Positions 1 through 55,588 of a DNA stretch of 55,588 bases are shown here, piece by piece. The translations under genes were made by a program, and so were the position numbers. The stretch is from Planctomycetota bacterium (GTDB taxonomy: Bacteria; Planctomycetota; Phycisphaerae; Sedimentisphaerales; Anaerobacaceae), in contig VRUK01000026.1 of the NCBI GenBank assembly GCA_019456195.1, forward strand, positions 1 to 55,588, given 5' to 3'. Under the pieces are notes generated by a model, which was given only the letters and a program-made list of their open reading frames with translations, made no database searches and was not told where the DNA came from. Position 1 is the stretch's first letter, and every line of letters starts with the position of its first letter.

Positions 1-2024
1 AATGTTAGAAGTATTTTTGGCCGTTGTGCTATCTTGAAAAGTGTTACCCTTGAGCATATCAGATTGAACCATGCCGAAAAGTGAGAATTTAGTCCGTCTA
101 AAGCCGGATCCGAGATTTGTTGATTTTTGGTGGTTTTTTGTTGAAAATCAATGAAAAATGGCCAAAAATGCTCTTTTTTAGTTATATCTACACGAATTAG
201 GCCCCTGCCAACGATGCGTTTGAGCCGTTTACTCTCGACCTCGATTCTGCTGCGTTCACTGGCGTTGGTAATGCCATATTTCCTGCATAGCTCCAGGAAG
301 TGTTTTACCCGAGGTCGCATTCGCTCGGCCAGGGCGAAATCAACCGATGATTTATCCTTTATATACCAGATTGGTTCGATGGCGGCCCGGTACGCGCAGA
401 TTGAGGCCTTTTCCACACGAGCACGAACGGCGTCGTTTTCGGCTAATCTCATCGCCTCAGTGAAAGCAAATAGACCCACCTTGGTTATGGTTTCATCGAT
501 TGCATAATCTTTCGCCTTACCAAAGCAGTTCGGATGCAATCCGCTGGCCAGTGCGTTCTCGTGAGTTAGATTGATAAACCGCCGAATTGGCTCGGCACTG
601 CGGCCATAATGTAAATCAAGAAATTCGTCTGTTAGCTTCCGGCTGCTTTTGCTCGGATCCCAGAGTAGATTGGCCATCACATAATTGCGTAAATCAGAAA
701 GCTCGGCCCCGAGAGCATTGCCCGCCGCCTGCATAAATATCCCTATCGCATTATTGGTAACAAAGTACCGGATGTTCGATTCTATTACCCGAAGGTTGGG
801 ACATGGAAGTAAATAATTGCTAAAGTTCGTATTGTAGTTCCAAATAGAAATATGGTCGCACATTTTACCCCAGTTGGCCAGGTCCTGGCAAAACTGTACA
901 TTTTTCCTGCACGTTGGGTCATTGATAGGGTGCAGAACACAGCACTCAATGCTGCACAACTGGATTTGAACGTTTGGCCGGGGCTTGATCGTTTTTGGCG
1001 GCTTGCGTGAATACCAGTAAGACAATGTACCCACCATTACATCCGGATACTCCTTCGCTACCTCATCTGCTACTGCATTGACAAATGTCAGCAGCGAGCC
1101 CATTGGCGTACCTTCTTGCTCATCAATGGCGGAACATCGGGAGCAGCGACAGTATTTATTATTGTCGTTCTGGCTGACTGATATGTTCTCCATATTAGGA
1201 TTCTTCTTGAGAACATCTAAAACTGAATCGGTGACGATGCGGAGGACATCCGGATTGGTCAGACAGAGTTCCGGCCCCCCACCTCCCATCTCCAGTTTGC
1301 GCTCGCCCTCGACCAGGGCGAAATACTCCGGGTGTTCCTTTCCATATTCCTGCGATGAGAGATGACTATGAAAGCTGTGGTTTATGAGATTCAGTCCTGT
1401 CTTGCCGCCCAGCTTCGCCTCGGCAGTGACGGTATTTACACGAATTCGAGCGGCGAAAGCAGGATTTCTGTTGGTTTCGCCATAATAACTCCAGCGAAAA
1501 CGCAGAGGTGGATGATAAAAACGGTCCAAAGGTCCAATCACACGCCACGTCCCTATCCTTGGCACATACGTATGGTCAACTGTGAGGAATCGTACGCCGA
1601 CATAATCTTCAAGAAAAGTATAAACACCGTAGAGTGTCCCACGTGTCCCCTCCTGCGGTTGGCCGGCTATCGCAATGTTATCATCCCGTACAATAATGCG
1701 AAAGTCTTCCTGCCCAAACTCATCGGTGCTGAAACCAACGCTGCTGGCACGCATAGACGGGCTTGAACCAATAAAGATATGATGCTGTCCACTCGTGGCA
1801 GAATCGGACTGACTGATAATTGGCAGATTAGTATTACTTGCCTGAGCAAAATGGCTTTGGAATTCTTCAGCGGCGTAAATCTCGTTTGGCGAAGCATTTT
1901 TTGCTATTACAATGTCCCAGTTATCCAGCTTAGCAAGGTTTACTCCACTTGGAACAGTGGCAGAAACAGGACAAACCGCCAGGACATACAGCAGAACTAT
2001 CATTGGTACAACATAGCGAGGCAT
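1..2024 (-). CDS. DUF4838 domain protein, exported, 3' end cut by window edge
   Basis: Read on the minus strand, this frame is open from an ATG at 2022-2024 to the window edge (674 codons, no stop), so the gene is partial. An N-terminal signal peptide (MPRYVVPMIVLLYVLAVCPV) is followed by a GH20/alpha-glucuronidase N-domain-like region (EIYAAEEFQSHF, GTLYGVYTFLEDYVGVRF). Next comes the DUF4838 core with SQNDNNKYCRCSRC near residue 290 and later SIWNYNTNF. DUF4838 proteins are putative exported glycan-active enzymes common in Planctomycetes and Bacteroidetes; the substrate is unknown. Up to about residue 620 (near position 160) the protein reads as typical family sequence. The remaining ~50 codons are low-complexity and unlike the family, so the gene may be truncated or rearranged there. 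The neighbouring minus-strand genes are also exported and polysaccharide-related. Confidence 0.85.
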   Translation of the reverse strand, partial: MPRYVVPMIVLLYVLAVCPVSATVPSGVNLAKLDNWDIVIAKNASPNEIYAAEEFQSHFAQASNTNLPIISQSDSATSGQHHIFIGSSPSMRASSVGFSTDEFGQEDFRIIVRDDNIAIAGQPQEGTRGTLYGVYTFLEDYVGVRFLTVDHTYVPRIGTWRVIGPLDRFYHPPLRFRWSYYGETNRNPAFAARIRVNTVTAEAKLGGKTGLNLINHSFHSHLSSQEYGKEHPEYFALVEGERKLEMGGGGPELCLTNPDVLRIVTDSVLDVLKKNPNMENISVSQNDNNKYCRCSRCSAIDEQEGTPMGSLLTFVNAVADEVAKEYPDVMVGTLSYWYSRKPPKTIKPRPNVQIQLCSIECCVLHPINDPTCRKNVQFCQDLANWGKMCDHISIWNYNTNFSNYLLPCPNLRVIESNIRYFVTNNAIGIFMQAAGNALGAELSDLRNYVMANLLWDPSKSSRKLTDEFLDLHYGRSAEPIRRFINLTHENALASGLHPNCFGKAKDYAIDETITKVGLFAFTEAMRLAENDAVRARVEKASICAYRAAIEPIWYIKDKSSVDFALAERMRPRVKHFLELCRKYGITNASERSRIEVESKRLKRIVGRGLIRVDITKKEHFWPFFIDFQQKTTKNQQISDPALDGLNSHFSAWFNLICSRVTLFKIAQRPKILLT

Positions 2025-2087
2025 AGTATTATCTCCTTTCCTATAATAGTTTGAGCCTTTAAGGGGCTGGACTCTTCCGAGAGTGCT

Positions 2088-5000
2088 TTACAGACCATTT
2101 TCTATTGGCCCGGGCCTTACTACCACAGGTGCATTTTTTATCTGTGGTCGAATAGCCAGCCAGTCAATCCCCTGAAACTCAGGGTCGTCGATCTGTCTTA
2201 CTTCCTCATCGCCACGATAAGGACACATCGCATCAACCCATGCGATGAGTTTTCTCCGGCTTAGCTCGTCAACTTTTACATTGTAATGTTTTCCGTTCGA
2301 GGCCATATCGACAAGACGGCTTTTGTAAGATAACTTAGTCATTGGTTCTGGTGTTACATAAGCAGCCGGGTCACGCTGATCATAGGCCTCAACCAATATT
2401 GTATCGGCAATCCCAAATCCGGCCGGTGGATTTTCCGGTGGATGATAAACTGCCCCCCATGAAGGATTACCAATCAAAAGCACATAAGGCTCCTTGAAAA
2501 GACCACTGCCGCGAAACGTAAGGTCAGGTTCGGCCCGTTCATCTCCGTCGCCCTGGTGACACTCACCACAGTACTTGTCCAACACAGGTTGAACAAATCG
2601 CATATAGCTTATCGACTCATCGCCCCAGGGCGGCGGGGTAATTTCCGAGGGACTACGGCGCAGTGCCCTGGCACTGGCCTTATTAGCCGGAGTTACACTG
2701 TGCATCTCGTGACAGCCCAGGCACCCTCTTGTCTCGCCCGGCATCACACCTGAGACCGAACGCATTGTCTGTAATGCCAGATAATTGTCATCGAGCAATT
2801 GAAAATAAAGCGATAGACCCGAAGGCGCTTTAAAATGCACAGAGCCATCTTCTTCAATTGGAACCGTTCCAAGTATCCGTTTGACTCCCTCAGAAGATAC
2901 CATCGAAACCACTGGTCCGGTCGATGCATAAGGTCGTTTGTACCAATAGCTGTATGTCTTGGCATCCATCGTCAGAATACGAAGATAACTTGCTCTGCCC
3001 CTGATTTTCGCCGGAGCGTTATGATAAACGTTATGACTGAATATAATACCCCCGGCAGGCTCATGCCGCTCTGCCATTGTGGGCCATTGAACAGAATCCG
3101 GCTTTACCGCGGGCTTCGGACGAGGCTTGAGAGGCATGGCGTGAAGAATGTGATGTACACCCTCGTAAATCAGCTCTTTGTTACCCGTTGTATCCATCAG
3201 GTACAATACAAACTTGCCATCCCTGTCGGCTGATACAAGAAACACTTCTTCGCTTAATGGGTAAGGATTCTGATAGGCGCGGTAGTTACCGCTCTTATGA
3301 TAATTCTCAGACTCTATCGGATCGACCGGGCCGTTGCCTGATTCGGGCCATTCGAGTTCTGCGGTTACTTTTGTAAGGCCACCCGGGAAGTTAAGACCTT
3401 TTCGTGTGTCAACAATGCCGATACTACCGGAAAACCAGTTATGATGCGCAGATCCGGTAAACATTACCCTGTGGCTGCCCGGGATCGACCGGGCGTCTTT
3501 TAGAAGATCAGGCCACACGCTCTGGTTGCCCCAGAAAGTAGCAGCGCCGGTTCCATCCGGAGCCATCGTCCAAAGCGATTGAGCTCGCCAGAGCGGCTTA
3601 TCGGTATATTCCCAACGGGTATAGATCACCGTGCCGTCATTGAGCATCGAAGGCAGATAGTCCGGCTCGTTATTGCGGGAAATAATATACATATTACTGC
3701 CGTTGAGATCGCACCGCGTTAGCACAAACGAGTTCGTCGGCGGCATGCAGCGGACATAGTTATGCCCGCGTGTGCTGGCAAAGATGATGTGCCTGTTATC
3801 CGGAAGATAGATCGGGTCAACATCGTCATAGATACTATCAGTAATCTGTCGTAAGCCGGAGCCATCAATATTTATCTCGTAAAGATGAAAGTTCTTCTCG
3901 TTAGCCGGATGAAATGACAGCAGCACCCGCTTTGCATCAAATGACAGGTCAGGCCGCCAGAATGTACCGTGCAATGGCTCGTCCGGCATCAGTTTTACCA
4001 AATGCCCCGTTAGGGACAATCCTTTAAGAGTAAGCAGTCTGCCACCCGGCACTGCCATATAGCCAAGTCGATGACGCGTCTCATGGGGCCATTCAGATCC
4101 CGCCGGCGAAGGTATATCTACAAACAACAAACTGTCAAAATCCACAACGGGATCACCCAACATTATTCTGCGTTTAATACTTCGCACTGTGTAATATAAC
4201 CGCTTACTGGCGCCATTAACCACCCTTGCTTCCAAAGCTTTTAGCCTGGACAATTCTTTTGAAAAATCGACCTGGTCCGGATACTTCCGCTTGATCCTGG
4301 CGGCAGCTTCCTTAGCCCATTCTATCTCTCTCTTTATGCGATTAACTGTTACATTACCATCTGCCTGAAATAGCCAATCTCGCCGCAATAAATCTTCCGC
4401 CTCTTTTGCTGAGTAATCCCGCGTTTGAGGAGTATATGGCTTTACATAAGGAGCTACTGCTTCATGCTGCACAGGTCTGTACACTATCAGTTTCGCAGCC
4501 TCCATCATAAGAATAATCCAATCCGCCTCACACGTCCCAGCCTCAGCCATATCCTTTAGCCGCTCAAATTTCGCCGCCAACTGCTCGACTCTTTTCCATT
4601 TCTTCAGCTCAGTCTCACTAAGCCCGGCCCATTGCTGCCGGGTCAGCGGCTTATACTCCGTCACAAGGCCTGTCAGGTATTCGCCCTTACTTAAATTCCA
4701 CGAATTATCCGCGGCGATCAGATACTCGAAAGGTTGGCTGTTTGTCGCTTTAGAAAAATCAGTAAACTCTTTGGGAAATCTTGCAGCAAGTTTTGCCTGG
4801 ACAAGCTTCAATAAAACGGCCGGCACATTACCGCCTTTCAGGTTCTTCCGGGTCCCGGCCAAAGTTTCGGCAAAAGTTGTTTTATCCTCATATACATTCT
4901 CTATCTGCTCTTGATAGTCCTCAGCCTTCGTCCCGTTCACCGACAGACCTTTCTCATATAATCCGGCGATCTGTTCGCCTGCCAGCGCTATATTGAATAT

Positions 5001-5669
5001 CCGCATATCATCTATCATCCCATGGAAAAACTCGCCCGTTCCCCCCAGTGACCCTATAAACGCATCGGCCTTACCACCGGAAATGATCCGTCCCGGTTTT
5101 TCGTGTGAGCCAATTTCAAGCCCGTCCAGATATATCCGCATCTTCTTACCATCAAATGTCCCTGCCACATGGTGCCATTGAAGATCTGTCAACAACGACG
5201 AGTGAACCGGAGCGTCTAACTCCTCGTAACCTGAACCCTCTACGTTTAGCCCCAGTGACAATACCCGGCCGTTATGCTGAAATGAAAAAAGGATCCGCCT
5301 GTCCCCGTCTTCCTTGCGGAATATCTCTCGAAAACCAGAAAGCTCTTTTGGACTCACCCATGTTGAGATAGTAATGAATGGTAGATTTCTGAATGCCTCA
5401 TTGGCCTTTATACGGATTGCCTGGGGTCCCTTAAGATATGCCGCCGAGGCGAAAACTCCATCATCGAGGGAAACATTACCCTGGACACTTGCGTCAAGCC
5501 CAGCCTCGGTAGAATCCCTTAACAGGCCCTCCGTCAAATCATCGAATGTCCAATGCCCGATCAATCCTTGCCGGAGGCCATCCTCATTTTCAATTTTAGC
5601 AGCAAACGTGTTACCGGTTGAAGCAATACAAATATAGATAAGCAGAAGATATGAGACTTTTGTTTTCAT
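2088..5669 (-). CDS. HzsA-related protein: LamG + PD40 propeller + di-haem C-terminus
   Basis: 1193 residues with a signal peptide (cleavage near NTFAA). Residues ~35-245 form a LamG/concanavalin-like domain (GLIGHWTFDD, FHGMIDDMRIFNIAL). A helical linker follows, then PD40/TolB-type propeller motifs at ~560-830 (DIYDDVDPIYLPD-type, IIFASTRGH, RWEYTDKPLW). The C-terminal part carries two c-type haem motifs, CLGCH at ~984 and CGECH at ~1035. This architecture matches the 'HzsA-related' family of Planctomycetes, which resembles the alpha subunit of hydrazine synthase but is widespread outside anammox bacteria; its reaction is unknown. It is probably exported, since haem is attached outside the cytoplasmic membrane. 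A degenerate copy of its first ~45 bases lies just upstream at 5723-5771. No beta/gamma hydrazine synthase partner is present, so hydrazine synthesis is not implied. Confidence 0.85.
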   Translation of the reverse strand: MKTKVSYLLLIYICIASTGNTFAAKIENEDGLRQGLIGHWTFDDLTEGLLRDSTEAGLDASVQGNVSLDDGVFASAAYLKGPQAIRIKANEAFRNLPFITISTWVSPKELSGFREIFRKEDGDRRILFSFQHNGRVLSLGLNVEGSGYEELDAPVHSSLLTDLQWHHVAGTFDGKKMRIYLDGLEIGSHEKPGRIISGGKADAFIGSLGGTGEFFHGMIDDMRIFNIALAGEQIAGLYEKGLSVNGTKAEDYQEQIENVYEDKTTFAETLAGTRKNLKGGNVPAVLLKLVQAKLAARFPKEFTDFSKATNSQPFEYLIAADNSWNLSKGEYLTGLVTEYKPLTRQQWAGLSETELKKWKRVEQLAAKFERLKDMAEAGTCEADWIILMMEAAKLIVYRPVQHEAVAPYVKPYTPQTRDYSAKEAEDLLRRDWLFQADGNVTVNRIKREIEWAKEAAARIKRKYPDQVDFSKELSRLKALEARVVNGASKRLYYTVRSIKRRIMLGDPVVDFDSLLFVDIPSPAGSEWPHETRHRLGYMAVPGGRLLTLKGLSLTGHLVKLMPDEPLHGTFWRPDLSFDAKRVLLSFHPANEKNFHLYEINIDGSGLRQITDSIYDDVDPIYLPDNRHIIFASTRGHNYVRCMPPTNSFVLTRCDLNGSNMYIISRNNEPDYLPSMLNDGTVIYTRWEYTDKPLWRAQSLWTMAPDGTGAATFWGNQSVWPDLLKDARSIPGSHRVMFTGSAHHNWFSGSIGIVDTRKGLNFPGGLTKVTAELEWPESGNGPVDPIESENYHKSGNYRAYQNPYPLSEEVFLVSADRDGKFVLYLMDTTGNKELIYEGVHHILHAMPLKPRPKPAVKPDSVQWPTMAERHEPAGGIIFSHNVYHNAPAKIRGRASYLRILTMDAKTYSYWYKRPYASTGPVVSMVSSEGVKRILGTVPIEEDGSVHFKAPSGLSLYFQLLDDNYLALQTMRSVSGVMPGETRGCLGCHEMHSVTPANKASARALRRSPSEITPPPWGDESISYMRFVQPVLDKYCGECHQGDGDERAEPDLTFRGSGLFKEPYVLLIGNPSWGAVYHPPENPPAGFGIADTILVEAYDQRDPAAYVTPEPMTKLSYKSRLVDMASNGKHYNVKVDELSRRKLIAWVDAMCPYRGDEEVRQIDDPEFQGIDWLAIRPQIKNAPVVVRPGPIENGL

Positions 5670-5722
5670 TAAACAGACTCCCGATAATTATCGTTACTCG
5701 TATTATAACAACCTTCTTAGAT

Positions 5723-5771
5723 TGGAGTAATACAAATTTAGACTAAGGAGAAGATATGAGACTTTTATTTT
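5723..5771 (-). repeat. degenerate duplicate of the 5' end of the HzsA-related gene
   Basis: Positions 5723-5771 match 5619-5666, the signal-peptide start of the downstream gene, at roughly 42 of 48 bases with a one-base insertion. Shared blocks include GAAGATATGAGACTTTT and AATACAAAT on the plus strand. This copy lacks the ATG and has an in-frame stop, so it is a non-coding remnant of a local duplication about 100 bp away. Confidence 0.75.
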
Positions 5772-5800
5772 GCAAGCTGCTGACTGTTGAAATCAAATCC

Positions 5801-6823
5801 TCATTTTGGCAAGGGGAGGTACTTGTCCAAAAACCGATCCATGAGATAACAGCATCGGTCATTAACTGGTTCGGCAAGGTCCATAGTGTGAGGCCAGCCG
5901 GGAAACTTTTCATAAACCATCGGTATGTTTAGTTGGTTTAATTTTTTTGCGAGCTTGTCTGCCTGGGCGATAGGTACCGTTGAATCGATAGTCCCATGCA
6001 GAATCAGGGTGGGTGGATCATCCCTGGTCAGGTGAGTGATCGGTGATGCAAAAGCATATATTTCCGGTTCATCATCATATTGTTTGCCGGAAAGAAAATC
6101 ATGCAGCACTTTTTGTTTCCGTGCAAAAGGAGTTGTCAGATCAGCGGGGCCATAATAATTCACCACTACCTGAACGCGGCTGCTAATTCCCGGATGCCCT
6201 CCCACTCCTTCAAGTTTAGCTACGTCGGATGAATATCCAGCCATCATGGACAGATGACCGCCAGCAGAGTTTCCGGAAACACCAATTTTATCAGGATTGA
6301 TATTATATTTTTTCGCATTAGCCCGCATCCACCGTACTGCGCATTTGGTATCATGAACCGCGGCCGGAAATGGTGCTTCATTAGTAAGACGGTATGAAAT
6401 AGTGGCTGTGGCATAACCACGAGCGGCATATTTTACAGCATAATATTTCATGTCCGCCCTGTTGCCGCTCTTCCAGGCGCCGCCATGTATAAAGATGAGC
6501 CCGGGAACAGGTTTGTCCGTCCTGGGCAGGTATAGGTCTAAATGAAGGGACCGCTGACCCACCTTCCCATATTCCAGGCCTTTGATCTCCCGCACTGAAT
6601 CTGGTACAGGAACATTTTTGGCATCAATTAGTTTTACCTGACCCGTTAACAACGCTATCTTTAATTGAGCTTCAGTAGCGTATCCTTTCGGCATGGGTGG
6701 TTCTAACATATCATAGGCAAGCACAGGTATGGAAATTAATATGCCTGCGAAAGACAACATGACAGTGGATACAATCCCTTGTTTTGTTGAATTCACGATT
6801 TCACTGATTATAGGATTTTTCAT
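5801..6823 (-). CDS. exported alpha/beta hydrolase (carboxylesterase/HSL-like)
   Basis: 340 residues. An N-terminal hydrophobic stretch (TVMLSFAGILISIPVLAYD) suggests export. The oxyanion-hole motif FIHGGAWKSG lies near residue 112 and the nucleophile elbow GNSAGG near 190. The acid residue is in LILHGTIDSTVPIAQ and the catalytic histidine in FPGWPHTMD, giving a complete Ser-Asp-His triad. The fold is that of BD-FAE/acetyl-esterase-like hydrolases often found with plant-polysaccharide enzymes; deacylation of a sugar ester is plausible but the substrate is unknown. AAGGAAAG upstream of ATG 6823 supports the start. It precedes the HzsA-related gene on the same strand with a ~130-base gap. Confidence 0.88.
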   Translation of the reverse strand: MKNPIISEIVNSTKQGIVSTVMLSFAGILISIPVLAYDMLEPPMPKGYATEAQLKIALLTGQVKLIDAKNVPVPDSVREIKGLEYGKVGQRSLHLDLYLPRTDKPVPGLIFIHGGAWKSGNRADMKYYAVKYAARGYATATISYRLTNEAPFPAAVHDTKCAVRWMRANAKKYNINPDKIGVSGNSAGGHLSMMAGYSSDVAKLEGVGGHPGISSRVQVVVNYYGPADLTTPFARKQKVLHDFLSGKQYDDEPEIYAFASPITHLTRDDPPTLILHGTIDSTVPIAQADKLAKKLNQLNIPMVYEKFPGWPHTMDLAEPVNDRCCYLMDRFLDKYLPLPK

Positions 6824-7581
6824 TTTCTTTCCTTATACGTGATTATGGCATGTCCGGCAGCATCGATCAACAGAAATCAAAGAATATATGCAGTTAACAT
6901 TGGCAGATATTTCGTTACAGGATGCCTCAAAAATAATTGTGGCAATAGAGAATTTAGTATTTAATTTTAAATTCTTCGTAGGTGGCCGTGGCGTGTTGAC
7001 GAATCGAGATATTTTGCAAATCGGTGGCGTATGGATTATCATAACTATCAGCCGCACAGCAGCCTGGATTATATGGCCCCGGCGGCATTCGCAGCGCTGT
7101 GTCTTGAGCAAGGCTCCGGTTCCCTCCGCCTTACTCAAGATAATGAGAATTGTTGTTAACTATTCTCATGACGGCCGGACCAACATAAGGGGGCAGGTCA
7201 ATGTCATGTGGAAGAAGCACATCTTTGGCCTTTATGTAGGAGTTAAGAGTCCCCAACAAGCAGTTCAACCGTACAAGTGAAAGGCGCAGTTTTTCACTTG
7301 CCGGTTAGCTGAGGCGTTAGAAGTTTCGTAATTGAATCCTCATGAGATGAGCACGAGCTTTTGGAGGTATTCGAACGATAAAATGCATGTTAAGTCTCCA
7401 GGCTTTGACACGCAGGCACTTTACGGCTCTTCTTCTTATACCCATTGCTTACTACGTTACTCCCACACCCCTTCCACACTGCCAAACATATGCTTCAGTA
7501 TCGTGGTGGATTACATAGTCACCTTGTGAGTCCCTGCATTGTGAGCTTTATGATAAGGATAATTTACTTCGGTTCAAATAA
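6824..7581. other. 758-base gene-poor interval
   Basis: No ORF on either strand here shows a recognisable domain, a good ribosome site or protein-like composition; the two ~100-130-codon frames overlap each other antisense. The only structure I can support is the attC-like hairpin at 7251-7322. Confidence 0.6.
7251..7322 (+). other. integron attC-like recombination site (lone)
   Basis: The 72-base segment begins CCCCAAC and ends GCGTTAGAA, resembling R'' (RYYYAAC) and R' (GTTRRRY) with only the outermost base off in each. Inside, CAGTTCAACCG pairs with CGGTTAGCTG with an unpaired bulge, as in L''/L' boxes, and the centre is a perfect CAAGTGAAA/TTTCACTTG stem. This is the layout of an attC site. 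No integrase and no second site were seen, so it may be a relic cassette end or a coincidental hairpin. Confidence 0.5.
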
Positions 7582-8553
7582 TCATTGGGACCATGCTGTT
7601 GGTTCTCTATCCCAACGATGCTTCTCCAGCTCAATCATTAAAGAAGGATCTAAAAGCCCTGCATCACTAGTACCCATGTTCATCTCGACATGTTTTACCT
7701 TACGCATCCCAGCTATTATCGTGCTCACAGTTGGCTCGCCGATAATGAAACGAAGTGCCATTTCCGGCATAGTCATGCCGTCCGGTATCAACGGTTTGAG
7801 CATGTCCGCATGTTCTACGCTTGAGTTTAGATTCTCAGGGACGAAGTAGGTGTTGCGCCAATCGCCATCTGACCAGCGGCTTTTTTTCGTTAGTGTGCCT
7901 GTTAATGTGCCTTCGTCGAATGGTACCCGTGCGATGACGCCTATGTTCTGCTCTCGACAAGCAGGAAAAAGCTCGCATTTAGGATTTTGATCGAAGATAT
8001 TGTAGATTACTTGCACGGTATCAATAAGTCCGCTCTTGACTGCCTTTACCCCGTTCCATGGTTCCCAGCGGTTAATACTAATCCCAATAGCGTGAAATAA
8101 CCCCTGAGCCTTAAGCTCGCTCATTTTTCCGAACCAGCGATCATCTTCCAACCACAAATCTTCCCATGTATGGAACTGCATTAAATCGAAGGAATCCAGG
8201 CCGGCGTTTTTGAGACTCTTCTCGACGTACTCCTGAATATGTTCAGGAGGAAAGCAATCTTCAAGCGAATATTTACGCTTACTTGGCCATTTAAAGTTTT
8301 TGGGAGGTATCTTTGTTGCAGTATAGAGCTTCTTGTCGTTATTTGCTCTCAGAAGTTCGCCAAGCAAACTTTCACTCTTACCCTCACCATATCCCCAGGC
8401 TGTATCAAAAAAATTGCATCCGAGATCAACAGCATGCTGCATAGAACGCAGCGATTCCTCATCGTTAGAGCCGGTCCATCCTCCCATACCCCACATACCA
8501 TATCCGATCTCACTAATCTGCCAATTCGTACGTCCAAGTTTTCGAAATTTCAT
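7582..8553 (-). CDS. aldo/keto reductase family oxidoreductase
   Basis: 323 residues of the AKR TIM-barrel family, starting MKFRKLGRTNWQISEIGYG as in the YajO/Tas-like group. The catalytic Asp and Tyr are in FFDTAWGYGEGKSE, the Lys in TATKIPP and the His in LMQFHTW, so the tetrad is complete. The C-terminal NADP-binding region includes STIIAGMRK. The likely role is NAD(P)H-dependent carbonyl or sugar-derived substrate reduction in the cytoplasm; the substrate cannot be told. No signal peptide. It lies ~70 bases downstream of the beta-helix gene on the same strand, suggesting a shared catabolic context. The ribosome site is weak. Confidence 0.92.
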   Translation of the reverse strand: MKFRKLGRTNWQISEIGYGMWGMGGWTGSNDEESLRSMQHAVDLGCNFFDTAWGYGEGKSESLLGELLRANNDKKLYTATKIPPKNFKWPSKRKYSLEDCFPPEHIQEYVEKSLKNAGLDSFDLMQFHTWEDLWLEDDRWFGKMSELKAQGLFHAIGISINRWEPWNGVKAVKSGLIDTVQVIYNIFDQNPKCELFPACREQNIGVIARVPFDEGTLTGTLTKKSRWSDGDWRNTYFVPENLNSSVEHADMLKPLIPDGMTMPEMALRFIIGEPTVSTIIAGMRKVKHVEMNMGTSDAGLLDPSLMIELEKHRWDREPTAWSQ

Positions 8554-8622
8554 ATTAAATACCCTTTTTCACTTTTACTTGGCCTCGATTTGCTCTGCTT
8601 TCAGTGCCCGATAAGTTTAATT

Positions 8623-10428
8623 TCAGCGCGACAGCCGCGGTCCATAGCGAGGTGGTTCCTGGCCGAGTTCATAGCAGCCCAGGTCCGGAGCCCTGCCGGT
8701 GAAACCGTCGGTGACTTGTGGAAGGGCGATGCCTGCATCGACTACCTTAGCGCTGTTGCGCAGACGCAGGTCGTAGTCGCCGGGATCACAGGTCTTGCCC
8801 TTTTCAGGCGGCCCGGCTCCGACAAAGACATCATAGTCAGCCATGATTCCGTGTTCTTCGAGCCCGGTAGCTTCGAAGAATTTATCAATAGACTGGTATC
8901 TGCCGACATTTCCATTGTAGCTTGTCCACTTGAGCAGCCGATCGGGCTCATTGCGACGGTACGCATTGTAATCCATCGTGCTATAGACCGTTGGCGAGCC
9001 GGAGTCCATCGCGTACCCCTCGCCGCTCATGAAAAGGTTGTTCCTGAAGTGCCCGTTTTGCCAGATGGGAGGCGGACGAAAGCCTGTTCCGGCGCAACAC
9101 GATGTGTTGTTATAAGCTTCGATGCCGGCGGGGTAGTTGTTCAGCTTATAGCTGAGGCTGGTGATTCCGTAAAGTTCGTTGCGGATCAGATAGACGGGCC
9201 CTCCGTAGAACGGTTGAGTGGACATGCCTGTGTGCGTATTATAGCATCGGTTACGGTAGAATCGCACGTTGTGGCAACCGTAATCGGCTTCGAAAGTGTC
9301 ATCCTGCGCCCAGGACAGATCGTTATTGTAGAAATCAATATTCACACAGTGCCTGGTCACGTCATCTACAGGTGGACCGAAGTTGTAGATAGCGGCCGCG
9401 TCGCTGAACCTTGTAATGCGGTTGTAGCAGATCACGTGACCCTGGCCATAGACGTTGACGCCGGTATGGCCGGGACTCATGTAGGTCTCACGTGGTCGCG
9501 GATACCATGTCGTGTTGATACCGACAATCTCATTGTCTGCGATATACCAGTTCTTTGAGTTTGCACACCCGGTATTGATGCCGTACACGACATCGTAAAT
9601 CCGGCATCCCTGGACGACCAGGCCAACAGAACCGTTGGGCTTTGCGGCGTAAATAGCCGTATGAGCGCCGCGGAAGGTGAGCCTCTCAAAGTTCAGGTGA
9701 TTTGTTCCGTTGAGTGTTACGATACGGGACTTGCTGCCGAGGCCCTCACCTTCGAGTATTGCTTCGCCCTCTGTGGGTCCGCGGATGACGATTGGTCTGG
9801 CAGCAGTGCCCGATTTTTTCAAATCGAACGGTCCCTTATAGATTCCGGGGGCAAGCAGAATAACGTCGCCGGGTTTCGCTTCTTTGAAGGCCGCCAAAAA
9901 TCCCTCCTCAGCAGAGCCCTTTATCGTATGTTCGCCTTTGAAAGCTCTCGGCTCGGCCCGCGTTGTTGCACTTACAATCTTTGGCTTAGTCGGTGCTCCG
10001 CCGTCCGGATCGGACATTGTGAACCGGATTTCATAGATTGTCGCCGGCTCCAGAAACAGCACACTTCCGGCAAACAGGTTCCCCGTGCGGTAGGGTCCGT
10101 AAACCTGGTTTGCCACCTCATGATGAACGCGCAGCATCGGCAACGCGTTTTTCCACTGAGCTTGTCCTTTCTTGCGAAACTCAACGGTGACCGATGCGTT
10201 CCGATTGCTGTCACCCTCGATATACCATCGGAAACCCAGGTTCTCAATGGTTGGAGGATCAACTATGAATCGCTTCGGTACGATTTTGTTCATCTTCGGA
10301 CCTACTGGAAAACCGACAAGCGGTTTCGGCTGCTGTCTCGCTTGAGCAGACATAGTAAGCGCGGTCAGCGTCAGGGTGGTTACCACCGACATAAGCATAC
10401 TATGACTTCTCTGTGTCTCGTTTATCAT
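8623..10428 (-). CDS. exported right-handed beta-helix protein (polysaccharide lyase-like)
   Basis: About 601 residues. The frame is open from a TTG at 10455, but the ATG at 10428 (MINETQRSHSMLMSVVTTLT) sits 8 bases after GGTGA and gives a better signal peptide ending near SAQA. Residues ~45-160 form a fibronectin-like beta domain (TIYEIRFTMSDPDGG). From ~180 on are beta-helix coils typical of PL6/PL1-like or 'right-handed parallel beta-helix' proteins: GDVILLAPGIYKGPFDLKK, RPIVIRGPTEGEAILEG, and NxxF/NxxI ladders. It is probably secreted and acts on an acidic polysaccharide; the chemistry (lyase versus hydrolase) is not determinable by eye. It is divergent from the MttB-like gene, with a 270-base shared upstream region. 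Confidence 0.85.
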   Translation of the reverse strand: MINETQRSHSMLMSVVTTLTLTALTMSAQARQQPKPLVGFPVGPKMNKIVPKRFIVDPPTIENLGFRWYIEGDSNRNASVTVEFRKKGQAQWKNALPMLRVHHEVANQVYGPYRTGNLFAGSVLFLEPATIYEIRFTMSDPDGGAPTKPKIVSATTRAEPRAFKGEHTIKGSAEEGFLAAFKEAKPGDVILLAPGIYKGPFDLKKSGTAARPIVIRGPTEGEAILEGEGLGSKSRIVTLNGTNHLNFERLTFRGAHTAIYAAKPNGSVGLVVQGCRIYDVVYGINTGCANSKNWYIADNEIVGINTTWYPRPRETYMSPGHTGVNVYGQGHVICYNRITRFSDAAAIYNFGPPVDDVTRHCVNIDFYNNDLSWAQDDTFEADYGCHNVRFYRNRCYNTHTGMSTQPFYGGPVYLIRNELYGITSLSYKLNNYPAGIEAYNNTSCCAGTGFRPPPIWQNGHFRNNLFMSGEGYAMDSGSPTVYSTMDYNAYRRNEPDRLLKWTSYNGNVGRYQSIDKFFEATGLEEHGIMADYDVFVGAGPPEKGKTCDPGDYDLRLRNSAKVVDAGIALPQVTDGFTGRAPDLGCYELGQEPPRYGPRLSR

Positions 10429-10579
10429 TCTCATAATCACCGCTATTGTATCCAAGTAAATGCCTCAAGCATTATCTCTTTTTAATTTTCTTTGCAAAAA
10501 ACGTAAAAATGCTTAAAAATATCTATAAGTGGAACGATACTCTGATCTATGAAATTGATATAAACTAACGGAGGCCATC

Positions 10580-10609
10580 ATGTTTCGTTTCGAGCTGGAC
10601 GAAAATTAG
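10580..10609 (+). other. tiny ORF with strong ribosome site upstream of the methyltransferase gene
   Basis: GGAGG lies 5 bases before an ATG that opens a 9-codon frame (MFRFELDEN) ending TAG. It sits 117 bases before the methyltransferase start. It could be a leader peptide or the remnant start of a lost gene; the sequence does not decide. Confidence 0.3.
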
Positions 10610-10725
10610 AGTTTAACCCACATTCTGAGAAGTTCATAAACGATGATGATGCGAACAGTTATTTGACTCGTCAATATCGACACCCATATATCTTACCGAA
10701 AGAGGTATAAGCAGCAATACCGATT

Positions 10726-12207
10726 ATGTTACAGGGATTCTTAAGAACGATTAGCACTGATCAGATGGAGCAAATCCATCAGGCGGTACTGAACGTCCTG
10801 GAAAAAACTGGTCTGCAGATTAAGGGACGGTTTCTATTGGAGGCATTGGCCGACGCCGGATGCCGGGTGGATTTTGATAAACACCGGGCCTGGTTCAAAC
10901 CGGACCTGGTAGAACGTCAAATCGGGGCCCAAAAAGACCGCTACCAAAAGGTACGCTCGTCCCTGTGGTATCCGTTTTGCAGTCGACTACCGGACAGCGA
11001 TGTGGCTTGGCCGGATGAATTTACGTTAGACTATGGCTTTGGCACGCCCTTTATCTATGACTATCCAACAGGGACGTATCGCAAGCCCACGGCCCAGGAC
11101 CAGATCGATATGATCAAACTGGGTCAGGCCCTTCCGGAGGTCAAGGCCGTGAATGCTCCGTTTGTCTGCGGTGATTTCGACAGCCGTATGGAGAGTCTCG
11201 AATCCGCGCGCCTGCTGTTATTGCATACGGATAAGCCTGGGTGGGTGGCGACTACATGCGGGCAGGAGGTCAAGTACCTGGTCGATATAGCCCAACTGGC
11301 TGTCGATCATAACAGTGGTGCGGTCCCGTCTGAGCCGTCGATTTTTGTGAATGCATATTGCACTACGTCACCGCTCAAACTGGATAAGCGATCATGTGAT
11401 GTCTTGGCCGAGGCGCTAAAATGCAAGTTGCCGGTAAACTTCGCGACCATGCCCATCCTGGGCGGTACCACCCCCGTGACACCCGCGGGCAGCGTAGTGG
11501 TGGCAGCAGCGGAACTTCTGGGGTGTATCACTGCGGCGAGTCTGATTGACCCGGAGATCATGTTCTACACCACGAGTATTGCTGCGGTCATGGACATGAG
11601 AACCGCCCAGGTCTGTTATGCCGTACCCCAGGCGGTCCTGACTGATGTGGCTTTGCATCAGTTGTTCCGGACCAGGTACGGCCTCGTGCTCAACGTGGAA
11701 CCCGCGTATGTAGAGGCCAAGTGTCCGGGTATCCAGGCAGCCTTACTCAAGACCTATCGGCAGATGGCCTTTGCCGCAACGGTCAGTGCCTCTCTACCCA
11801 TTGGACTGCTCGACAGCGCATCGACTTTTTCTCCGACCCAGGCCATGATCGATCGTGACATTAACCTGGCCCAGTACGGGTTTGCCCGGGGCATTGAGGT
11901 CAATCCCGAAACCCTGTGTGTGGATCTCATCAACGAGATGGAATTCTGCGAAAAGAATGCGTATATCCAGACAGACCATACATTCCGCCATTTCCGTGAC
12001 CTGCTTTGGGACTCTCCGCTTCTGGATCGAACCACCAGGCAAGAGCGCGCTTACCTGCCCGACCGGGAAGATGAGGCACTCCTGCAACAAGCCGACCAGG
12101 CCTGGCGAAAGTTGGTGGAAACCGCTCAGCCCATAGAGCGTAACGAGCGTTTTCGCCGTGAACTGGATCGTATTGTGGAGGCAGCGCGCCGAGAGCTGCT
12201 AACGTAA
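10726..12207 (+). CDS. MttB-superfamily methyltransferase without pyrrolysine
   Basis: 493 residues across the full length of the trimethylamine methyltransferase family (MTTB, COG5598). Recognisable segments are HQAVLNVLEKTGLQI at the start, the central LLLLHTDKPGW, PILGGTTPVTPAGSVVVAAAE, and DVALHQLFRTRYGL. No in-frame TAG occurs, so it belongs to the non-pyrrolysine group that includes the glycine betaine:corrinoid methyltransferase MtgB. It probably transfers a methyl group from a quaternary amine or related compound to a corrinoid protein in the cytoplasm. No corrinoid protein or activator is encoded nearby. It starts a plus-strand run with a VOC protein 45 bases later. Codon use is more GC-rich than in the 21-27 kb region. 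Confidence 0.88.
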   Translation: MLQGFLRTISTDQMEQIHQAVLNVLEKTGLQIKGRFLLEALADAGCRVDFDKHRAWFKPDLVERQIGAQKDRYQKVRSSLWYPFCSRLPDSDVAWPDEFTLDYGFGTPFIYDYPTGTYRKPTAQDQIDMIKLGQALPEVKAVNAPFVCGDFDSRMESLESARLLLLHTDKPGWVATTCGQEVKYLVDIAQLAVDHNSGAVPSEPSIFVNAYCTTSPLKLDKRSCDVLAEALKCKLPVNFATMPILGGTTPVTPAGSVVVAAAELLGCITAASLIDPEIMFYTTSIAAVMDMRTAQVCYAVPQAVLTDVALHQLFRTRYGLVLNVEPAYVEAKCPGIQAALLKTYRQMAFAATVSASLPIGLLDSASTFSPTQAMIDRDINLAQYGFARGIEVNPETLCVDLINEMEFCEKNAYIQTDHTFRHFRDLLWDSPLLDRTTRQERAYLPDREDEALLQQADQAWRKLVETAQPIERNERFRRELDRIVEAARRELLT

Positions 12208-12251
12208 ACAGCAACAGAAGTATAAACATTAAATATGATCGAGGTATTACC

Positions 12252-12605
12252 ATGGAATTTGACCACGTAGGCATTATCACAACCGAAAAGAAACCAGGTG
12301 AGGTTTTTGTGGAGGCCACGCGCGTGTGGATCACCAATTGTGAAGATCATCCTTACCGTGTAGAGTGGCTGCGTTTCGAGCCTGACAGTCCCGTTACCGG
12401 CCCCCTGCGCGAGATTCCACATATCGGCTACCGCGTGGACAGCGCAGAAGCCATTACTGAGGCCGCCCAGGGTATGAAGGTCTTACTCGAGCCCTTTGAC
12501 GCCGGCTTTGCCGTGGCCGGATTCTACCAGACCCCTGACGGCGCGGTTGTCGAGTTCGTCACATACAAGGACGGACCATCGCCCTGGTCGAGTGCTCGCA
12601 CGTGA
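12252..12605 (+). CDS. VOC-fold (glyoxalase/bleomycin-resistance-like) protein
   Basis: 117 residues starting MEFDHVGIITTEKKPGE, the usual first strand of a vicinal-oxygen-chelate module, and ending AGFYQTPDGAVVEFVTYKDG, its last strand with the metal-ligand Glu. It has one full module, with His in FDHVG and Glu in VEFV as likely metal ligands. Its enzymatic role is unknown; relatives include methylmalonyl-CoA epimerase, dioxygenase-like and lyase activities. GAGGT lies 7 bases before the ATG. It follows the methyltransferase closely and is probably co-transcribed. Confidence 0.8.
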   Translation: MEFDHVGIITTEKKPGEVFVEATRVWITNCEDHPYRVEWLRFEPDSPVTGPLREIPHIGYRVDSAEAITEAAQGMKVLLEPFDAGFAVAGFYQTPDGAVVEFVTYKDGPSPWSSART

Positions 12606-12802
12606 TGACGTAGGCATTGTGAATATGGTGAATTCTGATGCAGAGTGTGAATCGCCGGAACTTTCTACAGCATGTGTGCTTATGTGGCATCAAATTAACC
12701 TTGAATCATTAAGTCTCTGGAGATATCATATTACCTGGCTTGGCCAAGGTGAATAGTACTTCGATGTGATAGCAGGAGTTTAGGGTAATTTGGAGGTAAA
12801 CC

Positions 12803-15022
12803 ATGAAATCAAAATTGTACATTGCTTCTCTGGCAACAATAGTTATCTTTGTGGGAATGAGTGTCAACCTGAATGCTGCAGATATTCGCGTATTGCCGAA
12901 AAACCAGGTTCCGAATGATCGGCGGCTGGGCCCGCTGAAGGAACTGAGCGGAGATTACTTTCCATTTGAGGTTCCGAAATCGCGGCAACAGTGGGAGCAG
13001 CGGAAGGCGGATCTTAAGCGGCGAATTTTGGTGGCGACCGGATTGTGGCCCATGCCGGACAAGACTCCGCTGAATCCTGTTATCTATGGACGCGTGGAGC
13101 GTGACGATTTTACTGTTGACAAAGTTTACATCGAAAGCTATCCGGGTCATTTCGTGACCGGTTTACTCTTCAAGCCAAAACACGCCGCGGGTCGTCTGCC
13201 CGGAGTTTTGTGCCCTCACGGTCACGGCGGCAGACTCCAGGACTATGGCGAGAAAGAAATCCGCCAGCAGATCGTCCGAGGCGCCGAGCGGTTTGAAGGA
13301 TCGGGACGTTATCCGAAGCTCGCCCGCTGCGCCCAGTTGGCTCGTATGGGTTGTGTAACCTTTATCTTCGATATGGTCGGCTACGCAGACAGTGTACAAA
13401 TCTCTCGCCAGGTCGCTCACAGTTTCGGCAAACAACGTCCCGAGTTCGATACTAAAGAGAATTGGGGCTTCTACGCAACCCAGGCGGAGTTGCGATTGCA
13501 GAGCATCATGGGATTGCAGACCTGGAACTCGATCCGTGCACTTGACTTTCTGTGCGATTTACCCGAAGTCGATTCAAAAAGAATCGGCATCACCGGCGGA
13601 AGCGGCGGGGGCACGCAGACGATCTTGCTTTGCGCCATCGACCCGAGACCGGTCGTGGCATTCCCCAATGGAATGGTCTCGACGGACATGCAGGGTGGCT
13701 GTACATGTGAGAATTGCTCTCTTCTCCGCATCGGTACGGGCAATGTGGAATTGGCCGCTCTGTTTGCACCAAAGCCGCAGGGTATGACGGCAGCGAACGA
13801 CTGGACCAAAGAGATGATGACCAAGGGGTACCCTGAGCTGAAACAGCTCTATGCTATGCTCGGTGCTCAAAAGAACGTCATTTGCCATCCGCTCACTCAC
13901 TTCCCGCACAATTACAACTATGTCAGCCGGGCGCTGATGTACTCCCTGTTCAACAAGCACCTGTCGCTGGGTCTGGAAGAACCTGTTGTCGAAGAGGACT
14001 GGCCTCCGCTCACCGAGGCCGAATGGACCGTCTGGAACGATGAACATCCCAGCCCCGCGGCTGATCCCGGCCATGAACGGCGGATGCTTCGCTACGTCAG
14101 CCGTCAATCCGATAAGCAGATTGCTGCGTTGACGCCCACTGACGCCAAATCGCTGGCCAGGTTCCGCAAAATCATAGGTGGCGCCTTTGAGACTATCATC
14201 GGCAGAACGCTGAATCAGGTTGGTCCCATTACCTGTCGGCAGATAGAACAGCTTGATAGAGACGGCTACCAATATCGTGAAAGTTTGCTACGTACCAAAC
14301 GGCACGGTGAAGAGCTGCCCGTCGTTTCATTTTTGCCCGAGCGAACACCGTCGAACAAGCAGGTTGTTATTTGGCTCAACGGTCAGGGCAAGAGTGCGTT
14401 AATGGATCGGCGGGGCCGGATTGTCCCGGAAATCCGACAGTTGCTCGATGCCGGGATGGCAGTTATCAGCGCGGATTTGCTCTACCAGGGCGAGTTCCTG
14501 TCCTCCGGCAAACCGCTTACCCAGGCCCGCGCTTCTACGAATCCTCGCGCCTATGCCGGTTTCACTTTCGGTTACAACCATCCCCTTTTCGCCCAACGGG
14601 TGCATGACATCCTGACACTTATTTCTATCGCTCGCAGCGACCAGTACGGCGCCAAACGCATTCATTTGGTCGGTGTCAACGGCGCTGGCCCGTGGGTGGC
14701 GGCTGCCAGCGCTATAACGGACAATGAAGTGGACTGCGCTGCAATCGACACCGGCGGATTTCGGTTTGCCAATCTTGCATCATACCGGGATGTGAATTTT
14801 CTGCCCGGAGCTCTCAAGTACGGCGACTTGCCGGCCTTGCTCGCTCTCTCATCCTCAAAATGGCTCTGGATTGGCGGCGAGACCAAAGAATCGCTTAGGA
14901 TCGTAACAGCAGCCTACGCCGCATCAGGGCAATTGCAGCATCTGAGCATAAACGAAAGACAGCAGCAGGATGTATCTGCGAGGATCGTGCAATGGCTAAA
15001 ACAGGCCAAAGGCCGCTTGTAG
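12803..15022 (+). CDS. exported two-module alpha/beta hydrolase (acetylxylan-esterase-like)
   Basis: 739 residues with a signal peptide ending near NLNAA. Module 1 (~100-400) has VLCPHGHGGR (oxyanion side) and the nucleophile elbow ITGGSGGGTQT near residue 265, matching the dienelactone-hydrolase/acetyl-xylan-esterase type common in Planctomycetes; HPLTHFPHNYN offers the catalytic His. Module 2 (~470-739) repeats a hydrolase fold (VVIWLNGQGKSA, AVISADLLYQGEF), but its elbow reads LVGVNGAG, with Asn where Ser should be, so it is probably not catalytic. The role is deacylation of polysaccharide side groups outside the cytoplasm (inferred). It is the third gene in the 10.7-16.8 kb run, with a ribosome site GGAGG before ATG. 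Confidence 0.87.
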   Translation: MKSKLYIASLATIVIFVGMSVNLNAADIRVLPKNQVPNDRRLGPLKELSGDYFPFEVPKSRQQWEQRKADLKRRILVATGLWPMPDKTPLNPVIYGRVERDDFTVDKVYIESYPGHFVTGLLFKPKHAAGRLPGVLCPHGHGGRLQDYGEKEIRQQIVRGAERFEGSGRYPKLARCAQLARMGCVTFIFDMVGYADSVQISRQVAHSFGKQRPEFDTKENWGFYATQAELRLQSIMGLQTWNSIRALDFLCDLPEVDSKRIGITGGSGGGTQTILLCAIDPRPVVAFPNGMVSTDMQGGCTCENCSLLRIGTGNVELAALFAPKPQGMTAANDWTKEMMTKGYPELKQLYAMLGAQKNVICHPLTHFPHNYNYVSRALMYSLFNKHLSLGLEEPVVEEDWPPLTEAEWTVWNDEHPSPAADPGHERRMLRYVSRQSDKQIAALTPTDAKSLARFRKIIGGAFETIIGRTLNQVGPITCRQIEQLDRDGYQYRESLLRTKRHGEELPVVSFLPERTPSNKQVVIWLNGQGKSALMDRRGRIVPEIRQLLDAGMAVISADLLYQGEFLSSGKPLTQARASTNPRAYAGFTFGYNHPLFAQRVHDILTLISIARSDQYGAKRIHLVGVNGAGPWVAAASAITDNEVDCAAIDTGGFRFANLASYRDVNFLPGALKYGDLPALLALSSSKWLWIGGETKESLRIVTAAYAASGQLQHLSINERQQQDVSARIVQWLKQAKGRL

Positions 15023-15062
15023 AAATTCTATTTGACCAATTAGGAATTGGGAGATGTGAGAT

Positions 15063-15881
15063 TTGCTGAGACGTGAGTTTCTTGCTGGTACTATTGCCGG
15101 TGTTGCCTCGCTGACGGCAGGTTCCTTAACTGCTGCTGTCGATGACTCCAAGCGCAGAAAGTGGCTCATTGGCCATCATTTCTGGAACTGGGACCGAGCT
15201 TGGGATAAGGGCAAGTTTCTCGATAAGCGACTGAAGTTGACAAAGCAAACCGGCTATGACGGCTTCGAGGCCAAGCCTCACCAGATTGGGCAGCCGGCGG
15301 AAGTGGTTAAGACCAAATGTGCCGAGCTTGGGATCCGCTGCGCCGCGGTCGGTGGCGGCCTTAAAGAGGGTATCGATTTTGCACATGTCGCCGGGGCAAA
15401 GATCGTCCGCTCAGGAGTCCCAAAAGACCAGATCAAACGATGGGTCAACTATGCGGGCGAGCGGGGCATCATCATCGTGATTCACCCGCATATTGGTCAA
15501 CCTGGGCACCCAGGTGAAGTGGAGACCAGGGAAGATATGCTGCGCTATCTCGACGAACGGCCTGGCATCTTTGCATGTCCCGACACTGGTCACCTCGCTC
15601 TTTGCGGGTCGGATCCGGTTCAAACTATTCGCGACCTTGGCTCGCGGTGTCGCTATGTTCACCTTAAAGATATTCGCCCTGAGATGGTTGGCAAGAGAAC
15701 GCGAAAGGGCGAGAAATTCTGTGATCTGGGCACAGGTGCTCTGGATCTAAAGGGAGTGTTGAAAGCACTTCAGGACATCAAATATAGCGGCTGGATCATG
15801 GTTGAACGAGACAGTCGGGGGCCGGATTATGTGCAAAGTGCGAAGGACATGCGCGCGGTGCTCAGACACATGGGCTACTGA
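15063..15881 (+). CDS. Tat-exported sugar phosphate isomerase/epimerase-like TIM barrel
   Basis: 272 residues read from a TTG at 15063, supported by GGGAG upstream and by the signal that follows (LRREFLAGTIAGVASLTAG), a twin-arginine (Tat) leader. The mature part is an AP-endonuclease-2-like barrel. Metal-site residues are seen in IIIVIHPHIGQPG, ACPDTGHLALCG and YVHLKDIRPEM, and the C-terminal YSGWIMVERDSR supplies the usual Glu. Such proteins isomerise or epimerise sugars with a divalent metal; Tat export of a folded metalloenzyme is consistent. The product is unknown. It follows the two-module esterase after 40 bases. Confidence 0.88.
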   Translation: MLRREFLAGTIAGVASLTAGSLTAAVDDSKRRKWLIGHHFWNWDRAWDKGKFLDKRLKLTKQTGYDGFEAKPHQIGQPAEVVKTKCAELGIRCAAVGGGLKEGIDFAHVAGAKIVRSGVPKDQIKRWVNYAGERGIIIVIHPHIGQPGHPGEVETREDMLRYLDERPGIFACPDTGHLALCGSDPVQTIRDLGSRCRYVHLKDIRPEMVGKRTRKGEKFCDLGTGALDLKGVLKALQDIKYSGWIMVERDSRGPDYVQSAKDMRAVLRHMGY

Positions 15882-16064
15882 CCACGTAAAAAAGTCTCAG
15901 GCTACCGGTTACGCCGGGCTAAGCAGCTTGAATAATCATCAATTATTTGATACAATTGCCGTTGGGTCAGATTTCTGGTTGCACTGTGTTGAGTCGGTTC
16001 AGGTTGAAGATGGCCGAAAGAATACTATGTAGCTGGGTGATGGATTTTTGTGAAAGGGTCGAAA

Positions 16065-16775
16065 ATGTCAAAGCGTTTTAGAGTTGGTGGTGCAATTGTA
16101 GCGATTCTGTTTCTGTGTCTGCCGGTGGTCGGCCAGCAGAAAGAGACCAGTGGCGGTCGCAGCAGTGGTTCGATTGGGGGCAAGGGATATCGCGAAGCGG
16201 CAGGTTACGTGATCAAGCGGCTGGGCCTGCGGCGAAAAAGCGTTGTAGTGGATATCGGGGCTGGTGACGGTTGGTGGTCGTCGAAGATGGTTGGGAAGCT
16301 CGGAGTCAAAGGTGTAATCCACGCCGGCGAAGTCGAACAGAAGAAAGTCGATGCAATGAAGAAGAAGTGGGAGGCTGAGCCTCAGATCAAGCCGTATTTG
16401 TGTCCGACAGATGGGACCGGCCTGGAGGAAAACTCATGCGACCTGGCGTTTATTTCCAAGACGTATCACCACTTTGACAAGGACACTCAGGTCGATTACC
16501 TTAGGCATCTGAAAAAGGTGATTAAGCATTCCGGGCGGGTTGTGATCATTGAAGTGCATGCTGATCTTGCGAGTGGGCGCGGTAAAGAACATGCGGTGCA
16601 GCCGGGTCTGTTGGGTCATCAGGCGGAGCAAGCCGGGTGGATGCTGCTCCGATGTGAACTAATCCCTGGCAGTGATCACTTCATGGCGACGTTAGTCAAA
16701 CCGGAGGCCTTTACCGAGAAACTCTCAAGGCGACATAAGGCCGCAAAGAGAAAGCAATCCAAAGGCGATCAATAA
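16065..16775 (+). CDS. exported class I SAM-dependent methyltransferase-like protein
   Basis: About 236 residues. I chose ATG 16065 over a GTG at 16050 because it directly precedes a clean signal peptide (MSKRFRVGGAIVAILFLCLP, then VVGQQ). The mature part has motif I VVDIGAGDGWWS near residue 70, an acidic residue near the end of beta-2 (AGEVEQKKVD), LAFISKTYHHF and GRVVIIEVHAD, i.e. a Rossmann SAM-binding fold of the type-11 group. A secreted SAM enzyme is unexpected because SAM is cytoplasmic; such signal-bearing homologues are nonetheless common in Planctomycetes. The C-terminus is basic (KAAKRKQSK). Confidence 0.8.
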   Translation: MSKRFRVGGAIVAILFLCLPVVGQQKETSGGRSSGSIGGKGYREAAGYVIKRLGLRRKSVVVDIGAGDGWWSSKMVGKLGVKGVIHAGEVEQKKVDAMKKKWEAEPQIKPYLCPTDGTGLEENSCDLAFISKTYHHFDKDTQVDYLRHLKKVIKHSGRVVIIEVHADLASGRGKEHAVQPGLLGHQAEQAGWMLLRCELIPGSDHFMATLVKPEAFTEKLSRRHKAAKRKQSKGDQ

Positions 16776-17151
16776 ACCTTGAAGCGTGGCATCTATGGTG
16801 CTATATGGGTGGTGGTTCTCAGAAGAAGGTCGCGGCTTGCGAGTGTCGAAGCCGCGAGGGCATTCAAAGCAAGCTCTTTCCTTGCAGAATTTCCCCGGAC
16901 CAGTCTCACCAGCCAACCAGAATCGTACAGATGCCTTCCAAAAGGCCCCTTTTCGTTGGTCGGTGCCTACAACTTCACTGATATGGAACGACCGTTGTCT
17001 GCGAGCCAGGAGCTGTAAAATGTTAGAATTCTTAAAAAAATTCGTGTCACCGTTTTGTCTCTACAGATGTCAATATTAAATATACGATGCTTTGATGTTA
17101 ATCAGGAAACGGAGATTTTGTGTGAACTGCGATGCGACTATGAAACAGTCC
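16776..17151. other. 376-base interval without a supported gene
   Basis: Contains a perfect 9-base inverted repeat TCGCGGCTT/AAGCCGCGA with a 10-base loop at about 16831-16858. Frames of 79-97 codons cross the region but show no domain, no good ribosome site and no protein-like composition. The hairpin has no T-tract and is not a standard terminator. Confidence 0.5.
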
Positions 17152-19113
17152 TTATTGCGATGGAACACTTATTTTAACGAAAATATTTTCAGGTTCGCTC
17201 ACACAATCAACCGAATAACTTCCCGGCTCGTCAGGATTTACTATTTTCGTGAGCAGTTTGCTGTCAATCCGGTAGCCATGTTCGATGCGTACATTGCTTT
17301 TGGGCGGATGTTTCGGTAGCAAGTGTAAACACGCCCGAATTGTATTCAGTCCCGGATTACCTGTAAACTTAACATACACCTGTTCCGCCGGCTTTTCCAA
17401 AATAACGTCGGCATCCCAGTTATACCGCCAGTGATTGACCCATGTCGGAACCGATGACCTGTAAATCTCTTTGAAATCTCCCGGCTGGCCAACTGAATAA
17501 GATATACGATTGTCAGTTTCTTTCGCCTGCTCTCCCTGGTATGTCCTGAAGGTCGCACCGGTGCTGAACCACGCGATTTTCATTCCAGCCGGAGCGATCA
17601 ACCGCATAACAACGTCACCACGGATACGGCTGGTGTTCCGTTTCGGATCATAATCTTTCGGCATCTTAATAAGATATTTCTTCAGGTCACTCGGTTCGGC
17701 GGTATTGGGATTTATCAACATCGGGATTGTGGCCAAGCCATAGCGGTCGCCAATGTCATACTTGAAATGATTCTTTCCTTTTCTTAGCCTTGGCAGGCTT
17801 ATCGGCGCAACCTGCACCCATGTATCTATTTTGAGAGACTTGAATGCCGCTGCTTTTTTCCGGCCGGAGGTGGAAAGTTTTAAGAGATAGCCGTAAGTGC
17901 CTTTAACAAAATCCGTCAAATCAATCACGGCCTTCTTATCAGGTTCATATCTGCCCGCGGCCTTCCACGTCATCCCATGATCCAGCGATATGGCCGCCTC
18001 AAAAGGCAAGAAAGATTCTATCCTCACAACCGAGGCATCTGAATCGTCAGCCAGGTCTTCCGGCTTATTAATTTTCGCAACAATAATATAGGGCGTGAAA
18101 ACTTCGAAGATAACTTCCCCATCTCCCGCTCGCTTCAAATGCAAACCTTTCCTCCCAGAAATAAAATTTTGTGCAGCATAAATCCCATCCGCAAAATCCG
18201 TTGACTCATCAGACAAAACAGGGGCATAGCGAAAGAGTCCGTTCCCATGATTCCACCGTGTAAAATCCCGATGGTTAGGTTTCATACCGACAGGCTCTTC
18301 TCGAATGAGAGCATTTACCCATTCGTTTTTGTTGTACCGAGGCAAATGGTTCCAACGCCCCCCCTGCGGCGTCCACCAACGCGTAAAAGACTCACCCTGC
18401 CGCAGAGAATAATCCATTGTATGGCCGCTCTCAAACCAGCGGTAATAGTAATTAATCCTGCTGTCGCGATAAATCTCGAATACCTTGTTCATGTCCGGAT
18501 CATTTGGAAAAAACGGTTCCACTTTTACCGGCGGATTCGTCCACACGCTTCTGTTCCGTTTGGCTTCATCCAGACTCACTACTGTTCCATCGGCATCCGT
18601 GAGAACCCCCCGTACATCTAAATCCAAATAATGCCACGCATCATCATACCACACTTCCGTCGCGCAGTGGTTCCACAATTCAACACCGAACGAACGCCCC
18701 TGCTCAAAACCAACACCCTGAAAAATACCATCCAGAACAGGCCCGAATATCCCACAATAACCCAGATTGTAAACATTCAAAATCTTCAGGGGGTCGCGCA
18801 CCGTCGCATACTCGTCAAACGGATCTTGCCCTTCGAGAACTTCGTTGAAATGATAGAGACCGGTTTCATAGCCGCATAAATACTTCCATACCGCAAGCGC
18901 AAGGTCATTACCCTTTTTATCTCGCCATGCCGGAAACTGCCGGAAACGTTTCAAATCCGTGACGTCGGCCGTGTGCTCACCTGTAAGCCGAATGCAGTTT
19001 ACCTTCGCCATAGATACGCTCGGCATCACAGCAAGCATAAAAACAAGAACGACCACACAATAAAAAATCCCTTCACGCCTGTATCCTGAAAAACACATAT
19101 CTATCCCTTTCAT
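17152..19113 (-). CDS. exported transglutaminase-like cysteine-fold protein
   Basis: 653 residues. The N-terminal hydrophobic segment (IFYCVVVLVFMLAVMPSVSMA) is a signal peptide. Residues ~120-190 carry a transglutaminase-like triad arrangement: Cys in LGYCGIFGPV, His in ELWNHCATEVWYDDAWHYLD and Asp in LDLDVRG. The rest is beta-rich (YGYLLKLSTSG, AEQVYVKFTGNPG) and may bind carbohydrate. It could be a protease, a transglutaminase or a polysaccharide-bound accessory protein; the family identity is inferred from the triad only. Its ATG overlaps the stop of the helicase gene by 4 bases (ATGA), so the two are translationally coupled. Confidence 0.7.
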   Translation of the reverse strand: MKGIDMCFSGYRREGIFYCVVVLVFMLAVMPSVSMAKVNCIRLTGEHTADVTDLKRFRQFPAWRDKKGNDLALAVWKYLCGYETGLYHFNEVLEGQDPFDEYATVRDPLKILNVYNLGYCGIFGPVLDGIFQGVGFEQGRSFGVELWNHCATEVWYDDAWHYLDLDVRGVLTDADGTVVSLDEAKRNRSVWTNPPVKVEPFFPNDPDMNKVFEIYRDSRINYYYRWFESGHTMDYSLRQGESFTRWWTPQGGRWNHLPRYNKNEWVNALIREEPVGMKPNHRDFTRWNHGNGLFRYAPVLSDESTDFADGIYAAQNFISGRKGLHLKRAGDGEVIFEVFTPYIIVAKINKPEDLADDSDASVVRIESFLPFEAAISLDHGMTWKAAGRYEPDKKAVIDLTDFVKGTYGYLLKLSTSGRKKAAAFKSLKIDTWVQVAPISLPRLRKGKNHFKYDIGDRYGLATIPMLINPNTAEPSDLKKYLIKMPKDYDPKRNTSRIRGDVVMRLIAPAGMKIAWFSTGATFRTYQGEQAKETDNRISYSVGQPGDFKEIYRSSVPTWVNHWRYNWDADVILEKPAEQVYVKFTGNPGLNTIRACLHLLPKHPPKSNVRIEHGYRIDSKLLTKIVNPDEPGSYSVDCVSEPENIFVKISVPSQ

Positions 19114-21086
19114 CCATCCGCCGCAACAATCTTAGTCTTACATTTGGGTATCGCAGCTAAAAACTTCGCGCCATAAGGTTTGCTGACTATCCTGCTGTCC
19201 AAAATAACAACAATGCCGCTATCGCTCTTACTGCGAATCAGCCGCCCAAACCCCTGCTTAAACTTAATAATCGCCGAAGGCAGCTGGTAGTCAAAAAAAG
19301 GATTACCCCCCTGCTCTCTTATCTGCTCAAGACGCCCGGCAAGCAAGGGCTGATCAGGAACCGCAAATGGCAACCGGGCAATAATCACATTCGAAAGCAT
19401 CTCTCCCGGCACATCAACCCCCTGCCAAAAACTATCCGTCCCAAACAGCACGCTGTCACCCTCAGCCTTAAAACTCTTCAAAAGGGTAGTCCTGTCAACA
19501 TCCGCCCCTTGCTGGAGTAACGCAATATCATTTTCAGCCAGCCACCCGGAAAGCTTACCGGCTATTTCTTCGAGCATCGCGTAGCTCGTAAAAAGCACAA
19601 ACGCCCTGCCGCCGGTTTTAAGTATATATTTTTTCAATACCTCAGCAGCGGCCCCGGTAAAAGTTCGTTCGTTCGGATTCGGCAGGTCTTTCTCGATATA
19701 AATAGTAACCTGTTTCTCGTAATCGAAGGGTGATCCGAGTTTAACCGCATTAAAATCATCTAACCCGATTCGGCTGACAAAAAATTCAAAACCGCTTTTT
19801 TCTCCCGCCCCGCCGGTGCTCAAAGTAGCACTCGTCAGTATCACAGATTCGTATTCATCGAACAGACACCTTTTCACATCCGGCCCGACATTCACCGCCG
19901 CGCTTCTAAGGCGTGTAGTTCGGCTTCTGCCGCCACTCACCTCGACCCAATAGACATACTCCCCCTGCTTCTGCATCAGGAAGTTCTCGAAATCGTGCAC
20001 CAAACCTTTGCACCGGTCATTGAACCGCATAATCTCGAATTTCTCATCAACGTCTTCTATTTGCTTCGCAAGCTTATTTAACTCCGAGCTAAGACCCTTA
20101 AAATAACCCGATATTGTATCCTCGACAAAATTCTTATAACATCTACCATTAGTCTCCCCTTTTATACCTTCGTACCAGTTACGAACATCTTTAAGGAAAT
20201 TCATGCTCTTTTTCCTTGCCCGGCTAACCAAATCAATCGCTTTATCAGCATTCGTATGGGCTAACAGCCCCCTACGTGTTCGCGGGTTGTAAAGGCCGTC
20301 TAACATAAACCTGATTCTGTGATTACTGATATTAATTCCAAAATGGTCCTCGGCCACATGTTCGATATTATGTGCCTCATCAATCACAACAAACTTATAA
20401 TCAGGCAGAATCGACGCCCCCTCTTCTCGAAGTACGAGGTCACTAAAAAAAAGAGCATGGTTGGCAACAATAATATCAGCCTTATCTAAACGCCGCCTGG
20501 CGCGCCAATAAAAACAAGTTCGAAAATGAGGACACTTCCGGCCGCGGCAATTGCCATGCTCACTTCTGACTTTGTCCCAGACCGCACCTTTAGGCAAAAA
20601 CGGCATATCACTCAGCGACCCGTCTTCGGTTACGCCGGCCCAATTGCTTATTTGTTCGAGTTCAGTGCCGAAATCATCGAAAAGACTCCTTTGCCTTCGC
20701 AGGGCAAATTCAAGCCTCCGCTTGCACAGGTAATTGCCCCTTCCCTTTGCAAGTGCGGCTACGAACCTCTGATCAATACAATCGCTTAAAAACGGAATGT
20801 CTTTATTTATCAACTGCTCCTGGAGCGTAATAGTATAAGTGCTGATTAGCGCCTTATTTCCTGTCCGGCAAACATACTCGATAGCCGGAACAAGATATGC
20901 AAAGCTCTTGCCGACACCGGTCCCCGCCTCAACAGCCAAGTGCCGACCGTCTAAAAGTGCCGCCGAAATAGCACCGGCCATTTCAACTTGTTGAGGACGC
21001 ACCTCAAATCCCACAAGCGATTGAGAAATCAAACCCGCCGGAGCAAATGCTTCGCGTATATCCAAATATGTATTAGGTCGTATCAT
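19110..21086 (-). CDS. dinG: DinG/XPD-family ATP-dependent DNA helicase
   Basis: 658 residues, superfamily 2. Walker A is VEAGTGVGKSFAYLVPA near residue 55, and motif II is VVIDEAHNIEHVAEDHFG. Between them lie the Fe-S cluster cysteines of the XPD/DinG group (CKRRLEF, NCRGRKCPHFRTCFYW). C-terminal motifs are VLFGTDSFWQGVDVPGE and FKQGFGRLIRSKSD. It unwinds 5'-3' DNA, including damaged or structured substrates; E. coli DinG resolves R-loops. It starts upstream of, and overlaps, the transglutaminase-like gene. No exonuclease domain is fused to it, unlike the Gram-positive DinG. Confidence 0.93.
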   Translation of the reverse strand: MIRPNTYLDIREAFAPAGLISQSLVGFEVRPQQVEMAGAISAALLDGRHLAVEAGTGVGKSFAYLVPAIEYVCRTGNKALISTYTITLQEQLINKDIPFLSDCIDQRFVAALAKGRGNYLCKRRLEFALRRQRSLFDDFGTELEQISNWAGVTEDGSLSDMPFLPKGAVWDKVRSEHGNCRGRKCPHFRTCFYWRARRRLDKADIIVANHALFFSDLVLREEGASILPDYKFVVIDEAHNIEHVAEDHFGINISNHRIRFMLDGLYNPRTRRGLLAHTNADKAIDLVSRARKKSMNFLKDVRNWYEGIKGETNGRCYKNFVEDTISGYFKGLSSELNKLAKQIEDVDEKFEIMRFNDRCKGLVHDFENFLMQKQGEYVYWVEVSGGRSRTTRLRSAAVNVGPDVKRCLFDEYESVILTSATLSTGGAGEKSGFEFFVSRIGLDDFNAVKLGSPFDYEKQVTIYIEKDLPNPNERTFTGAAAEVLKKYILKTGGRAFVLFTSYAMLEEIAGKLSGWLAENDIALLQQGADVDRTTLLKSFKAEGDSVLFGTDSFWQGVDVPGEMLSNVIIARLPFAVPDQPLLAGRLEQIREQGGNPFFDYQLPSAIIKFKQGFGRLIRSKSDSGIVVILDSRIVSKPYGAKFLAAIPKCKTKIVAADG

Positions 21087-21234
21087 TCTTCACCACAATA
21101 GTAAATCACTCACCAATAATCAATAATCATTTGAATGGGCCTGCCCGTCGTAGGGGCAACCCCGCGTGATTGCCCTAATATTTAGCCCCTTAATTCATTA
21201 AGGGGGCATCCTTAAATAATCAATCGAAAAGGTA

Positions 21235-21268
21235 GGGTGTGCAACTTGTTTGCACACCCTGCTTTTTT
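21235..21268 (+). terminator. rho-independent terminator-like hairpin
   Basis: AGGGTGTGCAA, a 5-base loop and TTGCACACCCT form a perfect 11-base stem followed by GCTTTTTT. The T-tract is on the plus strand, although both flanking genes are read on the minus strand, so its client is unclear. Confidence 0.65.
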
Positions 21269-21417
21269 CTGGCATACGAAATTATATTTGTACACATGTA
21301 AAAAAGGAAAGCCAACGGATCTGATATCTAAAACCTGAAATCCTCTCCTCAACCACAATAATCAATATCGAAGATCCAGCGTCGTCTGACGGACTCAATT
21401 CTAAATTCTGAATTATA

Positions 21418-21465
21418 GTTTTTCGTTAAAAAACGCTCACAGTTAAATACAAAAATCTAAATTTT
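21418..21465 (+). repeat. intergenic element, copy 1 of 3
   Basis: Core AAAAACGCTCAC after a T/G-rich lead and before an A-rich stretch ending AAATCTAAATTTT. Copies 2 (23285-23332) and 3 (26587-26634) share the same order of blocks. Confidence 0.65.
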
Positions 21466-21573
21466 CAAAATTTTTTATTTATGTCCTTAACGGGCATTCT
21501 TTGTTCGCAAATGTCTCTAATATTCTCTTATCCAAATTTTATGAGATTGAAAAAGAAGTATTAAAGAGGCGCG

Positions 21574-22443
21574 CTAATCCTTAAAGAAGTTTTTATCGAT
21601 GTTACCCCAGTAACTCGGGATCCATGCTCCCTCTTCGACCTTGAGAAAATAGAATCCGACACTCTTACCATCATTCCACCAGTTTATCATGCGAAACCAA
21701 TAACGATATGACGATGCTGTTGTATCCCAATTGGGATTGTTCGGATCCTTCTCTCTGATGGCGTCCGCATCATTTTGCGGTGACTTTACACCTGCCTCTT
21801 TCATCGTCTGGGGCCTCCCATGCACAGCCTCATCGCCCTTCAAGTGGCGGAACAAATCGGGTCGGAACGAATAATTAGACGTGATCTTCATAGATAAATT
21901 ATTCACAAGGACCTTGTTCCCTTCGTGGTCCCATCGTTCACCCTTCTCTGGAAACACCTGCAAACAAAGCTGTCTTGCTTTCTCAAACTTTTGCGAGGCA
22001 CTTATACCTGTTCTTTCATTTCGCACCGGAGATAGCTTCATAGTGAAAATGCTTGCTGTTTGTGACACTTGGATGTTATAACCGTTTCGCTCCCAAGCTA
22101 TCCGTACTACGTCACGTCCATCAAATTCTCTACGAATAAAAATTAACTTTGTGTCTTTAGGAGGTAACCAAGATGGATTTAGCACTTTCTGAATCCATCT
22201 GAAGCATTGCTTCTTTGGCCATGCAACCTGAACGTCATCACTATCCACGCGGTTAGGTCCGTCCAGAACCGACTGATCCGGCCACTGAAAAAGTTGGTAA
22301 GCGGGATCATGAATGCACTGTACTAACCTGGTTGGCTTAGTCTTGTGGACTATAACTTCATTCTCTTGAGTGAAACACAATGGCGTTGATACAAAAGCTA
22401 TTATTGAGAGGCTCATAATCAATTTTCTCAGAATCAGTCTCAT
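21574..22443 (-). CDS. exported protein of unknown function
   Basis: 289 residues with a signal peptide (LIMSLSIIAFVSTPLCFTQ). The mature protein is rich in Trp and aromatic residues (YQLFQWPDQSVLDGPNR, FRWIQKVLNPSWLPP, YRYWFRMINWWNDGKSVGF) and has no motif I recognise. It is probably exported. A plausible start is supported by AAGGAGATAAAG just before ATG 22443. It stands alone between AT-rich intergenic stretches, with no evident operon partner. Confidence 0.7.
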   Translation of the reverse strand: MRLILRKLIMSLSIIAFVSTPLCFTQENEVIVHKTKPTRLVQCIHDPAYQLFQWPDQSVLDGPNRVDSDDVQVAWPKKQCFRWIQKVLNPSWLPPKDTKLIFIRREFDGRDVVRIAWERNGYNIQVSQTASIFTMKLSPVRNERTGISASQKFEKARQLCLQVFPEKGERWDHEGNKVLVNNLSMKITSNYSFRPDLFRHLKGDEAVHGRPQTMKEAGVKSPQNDADAIREKDPNNPNWDTTASSYRYWFRMINWWNDGKSVGFYFLKVEEGAWIPSYWGNIDKNFFKD

Positions 22444-22590
22444 CTTTATCTCCTTTCAATTTCTATTATAATCTCTTTCTTTAACTTTGTACATAAACTT
22501 TGTATAATCCATCTTAGGGATTCTGTGCCTCAAACTATGGACAGTGGGGCTGTTGAAAAACCTCGAAATCACTATTGGAAAAACTAGGGG

Positions 22591-22668
22591 AAAAACTAGG
22601 GACAGCCACCCATTAATAATAGGTGTGGGACAAAAACTAGGGACAGCCACCCATTAATAATAGGTGTG
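22591..22668 (+). repeat. tandem 37-base repeat, two exact copies (REP-like)
   Basis: Two identical 37-base copies at 22591-22627 and 22632-22668 (41-base period) begin AAAAACTAGGGACAGCC and end AATAATAGGTGTG. A partial copy lies at 22579-22590. Within each, CCACCC and AGGTGTGG can pair imperfectly. This resembles REP-type units often associated with Y1 transposases, but no transposase is present here. Confidence 0.8.
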
Positions 22669-22715
22669 AGTTCACAGAAAACTGTAAGTGGCCGTAATGA
22701 CTGGAAGATGTGAAT

Positions 22716-23129
22716 ATGGCAAAAATACCACGACAATGGATCTACCGTACCAGTCCTGCTTCACGCATACCGGATTCGGTAAGAAATGAAATTACAGCAA
22801 AGGCGGACGAAATCGTCCAGACGGTTTTTAAGCCACAATACATAAAGCCGCCGCCCAAGAAACCGAGGTTCAATTACATCGTTGGTATCTATACGAAGTG
22901 GCATAAGAATTGCCTGTACTTCCGCGCCAAGTTCGCCTGTCCAGGCCCCAATGCACTATCGCCCTTTTTCGAAGACAGCTTTACGCGACTTGCATATATG
23001 GCGAACGGACGCTTCAATGTGTCGTACATGCGACACACCGGCAAATGGAGCGAAGTGTTCGCCGACCTTTCAATGGAGGAGGCATTTGCCACCATCCGAG
23101 ATGAGCCTTTTTTCCATCCTCCAGGTTGA
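22716..23129 (+). CDS. conserved small protein of unknown function
   Basis: 137 residues; I prefer ATG 22716 (GGAAG 8 bases upstream) to the GTG at 22710. The sequence is proline- and aromatic-rich with a well-formed core (NYIVGIYTKWHKNCLYFRAK, DSFTRLAYMANGRFNVSYMR, TGKWSEVFADLSMEEAFATI). The second half resembles small conserved proteins seen in many environmental genomes with the ending 'IRDEPFFxP'; no function is known to me. No signal peptide. It starts 47 bases after the 37-base repeat pair. Confidence 0.7.
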   Translation: MAKIPRQWIYRTSPASRIPDSVRNEITAKADEIVQTVFKPQYIKPPPKKPRFNYIVGIYTKWHKNCLYFRAKFACPGPNALSPFFEDSFTRLAYMANGRFNVSYMRHTGKWSEVFADLSMEEAFATIRDEPFFHPPG

Positions 23130-23500
23130 GCAGATTGTAGCCGCTCCGCGACTGAGATTTTGTATCCTCTATCTCATTTTAATCCTGAGTGGAATCGAAT
23201 AATTTTCAAATTTCCTTCTCATGCATCAATTCACTCATCCACAAATACACTCAATTACTCATCCAAACCTCGAAAAATCGAGATTTTTTCGGTCAAAAAC
23301 GCTCACCCCGAAAAATAAAAATCTAAAATTTAAAATCCACTCCTCAATCCCAATAGTAAATAGTCAATATTAAATAATCAATCGAAAGGGGTTTATGCGA
23401 GATACCTCTCATAACCTACCCCGAGCTTATCCCATTCATGGTTACGTTTGTGGATTCCATGAAGAAAGTGTCTGGGTTGTGTACCAGAATAAATCCTAAG
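23130..23500. other. 371-base AT-rich intergenic region
   Basis: Holds copy 2 of the recurring intergenic element (23285-23332) and the shared TTAAATAATCAATCGAAAGG stretch at 23370-23390. No gene seen. Confidence 0.55.
23285..23332 (+). repeat. intergenic element, copy 2 of 3
   Basis: Reads TTTTTCGGTCAAAAACGCTC and continues AC, then an A-rich run ending AAATCTAAAATTT. It is preceded by a small inverted repeat (TCGAAAAATCGA). Confidence 0.65.
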
Positions 23501-23923
23501 CTAATTTGTCAGCACTTTGACAGGTAGGCATTTCACACCCCATTGTCTGGCCTTTTGGTGAGAGTCAAAGAAAACGTCCAGCCGATTACCGACGATGACA
23601 TAGCCCCGGTCTAACACTTTAACAGGCTTGGAATTGTTATAACCCGGCACAATCATTTCGGTTCCAAAGGGATACTTTCTGTCGGCCGCAACGAATGTAT
23701 CTCCTCGTTTTATCTTGTGACCGCTGGCTGTTGTTTTGTCACTGCTTTTCCCACAGCACTTTTCGCAGGGACAATAGGCCGTCACCCGCATTTCGTACTC
23801 TTGCTTAAGAATATCAACATGCCCGTCATGCCGTGAGTCCCAATGTACCTGAAATAAACTGCCCTGGCACCCGATAAAAAATAGAGTTAATAAGACCGGT
23901 GCTATCCTCAACAAAAACCTCAT
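23501..23923 (-). CDS. 3D-domain lipoprotein (MltA-type double-psi barrel)
   Basis: 140 residues. The lipoprotein signal has lipobox LFFIGC at residue ~19. The 3D domain covers residues ~45-137: VTAYCPCEKCCGK, TASGHKIKRGDTFVAAD, PFGTEMIVPGY, and KVLDRGYVIVGNRLDVFFDS, which contains two of the three conserved aspartates. The C-terminal RQWGVKCLPVKV is as in the family. Such domains occur in lytic transglycosylases and peptidoglycan-binding proteins; a role in cell-wall turnover is likely but not proven. The extra cysteine cluster CPCEKCCGK is typical of this planctomycete/Firmicute subgroup. Confidence 0.88.
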   Translation of the reverse strand: MRFLLRIAPVLLTLFFIGCQGSLFQVHWDSRHDGHVDILKQEYEMRVTAYCPCEKCCGKSSDKTTASGHKIKRGDTFVAADRKYPFGTEMIVPGYNNSKPVKVLDRGYVIVGNRLDVFFDSHQKARQWGVKCLPVKVLTN

Positions 23924-24317
23924 ATATAAAATATAACTTATATTCTTCGAGCGACAAAATCTGGGATAATATTGGTGCTCTTATAACAATTATATAGGAC
24001 GTCCACATAAGCCTTCGGAAAGTCTGACAAGCTCGGTATTTTCTTTGCCTTCCATCCCCCGGAAACTGAGATACATTTCATGTTTTACGAGATACCCTTC
24101 ACGTTTTTTATAATTTTGCTATTTATTTTTTGACTTTTGATTTTTAATATTATTATTGCCTGTCCTGAGCAAGGCCGAAGGATTAGATATTTACCCTGAC
24201 TTCCCTTAGATATCCGTAATATTTTTATAAATTTTACTTTTTGTCGTTACTTTTACAGTTCACAGTGCCTTATATATATGCGGAGGATGATAGTGTAAAT
24301 ATTGGAAGGTACCGAAA
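23924..24317. other. 394-base intergenic region
   Basis: AT-rich sequence between divergent genes. It contains a TATATATAT tract at ~24273 that may belong to a promoter of the ankyrin gene. Nothing else supportable. Confidence 0.45.
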
Positions 24318-26513
24318 ATGAAGGCGAGTAAATTCTGCTGTTTAGTTTTGGCAATAGCGTTTCTTAATTCCGGCTGTAAAAAAGATCCTGCTGAAACTGA
24401 AAAGTGGGAAAAACCATCGGAACAGACGATACTTCTGTGTAAAGCGGTTGAAGAAGGCAACATCGAAAAAGTCATGAATCTGATCTCTATTGGTGTTGAT
24501 GTTAACTTACCGGCTGAGGCGGGCCAGACACCACTTCATTTTGCGGCCAGAGAAGGTCATAAAGATATTGCTGAATTGCTGATCTCAAATGGCGCTGATG
24601 TTAATGCAAACAACCTGATTGGCAAAACACCGCTTCATTATGCAGCATCGAGGGGCTATAAAGAGATAATGGAGCTTCTTCTGGATAATGCTGCTTCTGT
24701 CAATACTCACCATCAATCGGGGGCAACACCTTTGCACGAAGCGGCCCGAAATGGTCACAATGATGCAGCCGAATGTCTTGTTACCAATGGGGCCAATGTC
24801 AATGCAAAGGACTTAGATGGCCGGACACCCCTACATTATGCGTCCGGTTGCGGTAATGTGGATATGGCTGAATTTTTGATCAACAAAGGTGCAATTGTCA
24901 ATGCTATGGACGACTCTGGCAGGACTCCGCTGCACTATATGGCTGAAGGTGGTCATAATGATATTGCGAAACTGCTTGTTAGCAATGGTGCGCAAATCAA
25001 TGTAATAGACAAAAACGGCTATACGCCGCTGTACGTTGCTGTCTTCCGGGATGAACGACAATATATGATTACAAATCTTGTACTGGATAAACATTTGTCT
25101 AAGATTTCCGAGCATGGTCATAGGGCTGTGGTTGAGTTCCTTCTTGAACGAGGTGCTGATATTACAACGTTGGACACAGGCAGTAAGCTGCTTCATTTCA
25201 CAACCCGATACGGACTGAATAATCTGGCTCAAAGACTGATTACCGAAGGCATTGACGTTAAAAAAGATTGGAATGACAATACGCCGCTTTCCACGGCTAT
25301 ATCAAATGGGTATAGAAGTTTGGCGAAGCTATTAATTTCCAATGGTGCTGATGTTAATTTAAGCAGTGGTTTAGTTGATATGCCTTTGCACCAGGTGGCT
25401 CGTATGGATGAAATAGAGTTAGCGAAACTTCTTATTGCCAGCGGTGCTGATGTGAATGTGAGAGGCTCGTTCGATATTACACCGCTGCACGAGGCGGCCG
25501 GGTGTGGCTATTGGAATTTCGTTGAGTTGCTCGTTAAAAACGGCGCAAATGTAAATGCGCAAGCTAAATATTTTGATCGAGCCGGTGAGGCACCCTTGCA
25601 CAGGGCTGCTGTCGGTAATTATAAGGATGTCGTTGAATTGCTTATAGCTAATGGTGCCGATATAAATTCAAAAGAGAGACATCAATATAGCCGTACAGTA
25701 TTGCATAAAGTGGTGATGGGAGGAAATATCAGTATGATGGAAACGTTGATTGCAAGTGGTGCCAATATTCATGCAGAAGACAATAAGGGTGAGACACCGT
25801 TGCACGAGGCGGCTCGTATGGGTAATAAGGAAGTGGTCGAGTTGTTGATTGCCAAAGGTGCCAATGTCAATGCAATGTCTAAAGAATGGAGAAGACCCCT
25901 GCATAATGCAGCTTACTATGGACACACTGCTATAGTTGAACTGCTTCTGGCGAAAGGTGCTCATGTTGAAGTAAAGAGCAGACGTGGCCAGACTGCTCTG
26001 GATCATGCAATTGATGCAGGTTTTAAAGACATTGTGGAATTACTTGGCGGTGACCCTAATAAGATATCGCTTGCAGATAAAGGGCCATATTCTGTTATTG
26101 TAACTGACCCGAATGCCGTTCAGGAATTCCTGAAATTCGATGGTATAGATTTTGAGGATGTTTGGATCCCTGAAAAAAGAGATATTGAAGGGCTCGATTC
26201 GATTCTAAAAATATATTTGAAAAAAAACACTAAACCCAGAACAAACACTTGGATCGACCGTGAATATGTCCTTGCTCGCCTTCGTAGGTATAACCGAGAA
26301 CACTCAGGTTTTATAAAAGATGGAATCAAATACATAATCTGCAGTATGCATGTTGTTGGCGGTTCCAATATGTTCGTTGCTGAGGTTTTTTCCGAGGAAC
26401 CTTCTGGTAATAGATTCACAGTAATATTCGATGGAGGCTGTAGTGTAGTAAGAGTAATATTTAATGCAGAGAGCAAAGAGGTTGTTAGAATCGACTGCAA
26501 TGGAGAAGCATGA
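24318..26513 (+). CDS. ankyrin-repeat lipoprotein
   Basis: 731 residues. A lipoprotein signal with lipobox LNSGC (residue ~20) is followed by about 16 ankyrin repeats of ~33 residues from ~35 to ~590. Representative units are GQTPLHFAAREGHKDIAELL and GETPLHEAARMGNKEVVELL, with variant units in the middle. Residues ~600-731 form a separate domain without recognisable homology (FDGIDFEDVWIPEK, KYIICSMHVVGGSNMFVAEV). Ankyrin stacks bind other proteins; with the lipid anchor this is a periplasm- or surface-facing binding protein (inferred). A single-gene unit in low-GC surroundings. The repeats make it prone to recombination. Confidence 0.9.
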   Translation: MKASKFCCLVLAIAFLNSGCKKDPAETEKWEKPSEQTILLCKAVEEGNIEKVMNLISIGVDVNLPAEAGQTPLHFAAREGHKDIAELLISNGADVNANNLIGKTPLHYAASRGYKEIMELLLDNAASVNTHHQSGATPLHEAARNGHNDAAECLVTNGANVNAKDLDGRTPLHYASGCGNVDMAEFLINKGAIVNAMDDSGRTPLHYMAEGGHNDIAKLLVSNGAQINVIDKNGYTPLYVAVFRDERQYMITNLVLDKHLSKISEHGHRAVVEFLLERGADITTLDTGSKLLHFTTRYGLNNLAQRLITEGIDVKKDWNDNTPLSTAISNGYRSLAKLLISNGADVNLSSGLVDMPLHQVARMDEIELAKLLIASGADVNVRGSFDITPLHEAAGCGYWNFVELLVKNGANVNAQAKYFDRAGEAPLHRAAVGNYKDVVELLIANGADINSKERHQYSRTVLHKVVMGGNISMMETLIASGANIHAEDNKGETPLHEAARMGNKEVVELLIAKGANVNAMSKEWRRPLHNAAYYGHTAIVELLLAKGAHVEVKSRRGQTALDHAIDAGFKDIVELLGGDPNKISLADKGPYSVIVTDPNAVQEFLKFDGIDFEDVWIPEKRDIEGLDSILKIYLKKNTKPRTNTWIDREYVLARLRRYNREHSGFIKDGIKYIICSMHVVGGSNMFVAEVFSEEPSGNRFTVIFDGGCSVVRVIFNAESKEVVRIDCNGEA

Positions 26514-26586
26514 GGTATTGATCTGCGGACTATATGAATACGCATAGTGGTGATTTTCGAGCATCAAACATCGAAAATCTTGAATG

Positions 26587-26634
26587 TTTCAGTCAAAAAC
26601 GCTCACTCTCAAAAACAAAAATAAAATATTTCCA
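26587..26634 (+). repeat. intergenic element, copy 3 of 3
   Basis: GTTTCAGTCAAAAACGCTCA then CTCTCAAAAACAAAAATAAA, the same block order as copies 1 and 2. Confidence 0.6.
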
Positions 26635-26739
26635 AAATTTTTATCTCCTTCTCTAACAATAACTTACGAGCATTGAGCCACAAAATATAGCGAAATTTTC
26701 GGCTCAAATCTGCACACTCGTCTAATTATAGAGGGAGTG

Positions 26740-27119
26740 TTTTTTTACTCCCTTAGTTTACCCCCGAGAGCCACTTACTTGGCCTATAACAGGGGGCCTA
26801 AGCCCACAATACGAAATCCGAGATATGAAACACCAAACTTTAGCTCACTTTAGGCACTTTAGCTCACTTTACACTAATTTGCGCTCTACAACTGTAGAGA
26901 ACTCTCTACAAATCACCCCTTTTTATGCAAAACAAACCCAATTTCAGAAATGACAAAATGGACATAACCTTAGACATGACAAGTATTTACAAGATTTTAT
27001 CCCGCTCACCGGGGCCAAAAAACAAACCCAATTCAAACCCAATAAAGCCAAAAACAAACCCAATTCAAACCCAATTTAAGCCAAAACAAAGCCAATTCAA
27101 ACCCAATCAAAGCCAATTA
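26740..27119 (+). repeat. dispersed ~380-base repeat, copy A
   Basis: Matches 55159-55540 in inverted orientation over its whole length. Shared blocks in order: TTTTTACTCCCTTAGTTTACC, then AACAGGGGGCCTAAGCCCAC, then GATATGAAACACC, CTCTACAACTGTAGAG (7-base arms), TTTTTATGCAAAACAAA, TTTCAGAAATGACAAAATG and an array of CAAACCCAATTC/CAAAGCCAATTC units. The array can be translated as MQNKPN...KPNSNPIKPK but has no ribosome site. No transposase is inside. The copy ends ~66 bases before the true start of the pectate-lyase-like gene and is read in frame with it. Confidence 0.88.
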
Positions 27120-27185
27120 CTTGCTCTATTTCTGATAGTGCCTTATACTCTAAGAGGATCAGCCAACAAAAGTAAGGAGAAACAA

Positions 27186-28508
27186 ATGAATAATGACATC
27201 ACCAAACCAGAAACCTTAAAGAAAACCCGAAAATTTATCCTCTGGATATCATTCTTTTCGATGATCATGCTTTTCCCGGCAAAACCTACTCTGGCCGCCA
27301 CCTCAGATAATTTCAATGTGCGCGATTTCGGCGCCGCCGGAGATGGAAAAACAGATGACACCCCGGCCTTCCAAAAAGCACTGGACGCCGCGAGCCAGGC
27401 CAACGGCGGAGTCGTTTATGCACCTGTCGGCAACTATTTCTTCGCCGGCCACCTGAATGTACCAAAGGCCGTTACGCTGGCAGGCATTTGGCAGTCAGTC
27501 CCGGCCCACAACGGCATTCGAGACCGTGGCCTTCCCAAGCCAACCGACGACGGCACAACGTTTCTGGTAACCGAAAACGCAAATAAAGAAAATGGGGCCC
27601 CCTTCATCACCTTAAATACCAACAGCACCCTCAAAGGGGTCGTCTTATACTATCCAGAGCAAAACGTGGACGACATTCCCAAACCCTATCCCTGGGCCAT
27701 CGCCATGCGAGGCAAGAATCCCGCCGTTCTCGCGGTCGAAATGCTCAATCCATATAACGGAATCGACGCCAGCCGGAACGAGCGCCATCTCATTCGCGAT
27801 GTACACGGCCAGCCAATCCGCCGGGGAATTTTAGTTGACCACATATATGACATCGGACGCATTGAGAATGTGCACTTCAATCCATGGTGGAGCATGAAAC
27901 CGAAATTATTTCAATGGCAAATGGAAAACGGCGAAGCATTCATTTTTGGCAAATCCGACTGGCAGTACGTCTATAACACCTTCTGTTTCGGTTACAAAGT
28001 CGGCTACAAGTTCATAAAAAGCAAATCAGGTCAATGCAACGGCAACTTCCTCGGAATCGGAGCTGATAATTGCCACACCGCTCTTGTCGTCGAACACTGC
28101 GCCCCTTATGGTTTGTTAATCACCAATGGCGAATTCGTATCGTTTAAAGGGCCGGACCCGACAATGATAGGTATCGAAAAAACAAATACCGGAAGTATTC
28201 GCTTTGTAAACTGTTCATTCTGGGGCCCGTGTAATCAAATCGCGAAAATAGCAGGCACCGGAACCGTCGGTTTCAGCGATTGCACATTTGTCCAATGGGG
28301 CGGCAAAGACCGCAAGCGCCCGGCAATCCAGGCCAAAAGCGGCACCGTACTGATCCGCGGATGTGAATTCCGACAGGACCGCCCGCAAATCCTGCTGCAA
28401 AAAGACGTCACCCGGGCAATAATTGCCGAGAACATCTTCACCGGCCCGGAACGTATAATCAATCAGTCCGAGGGAAATGTAAAAATGGGCCTGAACATCA
28501 GTGACTAA
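27186..28508 (+). CDS. exported pectate-lyase-3-type beta-helix protein
   Basis: 440 residues from ATG 27186, which has AAGGAG 6 bases upstream and begins a signal peptide (FILWISFFSMIMLFPAKPTLAA). The frame is open further upstream to an ATG at 26925, but that extension is dispersed-repeat sequence, not protein. The mature N-terminus, NVRDFGAAGDGKTDDTPAFQKA, is the hallmark of the Pectate_lyase_3/GH28-like fold, followed by GGVVYAPVGNYFFAGHL and beta-helix coils to the end. It is likely a secreted polysaccharide-active enzyme or phage-tailspike-like depolymerase; catalytic residues are not assignable by eye. Confidence 0.87.
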   Translation: MNNDITKPETLKKTRKFILWISFFSMIMLFPAKPTLAATSDNFNVRDFGAAGDGKTDDTPAFQKALDAASQANGGVVYAPVGNYFFAGHLNVPKAVTLAGIWQSVPAHNGIRDRGLPKPTDDGTTFLVTENANKENGAPFITLNTNSTLKGVVLYYPEQNVDDIPKPYPWAIAMRGKNPAVLAVEMLNPYNGIDASRNERHLIRDVHGQPIRRGILVDHIYDIGRIENVHFNPWWSMKPKLFQWQMENGEAFIFGKSDWQYVYNTFCFGYKVGYKFIKSKSGQCNGNFLGIGADNCHTALVVEHCAPYGLLITNGEFVSFKGPDPTMIGIEKTNTGSIRFVNCSFWGPCNQIAKIAGTGTVGFSDCTFVQWGGKDRKRPAIQAKSGTVLIRGCEFRQDRPQILLQKDVTRAIIAENIFTGPERIINQSEGNVKMGLNISD

Positions 28509-28546
28509 AACAGAAATCGACGCGACGAATAAATCCGTTATCGCAT

Positions 28547-29122
28547 CTATTGTGATGTAATAACCTTTTGGAAAATTAAACTCTCACGCAGACTGTCATT
28601 AGGGTCAAAAGGCAGCTTGAAATTCGGATGTTTCTTCGTATCTATGACGTATTCGGGAAATTTGTATCGGTCGGCCCACCACAAGCGCCCGTCGGCGGAA
28701 ACCGAACCGATAAAATAATCACGGGTTTTACCGTGCACGACATTATCACCAAGTTCGACACTAAAATGCTCTATTACAATCTCAACAACCAATTCTCGTT
28801 TCTCTTGCGAGTATTGAACTGTCCACTTGCCCGGCTGAAAAAAACCTTCACCGCCCAATACCATTTGTGTTGTAGTTACCTCTCCGGGCTTGATTCTCAC
28901 CCTACCGAGACTAACAACTACAGAGGAAATTTTCCCATCCGGCTCAAAGACAATCTCCCACCCGCCTTTATCCGCTTTCCATCCGCCAACAAGATATTCC
29001 GGAAACTCTCCGTCGCCGTCAATAATTACTTCAACGCCGCTTTTGCTCGGGGCCGAACTCTGACAGCCGCCGGGCAGAAAAATGAAGAAACAACAAATCG
29101 ATAAGATAAATATTTTTTTCAT
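28547..29122 (-). CDS. lipoprotein of unknown function
   Basis: 191 residues from ATG 29122 (MKKIFILSICCFFIFLPGGC), where LPGGC is a lipobox. A longer upstream frame exists but passes through the terminator of the next gene, so the shorter start is right. The mature part is a small beta-sandwich-like sequence (LVGGWKADKGGWEIVFEPDG, GKWTVQYSQEKRELVVEIVI) seen in planctomycete lipoproteins. No function known to me. It converges with the pectate-lyase-like gene, with 38 bases between them. Confidence 0.75.
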   Translation of the reverse strand: MKKIFILSICCFFIFLPGGCQSSAPSKSGVEVIIDGDGEFPEYLVGGWKADKGGWEIVFEPDGKISSVVVSLGRVRIKPGEVTTTQMVLGGEGFFQPGKWTVQYSQEKRELVVEIVIEHFSVELGDNVVHGKTRDYFIGSVSADGRLWWADRYKFPEYVIDTKKHPNFKLPFDPNDSLRESLIFQKVITSQ

Positions 29123-29173
29123 AGGCCAAAATCCGTTGCTAAATATTAAGCAAGCCGGGCATTGCCCGCAAGA

Positions 29174-29203
29174 CAAAAAAAAGAAGCAAGTCCGAAGACT
29201 TGC
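29174..29203 (-). terminator. rho-independent terminator with TTCG tetraloop
   Basis: On the minus strand GCAAGTC-TTCG-GACTTGC is followed by TTCTTTTTTTT. It lies ~130 bases downstream of the cohesin/dockerin-like gene and should end that transcript. Confidence 0.85.
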
Positions 29204-29331
29204 CTCTTTGCAAACCAATTTATGTTGGCCTTGGCCAAGGCTAACAATTTCATTTACTTTCGACGCAGAAATTACCCTTTAATATCTCGGCCCTTCGATG
29301 TTGTAATTAGTACAAACCCTGTGGTCTCTAA

Positions 29332-30222
29332 TTACGGACAGTCCGGAGCCGGAACATCGGGAAGCTGCCAGTTGGCTATCAGGATGTCCAGGTCATTGGT
29401 CGAAACGCGATATTTATTTGTACCCTGTGACAGGTGGTCAAAATCAGCACAAATCTGATTACCCGTTAGTGACTCCAAAGGCTTGTTCCATGCTCCAATC
29501 AGGATGTCCAGGTCGTTAGTTGATACCCAGTACTTATTGTTACCCTGAGAAGTGCCATCTGCGTCACCATGACACTGTCTCGGATTAACACTGGAAATCC
29601 AGCACTCAGGTGAACCTACTGCAAGCCATTGGTCTTTCTGCGAACCTGTGAATGACTCAGTTGCACCAAGGCTGGTTTGAACATTGGTTGCGCCGGTCAA
29701 ATCCACCACTGCTTCCGAAGCATCTTCCAGTACGACATTGCCCCGTGTTGCATTTGTGTTAACAGTCAACAGGCATGGTTCGCTACATGCAACGGTGCAG
29801 AGCCTGCCCTGCCTGGATGGAGCTTTCGTGTCATAGAGTGAGCCCATCTCGATAGTGAGACCATTCGTACCTAAGCCACTCAGCGCACCCGGGTCATTAC
29901 CATCAGCCACGGGCGAATAACCGGCCACACCCCAATCGCTGACTTCACCGGTCGCAGGGTCCACAGTAATATACAGACTGAAATTACCCGGAAAAATGCC
30001 GTAACCGTTGTTGTCGTCACCCACCTTGAAATCACTAATAGCATCAATAGTACCGGCGTCAACTGTAATGTCCAGAGCAAACGCTCTGACCAGTTCAGCC
30101 TCATCCGACGAGTAGTCAATCGCGACTACTCCTTCGCCCAGGTCAGTGGCAGTAATGGTAACCGTAGCCCACACTGGTGAAGTGAGCACTGCCACAACCA
30201 GAACAAATAACAATTTTCTCAT
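29332..30222 (-). CDS. exported cohesin-like/dockerin-like protein
   Basis: 296 residues with a signal peptide (MRKLLFVLVVAVLTSPVWA). Residues ~20-170 form a beta-sandwich resembling cohesin (LVRAFALDITVDAGTIDAI, LTIEMGSLYD, GRLCTVACSEPCLLTV). The C-terminus has two dockerin-like calcium loops: CHGDADGTSQGNNKYWVSTN with DLDILIGAW, and CADFDHLSQGTNKYRVSTN with DLDILIANW. Proteins of this design are abundant and exported in Phycisphaerae and may assemble or anchor at the cell surface; the partner is unknown. The 5' leader has a GCAGGG/CCCTGC hairpin (30254-30272), AAAGGGG lies before the ATG, and a strong terminator lies downstream. Confidence 0.85.
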   Translation of the reverse strand: MRKLLFVLVVAVLTSPVWATVTITATDLGEGVVAIDYSSDEAELVRAFALDITVDAGTIDAISDFKVGDDNNGYGIFPGNFSLYITVDPATGEVSDWGVAGYSPVADGNDPGALSGLGTNGLTIEMGSLYDTKAPSRQGRLCTVACSEPCLLTVNTNATRGNVVLEDASEAVVDLTGATNVQTSLGATESFTGSQKDQWLAVGSPECWISSVNPRQCHGDADGTSQGNNKYWVSTNDLDILIGAWNKPLESLTGNQICADFDHLSQGTNKYRVSTNDLDILIANWQLPDVPAPDCP

Positions 30223-30253
30223 AATACAACCCCTTTCTTCTCATCAGGTCTGC

Positions 30254-30272
30254 GCAGGGCATAATACCCTGC
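30254..30272 (-). promoter_or_regulatory. 5'-leader hairpin before the dockerin-like gene
   Basis: GCAGGG-TATTATG-CCCTGC on the minus strand, ~30 bases before the start codon. It could stabilise the mRNA or regulate this highly exported protein; no T-tract follows. Confidence 0.4.
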
Positions 30273-30769
30273 TCTCTTGGTTTTGTTTACTGCCTTAACA
30301 AAAAATATTTAGCACGCTTATTCATTATGACAGAAAGTACTTTAATCATTGAAAATAGCGCTTCAGCGCCGACAGGAGTTGTCGGAAATACACACAATCC
30401 TTCCCGATACATCCTCCTTTCCCGCTGATTAAGCGAAATATATACCCTACAATATAAGCACAGTTCTAATTGGTGAAGGTCAATGTTATCGTAACAGAAA
30501 TTTTTATATATTTCAAGAAAAATCTGCGAAAATCCGGAAATTGAGCCTGAAAATCCATTGAAACTACCTGCTGCCAGCAACCGAAGAAAATACACAAAGA
30601 AATAAGATCCAATGGCTCAGGGGAGAAAATTAAGTGCAAAAACACCACAAGTTTGTGTAAAAGTTAAAGAGAAATATTAAAAAACCGAAAAAAATCAGAT
30701 TTTTAGATATAATTGCCCGATTTAACACATAGAAAATATGTGCTTTTTTGCCGTAAAAAAGTAAGTTTT

Positions 30770-30798
30770 TTTACAACTTTATAGTATGTGTATGCTAT
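30770..30798 (+). promoter_or_regulatory. sigma-70-like promoter for the FtsW/RodA gene
   Basis: TTTACA (30770-30775), 17-base spacer, TGCTAT (30793-30798), ~30 bases before ATG 30828. Confidence 0.4.
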
Positions 30799-30827
30799 TT
30801 TAATGTTTCTATGTTAATGTTGCCATT

Positions 30828-32069
30828 ATGTTCAACTTCCTCAAGGGACGACTGATAATTGTAAGAATATGCCTGATGGCAGCCGGTTTGATGCTGGTAG
30901 GTATCGGGATAGCTACTATCTATTCTGTTGGTAATCCCGCGGAACTAAGCCCGGCCAGCGAAACAGGCGACCTGGGCAATCTCTGGAAAGCACAGGTCAA
31001 ATACACCATAGTCGCCATATTCGGCTTTATAGCTGTTAACTTGGTCAATTACAGGCGTTTAGGCTCGATAAGCTACTGGTTTTTTGCTGGAGTGCTTGTA
31101 CTGCTTGCTTATTTGCTGGTCAGCAGATATCTGGTCGAGCTGCCTTTTGCGCCGCCCAGCAGACAAGGGGTACACCGCTGGATTGCGCTGCATCCAGGGC
31201 TGCCAAGGATCCAACCCTCGGAGTTCTGCAAACTCGCATACATAGTGGTTTTGGCCTGGTATCTGCGATATCGCAGCAATTACCGTAGTCTTAGCACCCT
31301 AATCGGCCCTTTTGCTCTAACCCTCCTGCCAATGGTCCTTATACTCCTTGAGCCTGACCTGGGTACAGTGCTCTTAATGATGCCAATCTTGTTTACAATG
31401 CTCTTTGTGGCCGGTGCAAAGGCCAAACATCTGCTAATTATTATACTTATGGCACTTTTAGTCAGTCCGCTGCTATGGTATAAGATGAAGACCTATCAGC
31501 GTAGAAGGATAAGCAGCGTGGTACTGCAAAACACATGGGTTCGTGAAAAGGCCGAGAAGCACCCATGGCTGGGCCAGGTTCTTGTCGGCACAACATTCAG
31601 CGAAAAGCAATGGAAAAGTGATTGGGGCTGGCATCTGATTCGCTCAAAATATGCCGTTGCTTCCGGCGGTCTTAAAGGGTACGGCTTTCGAAAGGGGCCC
31701 TTTGTCAAATACAACTTTCTACAAGAAAGACACAATGACTTCATTTTTGCCATCATTGCCCAGCAATGGGGCTTTTTGGGCTGCCTGGGCTTGCTTGCAC
31801 TTTATACAATTATCGTTAGCTGCGGACTGGAAATCGCAGTGCACAATAGCGATCCGTTCGGCAAATTGTTAGCAGTCGGTATTGTCGCAATGTTTGTCGT
31901 CGAGGTTATAATAAATGTGAGCATGACCCTTGGACTTATGCCCATAACAGGTCTGACTTTACCCCTGATAAGCTATGGCGGCTCAAGCCTGTTGGTTAGT
32001 ATGGCCTCGATAGGTTTATTAAATAACATCGGGCGATGCAGACCTTTTACCGTAGCACCGAAAAAGTAA
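30828..32069 (+). CDS. FtsW/RodA-family peptidoglycan glycosyltransferase
   Basis: 413 residues with about ten membrane segments, a SEDS protein that polymerises lipid II with a partner class B PBP. Hallmarks are IQPSEFCKLAYIVVLAWYL, the catalytic-Asp motif LLEPDLGTVLLMMP, and the C-terminal MPITGLTLPLISYGGSSLL. FNFLQERHNDFIFAIIAQQWG-type sequence precedes the last helices. It may act in elongation (RodA) or division (FtsW); the sequence alone does not settle which. It is followed after 69 bases by murJ, a classic cell-wall pairing, and implies that this planctomycete makes peptidoglycan. Confidence 0.93.
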   Translation: MFNFLKGRLIIVRICLMAAGLMLVGIGIATIYSVGNPAELSPASETGDLGNLWKAQVKYTIVAIFGFIAVNLVNYRRLGSISYWFFAGVLVLLAYLLVSRYLVELPFAPPSRQGVHRWIALHPGLPRIQPSEFCKLAYIVVLAWYLRYRSNYRSLSTLIGPFALTLLPMVLILLEPDLGTVLLMMPILFTMLFVAGAKAKHLLIIILMALLVSPLLWYKMKTYQRRRISSVVLQNTWVREKAEKHPWLGQVLVGTTFSEKQWKSDWGWHLIRSKYAVASGGLKGYGFRKGPFVKYNFLQERHNDFIFAIIAQQWGFLGCLGLLALYTIIVSCGLEIAVHNSDPFGKLLAVGIVAMFVVEVIINVSMTLGLMPITGLTLPLISYGGSSLLVSMASIGLLNNIGRCRPFTVAPKK

Positions 32070-32138
32070 GACAACTTCTATGCCGGAGCAAAGCAGTAGT
32101 CCGCTTATGACGGACTCGACGAACATCGAGAACTAAGA

Positions 32139-33710
32139 ATGATAAAAGGATTCAGACAAATTGCTTCTATAACGGCAATCAGCAGAGTATTCGGTATGAT
32201 ACGGGATATGGCTTTCGCCCATTTCTTAGGTGCCGACTGGTTGATGTCAGCATGGACAATGGGGTTTAAGATTCCAAATCTTGCACGAAGACTATTCGGA
32301 GAAGGGGCAGCTTCGGCGTCTCTTATTCCCGTTTACAGTGAACAGCTTCACAGCAATCCGGAGCAGGCAAAACGCTTAGCCAACACCTCGGTAACAGTCC
32401 TGTTCGTATTACTTGCGGCAATTGTCATTATTGGCCAGGTCCTGGTCTGGAGCTACTACAGCTTTTTCGAAACCAGAACCGGTCCCCGACTCGGACTGTT
32501 ATTGTGCTCAATTATGCTCCCTTATATGATATGTATCTGTATCGTGGCAATTCTGGCAGGCATTCTTAACGTCCACAAACATTTTGCCACACCCGCGGCG
32601 GCGCCTATCGTGTTAAATACATTCATTATCGCAGGCTTGTTATTTACCGGCTGGGTGATGAAAATTAAACCCCAGCAGCAGGTCTTTTTCATTGCCGTTG
32701 CAGTGCTTTTCTCTGGATTTGTTCAGATAGCTATTCAGATTCCCCCTCTGCGCGCCAGAGGAATTTCAATCAGGCCTGCATGGGATATTCACTCCAAACC
32801 TTTTAAGAAAGTCATCATTATGATGGGCCCGATGATACTCGGCCTTACTGTAACGCAGTTAAATACACTCGGAGATGATATTATTGCTCTGTGCTTTATG
32901 AACGAACAAGGTGATCCACTTGGTTACGGCGCAATATCTCATCTATACTATGCACAGCGGCTTTACCAGTTTCCTTTAGGTGTATTGGGGATATCGCTTG
33001 CAACGGCAATCTTTCCGGTAATGAGTTCGGATGCCGCAAGGAAAGATTTTGATGCGCTTACCAAAACAATCGCAAAGGGAATCAAGGGCGCCGTATTCGT
33101 TGCAATTCCGGCCACAGCAGGAATCTTCCTGGTAGCCAAACCGTTAGTCTCAGCTATATTTGAACATGGCAATTTCGACAGTGAAGACACGCCGATAGTA
33201 GCTTTGACACTTTCGTTCTATGCTGTGGGACTTTGCGGCTACTTTTCCCAGCAGGTTACAACAAGAGCGTTTTATTCCATACAGGACTCAAAGACACCCG
33301 CACTAAGTGCTGTGTGTGCGGTTGTTGCCAATATTTTTCTGAATCTGACTCTTATCTGGTTCCTTGGAACAGCAGGACTGGCCGCTGCGACAGCAATATG
33401 CTCATACCTGCAGGTCGTAATTCTTATTAGGTCACTTCGCAGAAAATTAGGCCGCTCGATATTAGATGGATTGCGTATTACCCTGATAAAAACAGTTATA
33501 GCAACCGCCGTTATGTTTCTCACTGGTTCTGCAATTATGTCTCTGTGCAGAAATTTGCCCGATGGAAGATATTTTGATGTATTAAGACTCGCCGTGGTTG
33601 TGCCGTCCGCAGTAGCGGTGTACTCGCTTGCCGCAAAACTCCTCCATATAGAAATGCTTTCCCTATTTACAGGCAAAAAAACCCGGCAAAAGGAAAACGC
33701 AGGCATTTAA
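32139..33710 (+). CDS. murJ: MurJ lipid II flippase
   Basis: 523 residues, MATE/MOP fold with ~14 membrane segments. The N-terminal ITAISRVFGMIRDMAFAHFL and RRLFGEGAASASLIPVY are family signatures including the conserved RxxGxxRD and GEGA motifs. QRLYQFPLGVLGISLATAIF is the central helix-7/8 region. It flips lipid-linked peptidoglycan precursor to the outer face of the cytoplasmic membrane. It directly follows the SEDS gene, and the TPR gene follows 140 bases later. Length is normal for MurJ. Confidence 0.94.
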   Translation: MIKGFRQIASITAISRVFGMIRDMAFAHFLGADWLMSAWTMGFKIPNLARRLFGEGAASASLIPVYSEQLHSNPEQAKRLANTSVTVLFVLLAAIVIIGQVLVWSYYSFFETRTGPRLGLLLCSIMLPYMICICIVAILAGILNVHKHFATPAAAPIVLNTFIIAGLLFTGWVMKIKPQQQVFFIAVAVLFSGFVQIAIQIPPLRARGISIRPAWDIHSKPFKKVIIMMGPMILGLTVTQLNTLGDDIIALCFMNEQGDPLGYGAISHLYYAQRLYQFPLGVLGISLATAIFPVMSSDAARKDFDALTKTIAKGIKGAVFVAIPATAGIFLVAKPLVSAIFEHGNFDSEDTPIVALTLSFYAVGLCGYFSQQVTTRAFYSIQDSKTPALSAVCAVVANIFLNLTLIWFLGTAGLAAATAICSYLQVVILIRSLRRKLGRSILDGLRITLIKTVIATAVMFLTGSAIMSLCRNLPDGRYFDVLRLAVVVPSAVAVYSLAAKLLHIEMLSLFTGKKTRQKENAGI

Positions 33711-33850
33711 TCTGTCTTTTTGTCGTTATATCTAATCTAAAGCGAAAATGGTAATTGTCCGAAATATACTAATGCCAGCTGTCTTGCTTTGTTTACCAGG
33801 CAAAACAGCGGCGGCAGATGAGTTTTTTTGTATTGTTAATGGAGAAACAA

Positions 33851-36265
33851 ATGGGTAAGAGAGCGTCTTTGGTTTCCTGTAAAGTGGGATACCTCCTGGT
33901 ATTTTCGGCGTTTCTTCTCTTTGTATGTTTTTTATCTGCGCCTACGCTCTTGCTTTCACGGGAAAGCTCGACCGAACAGATGTTTTCGTCTTCTGTCAGT
34001 CAAAAGTTTTATGAGTTAGCTTATGAACTGGCCAACTCAGAAAATGCCGAAAGCCCACAGATTGAACAGGCAATGGCATTCCTGGCCGCGGCTATCGAGC
34101 TTGACAACAACGTCACAGATGCTCACACCCTGCTTATTAAGCTTGCCTGTCGCAACTCACAGCAGAACCATTCCGAACTGGTGTATAGTTTACTTGCCAA
34201 TTATGTAGATGAGTCGGTGGATGTTGAGGTGGCCAAAAAAGCTGTTGTGTATTTATTGGCTCAACTGAACACCCGCGAGCAAAGGGAGAAGCTTCTCGAG
34301 CAGATATTGGGGACTATCGGGGGTAAGAACGTCGTACTCGGTTCGGAACTGACAACTTTGCTTGGCCAGTTGAAGGCTGAGAAGGCGGATTTGGAAGCTG
34401 CATTTTACCTTATGCAGGCCTACAAAAAAAATAGATACAATAAGACGGCATTTACAAAACTGATGGAAATTAAACCGGAAAGGATTGGGCCGCCAATATA
34501 TCTTGAACGCCTACGATTGGCATTGCGTGAGAATCCATCTGACATCAACGCCGCCCTTGCCTTTGCGCAGCAGGCTGAACGGCTGCAACTTTATGATACT
34601 GCCGCCGGTGTTTATGAATACTGTGCCAGTTTGTTTAGTTACCTTTACCCCTCGCAGCCCCTTCCCACCCGTATTTATCTGCCATGGGCGATTAGCAGCT
34701 ACAACACCAAGCAAAATCAATCCAAATGCCTTCAAATTGCACAACGAATCCAGCAGGAAGGCCAATTCGACCTGCGGTTAGAGGCCATTGCAGGTAAAGT
34801 AGTAACGAAAATGGGCAACGGTGAGGTGGCAACCCAGATATTCCAGGACGCAGAAAAAAAAGCCCAACAGCTCCTCTCGCAAGCCCAGAGGCAACCCATA
34901 AACAACGAAAACCTGCAAAGCAGTGATTCGCAACAGGTAAGTGTTAACCAGCTCGCCTGGTTTTATTGCTTTGCCCTGCCAATTCCGGACAAAGCATTAC
35001 ACTGGGCTAATAAAGCAAATTTAGCTGAGCCTAATTCACCGGCTTCACGTGCTATTTTGGCTTATGCGCTTATGATGAATAATCAGACGGAATGGGCCAA
35101 ACCTATTATCAATAATTTCCAGAACAATCAAATCGCAAATTTAACTCTGGCTCAGATTCAACTGGCACAGGGACAGAGGGATTTGGCAATAGAAACTCTA
35201 AAGACTGCAATCGCCAGAGACCCGGGATCATTTGCCGCCGAACGTGCCAAAGAAATTCTGACCCAACAGGGCCAACAATACACCCCGCCGATTGACCCTG
35301 ATGCAGTCTTAAATATGTTGGAGAAAGTGTTCGAGCAAACACTCGTTCCCGTATTTACTCCTGCGGAGAATATGTTTTCGGCCAAGCTTAATATTCGAGG
35401 CGATGAGTTGCCATTCGGCAGTGAATTCAACGGCAATGTCGAAATAACAAATAATTCCGCCGAGCCTCTTGTCATCAGTGATGATGCGTTATTTAAGGGC
35501 AATATCAGGATTGACGCCGATATCAGCGGAGATCTTAATGGAAAGATACCGAACCTGTTCTCTGCAAAAATTCGTACTGCCTTGTTCATCGAGCCTGGTC
35601 GCAGTATCCTCATTCCCGTGCGCCTTCTCACAGGTGAGCTTAGAGAAATGCTTTCTACCTATCCGCAGGCATCTTTGAACATAGATTTCACGCTGTATCT
35701 CGACCCTGTAACAACTAATCGGGGTAATATATCTAACAGACTGACTAATCTTCAACCAACCAGGCTGCGAATAAAACGCCCTGGGATCAAACTTTCCAGT
35801 CAATATCTGAGAAACCGGTTTAATTTAATTTCAAAAGAAAACATCAATGAAAAAATTAAAATCGCCCGGCTTTTCACCAGCCTTTTGAGAGAACAGCATG
35901 AGATGCTGAATAATAAGCCGCTTTACAAATTTATGTATGCTGACTGGATGGGACCTTTATTGAGGAACGCACTATTACATGAAGCCGGACTGCTGCGTAA
36001 CTCTACAAACGGCCAGTGGATCGTTAAGGTGCACACTATGGCCGAGATGCTTTCTTTGCCCCTCGACTATGAACTTATAGGTGCCCTGGCAAAGAATCTG
36101 GACGATGATAATTGGACTGTGCGGATGATGACCGTTTACCTGCTGAGTAAAACAAATGATAGAAACTTCGATAAGGTCCTCGACTGGACGGCAAAAAATG
36201 ACGCAAGCAAGCCTGTTCGCGATTTAGCAGTTGCCCTTGGCAAGTCGTCTATCTCTGTACGATAA
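33851..36265 (+). CDS. large TPR-containing exported protein
   Basis: 804 residues from ATG 33851 (GGAG 6 bases upstream; an ATG at 33818 is in frame but lacks a ribosome site). An N-terminal hydrophobic signal/anchor (VGYLLVFSAFLLFVCFLSAP) is followed by TPR-like helical repeats at ~40-480 (EQAMAFLAAAIELDNNVTDA, ALAFAQQAERLQLYDTAAGV, AQIQLAQGQRDLAIETL). Residues ~510-640 form a beta-sandwich (GSEFNGNVEITNNSAEPLVI). The end has HEAT-like helices (DDDNWTVRMMTVYLLSKT). The role is unknown; probably a periplasmic scaffold. It lies downstream of cell-wall genes. Confidence 0.82.
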   Translation: MGKRASLVSCKVGYLLVFSAFLLFVCFLSAPTLLLSRESSTEQMFSSSVSQKFYELAYELANSENAESPQIEQAMAFLAAAIELDNNVTDAHTLLIKLACRNSQQNHSELVYSLLANYVDESVDVEVAKKAVVYLLAQLNTREQREKLLEQILGTIGGKNVVLGSELTTLLGQLKAEKADLEAAFYLMQAYKKNRYNKTAFTKLMEIKPERIGPPIYLERLRLALRENPSDINAALAFAQQAERLQLYDTAAGVYEYCASLFSYLYPSQPLPTRIYLPWAISSYNTKQNQSKCLQIAQRIQQEGQFDLRLEAIAGKVVTKMGNGEVATQIFQDAEKKAQQLLSQAQRQPINNENLQSSDSQQVSVNQLAWFYCFALPIPDKALHWANKANLAEPNSPASRAILAYALMMNNQTEWAKPIINNFQNNQIANLTLAQIQLAQGQRDLAIETLKTAIARDPGSFAAERAKEILTQQGQQYTPPIDPDAVLNMLEKVFEQTLVPVFTPAENMFSAKLNIRGDELPFGSEFNGNVEITNNSAEPLVISDDALFKGNIRIDADISGDLNGKIPNLFSAKIRTALFIEPGRSILIPVRLLTGELREMLSTYPQASLNIDFTLYLDPVTTNRGNISNRLTNLQPTRLRIKRPGIKLSSQYLRNRFNLISKENINEKIKIARLFTSLLREQHEMLNNKPLYKFMYADWMGPLLRNALLHEAGLLRNSTNGQWIVKVHTMAEMLSLPLDYELIGALAKNLDDDNWTVRMMTVYLLSKTNDRNFDKVLDWTAKNDASKPVRDLAVALGKSSISVR

Positions 36266-36452
36266 TGGCTGCTGTTGGATTGAATTTGCCGGAATTTACA
36301 TAAAATTTGTTCACAACATAAAATTTCCTCAAAAAGAGGTTGAAAAAACGATATAATCTTGTAACATTCCGTTTTCTATTTCGTAACTAAATGATTGTTG
36401 AAGTTCAGTTAGTATTTAGTAAGTTTGGAGTTTTTTTGAAAGGGTTATGTAT

Positions 36453-36626
36453 ATGCCGGCTATAGTAGATAACGAAAAATGCAATGGTTGTGAAACTTGC
36501 GTGGGAGAATGCCCAAGCGAGGCTATAAGCATGGCTTCTGAGAAGGCCTTGATTGACGTTGAAAACTGCATTGATTGCGGGCTTTGCGTTGATGTCTGTC
36601 CTGATGAAGCAATCACTATGGAATAA
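36453..36626 (+). CDS. 2[4Fe-4S] ferredoxin
   Basis: 57 residues (MPAIVDNEKCNGCETCVGEC...ITME). Two complete cluster motifs are present: CNGCETCVGECP and CIDCGLCVDVCP. The start at 36453 is preferred to an in-frame ATG at 36447 because GGG lies 8 bases before it. It carries low-potential electrons in the cytoplasm. Missed easily because of its size. It is followed 8 bases later by tRNA-Glu. Confidence 0.93.
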   Translation: MPAIVDNEKCNGCETCVGECPSEAISMASEKALIDVENCIDCGLCVDVCPDEAITME

Positions 36627-36634
36627 ATCTGGTT

Positions 36635-36709
36635 GGCCCCATCGTCTAGGTAGGCCTAGGACACCGGGTTTTCAACCCGGCAACAGGGGTTCGAATCCCC
36701 TTGGGGCTA
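36635..36709 (+). tRNA. tRNA-Glu (TTC anticodon)
   Basis: 75 bases. Acceptor GGCCCCA pairs with TGGGGCT (one G-T wobble). The anticodon arm is CCGGG-TTTTCAA-CCCGG (anticodon TTC) and the T arm AGGGG-TTCGAAT-CCCCT. The CCA is not encoded. Confidence 0.96.
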
Positions 36710-36753
36710 TTAGCTAAGCGCTGAAAATGTTATCCGCTCAGGTGTTTGACCAT

Positions 36754-37242
36754 TTAAACCTTCATACCGGATATGGTCGTTTCAAATACTATAGCACTAT
36801 CAACGACCCCTTGCACACTTGTTGTAACATGGGCGGTGTCTCTGCGGCGTTTGAATTTGGTAATATGTCCAAGCAGATATAATTTTTGGCCCGGCTCGAC
36901 TACAGAACGGAACTTCGCTGAATTTATACCGGCAAAACCCACAAAACCCTTCAGCTCATAAATCTGCTTCATAAAAAAGCTTGCAAGCTGTGCTGCCGCC
37001 TCAACCATTATTACTCCTGGCATCAACGGCCGACCGGGGATATGACCGCGAATCCAGAATTCGCTATCTGTTACATCCTTATAGCCTAAAAGCAAACGCT
37101 TGTCCTTATCAACCCAAAGGATACCATCAAGATGCTGCATCTCAAATCGCTGAGGATTTACTTTGCAAATTGCCTCCCTGTCGAATACGGGCTCGGTTTG
37201 AAGATCTATTGACGACAAATCAAATAATAAGGGAGGGGGCAT
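36754..37242 (-). CDS. fabZ: FabZ-type 3-hydroxyacyl-ACP dehydratase
   Basis: 162 residues with a hot-dog fold. The active-site signature GHIPGRPLMPGVIMVEAAAQ has the catalytic His and the Glu of the FabZ/FabA group. FAGINSAKFRSVVEPGQKL is the next conserved strand. It dehydrates 3-hydroxyacyl-ACP in fatty acid synthesis (cytoplasm). The N-terminal ~40 residues are a longer lead-in than E. coli FabZ, as in other planctomycetes. GGAG precedes the ATG. No other fab genes nearby. Confidence 0.88.
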   Translation of the reverse strand: MPPPLLFDLSSIDLQTEPVFDREAICKVNPQRFEMQHLDGILWVDKDKRLLLGYKDVTDSEFWIRGHIPGRPLMPGVIMVEAAAQLASFFMKQIYELKGFVGFAGINSAKFRSVVEPGQKLYLLGHITKFKRRRDTAHVTTSVQGVVDSAIVFETTISGMKV

Positions 37243-37380
37243 TATTCTCCTTAATAAAAACTTTCCGCGCTTTCATATTGCATATTATCACTACAACTGC
37301 TCATACGCAATACTTCAATGCGCGCCATACACAACGCATGATGCATAATGATACAAGTACTTAACGAATACTTGTGATGT

Positions 37381-37554
37381 CTATTGGGCCGATCTGATTT
37401 CAAGAACGCGATTGCGAACAACTTGAGCAGCCTGCTTTACTCCCTGCATTTGCTTGCGAACCCGCGTTCCTGCCGCCTTGTTTCCACCCTCTGCTTTGCT
37501 GATATCGTTTTCAACTTCGGCAACCAGCTTTTTCAGGTCTTCATACTCTTGCAT
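37381..37554 (-). CDS. histone H1-like small DNA-binding protein
   Basis: 57 residues (MQEYEDLKKLVAEVENDISK... RSAQ). The middle, GGNKAAGTRVRKQMQGVKQA, matches the lysine/arginine-rich helix of bacterial histone H1-like proteins found in Planctomycetes, Chlamydiae and Bacteroidetes. It probably binds DNA and helps compact the nucleoid. GGAGGT lies before the ATG. Too short for most ORF cut-offs. Confidence 0.85.
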   Translation of the reverse strand: MQEYEDLKKLVAEVENDISKAEGGNKAAGTRVRKQMQGVKQAAQVVRNRVLEIRSAQ

Positions 37555-37760
37555 TTAAGATACCTCCACTTTGTGGATTAAAATTGCTGTTTGTTGATTA
37601 GAATCGCCCAAAACTTAACGGTGCTTTACTATTTTGTCAAAGAAAAATGCCTTTTTTTTAAAAAAAAACGACATTTATTTTTTCCACAATTTGATGAATT
37701 TTACGTAATTCCGGACATTTGAGAAACCTGAAAAGCATCTCAAAACAAAATATCAGCCTG

Positions 37761-38237
37761 TTAGACCACCATTTTATTGGTCAGTTCTGCAACTCTTCGG
37801 CCGCAGCGCTGGCACTGTTTTTCTACCCGCTGGTCGGGCTTATTGATGGATACCGGCCCGTAGTGGTCACCTTTAGGATCACCCTGTACCACCATACCGC
37901 AGATAAGCATAGCCCCTAATATACCCATAATCGTAGTCTCATTACCACCACCTATATTTGCCGAACTCGTAAATGCCGCCCCCACTTTACCGTCGAGCTT
38001 GCCGTGCCTGCCTACCAAATCATCTATCAACTGCTTAACCTGCGCCGCCATCTGGCCATAATATGGTGGAGAGCCGATGACTATTGCATCATAACCGAAC
38101 ACGTCCGTAGCTTCTACTTCGCTGATGGACTTGCATTCGGTCGGCAAATCAGTCTCATTCATAGTCTTTGCTATTATCTGGGCCATCTTTTCGGTACTAC
38201 CCGTTCTTGAGTAATAGATAACTATACCCTTTGGCAT
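37761..38237 (-). CDS. flavodoxin-like NAD(P)H:quinone reductase (WrbA-like)
   Basis: 158 residues from ATG 38237, which has GGAAGGG 5 bases upstream; the upstream in-frame ATG at 38258 overlaps the previous gene's stop but has a poorer site. FMN-phosphate loop: YYSRTGSTEKMAQIIA. GSPPYYGQMAAQVKQLID and FTSSANIGGGNETTIM are the later flavin-binding loops of the WrbA/flavodoxin family. The C-terminus has CQRCGRR. It reduces quinones or serves as an electron carrier. It overlaps or abuts the HPr-domain gene, with which it is probably co-transcribed. Confidence 0.87.
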   Translation of the reverse strand: MPKGIVIYYSRTGSTEKMAQIIAKTMNETDLPTECKSISEVEATDVFGYDAIVIGSPPYYGQMAAQVKQLIDDLVGRHGKLDGKVGAAFTSSANIGGGNETTIMGILGAMLICGMVVQGDPKGDHYGPVSINKPDQRVEKQCQRCGRRVAELTNKMVV

Positions 38238-38254
38238 TTTTACCCTTCCTATTT

Positions 38255-39802
38255 TCATCTACGCAAGTAAACAAGTTTTTCCGGCAGAGGAACGTTGTTA
38301 CCGAATTTATCCTCGCCATACCCCGACTCTGCCAATAACTTTATATCAGCCAGCACCCGCTTGTCCCCGATAAAGGTTGCGGTCAGGTTGGCATCCACAT
38401 CGATCTTACCCATTGCCAGAAGCCGGGCTATTTCGTCGGTAATCTTTTCCAGCAGCGTCCCTTCCTTTCCAGTCGGCTCTTCCGGCAACTGCAAAGGCTG
38501 CTCGTACAGGATTAGTTTCCCTCGCTCAGCCAATGTCAGAACAACACTTCTAACGACGGGATCCATTTTGCTCTGGCCGGCCTGTTCCAGTTCCCTGATA
38601 ATCTTAAGATGGACGATTTCCGAGGCCAGCCACCTTCGTTTTTGCGCGTTTACCTTCTCATTGGCACGGAACAGCTCCAGCGGTGAGCCTGCATCGTAAT
38701 CCTCCTCGTCCATCTGCATACGAACTTCGCTTCCATAATGCAGGACAAGCTTGGAAATCAGCGTGGACGGGCGAACATGAAAACCGCGATAGGGAGGAAC
38801 GGACACTTCGACTCGGCCAACCTCAGCGTAGCGTTTGAGCATCCTATGACACAGATGCTCGGCACAATCAATATACATACTTATGCTCGTAACCGAGTAG
38901 TTCATCAGAACCCCCAGCAGTTCCTCGGCTTTTACCAGTGGCTTAAATCGAGTCGGTGAATCACAAAGTTCCTTATTCACATGCCGTTCGTAATAGTGGG
39001 CAAATGAAGTAGCCGTTTTCAGCAAATGAAAAACAACACTTATATGGCCTCTCAAAACGGGCAAATCTGTATCCAAATCTTCTGCTTCAGTACCTGAGAC
39101 GTAGGTATCGTACAGTGACTGAAGATTGTGGAATCGAAGCTCGAGACTTCGCAACATTTCCTCACTAATCGAGTCCAGAACGTAGGAAGCGTATGCTTCA
39201 GGCTTAGCCCGACTGGCAGCGCGAACATCCTTACTGTCAGCCGCCAAATTCAAAAAGGCCGTGGCAAGTAAAGTTACTGTTTCGGAGACTGTCTCTATCC
39301 TGCGAGTGCCGCAGTCATGTGGCAGCCGGCCGGTCGGCAGATCTTCCGTGTAAGATTTCTCACGTAAGCTTCCCTGTGGAATCGCAAGGCCAAGCTGGCC
39401 GGCTCTGTCGATCATTTGCTTTCCCGCCAGCAAAAGTATGTCGCCGGTAAACTCAAGTGCCTCTTCCGTTGCCTTGATGAAATCTCTCTCTATCGGCAAA
39501 AGCTGATACGCAGGCAATGAGTGTTGAATGTGGAGCAGCTCATAACTTACGTAAGAAAAAAGCTTCATCGCCGCCGTCAGTGACCTGAATGAACACCAGC
39601 GGCAACTGTTGTCTGCATCATAGGCGTCGAGAAGCTCCTCAATCTGCATAGATTGTGAAAGCAATTGGCCCAGAAACGGACGTATCATAATTTTGTCGTT
39701 CGTTTTACACTCTGACAGGTGGCACGCTAGACCGAGCAATGTCCGGGCACGTTTTGCTATCAACTCCTGAAAAGCTTTGTCAGTAACTGTTACTGAAACC
39801 AT
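38255..39802 (-). CDS. large planctomycete protein with an embedded HPr-like domain
   Basis: 515 residues. Mostly helical N-terminal two-thirds (ARTLLGLACHLSECKTNDKI, RAASRAKPEAYASYVLDSIS) without known homology. Residues ~330-395 contain an HPr-like phosphocarrier segment, VPPYRGFHVRPSTLISKLVL, where His342 occupies the position of HPr His15 (G-x-H-x-R-P). The tail is a short helical module. It could be a phospho-relay or regulatory protein that lost PTS partners; no PTS genes are seen here. The gene just downstream (flavodoxin) starts at its stop codon, and the lipoprotein gene is 8 bases upstream. Confidence 0.75.
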   Translation of the reverse strand: MVSVTVTDKAFQELIAKRARTLLGLACHLSECKTNDKIMIRPFLGQLLSQSMQIEELLDAYDADNSCRWCSFRSLTAAMKLFSYVSYELLHIQHSLPAYQLLPIERDFIKATEEALEFTGDILLLAGKQMIDRAGQLGLAIPQGSLREKSYTEDLPTGRLPHDCGTRRIETVSETVTLLATAFLNLAADSKDVRAASRAKPEAYASYVLDSISEEMLRSLELRFHNLQSLYDTYVSGTEAEDLDTDLPVLRGHISVVFHLLKTATSFAHYYERHVNKELCDSPTRFKPLVKAEELLGVLMNYSVTSISMYIDCAEHLCHRMLKRYAEVGRVEVSVPPYRGFHVRPSTLISKLVLHYGSEVRMQMDEEDYDAGSPLELFRANEKVNAQKRRWLASEIVHLKIIRELEQAGQSKMDPVVRSVVLTLAERGKLILYEQPLQLPEEPTGKEGTLLEKITDEIARLLAMGKIDVDANLTATFIGDKRVLADIKLLAESGYGEDKFGNNVPLPEKLVYLRR

Positions 39803-39809
39803 ATTATTT

Positions 39810-40700
39810 TCATTCGCCTTTTTTCGGTAACGGCATTATGTCCGGCTCATCGAAACCTGCGGGTATCTTAAAGTCAAAAATCTTCTTATCTATTTTATTG
39901 TTGAATTTCGGGTTGAGAAATTTTATCTCGAAAACATCTTTCTGCTCTACCGGTTCAGTAGCCGGTTCGGTCGAAACCGTTACTATTTTAGTCGGCAAAC
40001 CCAATTTCTTATCAATCCAGAAATCAATAGACACGTAATCATCTTTATAAATCGAATTCGGCTTAACTTCCAAATGCACTTGAATAAAATCTTCGGGCCC
40101 TGACTTTTTTTGCTCAACTAACGTTATCTCAAACTGCTTTTTGATATCTTCAATTCTGGAAAATCCAACCATTGGAAAATTCTTGTTAATCAAATCAAAA
40201 ACATCAATCGGCTTATTCGGGTCTTGCACATCGGCTAATTGAATATACCTGATTCCCTCCATTTCGTAGTCGATCTGAACAGCCCACATCCCTTCGAACC
40301 GGTGGCCGGGATGAGAAAGATTGGCGCCGCCGAGAACGATATATTCCTCGACGTATTTTTCTTCTTCCTCATCATCTATTGTCCTCGTGTGAAAATTTAG
40401 TCTCAGCTTTGAGCTGTTGCCGATCTTGGTATAATAAAAAACACCTTTCTGCAGCCTTTCTGATTCGAGCAGCGGTTGAATGAATTTATACTCAATCTGG
40501 GCCTGAAAGGACATAAGCTCCGATGTCTTCTGATTCAACTGCTTCAGGACTTTATCGGCATCATTAGCTACTTCCTCTTTTGCTTGCCTTTTAGCTACAC
40601 AATTTGGACATGTACAAGCTTTTTTAACCTCAGAAGCCAAACAACCGCTCAGAGCCCACAACAAAACAATGGCTGATTTGATAATTATTTTTTTATTCAT
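39810..40700 (-). CDS. LolA-like-fold lipoprotein
   Basis: 296 residues. The signal has lipobox LSGC (residue ~20), followed by a Cys motif CTCPNC. From ~45 on, helix-then-sheet sequence typical of the LolA/LppX superfamily: VLKQLNQKTSELMSFQAQIE, GVFYYTKIGNSSKLRLNF, SIDFWIDKKLGLPTKIV and KKIFDFKIPAGFDEP. Such proteins bind lipids or lipoproteins in the periplasm; the cargo is unknown. It sits 7 bases upstream of the HPr-domain gene and is presumably co-transcribed with it. Confidence 0.75.
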   Translation of the reverse strand: MNKKIIIKSAIVLLWALSGCLASEVKKACTCPNCVAKRQAKEEVANDADKVLKQLNQKTSELMSFQAQIEYKFIQPLLESERLQKGVFYYTKIGNSSKLRLNFHTRTIDDEEEEKYVEEYIVLGGANLSHPGHRFEGMWAVQIDYEMEGIRYIQLADVQDPNKPIDVFDLINKNFPMVGFSRIEDIKKQFEITLVEQKKSGPEDFIQVHLEVKPNSIYKDDYVSIDFWIDKKLGLPTKIVTVSTEPATEPVEQKDVFEIKFLNPKFNNKIDKKIFDFKIPAGFDEPDIMPLPKKGE

Positions 40701-40727
40701 TATTCCGAGTTCCTTTTTCTCTAATCG

Positions 40728-41315
40728 CTATTTTTTACCATCGATTATTTCAAGTATCCGGCTGATATCCTCAACACAAAAATCCGCATGCTCTATAAAT
40801 TCACCGGCTTGATTGTGATTAGCCAGAAGCACTGCGACAGCACCTGCCGCCTTTGCACAGAGCAAATCAAAGAGGTAATCACCTACCAGCATAGTTTCCT
40901 TAGGCTCCACGCCGAATTGCTCACATATACGCAACACCCCGAAAGCATCGGGCTTAACCGGCCCGTCTTCTCGACCGATAACCATATCAAACTTCAGCTC
41001 GTGCTTTTGAGCGATAGCAAGGGCATTTTCACGCTTATTACGCGTCAAGACTCCGATATGAATACCCGCTGTACGAAGCGCAGAAAGCGTTTGTTTCGCA
41101 TTGGCGTTAAGTTTGGATTCTGTTACCGCTTTTTGCTCATGATAATGAAGTATTTTCTCGGCATCCTGACGCTGCTGAACGGTCATATTTTCCATCAACT
41201 CCAGAATAGGTCCGGAATCTCTGGCTAACCCTATTTCCTCCCGAATATCATCAAAATTGAAGAAAGGCTGAGTTATAGTGCCGTCCAAATCAAATATTAC
41301 AGCTTTAATCTGCAT
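40728..41315 (-). CDS. HAD-superfamily phosphatase (phosphoglycolate phosphatase-like)
   Basis: 195 residues. Motif I is VIFDLDGTITQP, motif II GVLTRNKRENA, motif III Lys in DGPVKPDAFGVL, and motif IV VGDYLFDLLCAKAAG. The helical cap between residues ~15 and 75 is of type C1. It dephosphorylates a small substrate such as phosphoglycolate, a sugar phosphate or a nucleotide. It lies 27 bases upstream of the LolA-like gene and 46 bases downstream of the LysR gene, all on the minus strand. Confidence 0.92.
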   Translation of the reverse strand: MQIKAVIFDLDGTITQPFFNFDDIREEIGLARDSGPILELMENMTVQQRQDAEKILHYHEQKAVTESKLNANAKQTLSALRTAGIHIGVLTRNKRENALAIAQKHELKFDMVIGREDGPVKPDAFGVLRICEQFGVEPKETMLVGDYLFDLLCAKAAGAVAVLLANHNQAGEFIEHADFCVEDISRILEIIDGKK

Positions 41316-41361
41316 TTATAATACTTTGTGGATGCGTCTATGCGACCACTCGTCCATATAT

Positions 41362-42249
41362 TTATGCTTCACGTTTTTTACGCAGCAGCTCAATAAAGTA
41401 TCGGCCAGCCTGGCCTATAATTTTACCTTTACGAAGAATTATTCCGGTAGTTCTAATAAATTTTTCATTCGAGAAAGGAATTGCCTTTATTGTTCCACTG
41501 CTCAGTTCTGGAAGGATTGCCGTTTGAGGCAATATACTTATTCCTGAATTTATTTCCACCGCCCTTTTGATGGTTTCGATGTTATCGAACTCCATCACCT
41601 GCCGGACAGCAACATTATATCGCTCCAGAATACTATCGATCCACGCCCGTGTGGGAACATTTTTCTCAAAAGCAATGAATTTTTCAAACTGCAGCCTGTG
41701 AATATCGACCTGCTGCTCATGTGAAAACGGATGTTTCGGGCTGCAGACCATAACCAGCGGCTCACCCTCAAAATCATACACTTCGAGTCTTTTATCTCTT
41801 TTAGGGACAGCTACAAGGCCGATATCGACATTACCGGATAAAACCAGCTCATAAATCCTGCTGGCACTAAAGTATTCAATATGGACGTTAACATCCGGAT
41901 AGCTGACCATGAATTTCTTAACATAGTCCGGCAGCGTATGCATCCCGATACTGAAAATCGCAGCTACGTTTACCCTGCTCGAAGAAGACTTACCCAAAGC
42001 GTTAAGTTCGGTCTTAAGCTGTTCATATCTATCAAGAATATCTTTAGACGCCTGGTAAAGCAACTGCCCCGCCTTAGTAAGTTCAATAGGTCTTTTCTTG
42101 CGATTTATCAACTGGCATTTATGAGTAAGCTCAAGTTGAGCAAGTTGCTGTGAAACCGCGGATTGACTTAAAAGGTGCTTCTCAGCGGTTCTTGAGAAAC
42201 TTCTCAAATCTGATAAATCACAAAACACCTTTAGTATATCTATATGCAT
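41362..42249 (-). CDS. LysR-family transcriptional regulator
   Basis: 295 residues. Winged HTH at residues 1-60: LKVFCDLSDLRSFSRTAEKH, then SQSAVSQQLAQLE. The effector-binding domain follows at ~90-290 (GNVDIGLVAVPKRDKRLEVY, GISILPQTAILPELSSGTI). It is divergent from gdhA across 186 bases holding a long interrupted inverted repeat. This suggests that it controls gdhA, analogous to GltC or CysB-type logic for nitrogen assimilation (inference). It may also autoregulate. Confidence 0.9.
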   Translation of the reverse strand: MHIDILKVFCDLSDLRSFSRTAEKHLLSQSAVSQQLAQLELTHKCQLINRKKRPIELTKAGQLLYQASKDILDRYEQLKTELNALGKSSSSRVNVAAIFSIGMHTLPDYVKKFMVSYPDVNVHIEYFSASRIYELVLSGNVDIGLVAVPKRDKRLEVYDFEGEPLVMVCSPKHPFSHEQQVDIHRLQFEKFIAFEKNVPTRAWIDSILERYNVAVRQVMEFDNIETIKRAVEINSGISILPQTAILPELSSGTIKAIPFSNEKFIRTTGIILRKGKIIGQAGRYFIELLRKKREA

Positions 42250-42322
42250 TATAAGCTACCCTAATAGAATGTATTAACATTAATGCCTTGTACTACACTC
42301 ATCAAGTGTGCTATTTTACCGG

Positions 42323-42351
42323 TTGACTTTTGCTTTTAGCAACACAATTAT
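42323..42351 (+). promoter_or_regulatory. candidate gdhA promoter
   Basis: TTGACT (42323-42328), 17-base spacer, AATTAT (42346-42351), ~85 bases before the gdhA start. The inverted repeat overlaps it. Confidence 0.4.
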
Positions 42352-42397
42352 GCGGTTTTTCTATTAGTTTAACTTATTTCAATAGTTGCAAAAGCAA
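42330..42397. promoter_or_regulatory. interrupted inverted repeat, candidate LysR operator
   Basis: TTGCTTTT-A-GCAAC (42330-42343) is mirrored by GTTGC-AAAAGCAA (42385-42397). It lies between the divergent LysR and gdhA genes and overlaps the candidate promoter. Confidence 0.5.
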
Positions 42398-42435
42398 TAA
42401 AATACAAATTAGGATTGTTAATGGAGATTACTTAA

Positions 42436-43782
<1,347 letters not shown>

Positions 43783-43808
43783 CAAAAACAGCTTAAAAGA
43801 TATTCCAA

Positions 43809-43838
43809 GGGCGTTTACTGATGTAAACGCCCTTTTTT
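43809..43838 (+). terminator. gdhA rho-independent terminator
   Basis: GGGCGTTTAC-TGAT-GTAAACGCCC perfect 10-base stem followed by TTTTTT, 26 bases after the gdhA stop. Confidence 0.95.
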
Positions 43839-43877
43839 ATTGCGTTATTTTCAAGATGCCGTTACAATTCGCTTCCG

Positions 43878-44618
43878 ATGGGAAAAGAAGTAAACATTGA
43901 TAAAGTTATTCGTCAGCACCTTGAGATGGAGCAGTTTTTTTCCGGCTTTTCTCTTAAGAGTACAGCCGGAACACCCGAACCACAACAACAGAAAGAAGAT
44001 GATATGACCGCAGCCCAAAAAGCCGCCGAGCTTGAAAAAATAGCCGCCGAAGTTAACAAATGCCGCGAATGCGACCTGGGCTCGACACGAACAAACGCAG
44101 TCCCCGGCGAGGGCAATCCGAACGCCCGAATTATGTTTGTCGGCGAAGGTCCCGGAGCCGACGAAGATGCACAAGGCCGGCCTTTTGTCGGAAGAGCGGG
44201 ACAGCTACTGGATAAGATAATCGCTGCCTGCGGCCTTAAACGAAGCGATGTCTATATAGGCAACATCCTGAAGTGCCGTCCGCCGGGCAACCGCGATCCT
44301 CGCGCCGATGAGATAATAAACTGCCTGCCCTATCTCCAAAGACAGATTGAGATAATAAGTCCCGAAATTATCGTAGCTCTGGGCGCCCACGCAGCCAGAA
44401 CACTTTTGAACACCACCAAACCGATAGGCCAGTTGCGAGGCCAATTCCTCGATTACTATACCGGAATCGACAAACCCCCTACTAAGCTTATGGCGACATA
44501 TCATCCCGCCTATCTGCTGCGAAATTACTCTCCGGATAATCGCAGAAAGGTCTGGGAAGATATGCAAAAGGTCCTCACCGAACTCGGCCTGCCAATACCG
44601 GAACGCCAAACAGGATAA
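43878..44618 (+). CDS. type-4 uracil-DNA glycosylase (Fe-S)
   Basis: 246 residues. A ~50-residue N-terminal extension precedes the core. Motif A is VGEGPGADEDAQGRPFVGRA, and motif B contains HPAYLLRN. The [4Fe-4S] cysteines are in CRECDLG, NILKCRPPGNRDP and IINCLPYLQ. It removes uracil from DNA. Type-4 UDGs are common in thermophiles and many environmental bacteria. It stands alone between gdhA and the selenoprotein region. A later in-frame ATG (MTAAQKAAEL) could be the true start. Confidence 0.92.
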   Translation: MGKEVNIDKVIRQHLEMEQFFSGFSLKSTAGTPEPQQQKEDDMTAAQKAAELEKIAAEVNKCRECDLGSTRTNAVPGEGNPNARIMFVGEGPGADEDAQGRPFVGRAGQLLDKIIAACGLKRSDVYIGNILKCRPPGNRDPRADEIINCLPYLQRQIEIISPEIIVALGAHAARTLLNTTKPIGQLRGQFLDYYTGIDKPPTKLMATYHPAYLLRNYSPDNRRKVWEDMQKVLTELGLPIPERQTG

Positions 44619-44679
44619 TTTCACTCAAGTTCGCCAGCAATTCAAATCACTAAAATATTGAAGAATTATGTGTGTAACA

Positions 44680-44707
44680 TTTGACTTTTTGGGCCGTCTT
44701 CTATAAT
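44680..44707 (+). promoter_or_regulatory. sigma-70-like promoter of the first selenoprotein gene
   Basis: TTTGAC (44680-44685), 16-base spacer, TATAAT (44702-44707), ~72 bases before ATG 44779. Confidence 0.55.
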
Positions 44708-44778
44708 AATAGATGTTTGCAGCATCTCAATGCGGTTGAATTAATCTGATTCGGGCTTTTTAGCGGAAGGAACTTGAT

Positions 44779-45945
44779 ATGAGAAAAAAAACGTTTTTCT
44801 TGAGATTCCTGAACGCCGGCACTCTTGTACCATTTTGCCTTTCATTGATGCTAATTGCATTCGGCTGTAAGGAAAAGACAGAAGAAGTCGTGTTTAATCT
44901 GGAGGAAATTTCCGACTACGATGTGAACTGGCCTGAGCGAACGCTGCCGAGAGCTCTAAAGTTTCCGGGTAAGGTACGCAAGGGCGAAATCAAGATTGGC
45001 GGAAACGAATACGACGTTTTTATAAGCCCTCATCCCAAGACAGATATTTGTTTTTTCCCAAAAAGTAGTCCCCAGTATTATCCCCGCTGGTGGGGAGCAA
45101 ATCTGCTAAACGCAACGCATGCTATTGACGGAAAACATTACTGCTTTGACATCACAACGAAGGGCGACAAACTAATCGTTCGACCGTACGAAGGTGAGTT
45201 TGGCACATTCGAGATCGGTGCTGGTGGACGTAATATTCAAGAGATAGCAATGCAGGGTTCGCTGCGCTCCGAAGATACGGCTGTATCTGTTGGAGGTGAA
45301 CTGGAGCTTGAAAGTGAACTGGAGCGTGGCTGGCCGAAACCAGCTAAGAGTTGCCGGGTGCCTGTTGGTGACTATTTGCCAACTATTGTAACGGTTACAT
45401 TCGGGCAGCTGAGCATTACTGTTTCAAATAATGTTCACGCTGACGGCCAACGTCGTCCAAACAACTACCCCCGCATCTATGGAATCAAAATTCGCAAGGA
45501 CAAATCCTATGTCTTTGACTTTTCCAACAAACCGAAGGTAATATTCGCATCGCCTGCAAAGAACCATCGCGTCAAATTGGGCGAGGAGCTAAGTGTTAAG
45601 GCTGTCCTGATAGACCCGGAACTGGATATTATGATTCGCGATCTTAAAGACACTACAAAAAAGCAGAAAAAAGAATACGTTACCCCGGACGGCGAAAAAC
45701 ATAACTACGAACTAAGTCTATCACTCGATCCAAAAGTAATCATTACGCGAGCAGATGGTGAAAAGGTCGCCGAGGGTGTCATGCCATTTGGGTGAGACGG
45801 CACCTGTGGGTTCTCGTGGCGAGTACCAAACAATCTTAAAATCAATGGCAGCGAAGAGAAGTTCAATGTCAAGGTGAAATACGATACCAAACAGCTTTAC
45901 GGTAAAGTAACCGCAACACGGCAGATTGTAATTTATAGAGATTGA
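44779..45945 (+). CDS. selenoprotein (FGU-D-x-T-C-x-x-SWR family), lipoprotein, Sec339
   Basis: Read through an in-frame TGA at 45793-45795 this is 388 residues; without readthrough it would stop at 338. The lipoprotein-type signal ends LIAFGC. The mature part is beta-rich, with a PVGDY motif near residue 193, and reaches ...GVMPFG-U-DGTC, then GFSWRVPNNLK. The 49 codons after TGA continue as good protein to a real stop at 45943. U339 and C343 form a U-x-x-x-C pair. The same motif, at the same distance from the PxGxY motif, is in the genes at 47242 and 48841. A hairpin at 45809-45827 fits a SECIS. GGAAGGA precedes the ATG. The redox substrate is unknown. Alternative: nonsense mutation, unlikely given the three parallel cases. 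Confidence 0.85.
45809..45827 (+). promoter_or_regulatory. bacterial SECIS-like hairpin 1
   Basis: Starts 14 bases after the TGA: G-GTTCTCG-TGG-CGAGTAC-C, one internal T-T mismatch, 3-base loop with G's. The loop lies 21 bases after the TGA, within the usual bacterial range. Confidence 0.75.
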
Positions 45946-46078
45946 AAATACAGTAATGTAAAAACATTTATTTTTTTGTTTTTTTTTTTGAAAATTACTG
46001 CAATTAATTCTTGCTTCAGGCGTCTATTTTTTAGATGAAACATTTTCCGTGTGATTCTTGATTTTTAGGAGATGTGTA

Positions 46079-47095
46079 ATGAAACGCACTTTCTTTTGTC
46101 TAATCATTCTATCACTTGCTGTGATTCCCGCAAAAGCGCGGCGCTTCGCTTCAGGCCCATTTGAGTTGGCAGTCTATCCGGCGAAAGCTTCTGAGTCTGC
46201 ACAGCAATACCAACTCCTTCCGAAAACTGACAAGCAGGCCGATGCGGTGCCATTGTACGAAAAAGCCATTCAGGCATTGCCGAGAGGCCGCAAACAGGAC
46301 AAGCAGGTACAGGAATGGTTAAAACTACCGCCTGAGCAACTGCCACAAAAGCAGGTTATAGAAATGATACAGAAATATATGGAGAGCCTGAAACTCGTTT
46401 CACAAGCGACAAGATGCGAGCAGTGCAATTGGCCTAAATGGAAGCCGGGAACAACACCCCCGGATACGAGTGAATATCGCAGTCTGGCTTTTTCGCTTGA
46501 GCTCTGGGCAAGAATGGAGATTGTTCACGGAGAGTATGATAGGGCTCTGCTCGTAATGCAGACAGGATTCGGGATGTCCAGACACCTTGGACAGGCACCT
46601 ACCTGTGTTCAGGCCATGGTTGGAACAGCGATTGGCGCGGTAATGTGCAAAGAAGTTGAACTGTTCATAAAGGGCAAAGACTCGCCAAATCTGTACTGGG
46701 CCCTTGCCAATCTGCCGAGGCCGTTCGCAGATGTGAAAAAGGCGATAGAAGCCGAGAGAGCAAATCTAAAAAATTATAACTTTCTTCTCCGAAGACAGTT
46801 TGAAAAACAGCTAAAGCCTGCTCATGATAGAATGCTGTTCATAGCAAAGAGGTTGGAGAACAACTTGAATGCGATGCAGTGTGTGGAGGCAATACGCAAT
46901 TATGCAGCCACACACGATGGACAGTTGCCGGAGAAGCTAAGTGACATAAGCGATCTCGAACTTCCGATAGACGTTATGAATGACAAAGCCTTCGGGTATC
47001 AACGTACTGCCAAAGGGGCCGTGTTACAGTCGGAGATGCCGGAGGGAGGAGATGAAGTTGATGTAGTTCGGTACCAGATTGTCTTGAAGAAGTAG
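46079..47095 (+). CDS. exported protein of unknown function in the selenoprotein cluster
   Basis: 338 residues from ATG 46079 (AGGAG 7 bases upstream; a TTG at 46058 is in frame but lacks a site). The signal peptide is LIILSLAVIPAKA. The mature protein is helical (ADAVPLYEKAIQALPRGRKQ, EYRSLAFSLELWARMEIVHG, FADVKKAIEAERANLKNYNF) and ends in a short beta segment (GYQRTAKGAVLQSEMPEGGD). It has a TRCEQCNW cysteine pair near residue 120 that could be redox-active. I recognise it only as a planctomycete-type family. It sits between two selenoprotein genes on the same strand, so it may serve the same process. No TGA is read through here. Confidence 0.72.
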   Translation: MKRTFFCLIILSLAVIPAKARRFASGPFELAVYPAKASESAQQYQLLPKTDKQADAVPLYEKAIQALPRGRKQDKQVQEWLKLPPEQLPQKQVIEMIQKYMESLKLVSQATRCEQCNWPKWKPGTTPPDTSEYRSLAFSLELWARMEIVHGEYDRALLVMQTGFGMSRHLGQAPTCVQAMVGTAIGAVMCKEVELFIKGKDSPNLYWALANLPRPFADVKKAIEAERANLKNYNFLLRRQFEKQLKPAHDRMLFIAKRLENNLNAMQCVEAIRNYAATHDGQLPEKLSDISDLELPIDVMNDKAFGYQRTAKGAVLQSEMPEGGDEVDVVRYQIVLKK

Positions 47096-47241
47096 TTCGG
47101 AACTGCTGAAGCTATTATAGAACAGGATGGCATTTGACACTTATTAACAAGGAAAAGGATTTTTTTTATTTTTTTTGTCACGCAAAAGACCACTGAGCGT
47201 CTATAATATTAAATAGCTAACAGCGGGACAGGTACGAAAAA

Positions 47242-48702
47242 ATGATATTAGCACAGACCTTAAAATTCAAATTAGTCAATATACTTATCGCCATTCCGCT
47301 TTTGTGGATAACAGCAGTATGTCTATCTCAGGCGCAGGAGACTAATAAGCAGGATCCGGCCATGGGCAAACTAAAGATCGAAGGAAAATCTATTGTGCGT
47401 CTGATTCTGCGACGAGAGGACAATAATGAGAGAGAGGAATTTCGCCGGCCGGACCAAATCATAACGCTGCCGACAGGTAAATACTGTTTGCAGGAGGTTC
47501 ATCTTGAAGGTGGATATATCTGTTATGCGTCGAGAGGTCCAAAGCGTCTTATAGCAAGTGTTACCTCGGATGAACCAGCGACTTTGAAGATAGGTGCGCC
47601 CTTGAAGCAAGCCGTCAAAGTAAACCGACAAGGGTGCCATTTAGTAATGAATTATGAATTACTCGGAGTGGGTGGGGAACAATATACCGGCGGAAATACT
47701 GGTGAACCACCGACATTTACCGTCTATAAAGGAGATAAAGAAATCGCCTCAGACAAGTTCGAGTTTGGCTGAGGCGGCACATGCTCGTACTCGTGGCGAG
47801 TACCTCCAAATATCTTCGGCAAATTCAGGATTGTCGCTTCACAGGACATCGGCATACTGGGCACAAAAGAAGGTGCGGCAGTCGTTTATAACTGGAAGTG
47901 GTATTACTCAGCGCCAGGAGTGCTTTTATGGCTGGCGTTGATTCTTGTGTTTGTGTTACCCAGGTCAAACCGTAATCCCCGGGCGCTGCTTATCATCGCC
48001 CCGCTCCTGGTCGTGAACCTGTTATACCTGCTGTTCAAGAAGGCCATAGGCATGCCTTCCTCAGCAGCACAACAGTTTGATATGCTGTTTCAATCTATAT
48101 CTATAAGTATCTCCGTAATGTGGTTGATAGCGCATAAGCTTGGAAATCGCAATCGCTTTGTTACATTCCTTCTGACTCTCGCCCTAATGGCAGTGCTTGG
48201 TCTGGTAGGTGCTATATCCTACTGTGGACTGACATTTTCGCAGCAGACTGGAGGGGAAGTGATAATACTGGCTATGTTGGCATTGGCAATGCTGCTTGGT
48301 TTCGTCCTAACTGGCCGACAATGCCGAAATCGCTATAGCGGCTTACGATTTGTGTTATATCTGGCCCTCTGGACAATAGCTGTCTGTCTTGCGAGTACGC
48401 TCGTGTTTTACCCAATTGTGTTTATTATTCAACAAGTCCCTGTTCCGATTTCTACAGTATTGCTTGTGGCCCTGATATCAGGCTTGGCATTCGGTACCTT
48501 TTTATATGTGATTAATCTTCCCTTTATGATTTTGGTGTTTTACAGTCCCTTTTTCCGCGAACGATTTTATGCATGTTTGCGTCTCAAATCGATGCCGACA
48601 ACTACACCGCAGCCAAATACCAGCCAACCTAATGAGCAGCAAAGCCCACACCCGGAAAGACCCGAAGACGGCGGCTCTGTCTCAGAAACGCTGATACCGT
48701 AA
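47242..48702 (+). CDS. membrane selenoprotein (FGU-G-x-T-C-x-x-SWR family), Sec177
   Basis: 486 residues when the TGA at 47770-47772 is read as Sec; the frame stays open across it to the stop at 48702. The signal peptide (IAIPLLWITAVCLSQAQE) precedes an extracytoplasmic beta domain with LPTGKYCL near residue 75 and DKFEFG-U-GGTC, then SYSWRVPPNIFGKF. After ~residue 220 come seven or eight membrane helices (GVLLWLALILVFVLP, ALLIIAPLLVVNLLYLLF, VIILAMLALAMLLGFVL and others) and a proline-rich tail. U177/C181 form the U-x-x-x-C pair. The architecture suggests a membrane-tethered thiol/selenol redox protein that may pass electrons across the membrane (inference). Standard annotation would call two separate ORFs. 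Confidence 0.87.
47787..47803 (+). promoter_or_regulatory. bacterial SECIS-like hairpin 2
   Basis: GTACTCG-TGG-CGAGTAC, perfect 7-base stem, 14 bases after the TGA. Same loop as hairpins 1 and 3, different stem. Confidence 0.82.
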
Positions 48703-48840
48703 ATACTTACATAAAAAATATTAATAAAAGCACAAAATAATTGTAATTTTTCCCGGAAATCAAAGTCTAATCTTATATCGCGAGTAAATAACGGGCTTTC
48801 AGTTTGTCCAAATATTAACCTTATTTGGAGGTTCCGAAAA

Positions 48841-50249
48841 ATGCGACCTAAAATCAATATTTGGCTGACCGTGGGAATCAGCCTGATTGTATTTACATCT
48901 CCGGCACAAGCACAGGACCAGCAATGGCTTCAATATCACTCATCGCACGAATCGTGGCAGCCTCTCGGGGATATAAATGCGTCGTATCCGGAAGTGGTGT
49001 CTGACAAGCCAGAGGGCGTTGAACTGCCCGATTTCAAATGCGAAGAACGTTTTTTTGCTCGCTGGCCTACGCCTATGGTTGCCGGCGGCGGTCTCTGGTT
49101 GGCTTTTGACCGCAAAAGCAAGGCTGGCCCGCACGACTTACTGTATATAGACCTGAATGGAAACGGCAGTCTGGCTGATGAGTCTGCTCTGGAGGCGTAC
49201 GAATTAGATGAACGCAATGCAAAGTTCGATCCGGTAAAGATACTTTTTGAAGGTGAAGACGGCCCGATTACCTACCACCTGAACGTCAAGTTTTATCGCT
49301 TACCCAATCGTACTTCCTTAGTTTTATGGCCGGCAGGATGGTACGAGGGAGCTATCAAAGTCGCAGGGGCAAACAAGTATTGCGTGCTTATCGACTATAA
49401 CTCAAACGGCACATTTAATGATAAATCGCTCAACGCCGCCGAGTGCGACCGGATACAGATCGGCAAAAAAGGTGACCAGGACGCTCGTTTTGTCGGCAAC
49501 TTCATCGAGATTGACTGTGCGCTGTACCGGCCCGAGATTGCCCGGGATGGCGCCTGTATAAAGCTCATCAAGGCCGAGGACATAAAATTAGGAAATATTC
49601 GACTGCCGCAGACTATTAAGGAATTTTCCGCGGGAGGCGAGAACGGATTATTTAAGCTCAAGCTTGAAAGCGGCACCGGCTCGCTGCCGGTCGGGAGATA
49701 TCGTATCAATCAGTGGGCCATCGAACACGAAGACGAAAAGGGCAAAAATGGAAGCTGCAAGGCATGTGTTCCTCTGATAAAGGTGATTTTGATATTACCC
49801 CAGGCAATGAGACCGAGCTTTCGATTGGTGAGCCAATAGTATCCACTCTGGAGGTAAATAAAAAGGATTCAGGATACTCATTTAATCAGAGCCTTGGAGG
49901 ACGGTTCGGCGAGCGCATCGAATTGACCCGCAATGGCAGCCAGCCGCCAGCCCCTAAACTGCATATCAAAAGCAAAGACGGCTCATACGACCGAACTTTT
50001 AGCTTCGAGTATGGCTGAGGTAATACCTGTGCGCTCTCGTGGCGAGAGCCTAAAAATGTAAAAGGACCATTTATCGCAACCGTGGACATCGGCGCTCCCT
50101 TCAAAGTACAAAGTAAGCCCTACACCATAGCAGCCTCGGCTATTACACCTAAACGAAATATCTGGCTGACGGTTGTTGTCCTAACCGTTGTGGTCGCCAT
50201 CGTGATTATTCAACTGTTACGTACAAAGAGAACTCAAGTAATCCACTAA
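48841..50249 (+). CDS. membrane-anchored selenoprotein (same family), Sec ~393, with one apparent frameshift
   Basis: About 469 residues once two interruptions are bridged. Strong ribosome site TTGGAGGT. Signal peptide ends AQAQ. Two DxNxNG calcium-type loops are present (YIDLNGNGSLADE, LIDYNSNGTFND). At the A5 run 49744-49748 the frame breaks; one extra A restores GKKWKLQGMCSSDKGDFDI and the paralogue-like domain (LPVGRY..., LSIGEPIV). The TGA at 50016-50018 then follows FSFEYG and continues GNTCALSWREPKNVKGPF to a C-terminal membrane helix (NIWLTVVVLTVVVAIVIIQL) and TAA at 50247. The frameshift may be an assembly error or a real mutation. U-x-x-x-C is conserved with its paralogues. Confidence 0.78.
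50033..50049 (+). promoter_or_regulatory. bacterial SECIS-like hairpin 3
   Basis: GCTCTCG-TGG-CGAGAGC, perfect 7-base stem, 14 bases after the TGA. Relative to hairpin 2 the stem differs at positions on both arms that still pair. Confidence 0.82.
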
Positions 50250-50392
50250 CTTAATCTTGTTAAGGAATCAGGATTGACTGGCGGTAGGAGCCGCGAAGGA
50301 AAATTACTATGCGTCGAAATTGGATAGTGGTTTTGTACACCCGGAGGGGTTTATCCTGCAAGAACTCAATGAAAAAATTAAAGAGGCCGCCA

Positions 50393-51880
50393 ATGCAAAA
50401 TAATAAGAAAACAATTGTAATCACAATTCTAATTTGGGCAGGTTTTACTTCACTCTGTCTGGCCGCAACCACCACTAGCAAAACAATTCCAAAGCATCCA
50501 ACTGCCTTTGAATTGCTGGACAGGTACGCAGAAAATCAGGACAAATTCAAATCTTTTATCGTAAGAACTGTGACAAGTATGACAGAAGAAGATATAACCA
50601 AAGATGGAATAGTTTCACAATCATCAGAATCTAAATGGGAGATTGAGTTACGTTATGAGGATGATGGCGGTAACTTCCGTGCCTACTTGTGCCCGAGACA
50701 TCTTCAGAGTGCATCAGATGAGTCTTTGGTTCCAGAAGATAGATACCACAGAAACCTGTGGAACGGCAAAATATATTTCGAGCACCACAAGAGACCGACT
50801 GTGGATGACAGTGGCAGTTACATCTCATCTGATAAACAATATATCAAAGATGCAATAGCCATAGGATATCCTTGACCGTGTTCGTTTCTCGGTTGGTTAT
50901 ATGGAGATGTCGAACCGTTTGATTCGATATTGAAGCAAGCGAACTCCATATCAGTTCGCAGCGAGCTTGAGCGGGTCGGCTCGGGAGAATGCTATGTCAT
51001 CGACGCAAATACAAAACATGGCACTTACACTATATGGCTCGACCCCGAGCATGGCTACGGCATAGCGAAGGCAGACATCCACAAAGGGCCAAAAGACCTT
51101 CGCTTTGGACGACCGCTGGAGTACTATATGTTTGCGCCATATGACATTTCAATTCGAAATGTTCGCTTCGAAAGCATAGAGGGTGTCTGGATTCCCATGG
51201 AAGCGGATTTTCTGGCTGACTTCAAGGGGGCCCACAAGGGATCCAGCAGAGTATCAGTGAGGAAGGTTCACCAGAGGGTCACAGAAATGCTTCTCAATCC
51301 TGACCATGCTGAGTTACAATCTTTCGTCCCGGATATTCAGAATGGCACGAGTCTCAGAATCTTCGGGTTACCTGGAATCAAGTACAAGTGGCGGGAAGGA
51401 ATGAAGTTCATAACGGACGAATGGGATGGCAGTATCAGATATGTGCCGAAGGATTGGTCGATACTTATCGGGGCGGGTAAACCGATGCCAAAGTTTGAAG
51501 GTGTCAATCTGGACCTGTCTGCTGAACAAATTAAAAACAGGGCAATTCTTCTTTGCTTCTTCGATATGGAGCAGCGGCCGTCACGGAATTGCATTATGCG
51601 ACTTGCAAAACAAGCGGAGCAACTCAAGCAAAAAGGCATAACCATCGTTGCTGTTCAGTCTTCACAGATTTCCGAAAGCAAACTCAATGAATGGATAAAA
51701 AAGTATAATATCCCCTTCACAGTGGGAGCGATAACAGCGGATATTGAAAAGGCACGTTTCACCTGGGGTATTCGTTCACTCCCTTGGCTGATTCTAACAG
51801 ACAAAGAACATACTGTCCGGGCTGAAGGTTTCAGCATGTCCGAACTCGATGAAAAAATAAGTGCAATCACTCAGCGTTAA
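50393..51880 (+). CDS. LolA-like/thioredoxin-like exported protein, probable selenoprotein (Sec161)
   Basis: 495 residues if the TGA at 50873-50875 is read through; ATG 50393 is preferred because AGAGG lies 6 bases before it and a signal peptide follows (IVITILIWAGFTSLCLAA). The N-terminal half resembles LolA-like sorting proteins (FELLDRYAENQDKFKSFIV). At IGYP-U-PCSFLGWLYG the frame continues without a break in protein quality. The C-terminal ~150 residues are an AhpC/TlpA-like thioredoxin fold (RAILLCFFDMEQRPSRNCIM, KKYNIPFTVGAITAD) that lacks the usual CxxC and keeps one Cys. U161-P-C163 would be a U-x-C pair. A weaker hairpin at 50880-50915 is consistent with SECIS. A nonsense mutation from GGA or CGA is the main alternative. 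Confidence 0.6.
50880..50915 (+). promoter_or_regulatory. possible SECIS-like hairpin 4
   Basis: GTTCG/CGAAC outer stem, small internal loop, TCTC/GAGA inner stem, 13-base G-rich loop beginning 16 bases after the TGA. Weaker than the other five. Confidence 0.45.
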
Positions 51881-51974
51881 TGCTTATTTGCAGAAATTGC
51901 ACGACAACTGCAATTTCATTGCGACACGTCTTACAGAAAGAGCAATTTTCTTCAACTTCACCACGCATTTTTTA

Positions 51975-53669
51975 TCAGTGACTATGCAGGTTCTTTAATA
52001 GTGCCGGATATTTTGAACCGTGCGGGGTATGGCAATAGCTGCAGCCATCTTTAGTCCGCGATAGAGCCGAGCCTAAGAATTCTAATTTGTCAAATCCGGT
52101 TCCCATGGATTTCGCAGGAAATGACAGGCCATCAGGCGGTTCACCATCATGACAGGTCAGGCAGAATTCCGTACGTGTACCTGTCCAGGGTTCGGCGCCC
52201 CCGGAATCCGGGTCAATCAGACTTACGACACCGTTGCGATGTTTGTTGTTGTCATGGCACATCAGGCAGTCTTTGTCCGTAATCTCGCCGGAAATGTGCT
52301 TCGAGGCCATATTAAACTCTCCATCGGAGCCCAGGATTTGTCTGCGGCCATATACACCTTCGCGAGGATGGCAATTGGAACACACCTCGTGCTTCTGACC
52401 AAAGTCATCGGTACCGACTTGGCCTACATGGCAGTAGTCACAGTTCTCATCCTGCTTGTGGTGATAATCCGAATCACCGTGACAATCAATACACCCCTCC
52501 TGATGAGGCAGCTCTAAATCGATTGCAAACTTGCCCGAGCTAACTTTACCTTTCCAAACCTCTCGTGTGGGAGCCGACTCGATTTGAGCCAGCGTATCGT
52601 CATTGACTTCGTTGTTGTACACTGCGCTGAACTGCCCGACTGCGAATGCCACCTGGTCGTCGGGAGCAACAATTGTACCTTCGACTTCGGCCTCAAAAGC
52701 TTTTCCGGGGGCAATCCTTTGGAGCGGATTACTGCGCCTCGAACGCATCCGACGGCCACTACCGGCTTTAATGCTCAAAGCCTGTCCGCCGCTATTAATA
52801 ATCTCAAGGTTTTTGACGGCGTCGGCCGCCTTGTAATAGAAGTCAATGGGTTTGTCAGTCGTGTTCTCAAATTTTAATTTGGCTGCGACTACGTCACCGA
52901 CAATCAATTTTTCCGGATCGATACTTAGCCCGCAGCGCAGACCGTTAACCGTCTGTCCCCATTGCGGCACTGGTGGCGGCGGCATCCGGCCACCGTTGGC
53001 GATAAGTTTTTTCAGCACTCTTTCAACAGGTGGAATTCTGAAATCAAACGGCCCCGGCCCGGCGTAAAAGGCAACCTTGCCGTCGATATCAGTAATGGTA
53101 ACGCGAACAGGCCAGGACTTATAATCGTCATTGACCTTGCCGTCCATACCGTCTATGACCATCGGTATGGTAAATTTGTACTTGGCAACACACTCGCTGG
53201 CGAGAATAGTCCGCTCATCAAGGTCTTTCGGTCTGCCAACAATGCCCGTTTTGTTGCCCTCTCTCAACATTTCAGGATGGGCTTCGCGGATATAAACAAT
53301 CAGGAACTCGATATCTTTATTGTACGACGCGTACAATCTTTCCATGTCTGCTGCACGGGATGTGAACGGGGGTCACGTATAGCTCGACATAATCATACAG
53401 ACCGGCTTTTTGCCCCGGAAGGAGGATAATTTCACCGTATCGGTTTCACTGATTACTCCCTGAGATTTTCCTGTTTCATCCGTCTCAATCACCAGCCTGG
53501 GCAACTCGAAATCGGGTGGGAACTCTCCGATATTAATCTTGGGATTATAGCCCCGAGGCATTTTCTTTTGTTGACCTTCTGAGATATTTGCTATCAGAGA
53601 TACCAACAGAAATACGATTGTCAACAAGAAGGGAATGTTTCGAAAAACTTTTCTGCAAACTTTTTTCAT
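51975..53669 (-). CDS. deiodinase-like selenoprotein fused to hexahaem cytochrome c, Sec99
   Basis: 564 residues when the TGA at 53373-53375 is read as Sec. AAGGAG precedes ATG 53669. The N-terminal membrane/signal segment is LLTIVFLLVSLIANISEGQ. Residues ~45-225 form a thioredoxin-like domain whose active site SSYT-U-PPFTSRAADM matches the iodothyronine deiodinase signature (S-C-T-U-P-P-F), followed by DIEFLIVYIREAHP, also a deiodinase-family segment. Residues ~245-390 form a beta-sandwich (VVAAKLKFENTTDKPIDFYY). The C-terminus has six CxxCH motifs at about 393, 410, 430, 468, 503 and 543. The haems imply export and electron delivery to the selenol; the substrate could be a peroxide, a disulfide or a halogenated compound. 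It lies 83 bases downstream of the NapH-like gene. Confidence 0.9.
53342..53358 (-). promoter_or_regulatory. bacterial SECIS-like hairpin 5
   Basis: CCGTG-CAGCAGA-CATGG on the minus strand, 5-base stem with one G-T pair, beginning 14 bases after the TGA, the same spacing as hairpins 1-3. Confidence 0.6.
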
Positions 53670-53752
53670 CGTTAACTCCTTAATCCAAACCTGTATATTC
53701 CTGCTCCATTTTGCCTGATTTCATTTGCTAAATCAATAATAATTATTGCGCT

Positions 53753-54619
53753 TTACCCCAGTTTCTCAATATCGAGAGGAGTGTTTGTTTTTGAATTTTC
53801 AAAGATACTTCCGAGAGTCAATGCGCCTGGTTTGCAGCCGATGCACTCAAGGCAGCGACCGCACCGAGAGTCATTCGGGCTTTTTTCCGGCTCTATACCG
53901 TACTCGCACATTTTATGGCACTGTTTACACTCGGTACACTGATAAGGATTAAATCTCAGGAAAAGCGCCGATACACGATTGAAAAGTGAAAATATCGCGC
54001 CAAGCGGACAAAGTATCCTGCACCACGGTCTTTTTATAAAGAAAATGGCTACTAAAAACAGGATAAGGATAGTAAGCTTCAATGCGCTCGGCCAGATAAT
54101 CTCCTTACCTCCAATCGCCTGGCCGACCATATTTGGTACCGCCGCTTCGAGCGCCCCGGCCGGACATACCCGGCAGACAAAAAGCCAATGCCCTTCTCCG
54201 AAAAAATAAGGAACTGCAAGCACTGTGACAATTAAAACCACATAACGCAAATTACCAGTCCATTTAGGCAGGTCGAACCTGGGGGTTGGTACTTTGGCGA
54301 CAAGGTCCTGCAAAAAACCAAAGGGACAAACCCAGCCGCATATAAGAGTTCCAAACAAAACTCCGACGGCGATTAATAACCCGACTGCTATAAAAGGAAA
54401 AATATGCAGTGCGCCGAACTGGGCGATGATTCCGATAGGACAGGCGAAAGTTGACAACGGGCACGCGTAACAATGAAAAACAGGTGAGCACACAGTGTGC
54501 ATACGCAGACCCAGCGGATCCAGCCAGAGAAGAAGGAATGCCGATTGCACCCAAATCCGCCAGCCGAGAAGTTTCGAAGCGAGTTTGCTTAATTTTGTTT
54601 TTTCGACCATGGTCACCAT
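53753..54619 (-). CDS. NapH/MauN-type membrane iron-sulfur protein
   Basis: 288 residues, about five membrane helices (LLWLDPLGL, IAVGLLIAVGVLFGTLICGW, YVVLIVTVLAVPYFF, LTILILFLVAIFFI). Cysteine motifs CGWVCPFGFLQD and CRILCPLGAIFSLFNR are those of NapH/NosR-type quinol-oxidising proteins. The C-terminal part has two [4Fe-4S] sites, CTECKQCHKMC and CGRCLECIGCKPG. It probably takes electrons from menaquinol and delivers them to periplasmic haems, here most likely the hexahaem selenoprotein encoded just downstream. The start is ATG 54619 or 54610; 54619 lies within the SECIS-like hairpin of the upstream small selenoprotein gene. Confidence 0.88.
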   Translation of the reverse strand: MVTMVEKTKLSKLASKLLGWRIWVQSAFLLLWLDPLGLRMHTVCSPVFHCYACPLSTFACPIGIIAQFGALHIFPFIAVGLLIAVGVLFGTLICGWVCPFGFLQDLVAKVPTPRFDLPKWTGNLRYVVLIVTVLAVPYFFGEGHWLFVCRVCPAGALEAAVPNMVGQAIGGKEIIWPSALKLTILILFLVAIFFIKRPWCRILCPLGAIFSLFNRVSALFLRFNPYQCTECKQCHKMCEYGIEPEKSPNDSRCGRCLECIGCKPGALTLGSIFENSKTNTPLDIEKLG

Positions 54620-54623
54620 GGTC
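54605..54623 (-). promoter_or_regulatory. bacterial SECIS-like hairpin 6, overlapping the next gene's start
   Basis: GACCATGG-TGA-CCATGGTC, perfect 8-base stem, beginning 15 bases after the TGA at 54639-54641. It contains both candidate ATGs of the NapH-like gene, so Sec decoding and NapH initiation may affect each other. Confidence 0.7.
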
Positions 54624-54629
54624 CCCTGT

Positions 54630-54887
54630 TTAAGTGCCTCACGTCTCGCATTCTTCGGGTGCCTCGCCGGTGTATGTTTGCTTTATCTTTCCCGACTCAT
54701 CTCGCGTTACGCCGCCAACTGAAGCTTCTTTGATGAGAGCCGGTTCCGATTTGGCAACCGCCGGAGAACCGTCCTGGTTTTGGGGTAAAACGTTCGTCGA
54801 ATGAAAAACCGCACCGTATGTGATTAAAACCGCCCCAAGCAGAATCAGCAGGAAAAAACCGATGATTTTTTTATTTTTTGTCAGCAT
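54630..54887 (-). CDS. small membrane-anchored selenoprotein with C-terminal C-E-T-U-G-T, Sec83
   Basis: 85 residues with the TGA at 54639-54641 read as Sec, followed by GGC ACT and a TAA at 54630-54632. The N-terminal helix IIGFFLLILLGAVLITYGAV anchors it. The outside part has SVGGVTRDESGKIKQTYTGE, then APEECET-U-GT. C80-x-x-U83 is a standard C-x-x-U redox motif; only two codons follow, as in C-terminal selenol relays. The hairpin after it is the strongest of the set. Without Sec the motif would lose its redox partner. It lies between selC and the NapH-like gene, with a promoter at 54928-54955. Inferred role: electron or thiol relay for this system. Confidence 0.78.
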
Positions 54888-54927
54888 TAAAACGACTTCT
54901 ACTATTCAAATACTCTATACTATATCT

Positions 54928-54955
54928 ATTATACTTTTATATCGGACAAGCACAA
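54928..54955 (-). promoter_or_regulatory. promoter of the small selenoprotein/NapH/deiodinase-like operon
   Basis: Minus strand: TTGTGC (54955-54950), 16-base spacer, TATAAT (54933-54928), ~40 bases before ATG 54887. Confidence 0.55.
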
Positions 54956-54990
54956 GCAAATAGTCTTGCTTTATCCGTCCCGGAAATAAA

Positions 54991-55085
54991 TGGCGGAGGC
55001 GAATGGGAATCGAACCCACCCGGGACCTTATCAGCCCCACACTGGCTTTGAAGACCAGGGGCACCACCAGGCACCAGTCACCTCC
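54991..55085 (-). tRNA. selC: tRNA-Sec (TCA anticodon)
   Basis: 95 bases including encoded GCCA end. The 8-base acceptor GGAGGTGA pairs with TCGCCTCC (one G-T). The 6-base D stem is GGTGCC/GGTGCC with a TGGT loop. The anticodon arm is CTGGT-CTTCAAA-GCCAG, with TCA read as the selenocysteine anticodon. There is a long variable arm (GTGGGGCTGATAAGGTCCC). The T arm is TGGGT-TCGATTC-CCAT. The arrangement matches E. coli selC closely, so UGA is read as Sec in this organism. Confidence 0.97.
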
Positions 55086-55113
55086 ACATAGTTTTTTTGT
55101 TTTATCAGATACC

Positions 55114-55142
55114 ATAGTAATAAATCCGCTTCGTCCTGTCAA
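55114..55142 (-). promoter_or_regulatory. selC promoter
   Basis: Minus strand TTGACA (55142-55137), 17-base spacer, TACTAT (55119-55114); predicted start ~22 bases before the tRNA. The -35 box sits ~17 bases from the edge of the dispersed repeat. Confidence 0.75.
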
Positions 55143-55158
55143 TGAGTAAGCATCCCTT

Positions 55159-55540
55159 TGAAATTGGCTTTGATTGGGTTTGAATTGGGTTTGTTTTTGG
55201 CTTTATTGGGTTTGAATTGGGTTTGTTTTGGCTTTGTTTTTTCACTCCGCCAGCGAGTTAAAATCTCGTATTTACTTGTCATATCTATAGTTATGTTCAT
55301 TTTGTCATTTCTGAAATTGGCTTTGTTTTGCATAAAAAGGGTGTATTTGTCGAACATTCTCTACAGTTGTAGAGGGAAAATGAGTGAAAAGTGATCTAAA
55401 GTGACTAAAGTTGGGTGTTTCATATCTCTTATCTCATTCCGTCCACTGAAAGCCAGATAAAATTTCATATTGTGGGCTTAGGCCCCCTGTTGCGTGTCAA
55501 GTTAGCAGCTCTCGAGGGTAAACTAAGGGAGTAAAAAAAC
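55159..55540 (-). repeat. dispersed ~380-base repeat, copy B (inverted relative to copy A)
   Basis: Same blocks as copy A (26740-27119), read on the minus strand: TTTTTACTCCCTTAGTTTACC, then AACAGGGGGCCTAAGCCCAC, GATATGAAACACC, CTCTACAACTGTAGAG, TTTTTATGCAAAACAAA, TTTCAGAAATGACAAAATG and the CAAACCCAATTC array. A 72-codon frame can be drawn through it but lacks a ribosome site. It lies immediately upstream of selC. The rest of the window, to 55588, holds only intergenic sequence. Confidence 0.88.
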
Positions 55541-55588
55541 CCATTCGACTACGCTCAGGGCAGGCTCTGCTAAAATAAAGCAGCCCTC

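What the first reader, a model, noticed from the sequence alone, without database searches (positions are those of the whole stretch)
44779..55085. A selenocysteine island: tRNA-Sec plus six in-frame-TGA genes in 10 kb
A textbook selC with its own promoter lies next to six genes whose reading frames are each broken by exactly one TGA and continue in frame as convincing protein. The break is never TAA or TAG. Each TGA is followed by a hairpin at SECIS distance and the Sec is near a Cys. TGA is an ordinary stop in other genes here, so this is not a global recoding. Clustering this many different selenoproteins with selC is unusual.
Basis: partly seen in the sequence, partly recalled or inferred. 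Interest (0 to 1): 0.97.

Follow-up and report, generated by a model that had tools for sequence, protein, structure and literature searches.

The report
Selenium gene island, new selenoprotein family
This bacterial DNA carries the tRNA gene for the rare amino acid selenocysteine beside five genes whose internal UGA codon is predicted to be read as selenocysteine; three belong to a family, found in genome bins from several bacterial phyla, in which we found no cysteine version and which is likely new to science.

Summary
The selC island is real, with corrections. tRNA-Sec is confirmed (76 bits), and selA, selB and a split selD lie elsewhere in the same genome. Five of the six proposed genes hold up.

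Three of them (TGA at 45793, 47770, 50016), plus a copy beside selA, form one family, named here SWR: [YF]-G-U-x-x-T-C-x-x-S-W-R-x-P. In 397 genomes of the class, 63 match it. In the fetched loci 81 of 85 distinct copies have TGA at the Sec site and none has a Cys codon. The final stops of these genes are mixed. A hairpin 20-21 nt after the TGA covaries, even changing the protein (LSWRE to LRWPE). No Pfam or NCBIfam model and no family of a 119-family catalogue fits.

The fourth is a small membrane protein ending C-x-T-U-(1-3 residues), TGA in 17 of 17 copies. The fifth is a deiodinase-like/multiheme protein, TGA in 3 of 3.

The sixth (50309-51880) is rejected: homologues mostly carry Gly there and no SECIS hairpin follows. 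The 50016 gene is also broken by a frame change.

selC or selA lies near SWR copies in most genomes where both were listed. The function is likely periplasmic selenol redox chemistry, which is inferred.

The parts
54991..55085 (-). selC, tRNA-Sec (anticodon TCA)
   Evidence: ARAGORN; Rfam RF01852, 76.1 bits, E 1.8e-14
55114..55142 (-). promoter-like TTGACA-17-TACTAT upstream of selC
   Evidence: consensus scan, 10 of 12 positions; function untested
44779..45945 (+). SWR-family selenoprotein gene, type D (338 aa + Sec + 49 aa); Sec codon TGA 45793-45795; motif MPFG-U-DGTCGFSWRVP
45810..45826 (+). predicted SECIS hairpin of the 45793 site (one internal mismatch in this copy)
   Evidence: family covariation; single fold weak
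47242..48702 (+). SWR-family selenoprotein gene, type B (176 aa + Sec + 309 aa; six hydrophobic segments after the Sec); TGA 47770-47772; FEFG-U-GGTCSYSWRVP
   Evidence: hydrophobicity
47787..47803 (+). predicted SECIS hairpin of the 47770 site
48841..49839 (+). N-terminal part of SWR type C gene, in another frame than its Sec part
   Evidence: aligned by same-genus copy L022
49713..50249 (+). Sec-bearing part of SWR type C gene; TGA 50016-50018; FEYG-U-GNTCALSWREP
50033..50049 (+). predicted SECIS hairpin of the 50016 site
   Evidence: -9.4 kcal/mol; covariation
50309..51880 (+). thioredoxin-like (AhpC-TSA) gene with in-frame TGA at 50873; NOT supported as selenoprotein
   Evidence: mostly Gly at the TGA in homologues; no SECIS hairpin; closest family homologue has no stop
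51975..53669 (-). deiodinase-like domain (PF00837) plus six-CxxCH multiheme region; Sec codon 53375-53373 (SYT-U-PPF)
   Evidence: TGA at the same place in L057 and L054, the two relatives found in fetched loci
53319..53337 (-). conserved hairpin after the deiodinase-like TGA, loop 43 nt away (beyond the usual 16-37)
   Evidence: same place in 3 of 3 copies, one compensatory pair
53753..54619 (-). NapH-like membrane Fe-S protein (Fer4_5)
   Evidence: PF12801 55.7 bits; TIGR02163 58.1 bits, below its 213 cut-off
54630..54887 (-). small membrane-anchored selenoprotein ending C-E-T-U-G-T; Sec codon 54641-54639
   Evidence: TGA in 17 of 17 copies, this one included; 119 of 120 listed homologues end at CxT
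54605..54623 (-). predicted SECIS hairpin of the small gene; contains the start codon of the NapH-like gene
   Evidence: -12.7 kcal/mol; a like hairpin recurs in most relatives

Best explanation
The window holds selC and five genes in which one in-frame UGA is predicted to be read as selenocysteine; three of them belong to the SWR family, predicted to be membrane-anchored proteins with two Ig-like domains, in which we found no cysteine form. Decoding is predicted to work in the ordinary bacterial way: SelD makes selenophosphate, SelA makes Sec-tRNA, and SelB brings it to UGA when the hairpin just downstream (apical loop at 20-21 nt) follows. In SWR genes that hairpin lies inside the sequence coding for (Y/L/H)-(S/T)-W-R-(V/E), so the RNA constrains the protein. 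Inferred: the Sec and the Cys four residues on sit in one loop of the second Ig domain and likely form a selenenylsulfide redox couple outside the cytoplasmic membrane. The NapH-like Fe-S protein and the small membrane protein with a C-terminal CxTU end, often encoded as a unit beside selC, would likely supply the electrons. Why SWR copies multiply in tandem arrays beside selC or selA is not explained. The confidence given is for the decoding and the family; the redox relay alone I put near 0.4.
For: Machinery: selC, selA 541 bits, selB 360 bits, selD in two pieces at contig ends. Terminal stops of the 186 distinct frames are mixed: 80 TGA, 58 TAA, 44 TAG, 4 open. Downstream DNA is coding: differences fall 0.28/0.24/0.48 on codon positions 1/2/3 after the TGA and 0.28/0.25/0.47 before it; 43 copies have exactly 41 residues after Sec. 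Hairpin: in 78 profile-found copies 97.6% of cells in six pairs are standard; 500 shuffles average 84.2%, max 87.2%; slid partners 20-62%. Linkage, from the 150 listed copies: selC within 10 kb in 26 of 45 genomes, selA within 5 kb in 29 of 47. selA in 52 of 63 SWR genomes against 100 of 334 others (not corrected for kinship). U and C lost together: Cys at +4 in 74 of 78 Sec copies, 1 of 5 non-Sec copies (p 2e-4; counts). Model: one membrane helix plus beta-sandwich domains, pLDDT 95.9.
Against: No selenium has been measured in any of these proteins. Eleven of 63 SWR genomes lack a selA match; after looking at tRNA-Sec and selB, eight show no sign of the machinery. One of these, G345, is a single 5.8-Mb contig (estimated 87% complete) with a TGA copy and its hairpin apparently intact. 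Single-sequence hairpin energies in the window are mostly unremarkable. In copies with TCA or ACA codons the closing G-C pair is absent (43 of 182 are A-C), so the loop is larger there. In the one-contig genome G366 selC is 0.55 Mb from the nearest listed SWR copy. The small protein's relatives were found by a pattern that requires a stop after CxT, so that search alone could not have shown a Cys form. The redox-relay role rests only on gene neighbours, motif and predicted fold.
Confidence: 0.86

Rival explanations
1. The TGAs are ordinary stops; the proteins end at [YF]G, and the conserved DNA downstream is a structured 3' element or a second reading frame.
For: 117 of 120 listed SWR homologues and 119 of 120 listed small-protein homologues are annotated as ending at the TGA. 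G345 keeps the gene without visible sel machinery.
Against: The site is TGA in 132 of 132 scanned matches while true final stops are mixed. Downstream codons show coding periodicity equal to upstream. The downstream segment often has a fixed length and ends in beta strands that complete the second domain in the model.
Confidence: 0.05
2. Sec is inserted in the SWR genes, but the proteins are not redox enzymes: the U-xxx-C loop binds a metal or metalloid, or scavenges selenium or electrophiles.
For: The predicted fold is Ig-like, not thioredoxin-like. Many paralogues per genome fit a binding or surface role. No substrate is known.
Against: Neighbours are electron-transfer genes (NapH-like in 27 of 135 loci, 14 of which overlap another locus) and thioredoxin-like proteins (33 loci in the clustering); U and C are lost together.
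Confidence: 0.35
3. The whole set, including 50309-51880, is a six-gene selenoprotein island.
For: In-frame TGA with open continuation in all six. One loosely aligned homologue of 50309-51880 (P0076) has Cys at the site.
Against: Homologues of 50309-51880 mostly have Gly at the TGA (55 of 120, 26 of the first 30) and Gly where this copy has the nearby Cys (50 of 120); no SECIS hairpin; the closest homologue in the family scan is uninterrupted. A nonsense change or sequencing error fits better.
Confidence: 0.04

Closest known systems
Bacterial selenoprotein operons (SAO, Tso, grdAB, prdBC) as reviewed in PMC13188914
   Same: Several selenoprotein genes clustered, likely serving one pathway
   Different: None of these is described in section 9 as built round selC with paralogues of one family; Table 1's motifs include no [YF]GUxxTCxxSWRxP and no C-terminal CxTU protein beside a NapH-like gene (section 9; parts 1-2 of 3 of section 7)
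DUF1573 selenoprotein (OS_HP2, UGC motif)
   Same: Catalogued as a selenoprotein with Sec near a Cys (PMC13188914 table; PMC2398784 passage); DUF1573 is Ig-like as I recall; 2 of 30 SWR members match its NCBIfam model weakly (best E 0.08)
   Different: U-G-C against U-x-x-x-C; the table row in PMC2398784 ends in 354, which I take as Cys homologues (heading not seen); no significant profile match
Deiodinase-like selenoprotein (PF00837)
   Same: The 51975-53669 gene matches PF00837 at 65 bits (cut-off 27) and NF038285 at 120 bits (below its cut-off 250)
   Different: Motif UPPF instead of UxxC; fused to six CxxCH motifs
Thioredoxin reductase-type C-terminal Sec (GCUG end, recalled)
   Same: Sec one to three residues from the C terminus, next to a Cys
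   Different: CxTU on an 85-residue membrane protein without flavin domain; no Pfam match and no NCBIfam match near a cut-off

Membership tests
Bacterial selenoprotein gene (SWR genes) | In-frame TGA followed by conserved in-frame protein | tested here: met
Bacterial selenoprotein gene (SWR genes) | tRNA-Sec, SelA, SelB, SelD in the same genome | tested here: met
   own genome; selA not found in 11 of 63 SWR genomes
Bacterial selenoprotein gene (SWR genes) | SECIS hairpin with apical loop 16-37 nt after UGA, G early in the loop | tested here: met
   loop UGG at 21 nt; pairing conserved with compensatory changes; single-copy energies vary, two of three window copies miss the -7.5 kcal/mol rule in the strict scan
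Bacterial selenoprotein gene (SWR genes) | Cys-containing homologues | tested here: not met
   0 Cys codons in 85 and in 132 copies, sets overlapping; a usual criterion of prediction programs, not of selenoproteins as such
Bacterial selenoprotein gene (SWR genes) | Selenium measured in the protein | not testable with these tools
   -
Known prokaryotic selenoprotein families (NCBIfam/Pfam) | Profile match of SWR over the curated cut-off | tested here: not met
   no selenoprotein model over its cut-off; type C copies match Laminin_G_3 outside the Sec domain
DUF1573/OS_HP2 | U-G-C motif and profile match | tested here: inconclusive
   motif differs (U-x-x-x-C); 2 of 30 weak matches
Deiodinase-like selenoprotein (gene 51975-53669) | PF00837 domain | tested here: met
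   65.1 bits, cut-off 27
Deiodinase-like selenoprotein (gene 51975-53669) | UxxC motif of the catalogued family | tested here: not met
   UPPF in the window and both relatives
NapH/MauN ferredoxin-type protein (53753-54619) | TIGR02163 over cut-off | tested here: not met
   58.1 of 213 bits; called NapH-like only
Selenoprotein (gene 50309-51880) | Sec or Cys at the TGA in homologues | tested here: not met
   Gly in 55 of 120 aligned homologues, Cys in 1 loosely aligned one

The most novel reading that the evidence does not exclude
A previously undescribed selenol electron-transfer module of the bacterial cell envelope: SWR Ig-fold selenoproteins, a CxTU membrane shuttle and a NapH-like Fe-S protein travel as one cassette with selC, selA and selB across several phyla, are not replaced by cysteine, and may be the main reason these lineages keep the selenocysteine code. 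SWR would then be among the largest Sec-only protein families, missed because prediction programs rely on Cys homologues.
Probability: 0.45. Interest if true: 0.93.

Novelty: new variant of a known kind. Interest (0 to 1): 0.86.

Why it matters
Many selenoproteins are thioredoxin-fold variants with cysteine relatives, and programs that find them use those relatives; [quoted passage not shown] A large, multi-phylum family with no Cys form found, an Ig-like predicted fold and tandem paralogues shows what that blind spot can hide. It makes the question of what keeps the costly Sec trait in a genome testable, and it gives a natural set of 182 distinct aligned SECIS-type hairpins in which RNA structure visibly dictates protein sequence. 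Many database proteins of these two families are probably annotated short.

Tried and rejected
Rejected: gene 50309-51880 as a selenoprotein. Rejected: global TGA recoding, since TGA ends 80 of the 186 SWR frames. Pfam and NCBIfam gave no selenoprotein or other family over its cut-off in the Sec domain of SWR, and the PDB sequence search nothing below E 0.06. Fold search: 1 Foldseek match at E <= 0.001, with low TM-scores; VIA Z at best 8.2 (first domain, 4ecn) and 7.6 (second domain, E. coli alpha-2-macroglobulin), which may mean only a common arrangement; absence of a closer fold is not evidence. A scan of viral contigs with the SWR pattern gave 0. Rfam lists no SECIS match in 40000-55588. 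Strict single-sequence SECIS scanning did not separate true sites well. The L159 match (TAG) was dropped as an unrelated chance hit of the small-protein pattern. Two of 184 downstream segments were dropped as out of register before the pair count. Distances to selA are from one end of the listed range, and copies beyond the 150 listed rows were not included.

Literature: nine searches showed no SWR-like family in their listings; open-access library only. Seen: PMC13188914 (abstract, sections 5 and 9, parts 1-2 of 3 of section 7, passages); passages of PMC12013277, PMC2398784 and PMC4807772; all others search listing only. Haft and Tolstoy 2025 (PMC12013261) is not held and was not read; no supplements were read.
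Full report
What is there. The tRNA-Sec gene at 54991-55085(-) is certain. Six frames nearby run through one TGA each. The same genome holds selA and selB side by side on contig C106 and selD in two pieces at the ends of C106 and C196. A pattern made from the window found the same TGA-plus-hairpin motif at four places in the whole genome: three in this window and one beside selA on C106. A fifth, more distant copy lies on C141.

One family, not three unrelated genes. The proteins around the TGAs at 45793, 47770 and 50016 and the C106 copy align, with invariant G-U-x-x-T-C-x-x-S-W-R-x-P (T and S vary in the wider family). I call it SWR. A profile of these four searched in 397 genomes of the class matched 63 genomes; of the 150 matches listed, 143 contain one TGA and no other stop, 1 contains two TGA, 3 contain a TGA and another stop, and 3 contain none. 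Among 85 distinct copies in fetched loci (the best matches and chosen clusters), 81 have TGA at the Sec column; the others are ACC, TTG, GGA and CGT, and none is Cys. The profile was built with Cys in that column, so Cys copies would not have been missed for that reason. The two sets overlap; together they hold 184 distinct downstream segments. The listed titles name Planctomycetota, Verrucomicrobia, Lentisphaerae, Hydrogenedentota, Sumerlaeota/BRC1, Omnitrophota, Riflebacteria and one Actinomycetes bin; these are metagenome bins, so single phylum labels need care.

Why it is selenocysteine. First, the codon: the Sec site is TGA in 132 of 132 while final stops are 80 TGA, 58 TAA, 44 TAG and 4 open. 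Second, the downstream DNA is protein: 163 pairs of copies differ most at third codon positions, in nearly the same proportions as upstream, and 43 copies have exactly 41 residues after the Sec. Third, the RNA: the segment coding Y-S-W-R-V folds on itself, with a UGG loop starting 21 nt after the TGA. In 78 copies found by profile (not by hairpin), 97.6% of cells in six pairs are standard, against 84.2% on average and 87.2% at most in 500 shuffles and 20-62% when partners are slid. Changes on both sides include TCG/CGA, ACA/CGT and CGG/CCG; the last turns the protein from SWR to RWP. The shuffle control does not remove kinship. Fourth, location: selC lies within 10 kb of a listed SWR copy in 26 of 45 genomes with both listed, and selA within 5 kb in 29 of 47.

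Against it. Eleven of 63 SWR genomes lack a selA match. G360 and G390 have a strong tRNA-Sec, and G360, G175 and G390 have partial SelB, leaving eight. G354's copy carries another stop in frame. G345, a single contig, keeps a TGA copy with its hairpin and no machinery found; this is unexplained. In the one-contig genome G366 selC is far from any listed SWR copy.

The other genes. The small protein at 54630-54887(-) ends C-E-T-U-G-T. In 17 of 17 copies (this one included) found in held loci with a pattern open to any stop, CxT is followed by TGA, then one to three residues and a stop; 119 of 120 listed homologues of 195 are annotated as ending at CxT. A hairpin recurs 12-15 nt after the TGA in most copies; in the window it contains the start codon of the next gene, a NapH-like Fe-S protein. 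selC, this gene and the NapH-like gene form a same-strand unit in L054, L057, L059, L064, L100, L119, L125, L128 and the window. In L075 (Riflebacteria), L084 (BRC1) and L090 (Sumerlaeota) the NapH-like gene sits between selB and an SWR gene. The deiodinase-like gene has TGA in all three copies seen in held loci, with a conserved hairpin, although its loop is 43 nt away. The gene at 50309-51880 is not a selenoprotein by this evidence: Gly is by far the commonest residue at the TGA (55 of 120 listed homologues, 26 of the first 30) and where this copy has the nearby Cys (50 of 120); one loosely aligned homologue has Cys.

Structure and function. AlphaFold2 on the C106 copy with 29 relatives gives one N-terminal membrane helix followed by beta strands throughout (pLDDT 95.9, pTM 0.87), which I read as two Ig-like domains from the matches to each half. 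Sec 176 and Cys 180 lie in the stretch between strands 166-171 and 182-185. The structure matches are those of common Ig-like domains. Cys at +4 is present in 74 of 78 Sec copies and 1 of 5 copies without Sec, which suggests the two act together, on small numbers. The window's type B copy adds six hydrophobic segments after the Sec domain; two scanned type C copies add a Laminin_G_3 domain. I infer an envelope selenol redox protein fed through the CxTU and NapH-like proteins. Sec decoding is strongly supported, the pairing of Sec with Cys is suggested, and the electron route is a guess from neighbours.

Novelty. No SWR member scanned reaches a Pfam or NCBIfam cut-off in its Sec domain, and the 119-family table in PMC13188914 lists no such motif. 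The subscription literature and Haft and Tolstoy 2025 could not be read.

Noticed in passing
50309-51880 (TGA 50873): Thioredoxin-like gene in which two nearby positions that are mostly Gly in homologues read TGA and Cys here; probably a nonsense change or sequencing error private to this genome.
   Followed up: yes
48841-50249: SWR type C gene split over two frames in this assembly; a copy without the frame change exists in the same genus (L022).
   Followed up: partly
L019 (G000:C106) 1-7000: Between the selD piece and selA: two 2-hydroxyglutaryl-CoA dehydratase D-component-like proteins (HGD-D), an activator-like protein, a methyltransferase and a weakly porin-like protein; similar genes recur in other SWR loci.
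   Followed up: partly
53319-53337: A perfect hairpin after the deiodinase-like TGA is conserved in all three copies seen although it lies farther away than the usual SECIS range.
   Followed up: partly
51975-53669: Deiodinase-like domain fused to a region with six CxxCH heme motifs.
   Followed up: partly
G271, G304, G393, G411: Twenty-four or more thioredoxin-like (AhpC-TSA) matches per genome, a large paralogue expansion in this family of bacteria.
   Followed up: no
G345:C1:1573038-1573406: TGA copy with its hairpin kept in a single-contig genome where no selA, full selB or strong tRNA-Sec was found.
   Followed up: partly
55139-55357: Lysine/asparagine/proline-rich low-complexity frame made of short repeats ('KPKQTQFKPNKAKNKPNSNPIKANF'); looks like a repeat, not a gene.
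   Followed up: no
46058-47095: Intact gene of unknown family between two SWR genes; no Pfam or NCBIfam match near a cut-off.
   Followed up: no
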